The notes beneath the pieces were generated by a model that saw only the letters and a program-made list of their open reading frames with translations, was not told the origin of the DNA and did no database searches. A stretch of 64,000 nucleotides of DNA from the NCBI GenBank assembly GCA_030710605.1, contig CP092875.1, positions 67,904,754 through 67,968,753 of the forward strand, in the 5' to 3' direction. The first letter of the stretch is position 1; each line of letters starts with the position of its first letter. Position numbers and translations under genes: made by a program. The stretch is from Cordylochernes scorpioides. Its lineage: Eukaryota; Arthropoda; Arachnida; Pseudoscorpiones; Chernetidae. Of the stretch, positions 1 to 64,000 are shown piece after piece.

Positions 1-294
1 TCCACGACAAGAAAATATAAATGTAATAAAATATTGAAAAGTAAATATCATATACACAATATAAAAATAAATAAATATTTATAGATTCTTTCCACAACAT
101 ATCCATAAATCCTGCAAATATATCCATGATTTATGCTAAGTTTTGTATTCTGAACATATTTTGTTATTTATCCTCATTTACTTATTCACATATGCGCCAT
201 TTCTGAATCATTGTAATCTATTTATGAAAATATTGTATTTCTCTATCATTTAAAGTTTTGAATATATCTATTCAATATAAGATGAATTATATTT

Positions 295-1860
295 TCTATT
301 TCTGAAAGTATGGTATTTGCTTATTTTTGAAAGTATGATATTTGTTCATATCTGAAAGTAGTAATTTTTGTTTTTATATCCAAAAGCATTGAAATTGTTT
401 ATTTATGAAAGTATTATATTTGTTTATTTATGAAAGTATTACATTTGCTTATTTATGTAAGTATTATATTTGTTTATTTATGAAAGTATTATATTTGTTT
501 ATTTATAAAAGTATGGTATTTGTTTATAACTGAAAGTATGGTGCTTGTTCATATCTGAAAGCATTTAAATTGTTTATATCTAAGGTATTGTATTTGTTTA
601 TATATCTAAAAGTACTGAAATTGTTTATTTATGAAAGTATTGTATTTGCTTATTTTTGAAAGTATTGTATTTGCTTATTTTTGAAAGTATGGTATTTGTT
701 TATATCTAAAAAAAATATATTCGTTTATATATGCAAGTATGGTATTTGTTTATATCTGAAAGTAGTAATTTTTGTTTTTATATCCAAAAGCATTGAAATT
801 GTTCATTAATGAAATTATTATATTTGTTTATTTATTAAAGAGTATTATATTTGTTTATTTATAAAGTATGGTATTTGTTTATATCTGAAAGTATGGGGTT
901 TGTTCATATCTGAAAGCATTGAAATTGTCTATATCTGAAAGTATTGTATTTGTTTTTTATATCTGAAAGCATTCAAAGTGTTTATATCTGAAAGTATTGT
1001 ATTTGTTTATTTATTAAAGTATGGCATTTGTTTTTATATCTGAAAGCATTGAAGTGTTTATATCTGAAAGCATTGAAAGTGTCTATATCTGAAAGTATGG
1101 TATTTGTTTATATATTAAGATCTTTTATTTGTTTATATCAAAGTTTTTTATTTGTCTTTATCGGGAAGTTTTGTACTTTTGCATATTCTATAAAGTGTTA
1201 TAATTATTTTCTGTTTAAGTATTATTTTTCATCTATTTTTGTTAAAGCATTATATATATATCAATTTATTGGAGTATTTTCTGTCTATTTCTGAAATATT
1301 GTATTTGTCTATTTCCAAATGTATTAGGCCTTTTCTTAAATAATATATATATCTCTTTTTGAAAGTATTCTATTTTTCTATATCTGAAAGTATTATTTTG
1401 TTTATTTATCTAAGTATAATTCACTCATATGTTTTTGAAAATATTGTATTTGTCTGATTCTGAAATCATTTAATTTCTATTTTCCTGAAGGTATTATATT
1501 ATTCGAGAGATTTCTCAGGATGTATTGTATTCACATATATTTCAGAAAATATTGTATATATTTTTTCAGGAAGTGTATTGCATTTGCTATTATACTGGAA
1601 ATATATTTTGTTCATCTATTTCTGAAAGTATTGGATATATATAGAGAAAGGGAGTATTGTATTTCCAATTATATAATCTGAAAAAGTATTTTATTTTTCT
1701 ATTTCTAAATCTTATGCATTTATTTATTTATGGAAGTATATTATATTTGTATATTCAGGAAAACCAATGTGATAATGTATATCTAAAAATATTGATATAT
1801 CTCTGAGAGTATTTTGTATCTGTCTATTTTTCTGAAAGTATTCTATCTTCATCTCAACTT
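295..1860 (+). repeat. AT-rich minisatellite A, unit 1 copy
   Basis: Dozens of degenerate head-to-tail copies of a 25-30 base unit close to GAAAGTATTGTATTTGTTTA followed by TATCT. Spacing varies because single bases and half units are gained or lost. The open reading frame at 1028-1294 only reads through the repeat and is not a gene. Related arrays lie in the same place in units 2 and 3. Confidence 0.85.
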
Positions 1861-4800
1861 CTTACCTTGTTTGAATACAACTTTTGTTTGAAAATTTAAA
1901 TAATTTCTGTTAAATATATTTTTCCATATTATGAATTAATATTTTTCTCTTTTTTTATATAATTTTATTTATATAGTTTTTAAATTAAAATTCAAAAGTA
2001 TCATGAAATATTCAATCTACGTATATTGTCTCAAAAATTGTGTGTATAATTTATTCAAGTTCCCTTTTTCTCTTTAACCTTTAAAATTTTATAAATTACA
2101 TTATTAGTATTTGTATATATATATGCTATTATATTTGTTTTCTGTAAATATTTATATTTATAAATAAACATTGGTTTAAATAACGAATTTAGTATTCTTT
2201 TGTGTATAAACCAATATTATTATCTTTCAATACTTATTTTATTTTAATATTTTAATTTTTAAATCTCTCAAGAGAGAATCTTATGAGAGTCTAAAATTCA
2301 TTAAAAATGGAATTGTGAATGATAATAAATTTTGTATTCATATTTTAACATACTGTCAGACCACACCTTAAAAGCCTGAAAAATTAGCACCTAGGTTTAA
2401 TCAGATTACAATGAATATTCATAAGATTCCAGACATCTATGCAGATAGAATGTATGTTAAATTTTAAAATATGCAGAAATATAACAAACAAACAAAAGAA
2501 ATAAACCATTGCACAAATAAAATTAAAGACTATATGAGAAGATAACGGTTTAAAATAATCAGAGAAAACGTGCTAAAAGAACAAAGATAAAGCAAGCAAA
2601 CGATGGAAAATAAAAGAAAGTGGTAAAAACAAATGAATAATTTATGTCTGAAAATATATTTTAAAAAACGTAAAAATAATTAATTTAACAAGAAGAAAGG
2701 TATAAATAAACATGCAGAAATTTATATTCTTCATAGTTCAAAATAATTACCATTTCCTTCGTGTTTAATTAAATATATATTGATGCTCAAACATCCAATA
2801 AAAATAATAGCATCATAATCGCGAGTAAGAAAGTAGAAACTTAAAAGGTTCGCTGAACATAAGAAATTCACACTTTCAGCTACCAATGTAAAATAGATTT
2901 TAGATAAAATAGATAAAATCACAAAGGAAGACATTATAAATATTGAACTTTATTTTATATGAAGCTAATCGCTATCAAGTTTAAATGTTATTTAATTTGT
3001 TCATACACATCCAATATATTAAGAATTTTCCAACAGAGGAATATAGAGAGACCTGAAAGCATTATTTTCTCACACAAACCTTTGTTTTCCTTTATATTCA
3101 ATAAATGCAACTCCTTATAATAGTTTTTTTTTTATTTCAACTAAGAAAATTATTTTGAGTATTTCGATTAATAAAACAGCAATGTTTGTGCTAGTTTCCA
3201 AGTTTTCCAAATTGCACCAAATACATATATTTAGAGCGACAGATGCTTTTGTGTGTGTTTGGAATATATATAATCTGGAATATTTTCATTATGGTTTATA
3301 TATATATGACATCATAATTGAATAACGCCAAATGACAATTGTAATATTGTAAAATTATTTTATGAATAAATTATTAATTTTGATTTTTATTTATAAAAAA
3401 TATGTCTGGTGTTTTAAAGGTTTTAATTGTTTTACAACTAAATTGATATTTCATTTTGATTTTCTTTTCCTCAAATTCTATACTCGATAAAATTCAAATC
3501 AATTAAAAGGTGAAGGCTCTGGAAGTATAATAATAAAGAATAACGAAAAGCTGCTAATAAAGCCATACGGAGAGAAAAGTTTCTACCTACTTATTTTTAT
3601 GTATGGTCAAACGATCATTATGCTACAGAATCGGCTGGGTCTACTTTCTTTTGAAAGAAAAATGCTAATTATCTTCTATGGTATATACCTGACCACATCA
3701 TGGCTACATTGGTATCAGATATTTTGTACACTGGCAATGTTAGGTGGATTTAAATAATTTATTAAATTTCAGACTTCTACGTTTCTAAGAAATTTATTAA
3801 AATCAATCTGTAGTCTGAAATTTTGTCAGCTTGCGATGCCTTTTTATTCGAAAAAAAAAAACAAAATATCAAACTTCTAGACACTATTTGAGTATGTTAT
3901 AAATTTAACACAATAAATTTGGTCAGACAGACAGACAGAAGCTAGTTATATATGCTTTTAAAAACGCATTGAAATATTGCAGCAAATGTCAGAGGGGCAA
4001 AGAGTGTGAATTGATTTTGAGATGGTAGAACAAATAACTGCAGGTTTTCAGTAAAATTTATGAATTATTTTAATATAAGGCCATTTTTTCTCTGCATTAG
4101 AGGATCTCATTTTTATAGAAAAAAAAAGGTTTTAGTGAAATGTGTGAATATTTGGATTTTATCAAATCGACACCTTTTAGGTTTATTTATTGTTTTGAGA
4201 TTCCTTGATTCTCAACAATTTATTTTTAACTCGTTAAAATAAGAGACACTTGCTATTGAGATAAGAATGTCCCTTTGATGTTTCGACAAATTTAGTCTTT
4301 GTCAAGAAATTTAAAAATATTTTTATTCACCCAACCTATAAAGATATACATCGAAATAAAAAAAGCCTCTGTCCGATGTGTCTCCTATTCAAAGAAATAT
4401 GAATATGGCAAAGAAACCTCAATCTTCAAATTTTGTTATTCAGTTCTAGTAGAACTATGATAAGGCTTCAAACTGGCTGTTTATTTCTAGACCCGTTCAT
4501 AAAACGACTGATGATCTAAGATAAATATGTTAGCAGAAGGACCTTTTTCCCAGTTCCTTTAGATTGAAAGTTTACCTTAAAAATAACGATCCATAATTTC
4601 TTATTCAAAGTGTTGTATTATGCAGATTATAATTAATGGTCGTGATAACAATATTAACATTTGTACAACAGCAAAACAGTAGCAGTATAGTAATTGCTAA
4701 TTTACTCATTGAAAATAATTAATAGATTTTATCACATAAGGTAACCTAGTTGTTCTATTTGGTGTAGTGAGCTGTAAAATTCTGGATCATTCTCCCACGT

Positions 4801-5340
4801 TCCTACTGCGGTGAAACTCCAGTAAAAGAGAAGATGTCATAATATAAATCTACTCCGAGACCAAGGAGGCTGTGTTTTCCTACTAGACTCAGCGCGTCCA
4901 GCCCACATGTGAGTAATGTTCCTCCATATCTAGCTGGGACAATTGGAATAGACAACATGGGTGACATAGTTATCTTGAACTGAGAGTTCTAAGATATAGT
5001 TTACTCAATGTGAACGGAATTTGCAGCAGCCAGGAAATACTTTGATTTTTATCAAATGTTTAGTTTGGTCGACTGATAATTTAAAGAAATAAAATAATGC
5101 CAATATATTTCCAAGTAAAATATATATGACATTTTTACTGTAATACACTGATATATAGAGGTAAAAGTCACAAATATCACATTTAAATAGGCGAAAACCT
5201 TATTACTAAGTTATTGTCGTTTTGTCACAGAAGCCCTATTTATTTTCTTAAATGAAATAATAAATAGTTAACTTCAAGTTTTATCTTTTTTTTAACAGGA
5301 GTTATCTCTCTTTTAAAAATTAATATCCTCACAACAAAAT
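1861..5340 (+). other. AT-rich spacer without recognisable genes
   Basis: About 3.5 kb of AT-rich sequence that recurs in units 2 (about 28570-32960) and 3 (about 51790-59770). Short open frames here, such as 2731-2934 and 4060-4242, are not preserved between the copies, so I do not call genes. It serves as the reference empty site for several insertions: 3974 for copia 3, 4930 for the LINE fragment and 5350 for Tc1-like B. Confidence 0.7.
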
Positions 5341-7161
5341 TTCCATATATATTTCGGCCGTGGATTCAGCCTAGCCATTTTACAAATAAAAATATCTTTG
5401 TAAATTTCTGAAGATATCATGAATCCTTCGAAAATATTTTGAAATAGAAGATTAGCCTGAAACCATTATCTTGTTCACCTCTTGTTTTCATTCGCTGCGT
5501 TTTTAAAAAACCTTTTCTTTGTTAATTTTCTTTTCTATTTTGCAAATATTCACTCGGAGAGAACCTGGACGTTGCTTCAGCCATTAAGGTAGAATTATAT
5601 ATATGGGTATCATATTCTTTGGTAAATTATAATTTCGTATTTCTCATGAACTTTGCTACTATACAAATTTCAAACGCATTTGATTATTAAATAGGCTAAA
5701 TGTGTACAAAACACAGTTAGTACAAATAGCTTCAAACAATTTTACGACCCTTTATTAGATGTGTATTTAATATTATATATAAATGTCCCTTCTAATAACT
5801 AGCTTTGTTTTTAGGTTGGCTGCTCCTGATCTTCTCCTTCAGAGTGAAAGTGCAGCTCCTGAAGAGGAAGCTTGCCTAACTGCGGTAATACAGAATTTAC
5901 CTTTTTCCATTTCAACTAGATCAATGGTGTGCTTGAAAATGACGATTTTCAAAGGATTATCATATTGCTAGAGTTGGGTTCAGTCAAATATTCCGTGCTA
6001 ATGATATAAATTCCGAAGAAATCTAAACAGAGAGACAAATACTTCTAATTACCAAAGGTTTTCCTTTTTTTTGGAGCTAGTTATAATTTTACATTTTAGC
6101 AATGCATTTTTGAAAGGAATCAATTTCTTCCATTATATGAATGAATGTAAAAAATTATGGAGACAAGGCAAGGTTTTACACCATTCAAATACTTTAGGGA
6201 TTACATTATCTTGAAATCCACAGCATCATTCACAAGGATGTGAAATTGTAAAATATCCTTTTGAATTTGATGACCACATAACACTGGTAGAATATTGATT
6301 GTGTAAGTTATATATCAAACCATGGTTAAAATACAAGTTGTTGTTGTAGCCCTTTGACTTATATGGCCCCAAAATTCGTTTTGAAGAAGCCTTATTATTT
6401 TGGCGCCATTTGGTGGACCTTGGACGCTTACCTTCAGGGTAAACCTCTGCTTTTCATATAGAGGGAAGAGGTACAAAAATACCTTTTAAACTGTGCAGCA
6501 GTATTGTGATGACTATGGAAATATGGTGCAAATATGATCAAGTTGAAAGAGTCAATTTCAGCTCGAACTGCTATCAATGGATAATGTTGAAATCCCATGT
6601 CATGATCAGGAAGGGAGTGCAGGGGGAGTCAGTAGAATAGTATACTTAGAAACTCTCCTTTTTGAGGGTGTGGTCTCCACTCTGGAGGGGCGTGGGTGGG
6701 AGCCCTCCAGGAGGGGGGGTGGGATTGTATACCACCTCTTTCGCGACTCCCTTCCTGGATAAATAGCCTCTTAAGCCTCTTTTTGAGAACCAAATGCTAT
6801 TATTTCTTTCTATAATTACATAACACAGGACATACAGAGAAAGTAAGCCCCATAGCCTCAGAGGACTAGTCTGTGGCCTCCCCCTTGAACTCATAGATCC
6901 TTTGGCCTAGCTTGTGACCTTTCCATGGGCCCTATTGATTCGGTGGACTGGGACGTGTGCTGACTCTAAGCTGGCCATGATTTTCATCAACAGCATGCCA
7001 ACTGCTTGCTCTACTTTATCTTGTGGTATTCCAACATTTACGATGGGACTCTGAATAAATATACCTAATGAAGTACTGAACAAATTTGAGGGTTAAACCT
7101 TTTTTGTTGAATTAATTCTATCCCTATATAAATTAAACTAATTTTAGAGGTTCAATTGATA
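5341..7161 (+). other. Conserved block with GC-rich island, unit 1 copy
   Basis: Well conserved in units 2 (34402-36213) and 3 (about 59800-61598). It holds an island of nearly balanced base composition at about 6360-7080 inside AT-rich surroundings. A 62-codon frame at 5783-5971 stays open in all three units, but the differences among copies often change amino acids, so selection is not evident. Frames on the minus strand of the island (6646-6894, 35902-36135) are not open in every copy. I recognise no family. It may be a decayed element or exon captured before the array expanded. Confidence 0.5.
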
Positions 7162-7305
7162 CAGATTGGCCAATAAGTCCTGAACCCTTTTATTTTTGTT
7201 AAAAATTGAAAGGCAAACTAGATTAAAATAATTTTAGTTTTAATTTTAGTTTGCCTTTAAATTTTAATAAAAAATAAAAAGTTTCGGGTCTTATGGTCCA
7301 ACCTG
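7162..7305. mobile_element. 144-bp MITE with TA target site, unit 1
   Basis: Inverted ends start CAGATTGGCCAATAAGTCC and, on the other strand, CAGGTTGGACCATAAGACC. They continue to an inner pair AAAGGCAAACTA / TAGTTTGCCTTT around a short AT loop. Flanking TA dinucleotides at 7160-7161 and 7306-7307 fit Tc1/mariner-type integration. No coding capacity. Copies sit at the same place in all three units, so it inserted before the array expanded. Confidence 0.8.
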
Positions 7306-7349
7306 TATATTTGATTTAAATATAAATAAATATTTATAAATTTACTCCC

Positions 7350-7525
7350 AATGCGCTTCTTTTAAATATCATCAAATATTATCTCTACAGACCTTACTGC
7401 AATGATATGAGCTAATGAATGAGAGGGCTTGGCTCATCAGTAGTGAACCCTCTCATTCAATAACTCATATCATTTCAGTAAGGTCTGTAGAGATTATATT
7501 TGATGATATTTAAAAGAAGCGCATT
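7350..7525. mobile_element. 176-bp hairpin MITE, unit 1
   Basis: Two arms of about 75 bases pair almost perfectly, from AATGCGCTTCTTTTAAATAT to the complementary end at 7525. The centre is a small hairpin GAGAGGG / CCCTCTC with a loop that reads CTACTGATGAGCC on the minus strand. The flanks resemble ATAAATRAATA on both sides. Unit 3 (near 61755) has an unoccupied ATAAATGAATA, so this is an insertion shared by units 1 and 2 only. Confidence 0.75.
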
Positions 7526-7587
7526 GCCAGTAAATTTATTTGTGTAAAATTTTAACGATAGATGGCATTTAAATTTAATTTACTAAT

Positions 7588-8092
7588 AAATGAATATCTT
7601 CAACTTTTTATATTTTTTCAGCATTTCCAACCACTTTTATATTTTACCCCTCTGTCCAGATATATTTAAATTTTATTCATTAATATTGAATTATTTTCTA
7701 TTATTTATTGAGAATGGAGTACACGCTCCACGCTCTTTAAAATATTAGTCTACTCAGAATTTAAATACAAAGTAAACACAATTGAAAATAATTAATTAAA
7801 AGGGCATATATTAGATCAAAATATATGCCTTTTTAATTAAATATTTATTAAGGGATAGCTTTATTTTCGAAACAATAGCAAATATATTTATATAAAAAGA
7901 ACATACCTCGATATGTTAAAGAAAAAAATGTTTTTTTTTCTTTAACAAATCAAGGTAGGCTTTTTTATATAAATATATAAAATTCTGATCGTTTTTTGAC
8001 ACGAAATAGCATATACGAGTAGAGTTTTCCTGAAGAGGGCAAGTGGCTGAAACGTTGAAAATTAAATATAAAAAGATTGGAGATATTCATTT
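7588..8092. mobile_element. PLE-like element with inverted ends, unit 1
   Basis: The start (AAATGAATATCTTCAACTTT) is matched by an inverted copy ending at 8092 (the complement of AAATGAATATCTCCAATCTT). The inverted similarity continues inward into a CTGAAGA...GAAACGTT motif at 8030-8057, intact on the right and decayed on the left. Two inner hairpins are present: GGCATATATT/ATATATGCC near 7803-7831, and a long one at about 7890-7975. No reverse transcriptase is encoded. Inverted terminal segments with a hammerhead-like motif are typical of Penelope-like elements. The family assignment is inference. Confidence 0.55.
8030..8057 (+). ncRNA. Hammerhead-like motif, unit 1
   Basis: CTGAAGA at 8030-8036 matches the hammerhead core CUGANGA. 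After 12 bases comes GAAAC (8049-8053), then GTT. The segment ACGT spanning GAAAC/GTT is self-complementary, as in hammerheads thought to act as dimers through a very short stem III. The stem II region is poorly paired (GC/GC only), so this copy is probably inactive. The same motif lies at 37080-37107 and 62170-62197. Confidence 0.4.
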
Positions 8093-8199
8093 ATGATTTT
8101 AATTATATGACTCAACTACAAAAATAGATTCTCCATAATATACATATTGGTTACACTTCCTTAACCTTTCTGTTTGTGAATATTGTGACCCGTGTGATT

Positions 8200-9130
8200 C
8201 TGAAGTTGTCTGTCCCAATATCTACGTTACATTTTGGTGGTAGATGCTGGGTATATTAGGGAAAACAGACTGAAGATCGCCGAGAAAACTTTGTGGCCAT
8301 GACTGCTATGATCGACATTTTTAGAGACTGGCTCAAGGGTTTCATCGCCGTTTCAAAGCCAAGAGTTTCCTCCAAGATGACCATGTCCCTATAGCCTTTC
8401 GTAGGTGTACAACATCGTTGATCTGAATAATCTGATTCTGCTCTTTGTTAGTTTTATTTCTACAAGTCTGCAAGATGACAAAACTCCCGTCCGGCCACCA
8501 GACCTGCTGTCTTCCTTACGCGGTCTCAAGTCTAAAGAGCCTTCCCTTGAAATGTTCGTGTTGAAGGATGCTCAACGCTTGCTGCGCTCCTGGAACCTCT
8601 ACTAGCTTCTACTACAGGTCATCAACTTCCGGGTGGTGCACGAGGTAAAAAATGTCGTCCTGCGAATTCAACAATGACCCTCACACACATCCACAGCCTG
8701 TTCGCGGGAAGGAATCTGGATTCAGCTTTTCCTACAAATATATTCTTCAAAGCTGAGGGCGTGATTGGACATTCCCTTCATTTGTGTGGCCTCCGCTTAA
8801 TCTCCTCAGCCGACCTACGCCTCAATAACTTTTCCGGACACTACATGCCACGACATACTGAACAATCTTCCTCGAGGTCTGCCAACTATGCGATAGATCG
8901 CTTATGAACAGTATATGGAGTTGCCGCTACCTTCAACCATCCCAAGATGTTTACTTCTCACAAAGTGTTTCTGGAGGCCAACTGGTCGTTCTCATCGGTT
9001 TCGACTTCAAAAGAAGTTCACAAGATCCGCCTCTTGTTATGAAGAGATTTTAACCAATCTATCTCCCTGTATTTATATTATATATTATTTAACTTTTCTA
9101 TCGAGGCTATTCTGTGAAATAAAATTATAA
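8200..9130 (+). mobile_element. Gypsy-like LTR fragment and downstream block, unit 1
   Basis: CCGTGTGATTCTGAAGTTGT up to CTACGTTACA (8200-8234) matches the end of the LTRs at 15174-15850. It is followed at once by TTTTGGTGGTAGATGCTGGG, which resembles the TGGTG-type primer binding site of Ty3/gypsy elements. The next 800 bases have balanced base composition with short open frames (8405-8605, 8674-8907, 8915-9130). The first is open in all three units, the second only in units 1 and 2. I do not recognise their products. The gypsy origin of the first 150 bases is well supported; for the rest it is inference. Confidence 0.5.
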
Positions 9131-9360
9131 TAAAACAATTATTTTTTTCAATTTCATTCTGGTAGCAACTTATTTTATATTAGATATCACACAAACAATT
9201 TATCATATTTAAAAACTATTTCTTTAAAAATGTTTTTTCAATAAAATGGATATATTTATTAATGTCTTCTTTGAATCCTTCTAAATATTAGTTTAACTAT
9301 ATAGAGATAGAATTAAATCAATAACACTTTTTAAAATGTGAATTTATTATCATTATTATT

Positions 9361-10915
9361 TCAATTTCATTTGACCCCCAATACACTCTTGATATTGGGG
9401 TATGTTATTCCTTTTGTTCTAGATCCCCAATATACACTTGATATTGGAGTTCGTTACTCCTTTTTGGTCCAGATCTCCAATATAACTTTGATATTGGGGT
9501 TTGTTATTCCTTATTGTTCTAGATCTTCAATATAATCTTAATATTGGAGTTTGTTATTTCTTTTTGTTCTAGATCCCCAATATACCCTTGATATTGGGGT
9601 TTGTTTTTCCTTATTGTTCTATATCTCCAATATAATCTTGATATTGGAGTTTGTTATTTCTTTTGTTCTAGATCCCCAATATACCCTTGATATTGTGGTT
9701 TGTTATTGCTTTTTGGACTAGATCTCCAATATACTCTTGATATTGAGGGTTGTTATTCCTTTTTGTTCTAGATCTCCAATATACTCTAGATATTGGAGTT
9801 TGTTACTCCTTTTTGGTCTAGATCTCCAATATACCCTTGATATTGGGGTTTGTTTTTCCTTATTGTTCTATATCTCCAATATAATCTTGATATTGGAGTT
9901 TGTTATTTCTTTTTGTTCTAGATCCTCAATATACCCTTAATTTAGGGGTTGTTATTCCTTTTTGTTCTAGATCTCCAATATACCCTTGATATTGGGGGTT
10001 GTTATTCCTTTTTGTTCTAGATCTCCAATATAACCTTGATATTGGAGTTTGTTATTCCTTTTTGCTATTGATCCACAATTTACCCTTGATATTGTGGTTT
10101 GTTATTCTTTTTTTGGACTAGATCACCAATATATTCTTGATATTGGAGTTTGTTATTCCTTTTTGTCCGGATCTCCAATATACTCTTGATATAGGGGTTT
10201 GTTATTCCTTTTTGTTCTAGATCCCCAATATACCCTTGATATTGGAGATTGTTATTCCTTTTTGCTCTATATCCCCAATATACTCTTGATATTGGGGGTT
10301 TTTATTCATTATTTTTCTAGATCTCCAATATACTCTTGATATTGGAGTTCGTTACTCCTTTTTGGTCTAGATCTCCAATATACCCTTGATATTGTGGTTT
10401 GTTTTTCCTTTTTGGACTAGATCTCCAATATACTCTTGATATTGGAAATTTCTTATTCCTTTTTGGGGTCCAGATCTCCAATATACTCTTAATATTGGGA
10501 TTTGTTATTCCTTTTGTTCTAGATCCCCAATAAACCCTTGATATTGGGGTTTGTTATTCCTTTTTGTTCTAGATCTCCAATATATTCTTTATATTGGTGT
10601 TTTATTATTCCTTTTTGGTCCAGATTTCCAATATACCCTTGATATTGGAATTGGTTATTCCGTTTTGTTCTATATCTACAATATACTCTTGATATTGGAG
10701 TTTCTTATTCCTTTTTGGGGTCCAGATCTCCAATATTCTCTTAATATTGGGGTTTGTTATTCCTTTTGTTCTAGATCCCCAATAAACCCTTGATATTGGG
10801 GTTCGTTATTCCTTTTTGTTCTAGATCTCCAATATATTCTTGATATTGGAGTTTATTATTCCTTTTTGGTCCAGATTTCCAATATACTTCTGATATTGGA
10901 GTTTGTTATTCCTTT
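9361..10915 (+). repeat. Palindromic 50-bp minisatellite B, unit 1
   Basis: About 31 head-to-tail copies of a unit of roughly 50 bases. The consensus reads GTTATTCCTTTTTGTTCTAG, then ATCTCCAATATACTCTTG, then ATATTGGAGTTT. Each unit carries an inverted repeat CTCCAATAT / ATATTGGAG around a 7-base loop, and most have an AGATCT site at the left edge of the stem. Variants of the stem include CCCC/GGGG, CCAC/GTGG and TTCC/GGAA. The open frames at 9338-9535, 9737-9940 and 10551-10793 only read through this repeat and are not genes. Confidence 0.9.
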
Positions 10916-11770
10916 TTTTTAAGCTGAAATGCTTAATTTTTCAGAAAATATTTCTGAATTTCTTCTATTTCAAACTCCAAATATCTTTCCTCTACTCTCT
11001 CGGTTTCTCTTTTGCTCGGTCTTCTATCCATTTGTGTCGCTAGTAATGATGATAAATTCACATTTTTATACACACAGGGAGTAATTTTAAATTTATTTTT
11101 TATAATTATATTTGTTCAGTACTAAATCTCCTTTTAATTATTCAGAGTCTCTACAACCAATGTAGGGTATACCCTGAGATAAGGTAGAGCTGGCACTTGG
11201 CATTTTGTTGTTTCAATAGCTGGCTGAAGGGTTGGCCACTGACTGGGCTACTGGATCGCGGGGCTCGGGTTAGGTCATAGGCTAGGTAATTGAATCTATG
11301 TGGTTCAGGGGATGGCCACAGACTGGTCCACTGGATGGGGCTATGGGGCTGACTTGGATTGATAATCCCTTCCTTTGTCTTAAAGTACATTTCTGAAACC
11401 TACACATATAATTGAACCACTATTTGTTGACTACGCGTCTATACTAGAAATATATTTCTTGTTCAAAACCTTGTAATTATTTCATTGTTTCGATAAAAAT
11501 ATATTTATGTAGTTGCCAAAAACCTTAAATAACAAATTGGAAATACCCGACATATTAGCTCATTACTGTTAGAGAATTTTTACCTAGAATTATATATAAT
11601 TTTTTCAACAGATGTACAATTGTTATCCTGATAAAATGAGAGAAAATGGAAGAGATTTTTTTCATTTTAAAATCAAATCATCATTAATATCACATACTAA
11701 GAGGATATTTATTCTTGGTATTAATGTCAAGGTCATATCTTATATAAAATTTTAAAGGTGACGAATAAAT
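10916..11770 (+). other. AT-rich segment with GC-rich island, unit 1
   Basis: An island at about 11150-11370 has imperfect internal duplication: GGTTGGCCACTGACTGGGCT and, about 85 bases on, GGATGGCCACAGACTGGTCC. A frame of 79 codons is open on the minus strand (11151-11390). Its counterpart in unit 2 (39969-40217) is also open but differs at many residues. No domain is recognisable. It is probably a decayed repeat and not a gene. Confidence 0.5.
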
Positions 11771-12140
11771 ATGTAAATTGAACAAATACCATCTGTAATG
11801 AGATGGTTCAATTTGTTCTCTATAGTTGAACTATACCAAAATCCTCTTCTATCAGAGTTGTTTATCAAGTTGGAATTATAATTTCCATAATATCAAAATC
11901 ATCTGCTTTGAGATGGTTGTCTAAAGTTAATTTAGAGTTGAATTATACCAAGATCATCTGATTTGATGTGGTCGCCATGTTGAAATTTATAATTGAATTA
12001 TATAAAAATCATCTGCTTTGAGATGGTGCTTAATAGTAATTTACAGTTGATTTATACTTAGATCATCTGCTATGAGGTGGTCACCGTAGTCATATTTTAT
12101 ATTTAAGTCATTCCAAGACCATCAGAAGAACTGTTCCTAT
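11771..12140 (+). repeat. 57-bp minisatellite C, unit 1
   Basis: Six diverged tandem units of about 55-60 bases. Each contains a version of AAAATCATCTGCTTTGAGAT followed by GGT and an AT-rich tail ending in TTGAATTAT. Units can be aligned at about 11785, 11835, 11895, 11950, 12005 and 12060. A matching array is at 40640-40995. No coding signal. Confidence 0.8.
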
Positions 12141-13411
12141 GTTCAATTCAACATGTGATCCACAATGAGTGATTTCTTCACTAAAACTGATTCATAGCAT
12201 CAACAGAGATGTTTATTATTAATCAACTTCAATAAATTAATGATAATATTATATGTATTATCAAGAGAATCTAGTTGTATACCATATTGCTTTTATAATG
12301 TTAAATTACAAAATATCTCAAAATCTTGAAATATCTTTTATTAACTTCCAAACTATTTAATTTTTTTATATTAATGAGTTTTTGAAGAATTTATGAACTT
12401 TGTCTAAATGGATGCCTATTCACCACTCAAACGAGCTCATACTTTGAAATAATTAATTAACAATAATTCAATTACATTTAGTTATAAATGTGCTTAATAT
12501 AATTTTCTGAGATTTAGATTTCTTAATATCCAATCATTAATATTGCAAAAATAATTTGGTAGAATATTATTTCTTTCTGAATATTATATTGATGTCTTTT
12601 TAATTTAAAAGAAATATTCATTAAAATATATCTACAAACATACCATGTTGATCTAATATTTATTTCTAATATATTTTTACCAATGCAACTCTATACTCTT
12701 ATATTTCAACAATAGTTACTTCCTCTCACCACTACTTTGAACTAATCTTTTTTGTGTGTTTTATAGATGTTTTAGCCAGCCTCCTACAAATTATACATTT
12801 CCTCACTTCAATCCTACAAAAAAACGGTTTTGCCATCAATAAAATTTTTTCAAACTCACTCATGCTGTGTCACTGAGTATTATAATATCCATTCATCAGT
12901 TGGAGAAATAATAGAAAACATAGATGACACCCCATCTAACTATAATATTCACAATACCCTTTGTATATATTTGAACATTCTGAATATTTAATAACAAGAA
13001 AAGCAATGTTTTACATTTCAGATCAATATATATATATATTTCAAATTGGTTTTCAATTTTTCCATAGAATACCTTTAGACACCTTTTACCAGATGACCGC
13101 CTTTTTGTTAAATTCTTATGATTTCATAGTTGCCTTATGAATATTAAAAATTATTAGTTCGCTCTGAACTGACGATGGCCTTAACATTATGGGCTCCAGA
13201 TGGGGCATTTTGAATTTTACAAAGCTGTTGTCGTGTCGGTTTGTCACAGGCCAAAACTTCTTGTTAGAAGAGACATTCAATAGATTTTACAATTTTTGTG
13301 TCAATATCAATAGATGAGATATCTAGTTCATGTTTATAGAATAATCCTCTTGACAAATTAGTTATGAATATTTGAAAGTATTAATGTTTTCGATTTAATG
13401 TTGAGGTGATG
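12141..13411 (+). other. AT-rich spacer, unit 1
   Basis: AT-rich sequence without recognisable genes, collinear with 41000-42785 in unit 2. The unit 2 copy is interrupted by the 351-bp head-to-tail element. No RNA gene or further inverted repeat of note was seen. Confidence 0.6.
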
Positions 13412-13413
13412 TA

Positions 13414-14698
13414 TTAGGAGTACAAATAAGTTTTGAGGGATTTTTTTTATAAATTCGAAGCTTTATTCAGAGAAACCAGCACAATATATTTCATTCAAAG
13501 TATTGTCCATCTTTAGCTACGACTTTTTTCCATCTTTCAGGCAGCATACGGATTCCGTGTCGAAAAAATTCCTCGTCTTTTGAGGCGATCCAAACATTGT
13601 GCCAATTTTTCGCCTCTTCGTAGGAAGTGAAGTGCTGCTCGGCCAGGCCATGTGTCATCGAACGGAACATGTGGTAGTCTGAAGGAGCAATGTCTGGTGA
13701 ATACAGCGGGTGGGATAGGACATCCCAATGAAGCGCCTCCAAAGTCTCCTTGACAACTTTTGCAACATGTGGCCGAGCGTTGTCGTGCTGAGAGAATACC
13801 TTGTCATGTCTTTTGGCATATAGTGGGCGTTTAATCTTCAATGCTCGGCTAAATCGCATCAATTGTTGTTGGTAACGTTCTCCAGTGATGTTTTCGTTAG
13901 GCTGAAGTAGCTCATAGTAGATCACTCCGAGCTGATCCCACCAGATGCACAGCATTAGCTTCTTGCCATGAATATTCGGTTTGGCCGTTGAAGTTGATGC
14001 ATGACCGGGCTTAACCGACGATTTTCTGCGCTTTGGGTTGTCGTAGTGAATCCACTTTTCGTCCCCCGTCACGATTCGATGCAAAAAACCCTTCCGATTT
14101 TGTCTTTTGAGCAGTAGTTCGCACGAGCAAATACGGCGTTCGATGTTTCCTGGCTTGAGTTCATATGGAACCCAATTTCCTTGTTTTTGCACCATACCCA
14201 TGACTTTGAGACGGTTCGAAATCGCTTGTTGAGTCACTCCCAAGGTTTCAGCGAGCTGCTCTTGAGTTTGGCTTTAATCTTCGTCCAATAAAGCCTCCAA
14301 CTCAGCGTCTTCGAACTTTATTGGCCTCCCTCCGCGTTCTTTGTCTCTGGTGTCAAAATCGCCACTTTTGAAACGCCGAAACAAGTACTCACATGATTTT
14401 ATTGATAGAGCATGTTTACCATATGCCTCACACAGCAATCGATGTCCATCAGTTGCACTTTTCTTCAAATTAAAACAAAAAAGCAGCGCTTCCCGCAAAT
14501 TGTGTTTTGTTGGCAAAAAGGTTGACATGGTTAGAGCACCAAAAAAAAAGTTCCTTACACTTGAGTGAAAAGACTTCTAATTTTTTTGGGGAAATGATGA
14601 AGCCTTAACATGAAACCTTACACAAGGTCCGATGCTATTTATATAATATTTGTTGTGGCTTCTTTTGCAAATCCCTCAAAACCTATTTGTACTCCCAA
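13414..14698 (-). mobile_element. Mos1-like mariner element (1285 bp)
   Basis: Inverted ends of about 28 bases: TTAGGAGTACAAATAAGTTT on the left, and TTGGGAGTACAAATAGGTTT on the other strand at the right. A TA target duplication lies at 13412-13413 and 14699-14700. Length and ends fit a complete mariner. Unit 2 has the unoccupied site near 42798 (GATGTAAAATATTC), so insertion followed the duplication of the array or is polymorphic between units. The transposase is on the minus strand. Confidence 0.95.
13491..14528 (-). pseudogene. Mariner transposase, DD34D, one in-frame stop
   Basis: Cut-and-paste transposase that would bind the element's own ends. Starts with MSTFLPTKHNLREALLFCF at 14528 and ends AKDGQYFE, about 345 codons, the normal mariner length. 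An N-terminal helix-turn-helix region is followed by WVPYEL, a family hallmark. The catalytic triad is visible: VTGDEKW, SQHDNARPH and YSPDIAPSDYH, with 34 residues between the second and third aspartates. By memory of the family it is closest to the mauritiana (Mos1) subfamily. The only obvious lesion is a TAA at 14274-14276, just after LLDED. The frame is the same on both sides, so it is a nonsense mutation and not a frameshift. Confidence 0.93.
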
Positions 14699-14700
14699 TA

Positions 14701-15173
14701 AAATATTCAAAAGATAAATGTGGCCAAGGTATTTATTTATCAAGGGTTTTTAATGTAAAGCATTTTATTGCTATCTCTTCAATGGAATTAGGATCTTTAG
14801 TATTTGACTATTTGCCAGCTCTGCCTGGACAGTGGATGTAACCAAAGAAGGAAATATCACATTGAACTTTAAATTTTACAAATTTATATTTTACATTGTA
14901 TTCCTTCCAGAAAATTGGCATTATAAATTCATCTGTCCAAGCATTTTTTGTAAGATTCGAAGACCGTCATAACTCCTTTTTTATGATATGAAATTGAAAC
15001 TTTCTCTGTACTTATTAGGGCCCTAGAAAAGCCATGGTATACAGGTTGGCATTTTGTCTGAATTTTCCAAAACTGATGTTATGGCTCATTATTTATCACC
15101 ACCATAAGGTTTTAAGTTGGGTGATAAACTAAATGCATTGTTTTAATAATTATTTGAAGTAAGAGCTTCATAT
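14701..15173 (+). other. AT-rich spacer between mariner and mini-LTR element
   Basis: Collinear with about 42800-43360 of unit 2. The short open frame 14650-14841 begins inside the mariner end and is not preserved in unit 2. Nothing else supported. Confidence 0.55.
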
Positions 15174-15352
15174 TGTGACGTAGAATACTAGGAAAGACAA
15201 ACTTTAGAATGACACGGCAATTTATTTAATGAAAAACCAAATTAAAACTGATAAAATAGCAGAGAGGCAATGTGAATATTTTACAGATTATCAAAATTCA
15301 AATATCAAAATTATATTTTTTTCAGAAAATCATAAATACTTTGTTACATAGC
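15174..15352 (-). repeat. 3' LTR of the miniature element
   Basis: Minus-strand reading starts TGTAACAAAGTATTTATGAT at about 15352 and ends CTACGTCACA at 15174. The whole length aligns with the partner LTR at 15671-15850. Identity by eye is around 75-80 percent, with small indels, which suggests an old insertion. Confidence 0.85.
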
Positions 15353-15670
15353 TCCTTCCCAATAGAGCTGTGAACCACAGCTTGAAAATATTGTTGCTAC
15401 TGACACATTGATGTGTTTCTGTCAAGAATTCTTCGGAGTCTTTGATGTCTGTTCCTAGTAGCTTTCTGTCCTTTTTCTTGCGGCGTGAAGATCGACTTTG
15501 TCGTCATATATTCTATAGGGACATTGTCATCTTGGAGCGAATTCTTAGCTTTAACACGGCGGTGGAATCCTGGCGCCAGTCTTTGAAAATGCTAATCACA
15601 GCAGCCATAGCCTCAAAGACTTTTCGGCGATCTTTAGTTTGATTTCCCTAATCTACCCAGCATCTACACC

Positions 15671-15850
15671 AGATGTAACATAGATATTAGAAAAGACAAA
15701 CTTCAGAATAACACAGCAATTTATTTATTGTAAAACCAAATTAAGACTAATAAAATAGCAGAGAGACGATGATAAAATTTTACAGTGCATAGAATTTCAA
15801 AAATTGAAATTAAAAAATTATCTTTATAGAATAATAAATAATCTGCTACA
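15671..15850 (-). repeat. 5' LTR of the miniature element
   Basis: Minus-strand reading starts TGTAGCAGATTATTTATTAT at 15850 and ends ATCTATGTTACA at 15671. It shares CTCTCTGCTATTTTAT and the AATAAATAAA tract with the other LTR. The gypsy-type primer site follows immediately at 15653-15670. Confidence 0.85.
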
Positions 15851-16069
15851 ATATTATGATAACATATTAATATTAAACATATAACTGCATGTATAGGATT
15901 CAGACGATAACTCTGAAAGATATGTTATACAAGTGACCTGTATTGAAGAAATACGAAATAACCAAATATCCACCAATCTCTCATAGTTCTTGCTACAACT
16001 CCTCAAAATATTTTACACACTTGGGCTTCCATATATAAATATAGAAATTTTAATAGAAGGATATATATC

Positions 16070-16302
16070 TATAAAAATATAAGTTATCTCTCTCGTCAAA
16101 ATAGACGTCTAGCTAGAGGCCATCTATTGACCGTCGCCGCAAACTAGCGGCCTCGGGTCAGTGACAAAATCACTACACCAGCTTTTGCAAACTGAGAAGC
16201 GCCCACCTAGAGACCATGGTTTCGGGCTAATGGTCTTCGTCAGCCTAAATGACGTCTAGCCTGACGTCTATTTTGACGGGAGAGGTTAACTTTATAAAAA
16301 AT
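16070..16302. mobile_element. MITE-like element with CGTCAAAATAGACGTC ends, unit 1
   Basis: Left end AAGTTATCTCTCTCGTCAAA plus ATAGACGTC; the right end on the other strand reads AAGTTAACCTCTCCCGTCAA plus AATAGACGTC. The interior is more GC-rich than its surroundings and has no reading frame. Its minus strand contains CTGACGA (16237-16243) and GAAAC (16219-16223) at the spacing of the hammerhead-like motifs. A copy is at 48445-48685. The target duplication is unclear because both flanks are AT-rich. Confidence 0.65.
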
Positions 16303-17793
16303 ATATAATAATGTTATATATATAATTGAAACCAATATTGTGTGTGAAATTTCAAATAGCCGTATTATAGAGTGGAAACGCACCACATAACTACCCAAAT
16401 ATACAACGACCTCAAGTAACCACACACACACTTTAGTAAAAATTCTGAAATTTAAATATTTAAGAGAAAATTTTCCAGGAGGAAATTAATAGGAAAAACA
16501 AATGCCACTTAGCCAAATAAAGTAGATAAAAAAAAGCATAACCATTACATCTATTTTGACTAGAAAGGCGGCTTTCCATTTTTGATTATGTTTTTAAATA
16601 TCATCCTCAACTCAGCGCCCTCTATCGCTGAGAATTATAAATATTTTAAACGCTCTACTTTTATTTTTGAATAAAGAAAATTTAAAGAAATTTCTTCTCA
16701 ACCTTTATACTAAATGAATAAATATTGAAAAGGGAAGGGAATGGCTCATCAGTGGTAAACCCTTCCAGCAAATTCGCCATTTCAATCTCCAGACCGCTCT
16801 ACTATTGTATTAGACTGAATTGTTATATACCCAGCATATTGAATACAGTAAATATGTGTTTTAAAAGAACTATAGAAACTTTCTCCTACGACTGTAAAAT
16901 GTGTATCAAAATGAAAGATTCAATGCACCGAGCTGTCTGTTAGATAAGCTCAAGCCATCAGCAACTTATAGTTACACAATCAGGAGATGCCTTTTTCTTA
17001 AATTATCCATCTGATCCCAGTACAATTTCACTTTTCACTATTTTCACAACTTCAATAAATCATTATTTGTTTACAAGTACGTTTCGAACAGTGGACATTC
17101 TTATATTTTAGAAATATAAAGTTCTCACAACCTTCTATCATAGCAGTGAGCTAATTGCAGAATATGGTATTGATGGGTCATAGCTATAAACAATTAGAGT
17201 TCATAAAGAAACAAATCAATGGATATTTTCAAACAATGCAGACGACCTATCGACTAATTTAGCAGCCGATTTCTCGATGGCCAAAATCACAAAGCCAGGT
17301 TAGTTGGTCGCTGATAGGAAGTAAATCATCTTTCCAATATATTCGGATATCAAGAATATACCGTGAAATTATTCAAATTGCAAAGCGAACCTGAAATTTT
17401 AATTCCTAGAATAAATTTAAATCAGAATAATTAATATAAATGAAGACAAAATAATATTTGAAAAATCCAATTGAAAGCCTTCAAATAATATTCCTCAACA
17501 ACTTTTAATATTTTTAAAACCTCTTAGCAAAACCAGATCAATTGAAAACGGAAAATGTTTTTAGAAGAATTCAATGTAGAAATGGACAGTTTGCTTTAAC
17601 AAAAATATTTATATAACGTCAGCCTATAAATATCAAATTATCAGTTCTATTATGGAAATACCGCAACTTTGGGATATTAGTTTGTAATTATGTAAATACA
17701 AATATATGTTATATATGTATTTATTCGGTTTTTATAAAAGTTTCTGAAATTAAACAATTGGAAAATCAAGAGAGATAATACGACACAATATTG
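16303..17793 (+). other. AT-rich end of unit 1
   Basis: Collinear with 48686-50183 of unit 2 over its whole length, with small differences only. The open frame at 16725-16943 is not preserved in unit 2. It holds GGCTCATCAGTGGTAAACCC at about 16741, which resembles the loop of the hairpin MITE at 7350-7525. No gene supported. Confidence 0.6.
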
Positions 17794-18269
17794 TCCACAA
17801 CAAGATAATATAAAAAAATATAATAAAATATCGAAAAGTAAATATCATAAAACAATACAAACAAATAAATATTATGAAGACTATACATCAACATATTCCA
17901 TAAATATAAATCCTGTACATTTATCCCACAAATCATGCTAAGTTTGTATTCCGAAATTTTCTATTCATCATCATTTACATATGTGCATATGCCCCATTTC
18001 TGAATTATTGTAATCTATTTCCGAAAATATTGTATTTCTTTTTTTTTTGTATTGTACAGAGGGTGTTCACACTTATAAGAAAAGGTTTTATTATAAAATA
18101 TTAAAAATTAACACCATATTTGAAAATTTTCAAATGTTCTATTTGAAAGCCTTTTTGTTTATCTACACAACGACACCTGATTTTCCACGATAGCAGACAC
18201 TTTCTGATCATGGTCATATTCAAAAGATCCCATTCTTCCTTTACCACTTTCCAGAGCTAATCTTACCTA

Positions 18270-19964
18270 TTTGGACATAATTAAAATATGCAAACAAGAT
18301 GATATCAACATTTCTAAAAAGGGTATTTATAATATAACTAGCGGATGTACCCGGCTTCGCCCGTGTTTTACCCGAGTAAAGGTTTGTCTAACGAATCTCT
18401 CGATAAAGTGAACATTTTTTCCCGGTCCCTTGAAAAATACTCGATAAGTTGAATAAAATCAATATTAATCGGTACCCGAGTAAAGGTCTGTCTAACGAAC
18501 ATTTGTTAAAACAGTTCTCTATAAACTTATAAAAAGAAATAGATATATTTTGATAATTTGAAACTGGTAAAGTGATCATTTTTCATCGGTCCCTGTGTGC
18601 CGTGTCATTCTGAATTTTGTCTTTCCTAATTTTCTACATTACAAAATCATCGTTTTATCTAGTGAACATTTTTTCCCGGTCCCTTTAAAAATACTCGATA
18701 AGGTTGAATAAATTCATGGTCGTTTATGGAAGATGGACGGAGTTCCCGGAGGTCATCTTGGGCAAGCTCCCGCGAGGCTTTTTTTCTTGTCTACTTGGCA
18801 CAGCTGTGTCACCAACTCTGCCCTGATTGGTCGGTGGGTACTTGGACTGTCAGCCGGCGGCCGGACGGATCCATTCTCTCACGGGGTGGGGCAGACCTAA
18901 GCCTATCTCCGTCGCAAGGTGGCGCTGCTTGCGAGTTAAAGCTACAAATCTGCAAATAACTCTAAGGATATTAAAGATATTCAAGAAATTATTTTTCGTA
19001 AACCTTTCCGGGGATACACCTAATAATATCACAAAATTTCACGGCGATTGGATGTATGGTTTTTGAATCCATAGAGGACATACACACACACAGACATTCA
19101 TTTTTATATATATATAGATTCATGACAAAAATATCAAGTTTTTATTCAAAGCACCTACGAAGAAATGGACGAAGGATTATCACCCTATATCTGTGAGAAC
19201 TCCTGCAACTGTCAAAAAGGTGAAAAAATATATTACAAAAGAAATTCCTATGCCACAAAGAGATATAGCCAAATTAATAGGAACATCATTGTCAACAATA
19301 AATAAAATAATAAATAAAGATTTAGGCCTAAAAGCTACAAAAGAGCATGCAGTTCACAAATTGTTTCAGAGCCATATTAGTCAGCGACACACTATCAGCA
19401 GATATTTTATGAAAATTTCTTGGCTGCTGATAGATGGAAATTTATTGTTACATATGACGAAGCATGGGTATATTTAACCGATTGCGACAGAAAAAGAGCT
19501 ATATACTATCAAAAAAGGGTGGAAAAATTTAGGCCAATTTGGTTGAAGGAATGTGCCGAAGTTACCCCATAGGATTTATGGTGGCATGCGGTATATCATA
19601 TGAAGGAAAATTAAAAATAAGAAAAGTTGAAATAAATGCCAAAATAAACTCGGAGTACTACCAAAACAACATTTTAGAACCTATATTTTTAAATGATATT
19701 CCCTCTATCTATGGAAAACAGAGCAACAAAGTCTGGTTTCACCATGATAACGCCACAAGTCATACCTCATCTTCAACCCAAGCTTATTTGGAAGATCTAA
19801 GGCAAAGAACAGGAATCAACACTATTCCAAAGAACAGAATCCCTGTAAAATCTCCTGATTTAGCCCCGATGGATTTTTGCATTTTTGGATGCCTTAAAAG
19901 AGCACTTGGAAAGAGACACCCTAGGAAAATTGAAGGTCTCTGGAAAGTGGTAAAGGAAGAATAG
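18270..19964 (+). pseudogene. DD41D transposase, interrupted and frameshifted
   Basis: Coding sequence of the element above. An N-terminal piece (with KICKQDDINISKK, about 18280-18335) is split from the rest by a nested insertion. Coding resumes at about 19128 and includes a helix-turn-helix region (DIAKLIGTSLSTINKIINKD). Near 19420 a frameshift separates it from the catalytic part. Acidic motifs are VTYDEAWV, WFHHDNATSH and SPDLAPMDFCIFG. I count 41 residues between the second and third aspartates, which places it in the DD41D group and not in DD34D mariner or DD34E Tc1. The C-terminus lies in the right inverted end. Non-functional. Confidence 0.85.
18337..19125 (-). mobile_element. Nested element with GGGCGAAGCCGGG tail
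   Basis: Inserted inside the DD41D coding region. Read on the minus strand it begins in TATATATA-rich sequence with AAATGAATGTCTGTGTGTGT and GGATTCAAAAACCATACATC, and ends in CACGGGCGAAGCCGGGTACA then TCCGCTAGTTATAT. This tail is common in invertebrate genomes on RTE-like non-autonomous elements (my recollection, not checked). Inside are a 60-base duplication (CCCGAGTAAAGGT...GTCTAACGAA), a GC-rich part at 18720-18950, and the tail of a gypsy-like LTR at 18597-18645. The open frames at 18726-18959 and 18827-19066 show no family features. Confidence 0.6.
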
Positions 19965-20159
19965 GATCTTTTGAGTATGACCATGATCAGAAAGTGTCTG
20001 CTATCGTGGAAAATCAGGTGCCGTTCTGTAAATAAACGATAAGGCTTTCAAATATAACATTTGAAAATTTTCAAATATGGTGTTAATTTTTAATATTTTA
20101 TAATAAAACTTGTTTCCTATAAGTGAGAACACCCTCTGTATATATCTATTTCATATAAG

Positions 20160-21490
20160 ATTAATTATAATTTTCTATTTCTGAAAGTGAAGAGTGTTTG
20201 TCTATATTTGAAATAATTGTATTTGTTTATATCTGAAAGCATTGCTTTTCCCCCTATATCTGAAAGTAATGTGTTTGTCTATTAATGAAAGTATATTGTA
20301 TTTGTATATATATCTGAAAGAATTGCATTTGACTGTATCTTAAAGTTGTGTATAATTTTTTATATCTAAAAGGTATTATATTTGTTTATATATATATTAA
20401 AAAGTAATTTATTTGTGTATATTTGAAAGATTGTATTTGTATATACCTGAAAGTATTGTTTTTGTCTATATATGGAAGCATTGTAATTGTTTATATATGA
20501 AATTATGGTATTTGTTCATATCTGAAAGATATGTATTTGTTTTTATATCTAGAGGTACTGAATTATTTTATTTATGAAAGTATTGTATTTGTTTATATCT
20601 GAAAGTATGGTATTTGTTACATCTGAAAGTAGGGGTTTTGATTTTATATCTAAGAGTATTGAAATTGTTTATTTATGAAAGTATTATATTTGTTTATTTA
20701 TAAAGTATTGTATGCGTTTATTTATGAAAGTATTGCATTTTTATTTTAAAAGGTATTGTATTCGTTTTTTTAAATTAAAGTTTTGTATTTGTTAATTTAT
20801 AAAGTATTGCATTTGTTTATATATGAAGGTCTTGTATTTGTCTATATCAAAGTTTTTTATTTGTCTTTACCAGTAAGTATTGTATTTTTGGAAATTCTAT
20901 GAAGTGTTATATTTTTTTTTCTGTTTAAGTATTATTTTTAATCTATTTTTGTTAAAGCATTGTATATTTCTATTTATTGGAGTATTTTCGGTTTATTTCT
21001 GAAATATTGTAATTGTCTATTTCCAAATGTATTTGGCCGTTCCTTAAATAATGTATATATCCCTCAATGAAAGTGTTGTATTATTCTATATCTGAAAGTA
21101 TTATTTTGTTTATTTATCTAAGTATAATTCGTTCATATATATTTTTTAAATATTGTATTTGTCTAATTCTGAAATCATTTATTAGTATTTTCCTGAAGAT
21201 ATTATATTTTTTCGAGAGATTTCTCAGAAAATATTATATTCAAATATATTTCAGAAAATAATGTATATATTCTCAGAAAGTCCATTGTATTTGCTATTAT
21301 ACTGGAAATATATTCTGCTTATGTATTTCTGAAGTTATTTCACATATCTTTTCAGAGAGAGATGAATTGCATTTCTTATTATAATGAGAAGGTATTTTGT
21401 TGATATATTTCTATATGGTTTTTATTCGTTTATTTATGAAGGTATATATATTGTATATGTATATTTATGAAAAAACAATGTTATAATTTA
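20160..21490 (+). repeat. AT-rich minisatellite A, unit 2 copy
   Basis: Same degenerate 25-30 base repeat as at 295-1860, for example TGAAAGTATTGTATTTGTTT at 20575-20600. The left edge is now the right end of the DD41D element. The open frame 21067-21261 only reads through the repeat. Confidence 0.85.
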
Positions 21491-21554
21491 TATCAAAGAG
21501 TATTGATATAAACACAAGGTAATAAGACCAAATCCAAATAAATAAATAGTGTGT

Positions 21555-21588
21555 GACGTTTCGGTAACAGCGTTGTTACCATCTTCAG
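21555..21588 (-). ncRNA. Hammerhead-like motif with perfect stem II
   Basis: On the minus strand: CTGAAGA (21588-21582), one base, GGTAAC, 6-base loop, GTTACC, then GAAAC and GTC (ending 21555). Stem II is a perfect 6-bp helix. ACGT across GAAAC/GTC is self-complementary and would form a short intermolecular stem III. The cleavage triplet GTC is the classic one. The copy at 28067-28100 is identical over the motif. An extra base lies between CTGAAGA and stem II, a departure from the textbook core. Confidence 0.55.
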
Positions 21589-22035
21589 ACAAAACATATA
21601 GATGTTCGATATCATTTTTTGAAAGATCAGATAAGAGAAAATGTTGATGTTCAGTTTTGCTCAACCCAAGACCAAGTTGCTGATATCCTAACCAAGCCTC
21701 TGCCAAAGGAAACCTTTGAAAAACACAGATCTTCACTGCTACAGATGATGTTTTGATAAAGTAATTAAAACTCTAAAACATGAATTCAAGAAGGAGTGTT
21801 GAATATATGAATTCAATTATAGACTTTAATATTTTATAAAATAATTAATTAATAATTATTTATTTTAAAATGTTTTAAAATATATATTTTGTCACACTGC
21901 TGTAAAATTAAGAATGTATATAACTCTAAGGTATAAGTTAAACCTTTTGTTTTGTTCTGTTAATTTTTTTAATAAACTTTTTTCAAATACTAAAATCGTA
22001 TGTATTAATTTCTAAAATAAAATAAAACCTAAAAT

Positions 22036-22050
22036 TTGGGGGGGGGGGGG
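22036..22050 (+). repeat. Poly-G run
   Basis: A run of about ten or more G at 22038-22050, absent from the paralogous position near 28550, which reads AAATTTGGTTATTACC. The difference is either slippage or a sequencing error. Confidence 0.8.
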
Positions 22051-22434
22051 TTATTACCTAGAATTACTACCTAGTATAATTACCTAGTATTGATATATTT
22101 CTGAAAATATTTTGTATATCTCTTTCTCTGATACTATCATTATACTTCTTAACTTGCTACCTTGTTTGATCACATTTTTTGATATTATATAACTTCTATT
22201 AAATTCCTTCTTCGATATAATATATTCATTTCTCTCTCTTTCTCTTTATTATATTAATTATATATCAAATTAATATAAAAGTATTTTAAAATATTAAATG
22301 TATATTTATCAAAGATAGTGTATATAAAATTATTGAAATTCCCTTCTCTTTCTTTAACCTTTAAAACTATTAATATACTATTAGTATTTGTATATATATG
22401 CTATTATACACTGGTTGAAATCCTCTGAAGAATA

Positions 22435-22629
22435 TAAGTAATAGAAACAAAGCATGCGAGGATGCGTATCTTATAAGTTTTAATAAAGGCGAGCTTTCGG
22501 GCTAATATCAGTCATAAGATGCAAGATCAGTCAGATATGATGTCCTGAAGAAGGGTTATTAGCCCGAAAGCTCGCCTTTATTAAAACTTATAAGATACGC
22601 ATCCTCGCATGCTTTGTTTCTATTACTTA
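22435..22629. mobile_element. 195-bp foldback element
   Basis: About 70-base inverted arms from TAAGTAATAGAAACAAAGCA to its complement at 22629 enclose a short centre. The arms contain GCGAGCTTTCGGGCTAATA. In the right half, CTGAAGA (22545-22551), 14 bases and GAAAG (22566-22570) form a hammerhead-like arrangement with a GGGTT/AGCCC stem. It lies directly left of Tc1-like A and after a CACTGGTTG sequence resembling that element's end. The duplicate copy at 28871 is empty. The target duplication is unclear. Confidence 0.7.
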
Positions 22630-22635
22630 ATTATA

Positions 22636-24132
22636 CACTGGTGTCCAAAAAATAAGAAACTTAACCAATATTGAAATTTCTCAAAAGTTAATTTATTAAC
22701 AAATATAAATTTTAGTATACAAATAGTTTAAACTATGGAGAATTTGACTAGCTATATGAAAATAAAAATATATATATTTGAAATTATGAAATATGCAAAT
22801 TATTACCAACATACCCAAAGGTAAGGTTCCACATCTTAAAGAAATAAGATATAAATAGGGAGTATGATCACCTCTAACAGCTATCAAGGTCTCACAGCGA
22901 GCCCTCATACTGTTTACCAGGCTTTGGAGGAGGTCCAGTGGTAGTAAACCCCACTCCTCCAATAGAAACAGTTCTTAGCTCAACGAGGGTTCTGGAAGAG
23001 GGGTGACGAGCTCCAATACGCCTCCCTAGAGCATCCCACACATGCTCTATTGGATTCAGGTCCGGAGATCTGGCTGGCCAATCCATCCTTCGAATATTCT
23101 CACTCTGGAGATATTCATTGACTAGCCCAACCCTATGCGGACGAGCATTATCGTCCATAAAAATTAAATTGTGACCAATTTGATCTCTATAAGGTCTTAG
23201 ATAGGGCTCAAGGATCTCGTCCCTGTACCTTTGGGCAGTTGAAGTGCCCCCAGAAAAAATGTGGAGGGGTGTGAGTCTGCTAGAACTGATGCCAGCCCAG
23301 ACTAAGAGACTGCCCCCTCTAAACCTGTCTATTCCCTGATGTTACTGGGATGATAGCGGGTTCCAGGCTCCCTCCAGATGAAAACTCGTCGAGAATCTGT
23401 GTTTAAACTAAATCTTGACTCGTCACTGAAGAGAACATTGGCCCACTGATCATGAGTCCAGGCGTGATGTTCCAAGCACCAATTCAAGCGGGATCTCCTG
23501 TGAGCAGAGGTTAAAAGGATACAGACCATTGGTCGTCTTGCATAAAGAGCACCTTCGTGAAGCCTTCGGTAAACAGTTTTTCTTGAAATTCTCGTTCCGG
23601 GAAGCACTTGAGAGTTCTTTTGAGAGTTGAATAGCTGTCATCTCCCTATGGCGCTTGGCAGTTACGACCAGATGACGGTCTTCAGAGGTAGCTGTTTTTC
23701 TTTTTCTACCAGAACCTTCTTTTCTTTTGATGGTTCCTGTCTCAATGAACTGTTTCCCCATTTTGCTGACCACAGATGTATTCACATTTAGCCATTTTGC
23801 TACTTCAACTTCTGATTGCCCTGCCTCCATTCTTCCAACAGCTCTCCATTTTAAATCATCTGTTAAAATTTTTCGTAAACTCATAATTAACTATGGATTA
23901 AATAAAATTATAATTGGACAATTCTTAGATGGGGTAAACGACACGCCAAATAGCACACTTATAAAGACAAGCAAAAATTTGCATATTTTCAATTTTACCG
24001 AATCGAATGGTTGCGATAAATAAATTATACGACTTAAAATACCTAATTAAATTACTTTTTAGCTTTTAGCGTTGTATATTTTGAAACATATCATTAAAAA
24101 AACAAATGTTTCTTATTTTTTGGACACCAGTG
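22636..24132 (-). mobile_element. Tc1-like element A (1497 bp)
   Basis: Perfect inverted ends CACTGGTGTCCAAAAAATAA plus GAAAC, with TA duplications at 22634-22635 and 24133-24134. The paralogous site at about 28875 (GCTATTATATTTGTTTTC) is empty. The transposase is on the minus strand. Confidence 0.93.
22892..23884 (-). pseudogene. Tc1-like A transposase, DD34E, frameshifted
   Basis: Cut-and-paste transposase of the Tc1 branch. It starts MSLRKILTDDLKWRAVGRM at 23884; a paired helix-turn-helix region includes EVEVAKWLNVNTSVVSKM and a GRKRKT basic linker. Catalytic motifs are LFSDESRF (about 23420), FMDDNARPHR (about 23155) and RSPDLNPIEHVWDALG. Frameshifts occur near 23600 (after the HTH region), near 23330, and near 22960 just before the C-terminus. 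All three catalytic residues remain, but the reading frame is broken, so it is inactive. Confidence 0.9.
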
Positions 24133-24680
24133 TATTTGTTTTCTGTAAATTTTTATATATGAAAAAAAAAAGATTGGTTTAAATAACGAATTTAGAATTA
24201 TTTTGTGTTTAATTCAAAATATTTTTATCTTTCACAACTTATTTAATTTTAATCTTTTATTTTTTAATTCTCTCAAAAGAGATTTTAATGAAAGACTAAA
24301 ATGCTTTAAAATGGATTTATGTGAAAACAAATTTTGTATTCATATGTTAACATACTGTCAGACCACACCTTAAAAGCCTGAAAATTTGCACCTAGGCTCA
24401 ATCAGATGACAATGAATGTTTATAAAATTCCAGACACCTATGCGGATAGAATGTATGTTAAATTTTAAAATATGCAGAAATATAACAAACAAACAAAGGA
24501 AAAAAAACATTGCACAAATAAAATTAAAGACTATATGATAAGATAAGGGTTCAAAATTATCACAGAAAACTTGCTAAAAAACAAAGATAAAGCAAGCAAA
24601 CGATGGAAAATAAAAGAAAGTGGTAAAAACAAATGAATAATTTATGTCTGAAAATATATTTTAAATAAATAAATATCAGA

Positions 24681-24780
24681 NNNNNNNNNNNNNNNNNNNN
24701 NNNNNNNNNNNNNNNNNNNNNNNNNNNNNNNNNNNNNNNNNNNNNNNNNNNNNNNNNNNNNNNNNNNNNNNNNNNNNNNN
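24681..24780. other. Assembly gap (100 N)
   Basis: Exactly 100 N, the conventional placeholder for a gap of unknown size. Left of it is unit sequence equivalent to about 2650. Right of it is the integrase part of copia 1. The same unit sequence resumes without a gap near 29400. Confidence 0.99.
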
Positions 24781-25772
24781 TGATCTTCTCTATTTTCTTA
24801 GTGATTATGTCATACACTCGATAAGCCTTTCTTTTCAGAGAATAGCCTACAAAAAATACCTTTTCGACTTTTAGGCATAAATTTACTTCTTATGTTGTTG
24901 TGTAATGGGCCAAAACGCCAAACAACCGAATATTCTGAAATTTCGAATGGAGGGTTTTCTTCCTTTCATTTCTCCATTGGTGTATCAAGCTTGATTGACC
25001 TATGTGGAGTACAGTTTTTGACATATGATGCAGTAGCGACTGCCTCCGCCCAGAAAGCCATGGGTAATCTGAATCAAACCATAATGTCCTTGCTGTTTCA
25101 ATTAGGGTTCGGTTTATTCTCTCCGCAACTCATTACTTTGTGGCGAGTAGGTGGTGGAGAGTTGGTGGTGTATTCCATTTTTAATTAAGAAATTCTTTAA
25201 TCTGTGATTAGTGAACTCTGTGCCATTATCAGTTCGCACATCCTTTATTTTCAGGTTTAGCTCATTTTCCACTCTTGCCTTAAATTCTTCAAACTTCCCC
25301 AAAGTTTCATCTTTGCTTTTCAGGAAGTAGATAAAGGTTCTTCGGCTGAAATCATCAACCAGAACAAAAAAGTATTTTGATCCACCTAGAGATTGGTATG
25401 GCATTGGACCACATAAATCCATATGCACCATTTCAAGGGGTTTGGTTGTACAGTTGGTGGTAACGGGATGCGAAGGTTGCCGAGTCAATTTCCCCATTAT
25501 ACAAGTTTCACATTCTGGCAAGTTCTTGAATTTTACATTAAACCTTAATACCACATTCCGTTGAATTATCTCTTTCATGTACGCTTCGTTCAAATGATTC
25601 AGTCTTCTATGCCACAAGCTGATATTGTCATTTGAGAAATCATCTTTTGTAGTCATGACATTCTCCGTCTTTTCCGAGTATTCATCTCTGGACCTTGTTT
25701 CCATTACATACATCCTATCCTGGATTTGAGCCTCTTCAATTAAATCATCCTGTTCATTGTAAATCTTGCTCC
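24781..25772 (-). pseudogene. Copia 1 integrase (frameshifted)
   Basis: Joins retrotransposon cDNA to host DNA. The N-terminal zinc-binding part reads LWHRRLNHLNEAYM and CETCIMGK. The catalytic core shows VHMDLCGP, RTDNGTEF and the start of the third acidic motif near 25120, where QSNELRRE marks a frameshift. The family has a glycine-rich turn and GxxER there. Coding similarity continues in another frame to the gap (IETARTLWFDS, FGPLHNNIRSKFMPK). Frame continuity with the protease to the right is also broken near 25775. Confidence 0.85.
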
Positions 25773-25775
25773 ATC

Positions 25776-26081
25776 CTATTGAAAATTACAGTATTTCCTT
25801 TTGTTGGTTAATTCGTATATTGATAAAAGATTAGACCTTAAGTTAGGTACATGCAGAACTCCTTTAATTTGAACATTCTCAATTCCGTTTTCGGTACAAG
25901 TAGAAACCTTGATATCACCTTTAGCTGTAGCATGTGTAACTTTACCTTCTTCTGCCAAATTTATCTCACTTTCATAAGGCATTACATTTTCCATCCAGTC
26001 CAAGTGTGGAGATAAGTGCGTAGTACACCCTGAGACAAGACACCAGGTTTGTATCTGACTATAATTATTTGAGGTTTTCAA
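25776..26081 (-). pseudogene. Copia 1 protease, active-site residue changed
   Basis: Aspartic protease that would cleave the polyprotein. The active-site region reads TWCLVSGCTTHLSPH where the family has DSG; the catalytic aspartate is replaced by valine. The downstream GVLHVPNLRSNLLSI is the usual flap-to-integrase linker. It overlaps the end of the gag frame by 17 bases in a different frame and ends at a stop at 25776. Confidence 0.8.
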
Positions 26082-26925
26082 AAACTCGATCTGTGCTGGT
26101 ATTTAAAGTTTGTTCCACAGGCTTGCTTGAGACGGTATTCGCATTATTTCTGAAATTTTGTTTGTTATAGTTCGTATTTGAATTTGCATTTATTCTCCCA
26201 TGTTTTTCTTGAGTTCGCTTATTTTTGAACCAGCAATCTTTAGCTAAATGTCCTTTTTTATGGCAAACAAAACACTCCTTTTGTCGATTCTGTTGATAGT
26301 GATTTCTTCTGTCTTTACTTCTGTAAGCCTGTTCATTTTCATCAGAATGACTTCCATTCATCTTAGAATTCATTCGATTCTCTTCCTCTCTAAGTGACTG
26401 CCGAATTTCATCAAGAGTTAATTCTCTTCTAGTTCTCAGTACAACAGCGATCTTTTCCAATCTTGGATGGATACCTCGCACAATATGAAACGCTAGTTCT
26501 CTTTGGGATATTTGGTGTCCGAGTGAAGAACTTTGAGAGGCAATATTTTTGGTTCTAGCCATATATTCATTTATGGATTCATTATTTTTCATCTTGATAT
26601 TCTTAAGTTCAAGTCCAATATCAATGATCTTAACTTCTAGGTTGCCCGTGTAGATTTTCTTTAATTCATCCCATACTTTCTTTGCTTTAGTTTCATCTAG
26701 AAACATTCCTGCTTGTTCATCTGATAGAGTTGTAACTATAATTCCAAAGGCTTCGTCATTCTTTTCACTCCATATTTGCCAAGCGACTTCATCTTTTATA
26801 TCAGGCTCGGGATCCGAAATTACGCATTTAAATAATTTCTTTCCACGTAAAAGTGATCCGACTTTTAAAGCCCAAATCGATAATTTGTTCCTGTTAAAGG
26901 TTCAATTTTTGTCGTTGGCGAAAAA
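26065..26925 (-). pseudogene. Copia 1 gag (capsid and zinc knuckle)
   Basis: Packages retrotransposon RNA. The main open part is 26706-26065. Similarity to gag extends upstream to about 26925 (IEPLTGTNYRF, then a 1-base deletion, then ALKVGSLLRGKKLFKC). The middle has the UBN2/copia-type capsid pattern (KKVWDELKKIYTGN, SINEYMARTKNIA). The zinc knuckle CFVCHKKGHLAKDCW has intact C-C-H-C spacing. The frameshift at about 26880 would prevent normal translation. Confidence 0.85.
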
Positions 26926-27187
26926 TTGCAATCAATTTTAGCCTTGTTTTTCAACTTTTAAAAATTAAACAATATAGTTTAAAGGTAGTTTATAATTCAA
27001 AAATGTTTTTTTTTCAATCCTTCTATTTTAAAACTTTCTTTTATCAATATAATTCAAATTCTATTGAAATATATTTCAAAATTTACATACGTTGATGCAG
27101 AAGAGATCTTTGTTTACCGATTAAAATAAACGTATCAAACTTCTGATAAAATATTTTCGCTTTTTCTCAAGTTTTAAATTGAACCAC

Positions 27188-27199
27188 GCTCTGCTACCA
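27188..27199 (-). promoter_or_regulatory. Copia 1 primer binding site
   Basis: TGGTAGCAGAGC on the minus strand, complementary to the initiator tRNA-Met 3' end. The identical site in copia 3 lies at 58087-58076. Confidence 0.85.
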
Positions 27200-27260
27200 T
27201 AAATTGTAGTATTTTGAATAATTACAACTCTCTTTAAAGCAACAGAAGAATTTTTAGTTA

Positions 27261-27470
27261 TTTTAGTTTTTGGACCAGCCTATCATAATACAAACATATT
27301 AGAAACACAGATCACGATTTCAACCTAGCAAACCCTAATATTCATTATACAAACATAAATAGTAAATACAAAAGATTAATACTGGAAGCACTGATTCATC
27401 AAAATATAATAGTATAAATAGACACATAGATGTCCCGGAGACATATGATAGGCTGGTCCAAAAACTAAAA
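27261..27470. mobile_element. 210-bp MITE with TA target site
   Basis: Inverted ends of 26 bases beginning TTTTAGTTTTTGGACCAGCC. TA duplications at 27259-27260 and 27471-27472. No reading frame. Located just upstream of the copia 1 leader, inside what should be its 5' LTR. Confidence 0.75.
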
Positions 27471-27472
27471 TA

Positions 27473-27927
27473 GAATTATCCGTTTTCTCTTCATCACACC
27501 ACTTAACAATTAGCATTAATAATAATAACCAATTGACTAATTTACATAGCAATAATTTTTCTTAAATAATAAAATATAAAACTTCATAAATAATCCTAGA
27601 TATGCAAAAATAGCTTATATATATATGTATAAATAAATATAGGGCATATACTGGATATAAATTATTAATCAGCTAGTATTTCTAGGGGCAACACGCCTCT
27701 CTTTATCTAGGCTTTTCTTTGAGTTAAAACTAAATCACGTGGGTATGAGATCCACTCACGCTCTACAAGAACAAAGCGAGAAACCATTTAAAGAAAATAT
27801 ATATATCTGTACATACATGACTACTTGAAATTGTATCTATTATTCCTGTAGAAGGGCAGCTTGTGCCCGAAAGCTCGAATTGATTTTTCAAATAAAGAAA
27901 CCCTTCCCTTTTGAATCTACTCGTTAT
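27473..27927 (+). other. Unassigned sequence with a decayed hammerhead-like motif
   Basis: AT-rich, with no gene. At 27846-27873 it holds CTGTAGA, stem GGGCA/TGCCC and GAAAG followed by CTCG, the same layout as at 22545-22570 but with one core base changed. AATAAAG follows at about 27892. Unit sequence resumes at 27928. Confidence 0.5.
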
Positions 27928-29480
27928 TATGGTTTTATTCGTTTATTATGAAGGTATATATATTGTATTTGTATATTTATGAAAAAAACAATGTTATAAT
28001 TTATATCAAAGAGTATTGATATAAACACAAGGTAATAAGACCAATCCAAATAAATAAATAGTGTGTGACGTTTCGGTAACAGCGTTGTTACCATCTTCAG
28101 ACAAAACATATAGATATTCGATATCATTTTTTTGAAAGATCAGATAAGAGTAAATGTTGATGTTCAGTTTTGCCCAACCCAAGACCAAGTTGCTGATATC
28201 CTAACCAAGCCTCTGCCAAAGAAACTTTTGAAAAACACAGATCTTCACTGCTACAGATGATGTTTTGATAAAGTAATTAAAACTCTAAAACATGAATTCA
28301 AGAAGGAGTGTTGAATATATGAATTCAATTTTAGACTTTAATATTTTATAAAATAATTAATTAATAATTATTTCTTTTAAAATGTTTTAAAATATATATT
28401 TTGTCACACTGCTGTAAAATTAAGAATGTAAATAACTCTAAGGTATAAGTTAAACCTTTTGTTTTGTTCTGTTAATTTTTTGTATAAACTTTTTTCAATC
28501 ACAAAAACGTATGTATTAAATTTCTAAATAAAATAAAACCTAAAATTTGGTTATTACCTAGTATTGATATATTTCTGAGAGTATTTTGTATCTTTCTTTT
28601 TCTGATACTATCATTATACTTCTTAACTGGCTACCTTGTTTGATTACATTTTTTTTATTATATAACTTCTATTAAATTCATTCTTCGATATAATATATTC
28701 ATTTCTCTCTCTTTCTATTTATTATTAATTATATATCAAATTAAAATAAAGTATTTTAAAATATTAAATGTATATTTATCAAAGAGATAGTGTATATAAA
28801 ATTATTGAAATTCCCCTTTCTTTCTTTAACCTTTAAAACTATTATAAATAGTATTAGTATTTGTATATATATGCTATTATATTTGTTTTCTGTAAATTTT
28901 TATATATGCAAATAAAGATTGGTTTAAATAACGAATTTAGAATTCTTTTGTGTATAAATCAATATTTTTATCTTTCACAACTTATTTAATTTATATCTTT
29001 CATTTTTAATTCTCTCAAGAGAGAATCTTATGAGACTCTAAAATGCTTTAAAAATAGATTTTTGAATAAAAAATTTTGTATTTATATTTTAACATACGGT
29101 CAAACCATACCTTAAAATTCAGAAAATTTGCACCTAGGCTCAATCAGATTACAATGAATATTCATAAGTTTCAGACATCTATGCGGATAGAATGTATGTT
29201 AAATTTTAAAATATGCAGAAATATAACAAACAAAGAAGGAAATAAACCATTGCACAAATAAATTTAAAGACTATATGAGAAGATAAGGGTTCAAAATAAT
29301 CAGAGAAACTTGCTAAAAAAACAAAGATAAAGCAAGCAAACGATGGAAAATAAAAGAAAGTGGTAAAAACAAATGAATAATTTATGTCTGAAAATATATT
29401 TTTAAAAACGTAAAAATAATTAATTAAACAAGAAGAAAGGTATAAATAAATATGCAGAAATTTATAATCTTCATAGTTCA
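27928..29480 (+). repeat. Second copy of 21416-24680
   Basis: Collinear with 21416-24680, including the chimeric insertion with its 12-base duplication. It lacks the foldback element and Tc1-like A, and has no poly-G run. To the right it runs on without break into the rest of unit 2. Confidence 0.85.
28067..28100 (-). ncRNA. Hammerhead-like motif, second copy
   Basis: Same as 21555-21588: CTGAAGA, GGTAAC/GTTACC stem, GAAAC, GTC on the minus strand. Confidence 0.55.
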
Positions 29481-31759
29481 AAATAATTACTATTTCCTTC
29501 GTGTTTAATTAAATATATATTAATGCTCAAACATACAATAAAAATAATAGCATCATAATCGAGAGTAAGAAAGTAGAAATTGATTCATTTTATGCAAAAG
29601 TTAATAGATTTGTTTATACGAAACAGAAAATAATATATTTAATAATTATTAGGCAAATAAAAAATGAATTAAAATATTATATAAAAGCCTTACAATAAAA
29701 GGTTCGCTAAACATAAGAAATTCAAACTTTCAGCTACCAATGTAAAATATATTTTAGATAAAATAGATAAAAGCCACAAAGGAAGACATTATAAATATTG
29801 ATCTTTATTTATATGAAGCTACTCGCTATCAAGTTTGAATGTTATTCAATTTGTACACAGTCATCCAATATATTAAGAATTTTCCTACAGAGGAATATAG
29901 AGAGACCTGAAAGCATTATTTTCTCACACAAACCTTTGTTTTCCTTTATATTCAATAAATAAAACTCCTTATAATAGTTTTTTTAATTTCAACTAAGAAT
30001 ATTATTTTGAGTATTTCGATAAATAAAACAGAAATGTATGTACTAGTTTCAAATTTTCCAAATTGCACCAAATACATATATTATTAGCGACAGATGCTTT
30101 TGTGTGTGTGTTTGGAATATATATTCTGGAATATTGTCCTTATGGTCTATATATATATGACATCATAATTGAATAACGCCAAATGACAATTGTAATATTT
30201 TAAAAATTATTTTATGAATAAATTATTAATTTTGATTTTTATTTATAAAAATGTCTGGTGTTTTAAGGTTTTAATTGTTTTACGACTAAATTGACATGTC
30301 ATTTTGATTTTATTTTCCTCAATTTCTATACTCGATAAAATTCAAATCGATTAAAACGTGAAGACCCTGAAAGAAAATAATAAAGATTAACGTAAAGCTG
30401 CTAATAAAGCCATACGGAGAGAAAGATTTTTCTACCTACTTATTTTTATGTATGGTCAAACGATCATTATGCTACAGAATCGGCTGGGACTACTTTCCTT
30501 TGAAAGAAAATATGCTATTTCTCTTCTCTAGCATATTGCAGAAACACACCATGGCCACATAGGTATCAGATATTTTATACACTGGCAATGTTAGATTGAT
30601 TGAAATAGTCTATTAAATATCAAACTTCTACGTTGCTAAGAATTTTATTAAAATTAATCACAGATTTGAAAGGAAATATAGAAAATTAGACCATTTCCGA
30701 TCATCCAGTAGTCTGAAATTTTGTCAGCTTGCGATGCCTTTTTATTCGAAAAACAAAAAAAAAATATCAAACTTCTAGACACTATTTGAGTATGTTATAA
30801 ATTTAACACAATATATTTGGTCAGACAGACATACAGAAGCTAGTTATATATGCTTTTAAAAACGCATTGAAATATTGCATCAAATGTCAGAGGGGCAAAG
30901 AGTGTGAATTGATTTTGAGATGGTAGAACAAATAACTGTAAGTTTTCAGTATAATTTATTAATTATTTTTAATATGAGGCTATTTTTCTTTGCATTAGAG
31001 GATCTTCTTTTCATAAAAAGAAAGGTTTTAGTGAAGTGTGTTAATATTTGGATTTATAAAATCGACACCTTTTAGGTTTATTTTTTGTTTTGAGATTCCT
31101 TGATTCTCAACAATTTATTTATATCTTTAGTCTTTGTCAAGAAAATTAAAAATATTTTTATTCACACAACGCTATAAAGATATACATTGAAATAAAAAAA
31201 AGTCTCTGTCCGAAGTGTCTCCTTTTCAAAGAAATATGAATATATGGCAAAGAAACCTCAATCTTCAAATGTTTTTGTTCGGTTCAAGTAAAACTATGAT
31301 AAGGCTTCAAACTGGCTGTTTATTTCTAGACCCGTTCATAAAACGACTGATAATATAGGATAAATTAGTTAGCAAAAGGACCTTTTTTCCCAGTTCCTTC
31401 AGATTGAAAATTTGCCTTAAAAATAACGATCCATAATTTCTTATTCAAAGTGTTATATTATGCAGATTATAATTAGTGGTCGTGATAACAATTTTAACAT
31501 TTGTACAACAGCAAAAAGGTAGCAGTATAAGTAATTGCTAATTTACTCATTGAAAATAATTTATATATTTTAACACATAAGGTAACATAGTTGTTCTATT
31601 TTGTGTAGTGTGCTGTGGAATTCTGGATCATTCTCCCACGTTCCTACTGCGGTGAAACTCCAGTAAAAGAGAAGATGTCATAATATAAATCTACTCCGAG
31701 ACCAAGGAGGCTGTGTTTTCCTACAAGACTCAGCACGTCCAGTCCCACATGTGAGCAAT
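29481..31759 (+). other. AT-rich spacer, unit 2
   Basis: Collinear with 2700-4917 in unit 1 and, in part, with 52720-59340 in unit 3. An extra 120 bases at about 29580-29698 are shared with unit 3 (52725-52810) and missing in unit 1. No gene recognised. Confidence 0.6.
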
Positions 31760-31772
31760 GTTCCTCCATATC

Positions 31773-32539
31773 AACAACAACAGCAACAACAAAAAGCCTT
31801 ATTTAGGGTCACTGACCCTATACAGGATTCACCAGAGGTATGCATAAGAACAAAGCAGTGAGACAAAGGAAATAACAATATAGACAGAAGAAAAAGAAAA
31901 AAAAGAAAAAAAAAACAATAAAGAGAAAGAGGGAAGCAAGAAAAACAACACAAAAAGAGTAGCAGTAAGAAAGTGAGGAGTGAGTGTCACTTGGCCTTCT
32001 TCTGAGATATGGACTTGTGGAAACCATAAAACGCCGTAGCAATATACGTACTCTGGGTCATATTGTCAATTATTGATGGAAGTGAAGCAAAGATTTGCCC
32101 AGTTTTGAGCATAAGGGTTCTTCTTTCTTCTTTCAGAGCAGAGCAATTAAAAATATAGTGAGTGATTTCATTTTTTATTTTTGAATTACAGAAGGTACAA
32201 ATCGGGTCCTCACCGCAGAGCATCTTGGTGTGGTTTTCTCTAAAAAAAACTTGAAAGTATTCTAAATTGTGCGAGTAGTCTTACAACCGGGAAAGGAAAA
32301 TCCCCTAAAAGGTATCCCTCCGTCATGAAAGATATGTGAATGTCTTTGTAGTGAGAGTATAGTTTAGATTTATCCATTCTTGTAAGGTCGTTTTGTATAG
32401 ATTGGTCTGCCGCTGTTTTTAAGAGCCCTGTAATCGCGCTCCTCAGCGTTTCAGGATCATCACAGGAAACAAGTGCAGGGGATCCATTATTGTTAAGCAG
32501 ATTGGTGAGCTTTTTAATGAAACCGATGGGTTTGCCCGA
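31773..32539 (-). mobile_element. 5'-truncated non-LTR retrotransposon (LINE)
   Basis: A 767-base insertion flanked by GTTCCTCCATATC at 31760-31772 and 32540-32552, a 13-base target duplication. Unit 1 has one copy at about 4920. On the minus strand it ends in a (GTT)n-like tail (31773-31795), as expected for target-primed reverse transcription. Confidence 0.9.
31987..32539 (-). pseudogene. LINE ORF2 C-terminus
   Basis: Only the end of the reverse-transcriptase protein is left. Reading begins at the truncation (GKPIGFIKKLTNLLNNN) and goes through TEGYLLGDFPFPVVRLLAQF to the C-terminal zinc-binding motif CTFCNSKIKNEITHYIFNC, typical of jockey/R1/I-type LINEs. It ends SISQKKAK at 31987. A stop or frameshift lies near 32245. 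No catalytic residues remain. The clade cannot be settled from this piece. Confidence 0.75.
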
Positions 32540-32979
32540 GTTCCTCCATATCTAACTGGGACAATTGGGATGGACAACGTGGGTGACAAAGTTATCTTGA
32601 ACAGTGAGACAACTTCTAAGATATAATTTACTCAATGTGAACGGAATTGGCAGCAGCCAGGAAATACTTTGATGTTTTTTATCAAATGTTTAATTTGGTC
32701 GCGACTGATAATTTAAAGAAATAAAAATAGTGCCAATATATTTCCAAGTAAAATATATATGACATTTTTACTCTAATACCCTAATAATATAGAGGTAAAA
32801 GTCAAATATTACATTTAAATAGGCTAAAAACTTATTACTAAGGTATTGTCGTTTTGTCACCAGCCCTATATCTTTTCTTGAATAAAATAATGAATAGTTA
32901 ACTTCAAGTTTTATCTTTTTTTTAACAGGAGTTATCTCTCTTTTCAAAATTAATATCCTCGCAACAAAATTTCCATATA

Positions 32980-34399
32980 CACTGCGTGACATTGAAAATG
33001 GAACACCAAGAAATAGTGGCCAGAAAGTGATGAAACTCGGCAGACAGAGAGAGACAGGGACTAACAATAAGTGATCTTTATTTCAAAATGGTAGTCATAA
33101 TACAGAGCGAGAACGGCGTCGGCTTAGTAGCAAGTAGGACCACCGCGGACGGCGATGCACGCAGCAACACGTCTAGGTAGAGAGTCAATCAGAGTACGGA
33201 TGGCGTCCTGAGGGATGGCTCTCCATTCCCTCTCAACCATTTGCCACAGTTCGTCTTCTGAACGCGGCTGTGGCAAGGCATGCAAACGGCATCCAATGAT
33301 GTCCCAGACGTGCTCGATTGGTGAGAGATCAGGAGAGTACGGTGGCCAGGGAAGCATCTGTACATCTTGCAGAGCTTGTTGGCTAATGCGAGCAGTGTGC
33401 GGTCGGGCGTTATTCTGCTAATAAAGTGCCTTGGGTACCCCCTGAAGGTAGGGGAGTGTCACCGGTCGCAGCACATCATCAACGTATCGTTGGGCCGTCA
33501 TGGTTTCCCTGAATACGAAGTAAAGGTGACCTGGAATCATACGCGATTGCGCCCCAAACCATGATTCCACGTTGTCGCACTGTGGGGCGTTCCACAATTG
33601 CTGCCGGATTGGACCTTTCTCCACGTCGACGCCACACGCGTACACGGCGACTATCACTGGACAAGCAGAAACGCGACTCATCTGAGAACACGACCCTGTG
33701 CCATTCCGTCATCCACATCGATCTAGCCCGGCACCATTCCAAACGTTGGCGCCTATTCGGTGGGGTCAATGACAGTCTTCTTAGCGGACGGCATGAGTGC
33801 AAGCCATTAGCAACCAATCGACGGGAAATGGTTCTGGTCGAGATGGAATGATCTAGGGTGTCTTGCACATGTTGCAGGATGGCGGTACAAGTGGCTTGTA
33901 GGGCCGCCACTGCTTGTCAAAGGATACGCCGATCCACACGTGCTGACGTCACTCTTGTTGCACCGACATTCCTATAAATTGCCACATTTCCTTGTTCCAA
34001 CCATCTTCTCCACAGTCGGTGCACCGTGGACGCACCAAGGTGTGTATCAGCTGCGATTTGACGTATGGACCAACCTGCCCTTTTCAGTCCGATCACCATG
34101 CCCCTCGTAAAAGCGTCTGTCTGCTTGAACTGCCTCCGTTTACGATGACCTAGCATTCTCTATTATTACACGTGTCTTTTGACACAAGAACAAAATTTCT
34201 ACAATGATTTTCCTTGAAGAAATAACGACACGAATACTGTCCTTTCTGCAAGTTCCTTCCCTTATATCTTACTCCATGTGCGCACGAGGGCCGCGCATTT
34301 TACATCTTTTGCATAACTCGGTTAGGCGCTTCTACCCTGAAATTTGCATAATTTTCTGGCCACTATTTCTTGGTGTTCCATTTTCAATGTCACGCAGTG
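32980..34399 (-). mobile_element. Tc1-like element B (1420 bp)
   Basis: Perfect 47-base inverted ends beginning CACTGCGTGACATTGAAAAT. TA duplications at 32978-32979 and 34400-34401. The unoccupied site in unit 1 is at about 5350 (TTCCATATATATTTCGG). It is more GC-rich than its surroundings. Confidence 0.95.
33124..34156 (-). pseudogene. Tc1-like B transposase, catalytic residue lost
   Basis: Starts MLGHRKRRQFKQTDAFTRGM at 34156. The helix-turn-helix region (WSIRQIAADTHLGASTVHRL) ends at a TGA (33917). The catalytic core holds VVFSDESRFCLSSDSRRV and WPPYSPDLSPIEHVWDIIG (DD34E type). A frameshift near 33480 and a TAG near 33418 follow. The second catalytic motif, normally QQDNARPH, reads QNNARPH (about 33410), so an aspartate has become asparagine. 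The end is AVRGGPTCY at 33124. Transposition by this protein is not possible. Confidence 0.92.
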
Positions 34400-34401
34400 T
34401 A

Positions 34402-36213
34402 TATTTCGGCCGTGGAATCAGCCTAGCCACTTTGACAAATAAACATATCTTTGGAAATTTCTGAAGATTTCATGAATCCTTCAAGAATATTTTGAAATAG
34501 AGGATTAGCTTGAAACCATTAACTTGTTCACCTCTTGTTTTCATTCGCTGCGTTTTTTAAAAACCATTTATTTGTTAATTTTCTTTTCTATTTTGTAAAT
34601 ATTCACTCGGAGAGAACCTGGGCGTTGCTTCAGCCATTAAGGTAGAATTATATATATGGGTATCATATTCTTTGGTAAATTATAATTTCGTATTTCTCAT
34701 GAACTTTGCTACTATACAAATTTCAAACGCATTTGATTATTAAATAGGCTAAATGTGTACAAAAACACAGTTAGTACAAATAGCTTCAAACAATTTTACG
34801 ACCCTTTATTAGATGTGTATTTGATATTATATATAAATGTCCCTTCTAATAACTAGCTTTGTTTTTAGATTGGCTGCTCCTGATCTTCTCCTCCAGAGTG
34901 AAAGTGCAGCTCTTGAAGAGGAAGCTTGCCTAACTGCGGTAATACAGAATTTACCTTTTTTCATTTTAACTAGATCAATTGTGTGCTTGAAAATGTCGAT
35001 TTTCAAAGGATTATCATATTGCTAGAGTTGGGTTCAGTCAAATATTCCGTGCTAATGATATAAATTCCGAAGAAATCTAAACAGAGAGACAAATACTTCT
35101 AATTACCAAAGGTTTTCCTTTTCTTTTGGAGCTAGTTATAATTTTACATTTTAGCAATGAATTTTTGAAAGGAATCAATTTCTTCCATTATATGAATGAA
35201 TGTAAAAAATTATGGAGACAAGGCAAGGTTTTACACCATTCAAATACTTTAGGGATTACATTATCTTGAAATCCACAGCATCATTCACAAGGATGTGAAA
35301 TTGTAAAATATCCTTTTGAATTTGATGACCACATAACACTGGTAGAATATTGATTGTGTAGGTTATACATCAAACCATGGTTAAAATACAAGTTGTTGTT
35401 GTAGCCCTTTGACTTATATGGCCCCAAAATTCGTTTTGAAGAAGCCTTATTATTTTGGCGCCATTTGGTGGACCTTGGACGCTTACCTTCAGGTTAAACC
35501 TCTGCTTTTCATATAGAGGGAAAAGGTACAAAAATACCTTTTAAACTGTGCAGCAGTATTGTGATGACTATGGAAATATGGTGCAAATATGATCAAGTTG
35601 AAAGAGTCATTTCAGCTCGAACTGCTATCAATGGATAATGTTGAAATCCTATGTCATGATCAGGAAGGGAGTGCAGGGGGAGTCAGTAGAATAGTATACT
35701 TAGAAACTCTCCTTTTTGAGGGTGTGGTCTCTACTCTGGAGGGGCGTGGGAGGAAGCCCTCCAGGAGGGGGGTGGGGTTGTATACCACCTCTTTCGCGAC
35801 TCCCTTCCTGGATAAATAGCCTCTTAAGCCTTTTTTGAGAACCAAATGCTATTATTTCTTTCTATAATTACATAACACAGGACATACAGAGAAAGTGAGC
35901 CTCATAGCCTCAGAGGACTAGTCTGTGGCCTCCCCCTTGAACCCATAGATCCTTTGGCCTGACTTGTGACCTTTCCGTGGGCCCTATTGATTCGGTGGAC
36001 TGGGACGTGTGCTGACTCTAAGCTGGCCATGATTTTCATCAACAGCATGCCAACTGCTTGCTCTACTTTATCTTGTGGTATCCCAACATTTACGATGGGA
36101 CTCTGAATAAATTTACCTAATGAAGTACTGAACAAATTCGAGGGTTAAACCTTTTTTGTTGATTTAATTCTATCCCTATATAAATTAAACTAATTTTAGA
36201 GGTTCAATTGATA
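34402..36213 (+). other. Conserved block with GC-rich island, unit 2 copy
   Basis: Collinear with 5351-7161. The 62-codon frame is at 34837-35025, open here too. A 77-codon minus-strand frame (35902-36135; IQSPIVNVGIPQDKVEQAVG) is open here, while unit 1 differs. Product not recognised. Confidence 0.5.
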
Positions 36214-36357
36214 CAGATTGGCCAATAAGTCCTGAACCCTTTTATTTTTGTTAAAAATTGAAAGGCAAACTAGATTAAAATAATTTTAGTTTTAATTTTA
36301 GTTTGCCTTTAAATTTTAATAAAAAATAAAAAGTTTCAGGTCTTATGGTCCAACCTG
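36214..36357. mobile_element. 144-bp MITE, unit 2 copy
   Basis: Equivalent of 7162-7305, same length, same ends and TA flanks. Confidence 0.8.
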
Positions 36358-36401
36358 TATATTTGATTTAAATATAAATAAATATTTATAAATTTACTCC
36401 C

Positions 36402-36577
36402 AATGCGCTTCTTTTAAATATCATCAAATTTTATCTCTACAGACCTAACTGCAATGATATGAGCTATTGAATGAGAGGGCTTGGCTCATCAGTAGTGAAC
36501 CCTCTCATTCAATAACTCATATCATTGCAGTAAGGTCTGTAGAGATAATATTTGATGATATTTAAAAGAAGCGCATT
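36402..36577. mobile_element. 176-bp hairpin MITE, unit 2 copy
   Basis: Equivalent of 7350-7525, same length. The arms pair slightly better here (ATTGCAGTAAGGTC against the left arm). Confidence 0.75.
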
Positions 36578-36638
36578 GCCAGTAAATTTATTTGTGTAAA
36601 TTTTAACGATAGATGGCATTTAAATTTAATTTACTAAT

Positions 36639-37142
36639 AAATGAATATCTTCAACTTTTTATATTTTTCCAGCGTTTCCAACCACTTTTATATTTTACCC
36701 CTCTGTCCAGATATATTTAAATTTTATTCATTAATATTGAATTATTTTTTATTATTTATTGAGTATGGAGTACACGCTCCACGCTCTTTAAAATATTAGT
36801 CTACTCAGAATTTAAATACAAAGTAAACACAATTAAAAATAATTAATTAAAAGGGCATATATTAGATCAAAATATATGCCTTTTTAATTAAATATTTATT
36901 AAGGGATAGCTTTATTTTCGGAACAATAGCAAATATATTTATATAAAAAGAACATACCTCGATATGTTAAAGAAAAAAATGTTTTTTTTCTTTAACGAAT
37001 CAAGATAGGCTTTTTTATATAAATATATAAATTTTTGATCGTTTTTTGACACGAAATAGCATATACCAGTAGAGTTTTCCTGAAGAGGGCAAGTGGCTGA
37101 AACGTTGAAAATTAAATATAAAAAGATTGGAGATATTCATTT
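36639..37142. mobile_element. PLE-like element with inverted ends, unit 2 copy
   Basis: Equivalent of 7588-8092, with the hammerhead-like motif at 37080-37107. Confidence 0.55.
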
Positions 37143-37239
37143 ATGATTCTAATTATATGACTCAACTACACAAATAGATTCTCCATAATATACATATTGG
37201 TTAAACTTCCTTAACCTTTCTGTATGTGAATATTGAGAC

Positions 37240-38180
37240 CCGTGTGATTCTGAAGTTGTCTGTCCCAATAACTACGTTACATTTTGGTGGTAGAAGCTGG
37301 GTATATTAGGGAAAACAGACTGAAGATCGCCGAGAAAACTTTGTGGCCATGGCTGCTATGATCGACATTTTTAGAGACTGGCTCAAGGGTTTCATCGCCG
37401 TTTCAAAGCCAAGAGTTTCCTCCAAGATGACCATGTCCCTATAGCCTTTCGTAGGTGTACAACATCGTTGATCTGAATAATCTGATTCTGCTCTTTGTTA
37501 GTTTTATTTCTACAAGTCTGCAAGATGTCAAAACTCCCGTCCGGCCACCAGACCTGCTGTCTTCCTTGCGCGGTCTCAAGTCTAAAGAGCCTTCCCTTGA
37601 AATGTTCGTATTTAAGGATGCTCAACGCGCGCTGCGCTCCTGGAGCCTCTACTAGCTTCTACTACAGGTCATCAACTTCCGGGTGGTGCACGAGGTAAAA
37701 AATGTCGTCCTGCGAATTCAACAATGACCCTCACACACATCCACAGCCTGTTCGCGGGGAGGAATCTGGATTCAGCTTTTCCTACAAATGTATTCTTCAA
37801 AGCTGAGGGCGTGATTGGACATTCCCTTCATTTGTGTGGCCTCCGCTTAATCTCCTCAGCCGACCTACGCCTCAATAACTTTTCCGGACACTACATGCCA
37901 CGACATCCTGAACAATCTGCCTCGAGGTCTGCCAACTATGCGATAGATCGTTTATGAACAGTATATGGAGTTGCCGCCAACTTCAACCATCCCAAGATGT
38001 TTACTTCTCACAAAGTGTTTCTGGAGGCCAACTGGTCGTTCTCATCGGTTTCGACTTCAAAAGAAGTTCACAAGATCCGCCTCTTGTAATGAAGAGATTT
38101 TAACCAATCTATCTCCCTGTATCTATATTATATATTATTTAACTTTTCTATCGAGGCTATTCTGTGAAATAAAATTATAA
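37240..38180 (+). mobile_element. Gypsy-like LTR fragment and downstream block, unit 2
   Basis: Equivalent of 8200-9130. LTR tail up to CTACGTTACA, then the TTTTGGTGGTAGAAGCTGGG site. Frames 37455-37655, 37724-37957 and 37965-38180 match those in unit 1 residue by residue with a few changes. The product is unrecognised. Confidence 0.5.
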
Positions 38181-38414
38181 TAAAACAATTATTTTTTTCA
38201 ATTTTATTTTGGTAGCAACTTATTTTATATTAGATATCACACAAACAATTTTTCATATTCAAAAACTATTTTTTAAAATGTTTTTTCAATAAAATGGATA
38301 TATTTATTAAAGTCTTCTTTGAATCCTTCTAGATATTAGTTTAAATATATAGAGATAGAATTAATTCAATAACACTTATTAAAATGTGAATTTATTATCA
38401 TTATTATTTCAATT

Positions 38415-39745
38415 CCATTTGACCCCCAAAACATTCTTGATATTGTGGTATGTTATTCCTTTTTGTTCTAGATCCCCAATATACCCTTGATATTGGAGAT
38501 TGTTTTTCATTTTTGCTCTATATCCCCAATATACTCTTGATATTGGGGGTTGTTATTCATTTTTGTTCTAGATCTCCAATATACTCTTGATATTGGAGTT
38601 TGTTACTCCTTTTTGGTCCAGATCTCCAATATAACTTCGATATTGGGGTTTGTTATTCCTTATTGTTCTAGATCTTCAATATAATCTTAATATTGGAGTT
38701 TGTTATTTCTTTTTGTTCTAGATCCCCAATATACCCATGATATTGTGGTTTGTTATTGCTTTTTGGACTAGATCTCCAATATACTCTTGATATTGAAGGT
38801 TGTTATTCCTTTTTGTTCTAGATCTCCAATATACTCTTGATTTTGGAGTTTGTTACTCCTTTTTGGTCTAGATCTCCAATATACCCTTGATATTGGGGTT
38901 TGTTTTTCCTTATTGTTCTAGATCTCCAATATAATCTTGGAGTTTGTTATTTCTTTTTGTTCTAGATCCCCAATATACCCTTAATATTTGGGGTTGTTAT
39001 TCCTTTTTGTTCTAGATCTCCAAAATACTCTTGATATTGGAGTTTGCTCTATATCCCCAATATACTCTTGATATTGGGGGTTGTTATTCATTTTTGTTCT
39101 AGATATAATTTACCCTTGATATTGTGGTTTGTTATTCTTTTTTTGGACTAGATCTCCAATATACTTTTGATATTGGAATTTGTTATTCCTTTTTGTCCGG
39201 ATCTCCAATATACTCTTGATATAGGGGTTTGTTATTCCTTTTTTGACTAGATCTCCAATATACTCTTAATATTGTGTTTTGTTATTCTTTTTGTTCTAGA
39301 TCTCCAATATACCCTTGATATTGTGGTTTGTTTTTCCTTTTTGGACTATATCTCCAATATACACTTGATATTGGAGTTTCTTATTCCTTTTTGGGGTCCA
39401 GATCTCCAATATACTCTTAATATTGGGGTTTGTTATTCCTTTTGTTCTAGATCCCCAATAAACCCTTGATATTGGGGTTCGTTATTCCTTTTTGTTCTAG
39501 ATCTCCAATATATTCTTGATATTGGAGTTTATTATTCCTTTTTGGTCCAGATTTCCAATTTCTCTTGATATTGGAATTTGTTATTCCGTTTTGTTCTATA
39601 TCTCCAATATAATCTTGATATTGGATTTTGTTATTACTTTTTGTTCTAGATCTTCAATATACTCTTGATATTGGAGTTTGTTATTCCTTTTTGTTCTAGA
39701 TCTCCAATATACTTCTGATATTGGAGTTTGTTATTCCTTTTTGTT
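38415..39745 (+). repeat. Palindromic 50-bp minisatellite B, unit 2
   Basis: About 26 copies of the same unit as at 9361-10915. Several variant copies occur in a different order or are missing, so copies were gained and lost after the macro-repeat duplicated. Confidence 0.9.
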
Positions 39746-40640
39746 AAGCTGAAATGCTTAATTTTTCAGAAAATATTTCTGAATTTCTTCTATTTCAAAC
39801 TCCAAATATCTTTCCTCTTCTCTCTCGGTTTCCTTTTTGCTCAGTCTTCTATCCATTTGTGTTTCTAGTAATGATGGTAAATTCACATTTTTATACACAC
39901 AGGGAGTAATTTTAAATTTATTTTTTTTATAATTATATTTGTTCAGTACTAAATCTCATTTTAATGATTCAGAGTCTCAACAACCAATGTAGGGTATACC
40001 CTGAGATAAGGTAGAGCTGGCACTTGGCATGTTGTTGTTTTAATGGCTGGCTGAAGGGTTGGCTACTGACTAGGCTACTGGATCGCGGGCCTCGGGTTAG
40101 GTCATAGGCTAGGCAATTGGGTCTATGTGGTTCAGGGGATGGCCACAGACTGGTCCACTGGATGGGGCTATGGGGCTGACTTGGATTGATAATCCAATCC
40201 TTTATCATAAAATACATTTCTGAAATCTACGAATATAATTGAACCACTATTTGCTGACTACGCGCCTATACTAGATATATATTTCTTGTTTAAAACTTTG
40301 TAATCATTACATTGTTTCGCTAAAAGTATATTTATGTAGTTGCCAAAAACCTTCACTAACAAATTGAAAAATATGATTTCTCTTGATAATGAAGGTCAAC
40401 GATGAAAAGAATAACCAACATATTAGCTCATTACTGTTAGAGAATATTTACGTAGTATTATATATCATTATTTTCACAGATATACAACTGTTATCCTGAT
40501 AAAATGAGAGAAAATGGAAAATATATTTTCATTTTAAAATCAAATCATCATTATTATCATCTACTAAGAGTATATTTATTCATGGTATTAATGTCAAAGT
40601 CATATCTTATATAAAATTTTAAAGTTGACGAATAAATATG
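39746..40640 (+). other. Segment with GC-rich island, unit 2 copy
   Basis: Collinear with 10916-11770. The island lies at about 39970-40190. There is a short local insertion near 40370-40405 (TGATTTCTCTTGATAATGAA) that is absent from unit 1. No gene recognised. Confidence 0.5.
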
Positions 40641-40995
40641 TAAATTGAACAAATAACATCTGTAATGAGGTGGTTTAATTTGTTCTCTCTATAGTCGAAC
40701 TATACCAAAATCATCTTCTATCAAAGTTGTTTGCCAAAAGTTGGAATTATTATTTCCATAATATCAAAATCATCTGCTTTGAGATGGTTGTCTAAAGTTA
40801 ATTTAGAGTTGAATTATACCAAGATCATCTGATTTGAGGTGGTCGCCATGTTGAAATTTATATTTGAATTATATAAAAATCATCTGCTTTGAGATGGTGC
40901 TTAATGGTAATTTACAGTTGATTTATTCCAAGATCACCTGCTATGAGGTGGTCACCTTAGTCATATTTTATATTTGATTCACTCCAAGACCATCA
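40641..40995 (+). repeat. 57-bp minisatellite C, unit 2
   Basis: Same six-unit array as at 11771-12140, with copy order preserved, so it was fixed before the macro-repeat duplicated. Confidence 0.8.
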
Positions 40996-41607
40996 GAAGA
41001 ACTGTTCCTATGTTCAATTCAACATGTGATCCAAAATGAGGGATCTCTTCTCTAAAACTGCTTCATAGTATCAACAGATATGCTTATTATTAATCAACTT
41101 CTATAAATTAATGAAAATATCATATGTATTATCAAGAGAATATAGTTGTATACCATATTGTTTTTATATTGTTAAATTATAAAAGATCTCAAAGTCTTGA
41201 AATATATTTTATTAACTTCCAAACTAATTAATTCATTCAAATTAATGAGTTTGAAGAATTTATGAACTTTGCCTAAATAGATGCCTATTCTCGACTGAAA
41301 CAAACTCATACTTTGAAATAATTAATTAACAATAATTCAATTACGTTTTCTTCTAAATGTGCCTAATATAATTTTCTAATTTAGATTTCTTAAAGGCCTA
41401 TCATTAATATTGTAAAAATAATTTGGTGGAATATTATTTCTTTCTGAATATCATATTGATGTATTTTTAATTTCAAGAAATATTCATTAAAATATATCTA
41501 CAAACATACCATGTTGATCTAATATTAATTTCTAATATATTTTTACCAATGCAACTCTAAACTTTCATATTTTATTTATTTATTATATATATATATATAT
41601 TATTATG

Positions 41608-42045
41608 AAAAAACAATAGAAAAAAATAAAAGATAAGTGGGTCAGGTGTTGATATTAAAAATAAATAAGGCATCTCCTGACCACGAGCACATGTGCTTTT
41701 TAGATGGCAGAGCGCCATCTAGTGGAGCAAGAATAAACTAAACGTTTATTTAGCTTGCTCCGTGATATTTGGCAAACCCAATTTCTTGATAAATCAAGAA
41801 AAGTCATCCACGAACGCGTTTCGCGCTGTTGTAGCTCGTCAGCGTTGAGTAGACTGTAACCACTGCGACCAAAAATATTTTTGGAACCAATGCCTACTTG
41901 AGAAATCAAGAAATGGGTATTTAAAGCCAAATTTGCGTAAAGACGCTTAACAAATAAAAAAAAACAATAGAAAAATATAAAAGATAAGTGGGTCAGGTGT
42001 TGATATTAAAAATAAATAAGGCATCTCCTGACCACGAGCACATGT
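41608..42045 (-). mobile_element. 351-bp head-to-tail element with hammerhead-like motif
   Basis: A segment of about 87 bases (GGGTCAGGTGTTGATATTAA ... GACCACGAGCACATGT) occurs at 41608-41694 and again at 41959-42045, offset 351 bases. The stretch is therefore 1.25 copies of one 351-base unit. Between the direct repeats lie two hairpins (AGATGGC/GCCATCT at 41702-41720; AATAAAC/GTTTATT at 41731-41750) and, on the minus strand, CTGACGA...GAAAC (about 41841-41817). Unit 1 has no such sequence near 12705; TA-rich sequence flanks it on both sides. There is no reading frame. It fits a retrozyme or a Penelope-like terminal repeat pair. Confidence 0.6.
41817..41841 (-). ncRNA. Hammerhead-like motif inside the 351-bp element
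   Basis: On the minus strand: AACG, CTGACGA, GCTACAACAGCGC, GAAAC, GCGTTCG. CUGANGA and GAAA are intact. The bases outside (AACGC and GCGTT) are complementary. Stem II is weak (GCT/AGC with two extra bases). A cleavage triplet of the GUH type is not obvious next to GAAAC. Confidence 0.4.
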
Positions 42046-43500
42046 TATTATTATATATTATTATTATTCATATATTTCAACAACAGTTACTTCCTATCAC
42101 CACTACTTTGAACTAATCTTTTTTTGTGTGTTTTATAGATGTTTTAACCAGTCTGCTCTAAATTATACATTTCCTCACTTCTATCCTACAAAATAAAAAT
42201 AAAAAACGGTTTGGCAATCAATAAATAATTTTCAAACTCACTCATGCTGTGTCACTGTTCATTATAATATTCATTCATCAGTTGGAGAAATGATAGAAAA
42301 CATAGATGACACCCCATCTTACAATAATATTCACAATACCCTTTGTATATATTCGAACATTCTAAATATTTAATAACAGGAAAAACAATATTTTACATTT
42401 CAGATCAATATATATATTTTTTTTTCAAATTGAATTTCAATTTTTCCATAGATTACCTTAAGAAACCTTTTACCAGATGACCGCATTTTTGTTAAATTCT
42501 TATTATTTCATAGTTGCCTTATGAATATTAAAAATTCTTAGTCCGCTCTGAACTGACGATGGCCTTAACATTAAACTATGGGCTCCAGATGAAGCGTTTT
42601 GAATTTGACAAAGCTGATGTGGTATCGGTTTGTCACGAGATAAATCTGCTAGTTTGAAGATACAGTCAATGGATTTTACAATTTTTGCATCAATATCAAT
42701 AGGTGATATAGCTAATTCATTTTTATAAAATAATCCTCTCGACAAATACATTATCAATATTTGAAATTATTAATGTTTCCAAATTATATTGAGGTGATGT
42801 AAAATATTCTGAAGATAAAAAATGGCCAAGGTAATTATTTATCAAGGGACTCTAAGGACGGGAATGTTATTGCTATCTCTATTTTGGAATTAGGATCTTT
42901 TGTATTTGACTATGGACCAGCACCTTGACAGTAGATTTTCTTGACCATCAAATCACGTATTAAAATTGGAAGATGATTGTATATTTAGGTAAGCAAAGCG
43001 GGAAATCTTATTTTAAACAATGTATTTTACAAATGAACATTTCATATGGTATTCTTTCCTTAAAATTGGAACCATAAATTCACATTTTTCACTTTCCTTC
43101 ATACATTTTTGATAGATACAAACACTTGCTCTCTCCCTCTCATGACTCCTGTTTTCATCGTATGAAATTGAAACTTTGTACTATATTGTTCAAGACCCTA
43201 GCCGAAGCCATGGTATAAAGGTTGGCAATTTGTTAAATTAACAAAATTGATGTTGTAGCTCATTATTTATCACCACCATTATGTTTAATAGTAGGTGATA
43301 AACAAAATGCACTATTTTAATGATTATTTAATGGGAGAGATTTTTATTATGATAACATATTAATAATATAAATTCCCCATTATAGACAAACTTAAAGGAA
43401 GTTATACCTTTTAGCATGTATATCGGGATTATGGCCTTAGCTATTAAAGATATTTGATACAGAATGAATTTTATTGAATACGCACGAAATAACCAAATGT
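42046..43500 (+). other. AT-rich spacer, unit 2
   Basis: Collinear with 12720-13411, 14701-15173 and 15851-15960 of unit 1, and carries the unoccupied sites of the mariner (about 42798) and the miniature LTR element (about 43350). No gene. Confidence 0.65.
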
Positions 43501-44480
43501 GAACAATATTTCCTTTGGAGATGATCACCAACTTATCAGGGAGCTGTTTGAGTCTAAAGCCTTCATTTAGAAGAACAAAGTTTCGCTGCTGCTAGTAATC
43601 CATGTCTTTACGTCGAAAGTCACGACCTCATGTTTAAGAGAAACCATCTTGCATTAGGGCGAAGTACCGCGACGAAGTACTTATTACATATAGAAATCGG
43701 GAAATTCCAAATCGCTAACTTCTCCGCCCGTTTCCTATAAAGAAAGGTTTTCAGAAGAGTGGCCCCAATGGTGAGGCCCTCTTCAACTAGGCGCTCCACC
43801 AGAATTAGCCGAATAGCCCAAACAAAGGCTGATCTGACATCTTCATTATTTGTAATACCGATGATTTTCCAAGCATTTCCCCCAGGGCCTTAGTGTCGTC
43901 CACCGAGGATAGATAGAGCCTCTACTCCACAAAGCAGAACTGGTCAAAGGTGGCTGCAGCTGACCTGGAATTACTCAGGGCCTGCTACTGTTTTCTGTAT
44001 TGCAGCTCTGTAACAGCATACCTCTTTGGTGGTTAAGATGGCTTGGCTGCCCTGTCGTGGGTGGTGTTGATTTGGTGAGATGTGCCAGGCTGAGGCCTAC
44101 GAGCCTGTTAATACGAAGACGAGATATTTTTATTTTTCCTTTTGCGTTTCATCTGATCATCTTATTCTGATTATTCTACTCCCATTATCTGAGCCCAATC
44201 CCGGTTTGTTGGGTGATAATTCAGATTTACTTCTATCAATTTGGTCGAATCCTCATAATTTCCATTAATTCTTGGTTCAGCTTAATCCAAAAATCAAATA
44301 TTTTCTGCTGATTTATTTGAAATACTATAGTATTCTGAACTTTTGATTACGCCATTATGTAAGGAATTTTTCCGGCTTTCTGCCGATACCTCAATGCATT
44401 GTAAATCTTTATCTTGATCAGCTTTTTCATCTGATAATCGTGGAACTCACGCGCCTCGTGGCCGCACGGTTAAGAGAGAA
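43501..44480 (+). other. Unit 2-specific segment of unknown origin
   Basis: Breaks collinearity with unit 1 at about 43500 and has near-balanced base composition. Minus-strand frames of moderate length occur around 43690-43870 (with SAFVWAIRLILVERLVEEGL), but stops interrupt them. I do not recognise a family. It may be the left part of the insertion that carries copia 2, or another decayed retroelement. Confidence 0.4.
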
Positions 44481-44509
44481 AGAGAGACAATCAACATAAA
44501 TTTATTTTT

Positions 44510-44640
44510 AATTAAAAAGGCATATATTGGGTCAAAATATCTTTTATTTTACCAATATTTCAGTTGGCTGAACGCCAACCTTTATCAAGGTGTTATAACA
44601 TTTTAAAGTGTGTCAACAACAAACTCAGCGCCACATAACG
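44510..44640 (-). mobile_element. PLE-like terminal fragment
   Basis: GGCATATATTGGGTCAAAAT and, on the minus strand, CTTGATAAAGGTTGGCGTTC then AGCCAACTGAAATATTGG. It matches the arms of the palindrome at 63478-63711. The hairpin GTTGGC/GCCAAC is intact, but the first core element is not CTGANGA. A short leftover of that family. Confidence 0.5.
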
Positions 44641-44859
44641 TAAACAGCATTTAGTTTTTAAAATATTTTGTTATATTCAATTTATTTACCCTCTGCCAAT
44701 ACAGTTCGTACTAAAAAGTAAATGAAAACGAGAAATTTACAATAATGTGATGACAATTATATAGATAATAATTAGATATATATATAATGTACAGTGAAAA
44801 TGTACATGAGATCTCTGCCACCGTTTCAGAATCTGATGGAAAATCGCCAGAGTCTTAAA

Positions 44860-45481
44860 CAATGGCTCTGAAGTAAAACCTGAAATAGAGGATATTGCAA
44901 AATTCTCTGAATGGAAAAAGAAAGATGCAAAATCCAAAATGCTGATAGCTACTGCTCTAGAGTTTAAATATCTTCAACAGATTGTTAATTGCCAGACTTC
45001 AGCAGAAATTTGGAAGAAATTATCAACAATATATGAACTGAAATCTGAAACAAACAAATATTTGCTGAAAAAAAGATTTTTCGAATATAAAATGAATCCA
45101 AATGATAACATTGCTTCTCACATTTCCAAAGTTGAAACTCAGGCACAACAAATGAAAGATCTAGGTGAGCCAATCTCTGATGTTGCCCTAATTACAAAGA
45201 TAATGTGCAGCTTGCCTGATAAATACAAGAATTTTATAACAGCGTGGGATTCAGTTTCATCAGAAGAAAATACTCTAGAAAACTTGACGGCAAGATTACT
45301 GAAAGAAGAAAGCTTACAGGATCATTGGGATTCTTCAGGAAATTTTAAACCAGATAATACCTTGATGACTTTTTTAAAGTTCAACAGAAATTCAACAGCT
45401 TCCAACAAACAACAGCAGCATCAACAATCCATTAAAGATAAAAAGAAGAACACACACTGTGGATATTGCAAGAAGAAATGA
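44860..45481 (+). pseudogene. Copia 2 gag (stop in the zinc knuckle)
   Basis: Capsid-like protein of the UBN2/copia type. Reading visible from about 44880 (KPEIEDIAKFSEWKKKD) through YLLKKRFFEYKMNPNDNIAS and the LPDKYKNFITAWDS motif. The zinc knuckle starts CGYCKKK and then hits a TGA at 45479-45481 where the histidine motif (HWWKECY) should continue, so the CCHC box is cut in two. The N-terminus is missing because of the 5' truncation. Confidence 0.85.
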
Positions 45482-45599
45482 CATTGGTGGAAAGAATGCT
45501 ATAAAAGTAAGTAAGAACAAAAAAGACAACAGCCAAGTTCTTCAGCCAGAGATGATAGCTGTGCTTTTTCAATTGAGACAAGTGCCTTCCTCGCTGAAA

Positions 45600-45800
45600 C
45601 AAAGGATTCCTGGATTGCAGATTCTGGAGCAACGGATCACATGACTTTCAGAAGAGAATGGTTCTCTACGTTCGAAGAAATACCAGAAGGTGTTCAAAAA
45701 CATGGTTTGAAGCTCATTTGTAAAGGAAATCAGATAAAATTGACAAAAAAATTCGAAAGTGCTAGTTACTGGAATAAAGGACAATTCAAATCTTTATAGA
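45600..45800 (+). pseudogene. Copia 2 protease remnant
   Basis: The aspartic protease site WIADSGATDHMTF is intact at about 45613-45650, with catalytic aspartate present. Frame breaks come before (between the zinc knuckle and this site) and after (about 45800). No separate start is expected, since it is part of the polyprotein. Confidence 0.75.
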
Positions 45801-46699
45801 ATTTTTATTAAAACAAAGCAATCTTCACAAACTCATGTTGCTCAGTTAAGTCTAGATATATGGCATCAAAGATTGGGTCATGTAAATCCTATAAAATTAA
45901 CCCAAATGTTTGAAATTAATATTTTTGAAGAAAATATTAGAATTAGAGAAAAGCCTGATTCTTTACTATGTGAAGCATGCATCTATGGAAAACAAAATAG
46001 AAAAGTTTTTCACGCGTCAACAAGTTCAAATTCGACCTATCCAAGAGAGCTGATCTATTCAGATGTTTGTGGACCAATGAGTAAAAGATCACCAGGTGGA
46101 TCATTATATATTTTGTATCATTCAAGGATGATTTTTCAAGATTTAGAGTGGCCTACTTCATTAGGCATAAATCAGATTTATTTGAGAAATTTAAAGAATT
46201 TGTAAAAACAGTTAGGACTGAAACTGGAAATAAAATAAAAAGATTCAGAACAGATAATGGCACAGAATTCTTAAATAATAATTTTTCTGATTATCTAAAA
46301 TCTCTAGGATTTGTTCATGAACTCACTGCTCCATATACCCCAGAACAGAATGGAATTTCTGAAATAGATAACAGAACAATAGTTGAATCAGCTAGATGCT
46401 TGTTACATGTAAGAAAGATGCCGCTTGAACTGTGGGCTGAAGCCGTAAACACAGCAGTCTATCTCTTAAATAGATGTACTACTAAAGTATTGGGAAATTC
46501 TACACCTTATGAAATATGGTACAAGAGAAAACCCTCCATCTTACATTTGAAAACTTTTGGATGTAACGCTTATGTGCATATACCAAAAGATAACAGAAAG
46601 AAATTAGACAAAAAGAGTATTCGTACATTTTTGTTGGATATACTGAAACTAACAAAAATTATAGAATGTGGGATCCTATTGCTAGAAAAATTATCATAA
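45759..46699 (+). pseudogene. Copia 2 integrase (frameshifted)
   Basis: The HHCC zinc domain reads WHQRLGHVNP and CEACIYGKQNRK. The core begins IYSDVCGPMSKRSPGG. A frameshift near 46150 moves the frame. Then come FRTDNGTEF and PYTPEQNGISE, where the third acidic motif expected as GxxER reads GISEID. It continues through WAEAVNTAVYLLNR to about 46699. Multiple lesions; inactive. Confidence 0.85.
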
Positions 46700-46911
46700 G
46701 CAGAGATGTAATATTTACTGAAGCTAATACATCAGAAAATATTAATTATTATATAGTGAAGAAGGTGTTGATAGCACAAATACCAGTTCCAAACCAAAAG
46801 AATCATGTCGATAACCTCTCAGGAATAGAATCAGAGAAAAGGAACAATCATCAACCAACTGTACAAGAGCTATTTCATATGCTTGTTATGTCCATGACCA
46901 AGAACCATTGA
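46666..46911 (+). pseudogene. Copia 2 integrase-RT linker
   Basis: In another frame, WDPIARKIIISRDVIFTE is the conserved motif that follows integrase in copia polyproteins. A poorly conserved spacer leads to the reverse transcriptase start. Confidence 0.7.
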
Positions 46912-47925
46912 ACTATGAAGATGCAATTGTAGGACTAAACTCAAAAAAGTGGAAACTAGCTATGGACGATGAATTCAATTCCTTGATGAAAAATCAAACA
47001 TGGACTTATGTGACACTACCATCAGACAGAAAAGCTATTGCATGCAAGTGGGTATACAAAATAAAGCAAAATGCAGATGGATCAAATAAAATATTTAAGG
47101 CTAGACTAGTTGCGAAAGGTTATTCACAAAAATCAGGACTTGATTATGGTGAAACTTTTTCTCCAGTAGTAAAATTCGATTCAATTAAGTTACACTCTGT
47201 ACCTTCTGATCCTTACTCAGAACTAACAAAAGAGATGTGCCCAAAGGATAATCAAGAAATTGAAGAAATGAACAAGATTTCATACAGACAGACAATTGGT
47301 AGTTTAATGTACCTCATGACTGGAACTAGACCTGATATTGCCTACGCAGTCAGCAGGGTTAGCCAATTTATGAACAACCCAGGACCTTCACATTGGACCG
47401 CAGTAAAGAAAATATTTGGATACTTAAAAGCTACGAAAAACATCGGTATTTGTTTTGGTGGGAGTTGCTGCACTAGATCTCTGATAGGTATTTCCGATGC
47501 TGATTTTGCTGGAGACCTAGACACAAGAAAATCAACCACCGGATATGTGTTCATGTTGAATAATGGACCTATTTCTTGGTGCAGTCAAAAACAGAATAGT
47601 TTGTCTCTGTCAACAACAGAATCTGAATATATTGCGGCTTCCAAAGCAACGAAAGAAGCAATTTGGCTGAGACAACTTCTACGCGAGCTACATCAAGAAC
47701 AAGTAAAGCCTACAACAATTTTTGCGACAATCAAATCTGCATAAGACTTGTTCACAACCCAGAATACCACAAAAGAACTAAACATATTGATATTTCGTAT
47801 CACTTTATCAGATATCAATTTCAAAAACATGCAATTGACCTTCTTTATGTCTGCTTCAATGATCAAGCTGCAGACATATTTACGAAATCTCTACCTCCAG
47901 AAAGGTAGAGAAGACTTGGAAGCCA
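46908..47925 (+). pseudogene. Copia 2 reverse transcriptase-RNase H, catalytic core deleted
   Basis: It begins normally (LAMDDEFNSLMKNQTWTYV, ACKWVYKIK, ARLVAKGYSQ, YGETFSPVVKFDSIK). At about 47190 it jumps in frame to sequence that normally follows the catalytic domain (VPSDPYSELTKEMCP). The stretch expected to carry the DVKTAFL aspartate and YVDD is absent. RNase H follows (YRQTIGSLMYLMTGTRPDI, STTESEYIAA). A frameshift near 47700 leads to the last part (TKHIDISYHF, DIFTKSLP). The protein could not synthesise DNA. Confidence 0.9.
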
Positions 47926-47967
47926 ACTTGGACTGTTTGAAACAACAAAGTGCTCGCTAGGTGGGAG

Positions 47968-48203
47968 TGTTGGAGAGAGTTAACTTCGCCCACCGGTTGT
48001 TGCTTAGCAACGCCAGCTTCCCCCAGACATCACGTGACCTGGCGCCACTCCGACCGGCCCTACCTGTATAAGTTTCAGTTTTGCTTTTGTTGTCTGCCCC
48101 TACGCTTGCCTTTTGTTTGACTCTCTTTGTTCCTTGTCATCTTAATATAATATTATTGTTAATTAAACAATACTTTTGAGATCCAGCCTCTGATTCTCTT
48201 ACA
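47968..48203 (+). repeat. Copia 2 3' LTR
   Basis: Starts TGTTGGAGAGAGTTAACTTC directly after GGTGGGAG, and ends TCTGATTCTCTTACA. TATAAGTT at about 48068 may be its TATA box. More GC-rich than the surroundings. No partner LTR in the window. Confidence 0.85.
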
Positions 48204-48444
48204 ATTACCTATTTCTTACATAAACAAAGTTCGCCTACCTCGTCAAAAATAAAGGCTGAAACTGAGCGCTATTATGGATAATAGTTTTATTTATTATGTA
48301 TAGATGACGCGTTCAAATTTAATTATATTTCTCCATTTATATAAAGATAAATGTTTAAATATCCATCAATCTCTATTAGTTCTTGCTCAAAATATTTTAC
48401 ACACTTGGGCTTCGATATATACATTTTGGAAAAAGGATATATAT
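48204..48444 (+). other. End of the unit 2-specific insertion
   Basis: Short AT-rich sequence after the copia 2 LTR. Collinearity with unit 1 returns at about 48350 (ATCCATCAATCTCTATTAGT against 15966). Confidence 0.6.
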
Positions 48445-48685
48445 CTATAAAAATATAGGTCACCTCTCCCGTCAAAATAGACGTCAAAAAGATGCCATCT
48501 ATCAACCGTCGCCGCAAACTAGCGGCCTCAGGTCGGTGATAAAGCCACAACACCAGTTTTGGCAAACTGAGAAGCGTCCACTTGGGGACCAGAGGTTTCG
48601 GTCTAATGGTCTTCGTCAGCCTAGATGACGTCTAGCTTTATGTCTATTTTTACGGTAGAGGTTAAATTTATAAATATATATATAA
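48445..48685. mobile_element. MITE-like element with CGTCAAAATAGACGTC ends, unit 2
   Basis: Equivalent of 16070-16302. Minus-strand CTGACGA at 48619-48613 and GAAAC at 48599-48595. Confidence 0.6.
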
Positions 48686-50183
48686 TAATGTTATATATAT
48701 AATTGTAACCAATATTGTGTGTTAAAATTTCAAGATAGCCGATATTTAGAGTGGAATTTCAACACAAACCTACCCAATTGTACAGCGACCTCAAGTAACG
48801 ACGCTGATAAAAATTATGGAATTCAAATATTTAAGAGAAATTTTTCCTGGGAGGAAATTGATACGAAAAATAAATGCCACTTAGCCAACTAAATTAGATA
48901 AAAAAAAGAAGCATAATCTTCACATCTATTTTGACTAGAGAGACGGCTTTCCATGTTTCATTAATTATGTTCTCAAATATCATCCTCAACTCAGCGCCCT
49001 CTATCGCTGAAAATTATGAATATGTTAAACGCTCTACTTTTATTTTTGAATATATAGAAAATTGAAAGATATTTCTTCTCAGCCTTCATATATACTGCAA
49101 TGAATAAAGTTTTAAAAAGAAGTGAATGGATCATCAGTAGTGAACACTTCCAGCAATTTGCCATTTCAATCTCCAGACCGCTCCACTATTGTATTAGACT
49201 GAATTGTTATATACCCAGCATATTGAATACAGTAAATTGGTGTTTTAAAAGAACTATGTAAACCTTCCTCTAGAACTGTAGAATGTGTATCAAAATGAAA
49301 GATTCAATGCACCGAGCTGTCTGTTAGATAAGCTCAAGCCATCAGCAACTTTTACTTGCACGATCAGAAGTTGCCTTTTTCTTAATATATCCATCTGATC
49401 CCAGTACAATTTCACTTTTCACTATTTTCACAATTTCAATAAATCATTATTTGTTTACAAGTACGTTTCGAACAGTGGACATTTTTATATTTTAGAAATA
49501 TAAAGATCTCACAACTTTCTACCATTGAAATGAGCTAAGTGCAGAATATGGTAATGATGGGTCATAGCTATAAACAATTAGAGTTCATAAAGAAACAAAT
49601 CAATGGATATTTTCAAACAATGTAGACGACCTATCGACTAACTTAGCAGCAGAATTCTCGAAGGCCAAAATCACAAAGCCAGGTTAGTTGGTCGCTGATA
49701 GGAAGTAAATAATCTTTCCAATATATTCGGATATCAAGAATATACCGTGAAATTATTCAAATTGCAGAGCGAACCTGAAATTTTAATTCCTAGAGCAAAT
49801 TTAAATCAGAATTATTAATATAAATGAAGACAAAATAATATTTGAAAAATCCAATTGAAAGCCTTCAAATAATATTCTTCAACAACTTTTATAATTTTAA
49901 AACCTCTTAGCAAACCAGATCAATTGATAATGGAAAATAATTTTGAAAGAATCTAATGTAGAAATGAAGAGTGTGATTTAACAAAAATATTTATAAAGTC
50001 AGCCTATAAATATCAAATTATCAGTTTTATTATGGATATACCGCAAATTTGGGATATTAGTTTGTAATTATGTAAATACAAATATATGTTATATATGTAT
50101 TTATTCGGTTTTTATAAAGGTTTCTGAAATAATTGTAAACAATTGGAATATCAAGAGAGACAAAATACGACACAATACTGTGG
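48686..50183 (+). other. AT-rich end of unit 2
   Basis: Collinear with 16303-17793. No gene recognised. Confidence 0.6.
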
Positions 50184-50399
50184 TCACGACAAGATAATAT
50201 AAATATGATAAAATATTGAAATGTAAATATCATATACACAATACAAACAAATAAATATTATAAAGACTATACATCAATATATTCCATAAATATAAATCCA
50301 GTAAATATATCCCACGAATCATGCTAAGTTTGTATTCCGAACATGTTCTATTTATCATCTTTTACATATGTACATATGCGCCATTTCTGAATTATTGTA

Positions 50400-50745
50400 A
50401 TCAATTTCCGAAAAAATATATATTTTTTAGTATTGTATATATCTATTTCATATAAGATGAAATATAATTTTATATTTCTGAAGGTGAAGAGTATTTGTCT
50501 ATATTTGAAATTATTGTATTTGTTTATATCTGAAAGTATTGTTCCCCCCCCCCCTATATCTGAAAGTGTAATCAATTTCCGAAAAAATATATATATTTTT
50601 AGTATTGTATATATCTATTTCATATAAGATGAAATATAATTTTCTATTTCTGAAAGTGAAGAGTATTTGTCTATATTTGAAATTATTGTATTTGTTTATA
50701 TCTGAAAGTATTGTTCCCCCCCCCCCCCCCCTATATCTGAAAGTA
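50400..50745 (+). repeat. 171-bp tandem duplication with poly-C
   Basis: TCAATTTCCGAAAAAATATA at 50401 recurs at 50572, and the copies stay aligned to the poly-C runs (about 11 C near 50544, about 14 C near 50716). Units 1 and 2 have only one copy of this stretch. It is a recent local duplication or an assembly effect of the homopolymer. Confidence 0.8.
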
Positions 50746-51790
50746 ATGTGTTTGTCTATTAATGAAAGTATATTGTATTTTTAAATATCTGAAAGAATTG
50801 TATTTGACTGTATCTTAAAGTTGTGTATAATTATTTTATATCTAAAAGGTATTGTATTTGTTTATATATATTAAAAAGTAATTTATTTGTGTATATCTGA
50901 AAGATTGTATTTGTTTATTTCTGAAAGTAATGTGTATTTGTTTTTATATCTGAAAATATATTGATATTTTATATTTATGAATGTATTGTATTTGTTTATT
51001 TATTAAAGTATTGTATTTATTTTTATATCTGAAAGTATTGTATTTGTTTATATATGAAGGGTTCGCATTTGTCTATATCAAAGGTTTTTATTTATCTTTA
51101 TCGGGAAGTATTGTATTTTTGCATATTCTATAAAGTGTTATAATATTTTTTCTTTTTAAGTATTATTTTTCATCTATTTTTGTTGAAGCATTGTATATTT
51201 ATATTTATTGTAGTATTTTCTGTTTACGAGTTTTCGTATTTCGGAAAAATTGTATTTGTCTATTTCCGAATGTATTTGGCCGTTTCTTAAGGAGAGTGTT
51301 CTATTTTTTATATCTGAAAGTATTATTTTGTTTATTTATCTAAGTATAATTCGTTCATATATTTTTTAAAATATTGTATTTGTGTAATTCTTAAATCATT
51401 TAATTAGTATTTTCCTGAAGGTATTATATTATTCGATAGATTTCTTAGAAAGTATTCACATATATTTCAGAAAATATTATATATTTTTTCAGGAAGTGTA
51501 TTGTATTTGCTATCATACTGGAAATATATTATTTATCTATTTCTGAAAGTATTGTTTATATCTTTTCTGAGAAAGAGGAAGTATTGTATCTCCTATTATA
51601 TATACTAAAAAGTATTGTATTATTCTATTTCTAAAGCTCATGTATTCATTTATTTCTGAAGGTTTAATGTATTTGTATATTCAGGAAAAAACGATGTAAT
51701 AATTTATATCCAAAAATATTGATGTATTTCTGAGAGTATTTTGTCTGTTTATTTTTGAAAGTATTCATCTACTTCTCAAAACTTGCAACC
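50745..51790 (+). repeat. AT-rich minisatellite A, unit 3 copy
   Basis: Same degenerate 25-30 base repeat as at 295-1860 and 20160-21490. Confidence 0.85.
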
Positions 51791-52035
51791 TTGTTTGAAT
51801 ACAATTTTTGTTTGAAAAATTTAATAATATCTGTTAAATACATTCTTTCATATCATATTTTAATATTTTTTCTCTTTTTATAAATTTTTATTAAGTTTTT
51901 AAAATAAAATTCAAAAGTATTTTGAGATATTGATTGTATATTGTTTCAAAATTGTGTTTATAGTTTATTCAAGTTCCCCTTTTCTCTTCAACCTTTAAAA
52001 ATTTTATAAATTACATTATTAGTATTTGTATATAT

Positions 52036-52715
52036 ACTAGAAGAATGACCCGGCTTCGCCCGAGAAATCCCCCGAGTGAAGTATTCTTCATACTGAAAGT
52101 ACATCATTAATAAATAGTAGAAGTGCCATAGAATAGCAATACAGAAGAAACACATAAACTACACGAAAAAAAGTGTGTAATGGCAAAATTGTATTATATT
52201 AGTGTTTAGGTATTTGATTTAATAATTTTTTGCAATCCATTTAGTTGTTTCAAAATTAATATAGTTTAAATAGACGGCAGCTTTTCCACCAAACCCCCAT
52301 TAACCTTTGAAATTGCCTGAGTTGAGTGACTGACTGTAAGGAATCCTGACTGCGATGCCCATCTTCTCAGTAAGAATTAAAAAAATAGGTTTATAAAAAA
52401 AATTAATCCAAAATACTGGCATTTAAATATTTTTCTGTAAAAAATTAAAAGAGCATATGGAAATATTAGGCAAACATATGTTTTCGCTAATGAATGCGAC
52501 TGCATTTTAAACGAATTAAAAAAGAGATTTAAACAAAAATAAAGGCCAGAACAAAAATTAATAAAAAATATGAAATCCATTATTTACATACATTCACAAA
52601 AGCAAACGATGACAGAATTGATGACTCTGATACTTGTGTATATTTTAATAATATAAATGAGTTTTAAAAAATGTAAAAAAAAATGCATCGGCCGGGAATC
52701 GAACCCGGGCCACGT
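52036..52715 (-). mobile_element. SINE-like element with tRNA-Gly piece and GGGCGAAGCCGGG tail
   Basis: On the minus strand it starts with a tRNA T-arm (52712-52684), has an AT-rich body of about 600 bases, and ends CGGGCGAAGCCGGGTCATTC then TTCTAGTATATATA. The tail matches the nested element at 18337-19125. The insertion replaces unit sequence equivalent to 2130-2850 in unit 1. A tRNA-related head plus a LINE-type tail is the SINE layout, but the A box is missing, so it is either truncated or not a SINE. Confidence 0.5.
52684..52712 (-). tRNA. tRNA-Gly 3' fragment (T-arm and acceptor end)
   Basis: On the minus strand GGCCCGGGTTCGATTCCCGG then CCGATGCA. It has the B box GGTTCGATTCC, a complete T-stem and the acceptor strand of a glycine tRNA (from memory of Gly-GCC genes). 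The anticodon and D arms are missing; the 5' side is unrelated AT-rich sequence. A T run follows. Confidence 0.75.
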
Positions 52716-53808
52716 TGATACGAAACAGAAAATAATATTTTTTATTTATTAGCTATTCATTAGGAAAATAAAATTATTTTGAAAATATTATATAAAAGTG
52801 TTATATTAAAAGATTTACAAAACTTGAAAAATTCAAACTTTCAGCTACCAATGTAAAATAGATTTTAGATAAAAGCCACAAATGAAGACATTATAAGTAT
52901 TGCACTTTATTTTATATGATGCTACTCGCTATCAAGTTTAAAAATTTTATTTAATTTGTTTAATTAATGTTGTAATGTTCAATTAATTTTGTAATTTAAT
53001 TTGATTTCCAATATATTAAGAATTTTTCTATATAGGAATATAGAGAGACCTGATGGTATTATTTTCTCACATAAACATTTGTTTTCCTTTATATTCAATA
53101 AATGCAACTCCTTATAATAGTTTTTTAAAATTTCAATTGAGAAAATTATTTTGAGTATTTCGATTAATAAAACAGATATGTTTGTGCTAGTTTCAAATTT
53201 TTCCAAATTTCACCAAATACATATATTTAGAGCGACAGGTGCTTGTGTGTGTGTGTGTTTGTAATAAATATATTCTGGAATATTCACCTTAAGGTCTTTA
53301 TATATAATATGGTATCATAATAAAATAACGCCAAATGACAATTGTAATATTGTAAAAATAATTTTATGAATAAATTATTAATTTTTATTTTTATTTATAA
53401 AAATATGTCTGGCGTTTTAAAAGTTTTAATTGTTTTACGACTAAAGTGACATTTCATTTTGATTTTCTTTTCCTCAATTTCTATATTCGATAAAATTCAA
53501 ATTAGTTAAAACGTGAAGAATGTTAGGTGGATTGAAATAGTGTTTTAAATATCAAACTTCTACGTTGCTGAGAATTTTATTAAAATTAATCACAGATTTG
53601 AAAGGAAATATAGAAAATACACCATTTCCGATCAACCAGAAGTCTGATTTTTGTCAGTTTGCGATGCCTTTTTGTTCGAAAAAATTACTAAATATCAGAA
53701 TTCTAGATACTATATTTGAGTATGTTATAAATTTAACACAAGAAATTTGGGCAGACAGACGGACAGAAGCTAGTTATATATGCTTAAAAAAAACATTGAA
53801 ATATTGCA
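52716..53808 (+). other. AT-rich spacer, unit 3 left of copia 3
   Basis: Collinear with 29600-30870 of unit 2. The frame 53565-53894 reads through unit spacer into copia LTR and is not a gene. Confidence 0.6.
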
Positions 53809-53813
53809 GCAAA

Positions 53814-54095
53814 TGTTGGGAATCTCTTATGGTTCAGACAATGAAACAACAAATTACAAGTTTACTTACAGCTGAAATGGTTTTAAAGAATTAGGCGATT
53901 TTACCTTTTATGAAAGTATTTTAAATTTATTATTTTCAAAGAGAGATTGAAAAGAACATTCAACAATTTAAATTACAATTACTAATTTTGTAAACAAAAC
54001 CAACACTCCTTTGTTCTAGTTTTTTTATATTACAGTGTTGTCAGTCTAAAAGTATTTCAAGATCATTGATTTACTATTCTTCTTTTTTTCCAACA
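53814..54095 (-). repeat. Copia 3 3' LTR
   Basis: On the plus strand it runs TGTTGGGAATCTCTTATGGT to TTTTTCCAACA. It differs from the partner at about ten positions or fewer by eye, so the insertion is recent. Confidence 0.92.
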
Positions 54096-54152
54096 TTCCC
54101 TCTTAAATCAGTGATCTTATCACATTCAACAGTTTCTTACTTGACTTATGTT

Positions 54153-54620
54153 TTAAATGGTTGTCATAAGAAGGGATTTGAATTTGTCAAACTTTGGTCT
54201 GGCTAGAGGTTTTGTTAGGATGTCTGCAATTTGGTGTTCTGTTGGACAATATATCAGGTTAAACTTTTGAGCTTGATCTTTCACAAAATGATATTTGACA
54301 TCAATATGTTTAGTTTTAGTGGTGAATTGGCCTGATTTTATAATTTTTATAGTGGTTTGGTTATCAACATAGAGATTTATATCAAAATTATCTGGAATTA
54401 ATTCTTCTAATAGGGATCTATGTATGACACTTCTTTGCATGCATCTGCTGCAGCAATGAACTCTGCTTCAGTGCTTTAAAGGGCAATTACAGGTTGCTTT
54501 CTGAAGCACCAACTTATGAGACCTCCACATAAGTAAACTACATATCCTGTGGTACTTTTTCTAGTTTTAATATCTCAAGCAAAAGCAGAATCACAATATA
54601 CATTTAATTCAAATGGCATC
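54153..54620 (-). pseudogene. Copia 3 RNase H
   Basis: Degrades the RNA of the RNA-DNA hybrid. YCDSAFA is followed by a TGA, then KTRKSTTGYVVY, a TAA, then STEAEFIAAADACKE. A frameshift near 54440 leads to the open end (VDNQTTIKIIKSGQFTTKTK, HIDVKYHFVKDQ, DILTKPLARPKF). At least two nonsense codons and one frameshift. Confidence 0.85.
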
Positions 54621-55640
54621 TCTACATCATATGATATGCCTAAATTGGTGGTGTGGTTTAAATATATTAGGGTTCTTTTGATGTTTATAATATCTTGAGT
54701 TGTAGGATCATGCATTGACCTGTTTTCAAAATTTGTGGCAAATGTCATGTCTGGTCTAGTTTTGTTTGTCAAATATAAAAGGCTTCCAATTGCTTGTCTG
54801 TAGGGAAATTTGTTATCATTTGATATTTCTAAGTTTTTGTCTAATTCTTTTACTACATCTGTAATGGGAGTGGGTACTGGTTTTGAGTTTTGCATATTAT
54901 ATCTTTCAAGAACTGATTTTGCATAATTTTCTTGTGAAAGTAAAATTTTATTTTTTTTCCTCAAAACACAAATTTATTCCCAAAAAAGTTCTTGGATCAT
55001 TGTTTATTTTAACTTCAAACTCTTGGGATAGTTTTTCTAAAATATTATTTAATTCTTCTTCATTATCTCCCATTAAGATACCATCATCTACATATATTGC
55101 AAGGTACATATTTCCTTTGTTGGTTTTAAAAAGACATGGCTCTGATTTTAGTTGTATGAAATCTTGGGATTTGAGAAAGGTTTTTAATCTTTCATTCCAT
55201 TTTAATGGGGCTTGCTTTAAACCATACAATGGCTTTCTTAACCTACATATATTCCCTTTATAACCTTCTGGCAATTGAACATATATTTCTTCATCCAAAA
55301 ACCCATATAGAAAAGCTGTTTTTATGTCAAATGTTTTAAAAGCAAACTTTTTCTTAGCCATTAAAGCAAAGTATATCCTTAAAGAGACAGTGCTTATAAC
55401 TGGACTGAATGTCTCATCATAATCAATGCCTGCTTCTTGTTCAAAGCCTCTTACAACTAGTCTTGCTTTGTAGCGGCCATCTTCTTTCACTTTAAAGAGC
55501 CATTTAGAGGTCAGAATCTTCTTGTTTGACGCTTCATTTTCTTTTACTATTTCCCAAACTTCATTTTTGGCAAGAGACTCTTTTTCTTCTTTTATTGCCT
55601 TTTTCCATTTTTCTTGATTTGGACCAGATATAGCTTCAGA
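54575..55640 (-). pseudogene. Copia 3 reverse transcriptase
   Basis: Synthesises cDNA. Open piece 55490-54948 contains YKARLVVRGFEQEAGIDYDE, TFDIKTAFLYG (first catalytic aspartate), CRLRKPLYGLKQAP and the polymerase site YVDDGILMG, all intact. A frameshift at about 54955 leads to the piece 54964-54575 (NYAKSVLERYN, IGSLLYLTNKTRPDM). Upstream of 55490, in the same region, coding similarity continues to about 55640 with WEIVKENEAS-like sequence in another frame. Catalytic motifs preserved, frame not. Confidence 0.88.
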
Positions 55641-55816
55641 GTAAGTTAGAAGAGCTGATTCTGTTGTTCCATCCTGCTCTAAATAGAGGTCTTCATATCT
55701 TGATGGTGTTTGTAAACTACTTCTTGGTCTAAGATTATATTTTGAAGTACTTGGTTTTGTAGGGATATCTTCTTTGTCTTCAGAGATTTCTGTTAGACTT
55801 GGTTCTTCATTTAATT

Positions 55817-56722
55817 CTAGTTGATCTTCAGATTCTTCTTCTGGTTCGACAATAGGTATTTTTCTTCTTTATTTATTAATCCTTTATGTAAAAAAATTAC
55901 ATCTCTAGCTGTAAAGATTCGTTTGCTTTGTTCATCCCAAAGGCGATAACCATTTGGTGCATAACCTATAAAGGTATATTTTTTACTTCTGTCTTCCAAT
56001 TTCTTTATGTGTTTTAGGGTTTTGACATAAGCTTCACAACCAAAAAGTTGTAAGTTTGACAAATTTGGTCTTTTGTTGAACCAAAGTTCTGCAGGAGTTT
56101 TCTCTAATTCTTGAGTAGGGCTTCGGTTCAGCAAATAGGCTGAAACCCTTACAGCTTCTCCCCACATGTATTTTTCTACACCAGAATCAATTAAAAGAGC
56201 TCTAGTTTTCTCCATCAGGGTTCTATTTAATCTTTCGGCTTTGCCGTTTAGCTGAGGTGAGTGAGGTATGGTGAGATCCATAATGATTCCTTTAGCTTTG
56301 CACCAGGATTTTATATCTTCATTTACATATTCTCCGCCATTGTCACATCTTATTTTTGAAACTTTTAGATTCATTTGGTTTTCTGCTTCTGTAATAAATT
56401 CTTTTAGATATCGTTTTACTTCATATTTATTTTGTAACAAATACACATGACAAAAATGTGTGTAGTCATCAAGAAATGTTAGAAAATAGTTTTTGTTGTC
56501 ATGGGTAGTGGGATCTAAAGGTCCACATACATCTGTATGGATCATTTCTAAAGGCCTTTTTGATTTTGTTCTAATGGAATTGAATGGCTTTCTTACCTGT
56601 TTAGCTTTTATGCATGTTTCACAAATTTCATCTTGACTTACTTTTTCTATGTTTATTCCATTAACCATAGAATTTAATTGTTTTAAGCGTGAAAACTTAT
56701 GTGACCCATTTTTCTTTGCCAT
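55817..56722 (-). pseudogene. Copia 3 integrase
   Basis: The longest open frame in the window, 301 codons. It starts within the zinc domain (CETCIKAKQVRKPF). The catalytic core has IHTDVCGPLD, KIRCDNGGEYV and SPQLNGKAERLNRTL, so all three acidic residues are present. Then RVSAYLLNRSPTQ, LFGCEAYV and RLWDEQSKRIFTARDVIF follow. The N-terminal HH part of the zinc domain lies in another frame near 56740. Confidence 0.9.
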
Positions 56723-56739
56723 TTTAGCATTTCTTCATT

Positions 56740-57240
56740 TTGGGTGGCTGTTAGGTGAGATTCTTCAATTTCGGGGTTTTCTGTTTCTATATTTATTGTA
56801 TAGAGTCCTATTTCCTGTTTTGTTCGTTCTAAAACTTTTTTTTCCATTTTTTACGACAAATACCTTTTCATCTTCAAAGACGACTTTGCCTTTATTTCTG
56901 GTAATGGCACTTACAGATAATAAATTATTTGTCAAGTTTGTTACAAACATCACCTCCTTGAGATCACATTTCTTCCCTTGAATTTTTCCGACTGATTTTG
57001 CTATTAGAGTTTCTTCCTTTTTTGCTATTGATATTTTTGAGTTGCAATCTACTTCATCTAGTAAAAACCTTTTACTATATATCATATGGCTTGTTGAGCC
57101 ACTGTCTACAATGAATTCTAGCAATTCCTCATTTTTACATTTTAAAGTCTCTCCTGCAAAAAAGGACAATTTTTCTTCATTTTTGTTTCTGAAAAAACAA
57201 TCCTTTTCTTTATGATTTGACTTTTTACAAATTCGACAAG
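56740..57240 (-). pseudogene. Copia 3 protease
   Basis: Aspartic protease site FIVDSGSTSHM intact at about 57115-57085, in an open frame 57169-56765. It ends KFRTNKTGNRTLYN-like sequence leading to integrase. To the right, around 57180-57240, CRICKKSNHKEKDC is a second zinc knuckle in the same coding direction. Confidence 0.85.
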
Positions 57241-57262
57241 GAATATTTTCCTGGAATTTATT

Positions 57263-57915
57263 TTAAGATTTCTTAAAGAAGCATTGGTCTTGAGTATGAT
57301 TTGTCTTTTTACAGATGGTAAACCATTTTTTATTTATTCTACAATATTTTGCTAAGTCCCCGCTCTTTTTGCAGTTAAAGCACTGCTTTACTTTAGTAGC
57401 ACTCATGGCTATTCCCTCTTCAGGCTTTACTTTTTGTTTAGTTTCTTCAAGTGATAGTCTTGATATTAAGTTTGTTAACGTTTTCTCACTTTTTGGTGTC
57501 GAGTCCCATGCTGTGCTGAAGTAATTAAAGTAGTCTGGCAAAATGCTCAATATTTTAGAAATTACAAAGATTTCCTCAATTTCTTGTTTTACATTATTTA
57601 GTTTGAATACTTATTTTTGCTTTCTGTTTATATTTGTTGCCATATCTGTATTTTTATCAAATTTGAATCCATGAAATTCTTGTAGTAATTTGCATTTTAA
57701 TTGCTCATCTTCTCTTTGATAAATAGCTACTAGTTTTTCATACATTTCTTTTGAAGTTTTGCAATTTAGAATATGTGTTAAAACATTCTTTTCAATGGTT
57801 AACATTATGTATTTTTGTGCTTTGGCGTCTTTTAGGCTCCATTTATCTTTTCCAGTTTCATCTTTCAAGTCTTCAATCAACGATTTTCCATTTACAATAT
57901 CTAGAAGGCCATTTG
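57263..57915 (-). pseudogene. Copia 3 gag
   Basis: Two open parts: 57880-57611 (KMYEKL-type capsid, QKYIMLTIEKNVLTHILNCK) and 57550-57263 (LPDYFNYFSTAWDS, SLEETKQKVKPEEG). The first zinc knuckle reads CFNCKKSGDLAKYC, with aspartate where histidine is expected. A stop or frameshift near 57605 separates the parts. The start is probably near 58010, where a minus-strand MAVSEDIANIVRHKS frame begins. Confidence 0.82.
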
Positions 57916-58075
57916 CTTTGAAAATAATTGTTATCTGAAAATTCCATAGATCAAAATTTCAGGACTTTTATGTCTCACAATATTTGCGATATCTTCGCTG
58001 ACAGCCATTTTTGTTTTTTTTTAATATTTTATCCTATATTTTATATATATTTTACCGCGATTCAAAAAGAACCAC

Positions 58076-58087
58076 GCTCTGCTACCA
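58076..58087 (-). promoter_or_regulatory. Copia 3 primer binding site
   Basis: TGGTAGCAGAGC on the minus strand, directly next to the 5' LTR end at 58088. Complementary to initiator tRNA-Met. Confidence 0.88.
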
Positions 58088-58368
58088 TGTTGGGAATCTC
58101 TTATGGTTCAGACAATGAAACAACAAATTACAAGTTTACTTACAGCTGAAGTGGTTTTAAAGAATTAGGCGATTTTACCTTTTATGAAAGTATTTTAAAT
58201 TTATTATTTTCAAAGAGAGATAGAAAAGAACAATTAACAATTTAAATTACAATTACTAATTTTGTAAACAAAACCAACACTCCTTTGTTCTAGTTTTTTA
58301 TATTACAGTGTTGTCACTCTAAAAGTATTTCAAGATCATTGATTTACTATTCTTCTTTTTTTCCAACA
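58088..58368 (-). repeat. Copia 3 5' LTR
   Basis: Partner of 53814-54095; 281 bases, TGTTGGGA ... CCAACA. The minus-strand promoter would lie here. Confidence 0.92.
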
Positions 58369-58373
58369 GCAAA

Positions 58374-59800
58374 TGTCAGAGGCGAAAAGTATGCGAATTG
58401 ATTTTGAGATGGTAGAACAAATAACTGCAAGTTATCAGTATAATTTATTAATTATTTTAATATGAGGCTATATTTCTTTGCATTAGAGGATCTTCTTTTC
58501 ATAAAAAGAAAGGTTTTAGTGAAGTGTGTTAATATTTGGATTTATAAAATCGACACCTTTTAGGTATAATTAATTATTGTTGAAATGTGCGATTCCTTTA
58601 TGCTCAATAATTTATTTTTTAATTCGTTAAAATAAGAGACACTTGGTATAGAGAGAAAAATATCTCTTTGATGATTCGACAAATTTTGTCTTTGTCAAGA
58701 AAATTGAACTTTTTTTTTCACACAACGCTATAAAATATACATTTATAATGCCTTGCTAAGATAATTTTCCTAAACATCGAAAAAAAGTCTCTGTCCGAAG
58801 TGTCTCCTATTTCAAAGACTATGAATATGGCAAAAAACATCTCCTTCGAATGTTCTTATATAGTTTAGAGTAAAACTGTGATGAGGCTTAGAATTGGCTG
58901 TCTATTTCTAGACCCGTGTATAGAACGGCTGATGATCAAGGATAAAAATAGGAAGAGGGATCTAATTTTCCCAGATTGTCTCTGAATGAAAGTTTGCCAT
59001 AAGAGTATTGATCCAAAATAGATTATTCAAAATGTTGTATTATGCAGATTATAATTAGTGGTCGTTATAACAATATTAACATTTTAACGGCAGCAAAGCA
59101 GTAGCAGTATAGTAATTGCTAATTTACTCATTGAAAATAATTATTAGAATTTAGCACATAAGGTAACATAGTTGTTCGATTTGGTGTAGTGTGCTGTGGA
59201 ATTCTGGATTCTGGATCATTCTCCCATGTTCCTACTGCGGTGAAACTCCAGTAAAAGAGAGTATAGAAACCATATTTAAATCTACTCCGAGACCAAGGAG
59301 GCTGTGGTTCCCTATAAGACTCAGCACGTCCAGTCCACATGTGAGTAATGTTCATCCATATCTAGCTGGGACAATTGGGATGATCAACGTGGGTGACAAT
59401 GTTGCCTTGAACTGTGAGACATCTTCTAATATATAATTTACCCTATGCGAATGGATCTGGTCGAGTCAGGATATGCTTAGATGTTTTCTTATCAAATGTT
59501 TTGTCGAATGATAATTTGAAGAAATATATATTTTAATATAGTGGAAATATATTTTTTCATCAAATTTATATGAAATTCCTATTGTATTATATTGATATGT
59601 AAAGGTAAAAGTCAAATATCTCATTGAAATAGGCTTAATACTTATTACAAAGGTATTGTGGTTTTAACACGCGGAATATCCTGGTCCGCTAAACAAAGAA
59701 TGCAATAAATAGTTAACTTTAAGTTTATCTTTATTTTTCGACAGAATGAGTGATATTTCTTTTAAAAAATCAATATCTTCCCAACAAAAACAGCACAACA
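58374..59800 (+). other. AT-rich spacer, unit 3 right of copia 3
   Basis: Collinear with 3980-5340 and diverges more from units 1 and 2 than other parts do. The frames 59191-59436 and 59128-59355 overlap on opposite strands and are not open in the other units. Confidence 0.6.
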
Positions 59801-61598
59801 ATAGCCTAGCCACTTTGACAAATGAACATATCTTTGTAAATTTTTGAAGATATCATGAATCCTTCAAGAATATTTTGAAATAGAGGATTAGCCTGAAACC
59901 ATTATCTTGTTTACCTCTTGTTTTCATTCGCTGCGTTTTTTATAAACCTTTTCTTTGTTAATTTTTTCCTATTTTGCAAATATTCACTCGGAGAGTACCT
60001 GGGCGTTGCTTCAGCCATTATGGTAGATTTATATATATGGGTTTTGTACTCTTTGGTGATTTATAATTTCGTATTTCTTATGAGCTTTGCTACTATACAA
60101 ATTTCAAACGCAATGGATTATTAATTATACTAAATGTGTACAAAAACACAGTTAGTACAAATAGCTTCAAACAATTTTACGACCCTTTATCAGATGTGTA
60201 TTTAATATTATATATAAATGTCCCTTCTAATAACTAGCTTTGTTTTTAGGTTGGCTGCTCCTGATATTCTCCTCCAGAGTGAAATTGCAGCTCCAGAAGA
60301 GGAAGCTTGCCTAACTGCGGTAATACAGAATTTACCTTTTTTCATTTCAACTAGATCAATGGTATGCTTGAAAATGACGATTTTCAAAGGATTATCATAT
60401 TGCTAGAGTTGGGTTCAGTCAAATATTCCGTGCTAATGATAAAATATTCCGAAGAAATCTAAACAGAGAGACAAATACTTCAAATTACCAAAGGTTTTTC
60501 TTTTCTTTTGGAGCTAGTTTTAATTTTACATTTCAGCAATGTATTTTTGAAAGGAATCAATTTCTTCCATTATATGAATGAATGTAAAAATTATGGAGAC
60601 AAGGCAAGGTTTTACACCATTCAAATACTTTAGGGATTACATTATCTTGAAATCCACAGCATCATTCACAAGGATGTGAAATTGTGAAATATCCTTTTGA
60701 ATTTGATTACCACATAACACGGGTAGAAAATTGATTGTGTAAGTTATACATCAAATCATGGCAAAAATACAAGCTGCTGCTGTAGCCCTTTGACTTATAT
60801 GGCCCCAAAAATCGTTTTGAAGAAGCCTTATTATTTTGGCGCCATTTGGTGGACCTTGGACGCTACCCTTCAGGTTAAACCTCTGCTTTTCATATAGAGG
60901 GAAATGTACAAAAATACCGTTTAAACTGTGCAGCAGTATTGTGATGACTATGGAAATATGGTGCAAATATGATCAAGTTGAAAGAGTCAATTTCAGCTCG
61001 AACTGCTATCAATGGAAAATTTTGAAATCCTATGTCATGATCAGGAAGGGAGTGCAGGGGGAGTCAGTAGAATAGTATGCTTAGAAACTCTCCTTTTTGA
61101 GGGTGTGGACTCCACTCTGGAGGGGCGTGGGTGGGAGCCCTCCAGGAGGTGGGTGGGGTTGTATACCACCTCTCTCGCGACTCCCTTCCTGGATAAATAG
61201 ATTCTTAAGCCTCTTTTTGAGAATCAAATACTATCAATTATTTCTATAATTACATAACACAGGACATACAGAGAAAGTGAGCCCCATAGCCTCAGAGGAC
61301 TAGTCTGTGGCCTCCCCCTTGAACCCATAGATCCTTTGGCCTAGCTTGTGACCTTTCCTTGGGCCCTATTGATTCGGTGGACTGGGACGTGTGCTGACTC
61401 TAAGCTGGCCATGATTCCCATCAACAGCATGCCAACTGCTTGCTCTACTTTATCTTGTGGTATCCCAGCATTTACGATGGGACTCTGAATAAATATACCT
61501 AATGAAGTACTGAACAAATTTGAGTGTTAAACCTTTTTTTGTTGATTTAATTCTATCCCTATATAAATTAAACTAATTATAGAGGTTCCAATTGATTC
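59801..61598 (+). other. Conserved block with GC-rich island, unit 3 copy
   Basis: Collinear with 5351-7161 and 34402-36213. The 62-codon frame is at 60218-60406, still open. The island spans about 60770-61500. Product unrecognised. Confidence 0.5.
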
Positions 61599-61740
61599 CA
61601 GATTGGCCACTATATCCTGAACCCTTTTATTTTTTGTTGAAATTGAAAGGCAAACTAGATTAAAATAATTTTAGTATTGATTTTAGTTTGCCTTTCAATT
61701 TTTAATTAAAAAAGGTTTTCAGGGCTTATGGTCCAACCTG
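61599..61740. mobile_element. MITE, unit 3 copy of 7162-7305
   Basis: Same ends and inner hairpin, two bases shorter, with a changed left flank (TTC in place of TA). Confidence 0.75.
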
Positions 61741-61758
61741 TATATTTCATTTAAATAT

Positions 61759-62232
61759 AAATGAATACCTTCAATCTTTTTTATATTTTTCAGCGTTTCT
61801 AACCACTTTTATATTTTACCCCTCTCTTCAAATATTTTAAATTTTGTTCATTAATTTTGAATTCTTTTTTATTTTTCATTTAAAATACCAGTCCACTCAG
61901 AATTTAAATACAAAGTAAACATAATTGCGAATATTTAATTAAAAAGGCATTTATTAGATCAAAATATATGCCTTTTTAATTAAATATTTATTTATGGATT
62001 GCTTTATTTTCAAAACAATAGGAAATATAATTATATGAAAAGAGCATACCTCGATATGTTAAAGAAAAAAAAAAGGTTTTTATTTCTTTAACAAATCTAG
62101 GTAGGCTTTTTTATATAAATATATAAAATTTTGATCGCTTTTTGACACGAAATAACAAATAGAGTTTTCCTGAAGAGGGCAAGTGGCTGAAACGTTGAAA
62201 TTCGAATATAAAAAGATTGAAGATATTCATTT
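61759..62232. mobile_element. PLE-like element with inverted ends, unit 3 copy
   Basis: Equivalent of 7588-8092, with the hammerhead-like motif at 62170-62197. The left inverted end is adjacent to the MITE because the hairpin MITE is absent here. Confidence 0.55.
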
Positions 62233-62319
62233 ATGATTTTAATTATATGACTCAACTACACAAATAGATTCTCCATAATATACATGTTGGTGACACTTCC
62301 TTAACCTTTGTGTGTGTGA

Positions 62320-63250
62320 ATCTTGTGGCCCGTGTAATTCTGAAGTTGTCTGTCCCAATTTCTACGTAACAGTTTGGTTGTAGATGCTGGGTAGATTAGA
62401 GAAAACAGACTGTAGATCGCCGAGAAAACTTTGTGGCAATGGCTGTTATGATAGATATTTTCAGAGACTGGCTCCAGGATTTCACCGCCATATCAAAGCC
62501 AAAAGTTTCTTCCAAGATGACCATGTCCTTATAGCCTTTCGTAGATGTACAGCATCGTTGATCTGAACAACCTGATTCTGCTCTTTGTTAGTTTTATTTC
62601 TACAAGTCTGCAAGATGACAAAACTCCCGTCCGGCCATCAGACCTGCTGTCTTCCTTGCGCGGTCTTAAGTCTAAAGAGCCTTCCCTTGAAATGTTCGTG
62701 TTAAAGGATGCTCAACGCGGGCTGCGTTCCTGGAGCCTCTGCTAGCGTCTACTACAGGTCACCAACTACCGGGTGGTGCACGAGGAAAAAATTTCTTCCT
62801 TCAAATTTCAACAACGACCCTCACACACATCCACAGCCTGTTCGAGGGAAGAAATCTGGATTCAGCTCTTCCTACAAATATATTTTTCGAAGCTGGGGAC
62901 GTGATTGGACATACCCTTTATTCGTGTCTCCTCCGCTTAATCTCCTCAGCCGGCCTACGCCTCAATAACCTTTCTGGACACTACATGCCACGACATCCTG
63001 AACAATCTGCCTCGAGGAGTGCCAACTATGCGATAGATCGCTGATAAAAAGCTTATGGATTTGCCGTGACCTTTAACCATTCCAAGATGATTTCGTCCCA
63101 GAAGGTGGCTCTGGGGATCAACTGGCCGTTCTCATCGGGTTCGACTTCAAAAGAAGATCACTTAATTCGCCTCTTGCAATGAAGATATTTTAACCAATCT
63201 ATCTCCCTGTATCTATATTATCTATTATTTAAATTTTCTATAGATGTTAT
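62320..63250 (+). mobile_element. Gypsy-like LTR fragment and downstream block, unit 3
   Basis: Equivalent of 8200-9130, more diverged. The LTR tail, CTACGTAACAGTTTGGTTGT and TAGATGCTGGG are visible. Frame 62545-62745 is open; the second frame of units 1 and 2 is disrupted. Confidence 0.5.
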
Positions 63251-63477
63251 TCTGTGGAATAAAATTATGATAAAACAATTTATTTTTTAAATTTTATTTT
63301 GGTAGCAACTTATTTTATATTAGATATCACACAAACAATTTATCATATTTAAATACTATTTCTTTAAAAATGTTTTTTCAATAAAATGGATATATTTATT
63401 AATGTCTTCTTTGAATCCTTCTAAATATTAGTTTAATTATATAGAGATAGAATTATTTCAATAACACTTCTTAAAAT

Positions 63478-63711
63478 TAGATGATAAAAGGCATATATTG
63501 GATTTAATAAAATATTTATTTTGCCAATATTTCGGCTGGCTGAACGCCGAACGTAATCGAGGCATTATATTTTTGTATACAAAAATGTAATGCCTCGATA
63601 AAGGTCGGCGTTCAGCCAGCCGAAATATTGGCAAAATAAATATTTTATTAAATCCAATATATGCCTTTTATTATCTAATGAATTAAGTATAGATTGCTCT
63701 ATTTTCAAAAA
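63478..63711. mobile_element. Palindromic insertion with 10-base target duplication
   Basis: Flanked by TTCTTAAAAT at 63468-63477 and 63712-63721; units 1 and 2 have one copy. About 93-base arms mirror around GTATAC near 63577, from AAAAGGCATATATTGGATTT to the complement at about 63668. Each arm has CCAATATTTCGGCTGGCTGA and ACGCCG, which can fold GGCTGGC-type hairpins. It appears to be two PLE-like termini joined head to head. Confidence 0.8.
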
Positions 63712-63755
63712 TTCTTAAAATGTGAATTTATCATCATTATTATTTCAATTTCATT

Positions 63756-64000
63756 TGATCCCCAATACACTCTTGATATTGGGGTTTGTTATTCCATTTT
63801 GGTCTAGATCTCCAATATAACCATGATATTGGAGTTTGTTATTCCTCTTAGGGGTCCAGATCTCCAATATACTCTTTATATTAAGGATTGTTATTTCTTT
63901 TTGGTCCAGGTCTCCAATATACTTTGACATTGGAGTTTGTTATTCCTTTTTGGGGTCCAGATCTCCAATATACTCTTGATATTGGAGTTTGTTATTCCTT
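63756..64000 (+). repeat. Palindromic 50-bp minisatellite B, unit 3 (cut)
   Basis: First five copies of the array; continues beyond the window. Confidence 0.9.

Follow-up and report, generated by a model that had tools for sequence, protein, structure and literature searches.

The repeated element and its insertion site

The window, which is the whole 64,000-base stretch of DNA analysed here (GC 31%), holds a long segmental repeat, units 1 and 2, and within unit 2 a short element built of head-to-tail copies of a 351-nt unit. Ten of the 51 listed open reading frames (ORFs) were searched against Pfam, and seven of these matched transposase or integrase/reverse-transcriptase families. The ORFs with Transposase_1, DDE_3, HTH_Tnp_Tc3_2 or integrase/RVT_2 domains lie at 13491-14273, 22892-23341, 25114-25785, 33479-33916, 46085-47744 and 54948-55868, and we take them to be broken mariner/Tc1 and Copia-type elements, which suggest that the DNA is from an animal, perhaps an arthropod. 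Tandem arrays of 50 bp are located at 9378-10917, 38435-39745 and 63757-64000, about 29 kb and 25 kb apart, and recur together with the long segmental repeats. A 27-base pattern for a satellite 50-mer had no match in viral contigs. A run of N at about 24,560-24,889, inside an open frame, is probably an assembly gap (100 N in the whole window).

The element and the sites that define its insertion are as follows.

41608-42045, minus strand taken as RNA sense: whole element, 1.25 head-to-tail copies of the 351-nt unit
41608-41694, minus strand: terminal direct repeat, copy 1, at the 3' end of the sense RNA
41959-42045, minus strand: terminal direct repeat, copy 2, at the 5' end of the sense RNA, differing at 1 of 87 positions
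41564-41572, plus strand: likely target-site duplication, left copy, TTCATATTT
42067-42077, plus strand: likely target-site duplication, right copy, TTCATATATTT
12699-12706, plus strand: empty site in unit 1, with a single TTATATTT

The minus strand is taken as the RNA sense because the hammerhead match described below sits on it. The 87-bp direct repeats (41608-41694 and 41959-42045) are spaced 351 bp apart and their sole mismatch is 41625 A/41976 T, so that the 1.25 head-to-tail copies of a 351-base unit claimed in the initial annotation are found as described. The GC content of the element is 0.36. Its longest open frame is 101 aa from stop to stop, a length equalled or exceeded in 189 of 3000 shuffles, and its longest Met-started frame is 35 aa (at least 35 aa in 2021/3000 shuffles). 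Pfam gave no match in six frames across the element, which is thus not convincingly coding, in agreement with the earlier view of it as non-coding. Within the 64-kb window, blastn found no other stretch resembling the element over more than 43 bases and there is no full dimer of the unit; the element is a single copy there.

The long segmental repeat makes the homologous place of insertion readable in unit 1. The left flank of the insertion aligns to 12029-12706 (91%) and the right flank to 12694-13413 (87%), and the site between them in unit 1 is uninterrupted, confirming that the element is absent there. The element is likely an insertion in unit 2 with a target duplication of 9-11 bp. AT-rich simple sequence (41573-41607 and 42046-42066) lies between the duplication copies and the element and blurs its exact ends. 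A short TTATTAT stands at both borders, separated from the element by one G on the left, and the insertion site is composed of ATT/TA repeats. A deletion in unit 1, instead of an insertion in unit 2, is less likely because one copy of the duplication would have had to be removed exactly.

Hammerhead candidate and predicted folds

Within the element, four features were mapped on the minus strand.

41802-41856, minus strand: candidate type I hammerhead, identified by descriptor match, with no Rfam match
41778-41917, minus strand: long imperfect inverted repeat (arms 41778-41798 and 41897-41917) enclosing the hammerhead candidate in the predicted fold
41701-41721, minus strand: 8-bp hairpin TAGATGGC/GCCATCTA, paired in the fold and overlapping the CTCF-like motif
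41712-41725, minus strand: CCACTAGATGGCGC, which matches the human CTCF consensus CCASYAGRKGGCRS at every position

The sequence CTGACGA...GAAAC, reported earlier for the minus strand, is present within 41812-41842. The order of parts on this strand is AGTC-TACTCA-ACG, CTGACGA, GC-TACAACAGC-GC, GAAA, CGCG, TT and CGT-GGAT-GACT. These provide a distal stem I (AGTC/GACT), a proximal stem I (ACG/CGT, 3 bp), the core CTGACGA, a stem II (GC/GC, 2 bp), GAAA, a stem III (A-CGCG-T) and U17. In hammerhead numbering, this type I order has its core at C3-A9 and G12-A14, with A15.1-U16.1 capped by CGCG and followed by U17. At its invariant core positions, in the A-U pair and H17 and in stem I order, the candidate agrees with type I. 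This geometry predicts cleavage between 41813 and 41812, which replaces the cut near 41817 proposed at first. Stem II is left with 2 bp, its right arm exceeding the left by two bases, and a loop II pseudoknot, sought as 4-5 bp of complementarity to sequence on either side of stem I, was not found. We give the distal stem I no weight, since in loops of this size a match of 4 bp is likely to arise by chance, in our judgement and not by computation.

A descriptor script, run on both strands and demanding three or more pairs in stem I, two or more in stem II, the A-U pair of stem III and H17, matched once in the 64-kb window, inside the element. By chance, at the scale of the element (441 nt, the unit with 90 nt added), the descriptor matched in 7 of 20,000 shuffles; for the whole window it matched 15 times in 100 shuffles, or 0.15 expected matches per window. 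Two further places, at 16210 and 48587, have the same CTGACGA...CGAAAC seed and were rejected as hammerheads when they failed the stem tests of the descriptor. Both seeds (16210-16243 and 48587-48619, minus strand) are located within two copies of an element that is unrelated to the 351-bp unit and has imperfect inverted ends of about 50 bp (arms 16077-16126/16246-16295 and 48440-48487/48637-48684).

No Rfam hammerhead model matched in the window at its gathering score, and none matched at E 10 in 64,000, 651 or 106 bases, so the covariance check that the initial annotation had proposed for the motif came back blank, an outcome which that annotation had itself named as counting against its reading. 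We take this as weak evidence against a hammerhead, because a longer-stemmed motif on a viral contig (L001, from IMG/VR) also scored low, at 19.3 bits against a cut-off of 48.5. This putative ribozyme, recognised by sequence and retrieved with a pattern from the window's own hammerhead core, is a type I hammerhead-like motif at L001:11178-11237 (minus strand) that reached its 19.3 bits in Rfam Hammerhead_3, a type III model and the best-scoring one of the clan, for which the table displays no lower-scoring models. The script gives its stems 4, 5 and 4 pairs, and its predicted fold resembles the hammerhead three-way junction; among the four retrieved sequences L001-L004, the script matched this motif and nothing else.

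Weighing more heavily against a hammerhead are the predicted energies, which leave tertiary contacts out. They are -3.8 kcal/mol for the 55-nt stretch constrained to the hammerhead and -14.9 kcal/mol for a rival hairpin on the same bases (about 11 better); with the stem III A-U pair imposed, the hammerhead fold rises to +3.3. The rival hairpin pairs AACGC with GCGUU. The flanks AACGC/GCGTT named at the outset are therefore complementary and paired in the minimum-energy fold, but they belong to the rival hairpin and do not make a hammerhead stem. Prediction of a two-copy complex likewise gave rival helices between the copies, not a hammerhead dimer; ACGCGU/ACGCGU pairing could in principle form in a dimer. 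Natural hammerheads commonly have a two-pair stem II (PMC3088659, available text), and in amphibian retrozymes stem III is a single pair capped by a palindromic tetraloop, with better cleavage in dimers (PMC7229834, available text). Given 2 bp in stem II and, in stem III, a single A-U pair under the self-complementary CGCG, a weak, degenerate or dimer-acting ribozyme is probable for this copy.

The whole sense unit has a predicted fold of -104.3 kcal/mol (z -6.6), with none of 100 shuffles as low, and the hairpins noticed earlier in the unit appear in the minimum-energy fold. A second run with 60 shuffles each gave z values of -6.3 (linear) and -8.5 (circle) for the sense strand and -6.0 (linear) and -6.1 (circle) for the antisense strand, and the linear fold barely separates the strands (-6.3 vs -6.0). 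As controls, 351-nt tiles at steps of 1,400 bases were each compared with 20 shuffles; 4 of the 92 strand-tiles fell below z -6, all of them in two strong inverted repeats.

22435-22629: arms of 73 bp, 100% complementary, with a 49-nt gap
36388-36591: arms of 92 bp, 95% complementary, with a 20-nt gap

The paired fraction of the circular fold is 0.59, compared with more than 70% given for animal retrozymes in the available text of PMC4918200.

Relatives and known systems

Relatives were sought in collections other than animal genomes, namely viral contigs, genome contigs, phages and plasmids. Four patterns taken from the element were run on viral contigs; one retrieved L001 and three were blank. 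L001 has a GC content of 65% and matches the element only at the hammerhead core (36 nt, E 0.044), together with a 17-nt match at chance level. Two pattern scans of genome contigs returned 0 and 3 stretches, and the best matches of those three to the unit are 18-19 bases long, where about seven chance 18-mer matches are expected in 257 Gb (our own estimate, assuming equal base frequencies). Alignment by blastn to phages and plasmids gave no relative of the element. In these pattern scans and blastn comparisons, no copy was found.

Animal retrozymes are described in the available text of PMC7229834 as non-coding repeats of 150-450 bp with type I hammerheads and no primer-binding site (PBS) or polypurine tract (PPT), with GC below 50% (below 45% in a legend), from many phyla including insects and crustaceans. 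Like the metazoan non-LTR retrozymes treated there (Cervera and de la Pena 2020, PMC7229834, available text), which have non-coding units of about 170-400 nt arranged head to tail, low GC, type I hammerhead order and a strong predicted fold, the element has a non-coding unit of 351 bp, within the range of about 150-450 bp, with a GC content of 0.36, in 1.25 head-to-tail copies. As for the type I hammerhead, the descriptor matches, Rfam is blank and the predicted energy is unfavourable. Metazoan retrozymes are expected to lack LTRs, PBS and PPT and to have a target duplication, where there is one, of more than 4 bp; here there is a likely duplication of 9-11 bp blurred by AT-rich sequence, and PBS and PPT were judged by eye. 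The element is unlike metazoan retrozymes, compared by description only, in having 1.25 units, one hammerhead, a 2-bp stem II, U17 and a paired fraction of 0.59. The single pair of stem III with its palindromic tetraloop recalls the amphibian HHR_Amex1 (PMC7229834, available text).

Other systems share part of this architecture. Penelope-like elements/Terminons resemble the element in their weak type I hammerhead, partial tandem copies and AT-rich target (PMC11167929; PMC7761336, the latter from its available text), and differ from it in that the Pfam scan of the element and the 5 kb around it gave no reverse transcriptase or GIY-YIG domain. Plant LTR retrozymes are likewise small non-coding hammerhead retroelements thought to move via circular RNA (PMC4918200, available text). 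Theirs are type III hammerheads in direct repeats of about 300-400 bp, with PBS, PPT and 4-bp target duplications (PMC4918200, available text) and GC above 55% (PMC7229834, available text); the type III hammerhead in such repeats and the 4-bp duplication are not shared by the element, in which the core order is type I and the terminal repeat is 87 bp. Repeats of newt, schistosome and cave cricket are also similar, being a few hundred bp long and bearing type I hammerheads, and those of newt show dimeric cleavage (PMC6155905, PMC4918200, available text of both); they are set beside the element by description only.

Origin of the element

On balance, the element is probably a non-LTR (animal-type) retrozyme that was inserted here as a single copy. 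This reading has its observed basis in the repeat, the empty site, the probable target duplication, the hammerhead base order and the strong predicted fold. It is the best available chiefly because the hammerhead order falls inside a head-to-tail element, and it is not proven because there is one copy, without covariance support and with an unfavourable fold. The initial annotation had already proposed a retrozyme: the size, low GC, non-coding content, head-to-tail copies, AT-rich insertion, strong fold and type I core order are consistent with that proposal, and the Rfam result and the named flanks are not.

A non-coding satellite or short head-to-tail fragment might instead have moved in, for example through extrachromosomal circular DNA or recombination, its hammerhead-like core being a coincidence in hairpin-rich sequence. 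Coincidence is made easier by the CTGANGA...CGAAAC seed that recurs at 16210 and 48587, within an unrelated element with inverted repeats, by the absence of an Rfam hammerhead match, by a competing hairpin more stable than the hammerhead and by the roughly 0.15 loose descriptor matches that each window yields by chance. We nevertheless regard it as rather unlikely, given a match inside a head-to-tail element, where chance produced 7 in 20,000, with invariant core, A-U pair, H17 and stem I order all right for type I.

Truncation of a Penelope-like element could have left a pseudo-LTR remnant, in which partial tandem copies and minimal hammerheads would look alike. Such elements have minimal type I hammerheads (PMC7761336, available text) and show partial tandem copies, one of them preferring ATT and starting internally in vitro (PMC11167929), and the insertion site here consists of ATT/TA repeats. 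A remnant is still distinctly unlikely: a six-frame Pfam search of 39,900-44,851 at E 0.1 detected no reverse transcriptase, GIY-YIG or other match, and the 351-bp unit joins head to tail, leaving no space for a polymerase ORF. A parent element may lie elsewhere; for the remaining window, 10 of the 51 listed ORFs were scanned with Pfam. The two near-identical direct repeats around a short non-coding interior also recall a terminal-repeat retrotransposon in miniature (TRIM), with 87-bp LTRs flanking 264 bp, but inspection by eye found repeats that do not start with TG and end with CA, no exact 4-6 bp target duplication abutting them and no obvious primer-binding site, all of which makes a TRIM highly improbable.

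A further proposal concerns the CTCF-like motif, for which one consensus match was found against 0.01 expected; the consensus is the human one (PMC6746451, available text) and the motif is known here by sequence alone. The CTCF-like sequence could be held by RNA structure alone, because it overlaps the 8-bp hairpin. Some mammalian SINEs disperse insulator sites. In the same manner, a retrozyme bearing the motif in an RNA hairpin might, as a self-cutting circular RNA parasite, disperse insulator sites on insertion, which we consider very unlikely. No literature joining the hammerhead ribozyme with CTCF on such a theme was found, as judged by titles.

For the retrozyme that we favour, a course of events can be proposed in which we infer cleavage, circularity, a helper and any current mobility. 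The 351-nt unit would be transcribed on the minus strand, its type I hammerhead would cut the RNA at 41813/41812, and the RNA would either circularise or stay multimeric. A reverse transcriptase acting in trans, most plausibly Penelope-like or LINE, would then prime at an AT-rich genomic nick. Copying would start 205 nt downstream of the cleavage site and cover one full turn of the template plus 87 nt, giving 1.25 copies. In sense coordinates, worked out from the repeats and the motif, the copied RNA begins 119 nt and ends 205 nt downstream of the cleavage point. As neither insertion end is the cleavage site, the copied RNA would have crossed the cleavage junction a single time, as expected of circular or multimeric RNA. 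Copying of a circle for 1.25 rounds, or of a multimer left uncut, would explain the read-through, and copying of a cut linear monomer would not. Published models have retrozyme circles copied by LINE- or Penelope-type reverse transcriptases (PMC7229834, available text). A Penelope protein studied in vitro cleaves AT-rich DNA at ATT and begins reverse transcription at an internal position, and in the same work hammerhead cleavage was dispensable for insertion in vitro (PMC11167929).

Retrozymes are a kind already known, to which the element, on the best reading, adds one more. If confirmed, the motif would suggest that Rfam hammerhead models can miss motifs of such shape. The element would also supply, for a class described largely from arrays, an insertion whose paralogous site is empty, and its ends, with priming 205 nt past the cleavage site and an ATT-rich target, would bear on how retrozymes integrate.
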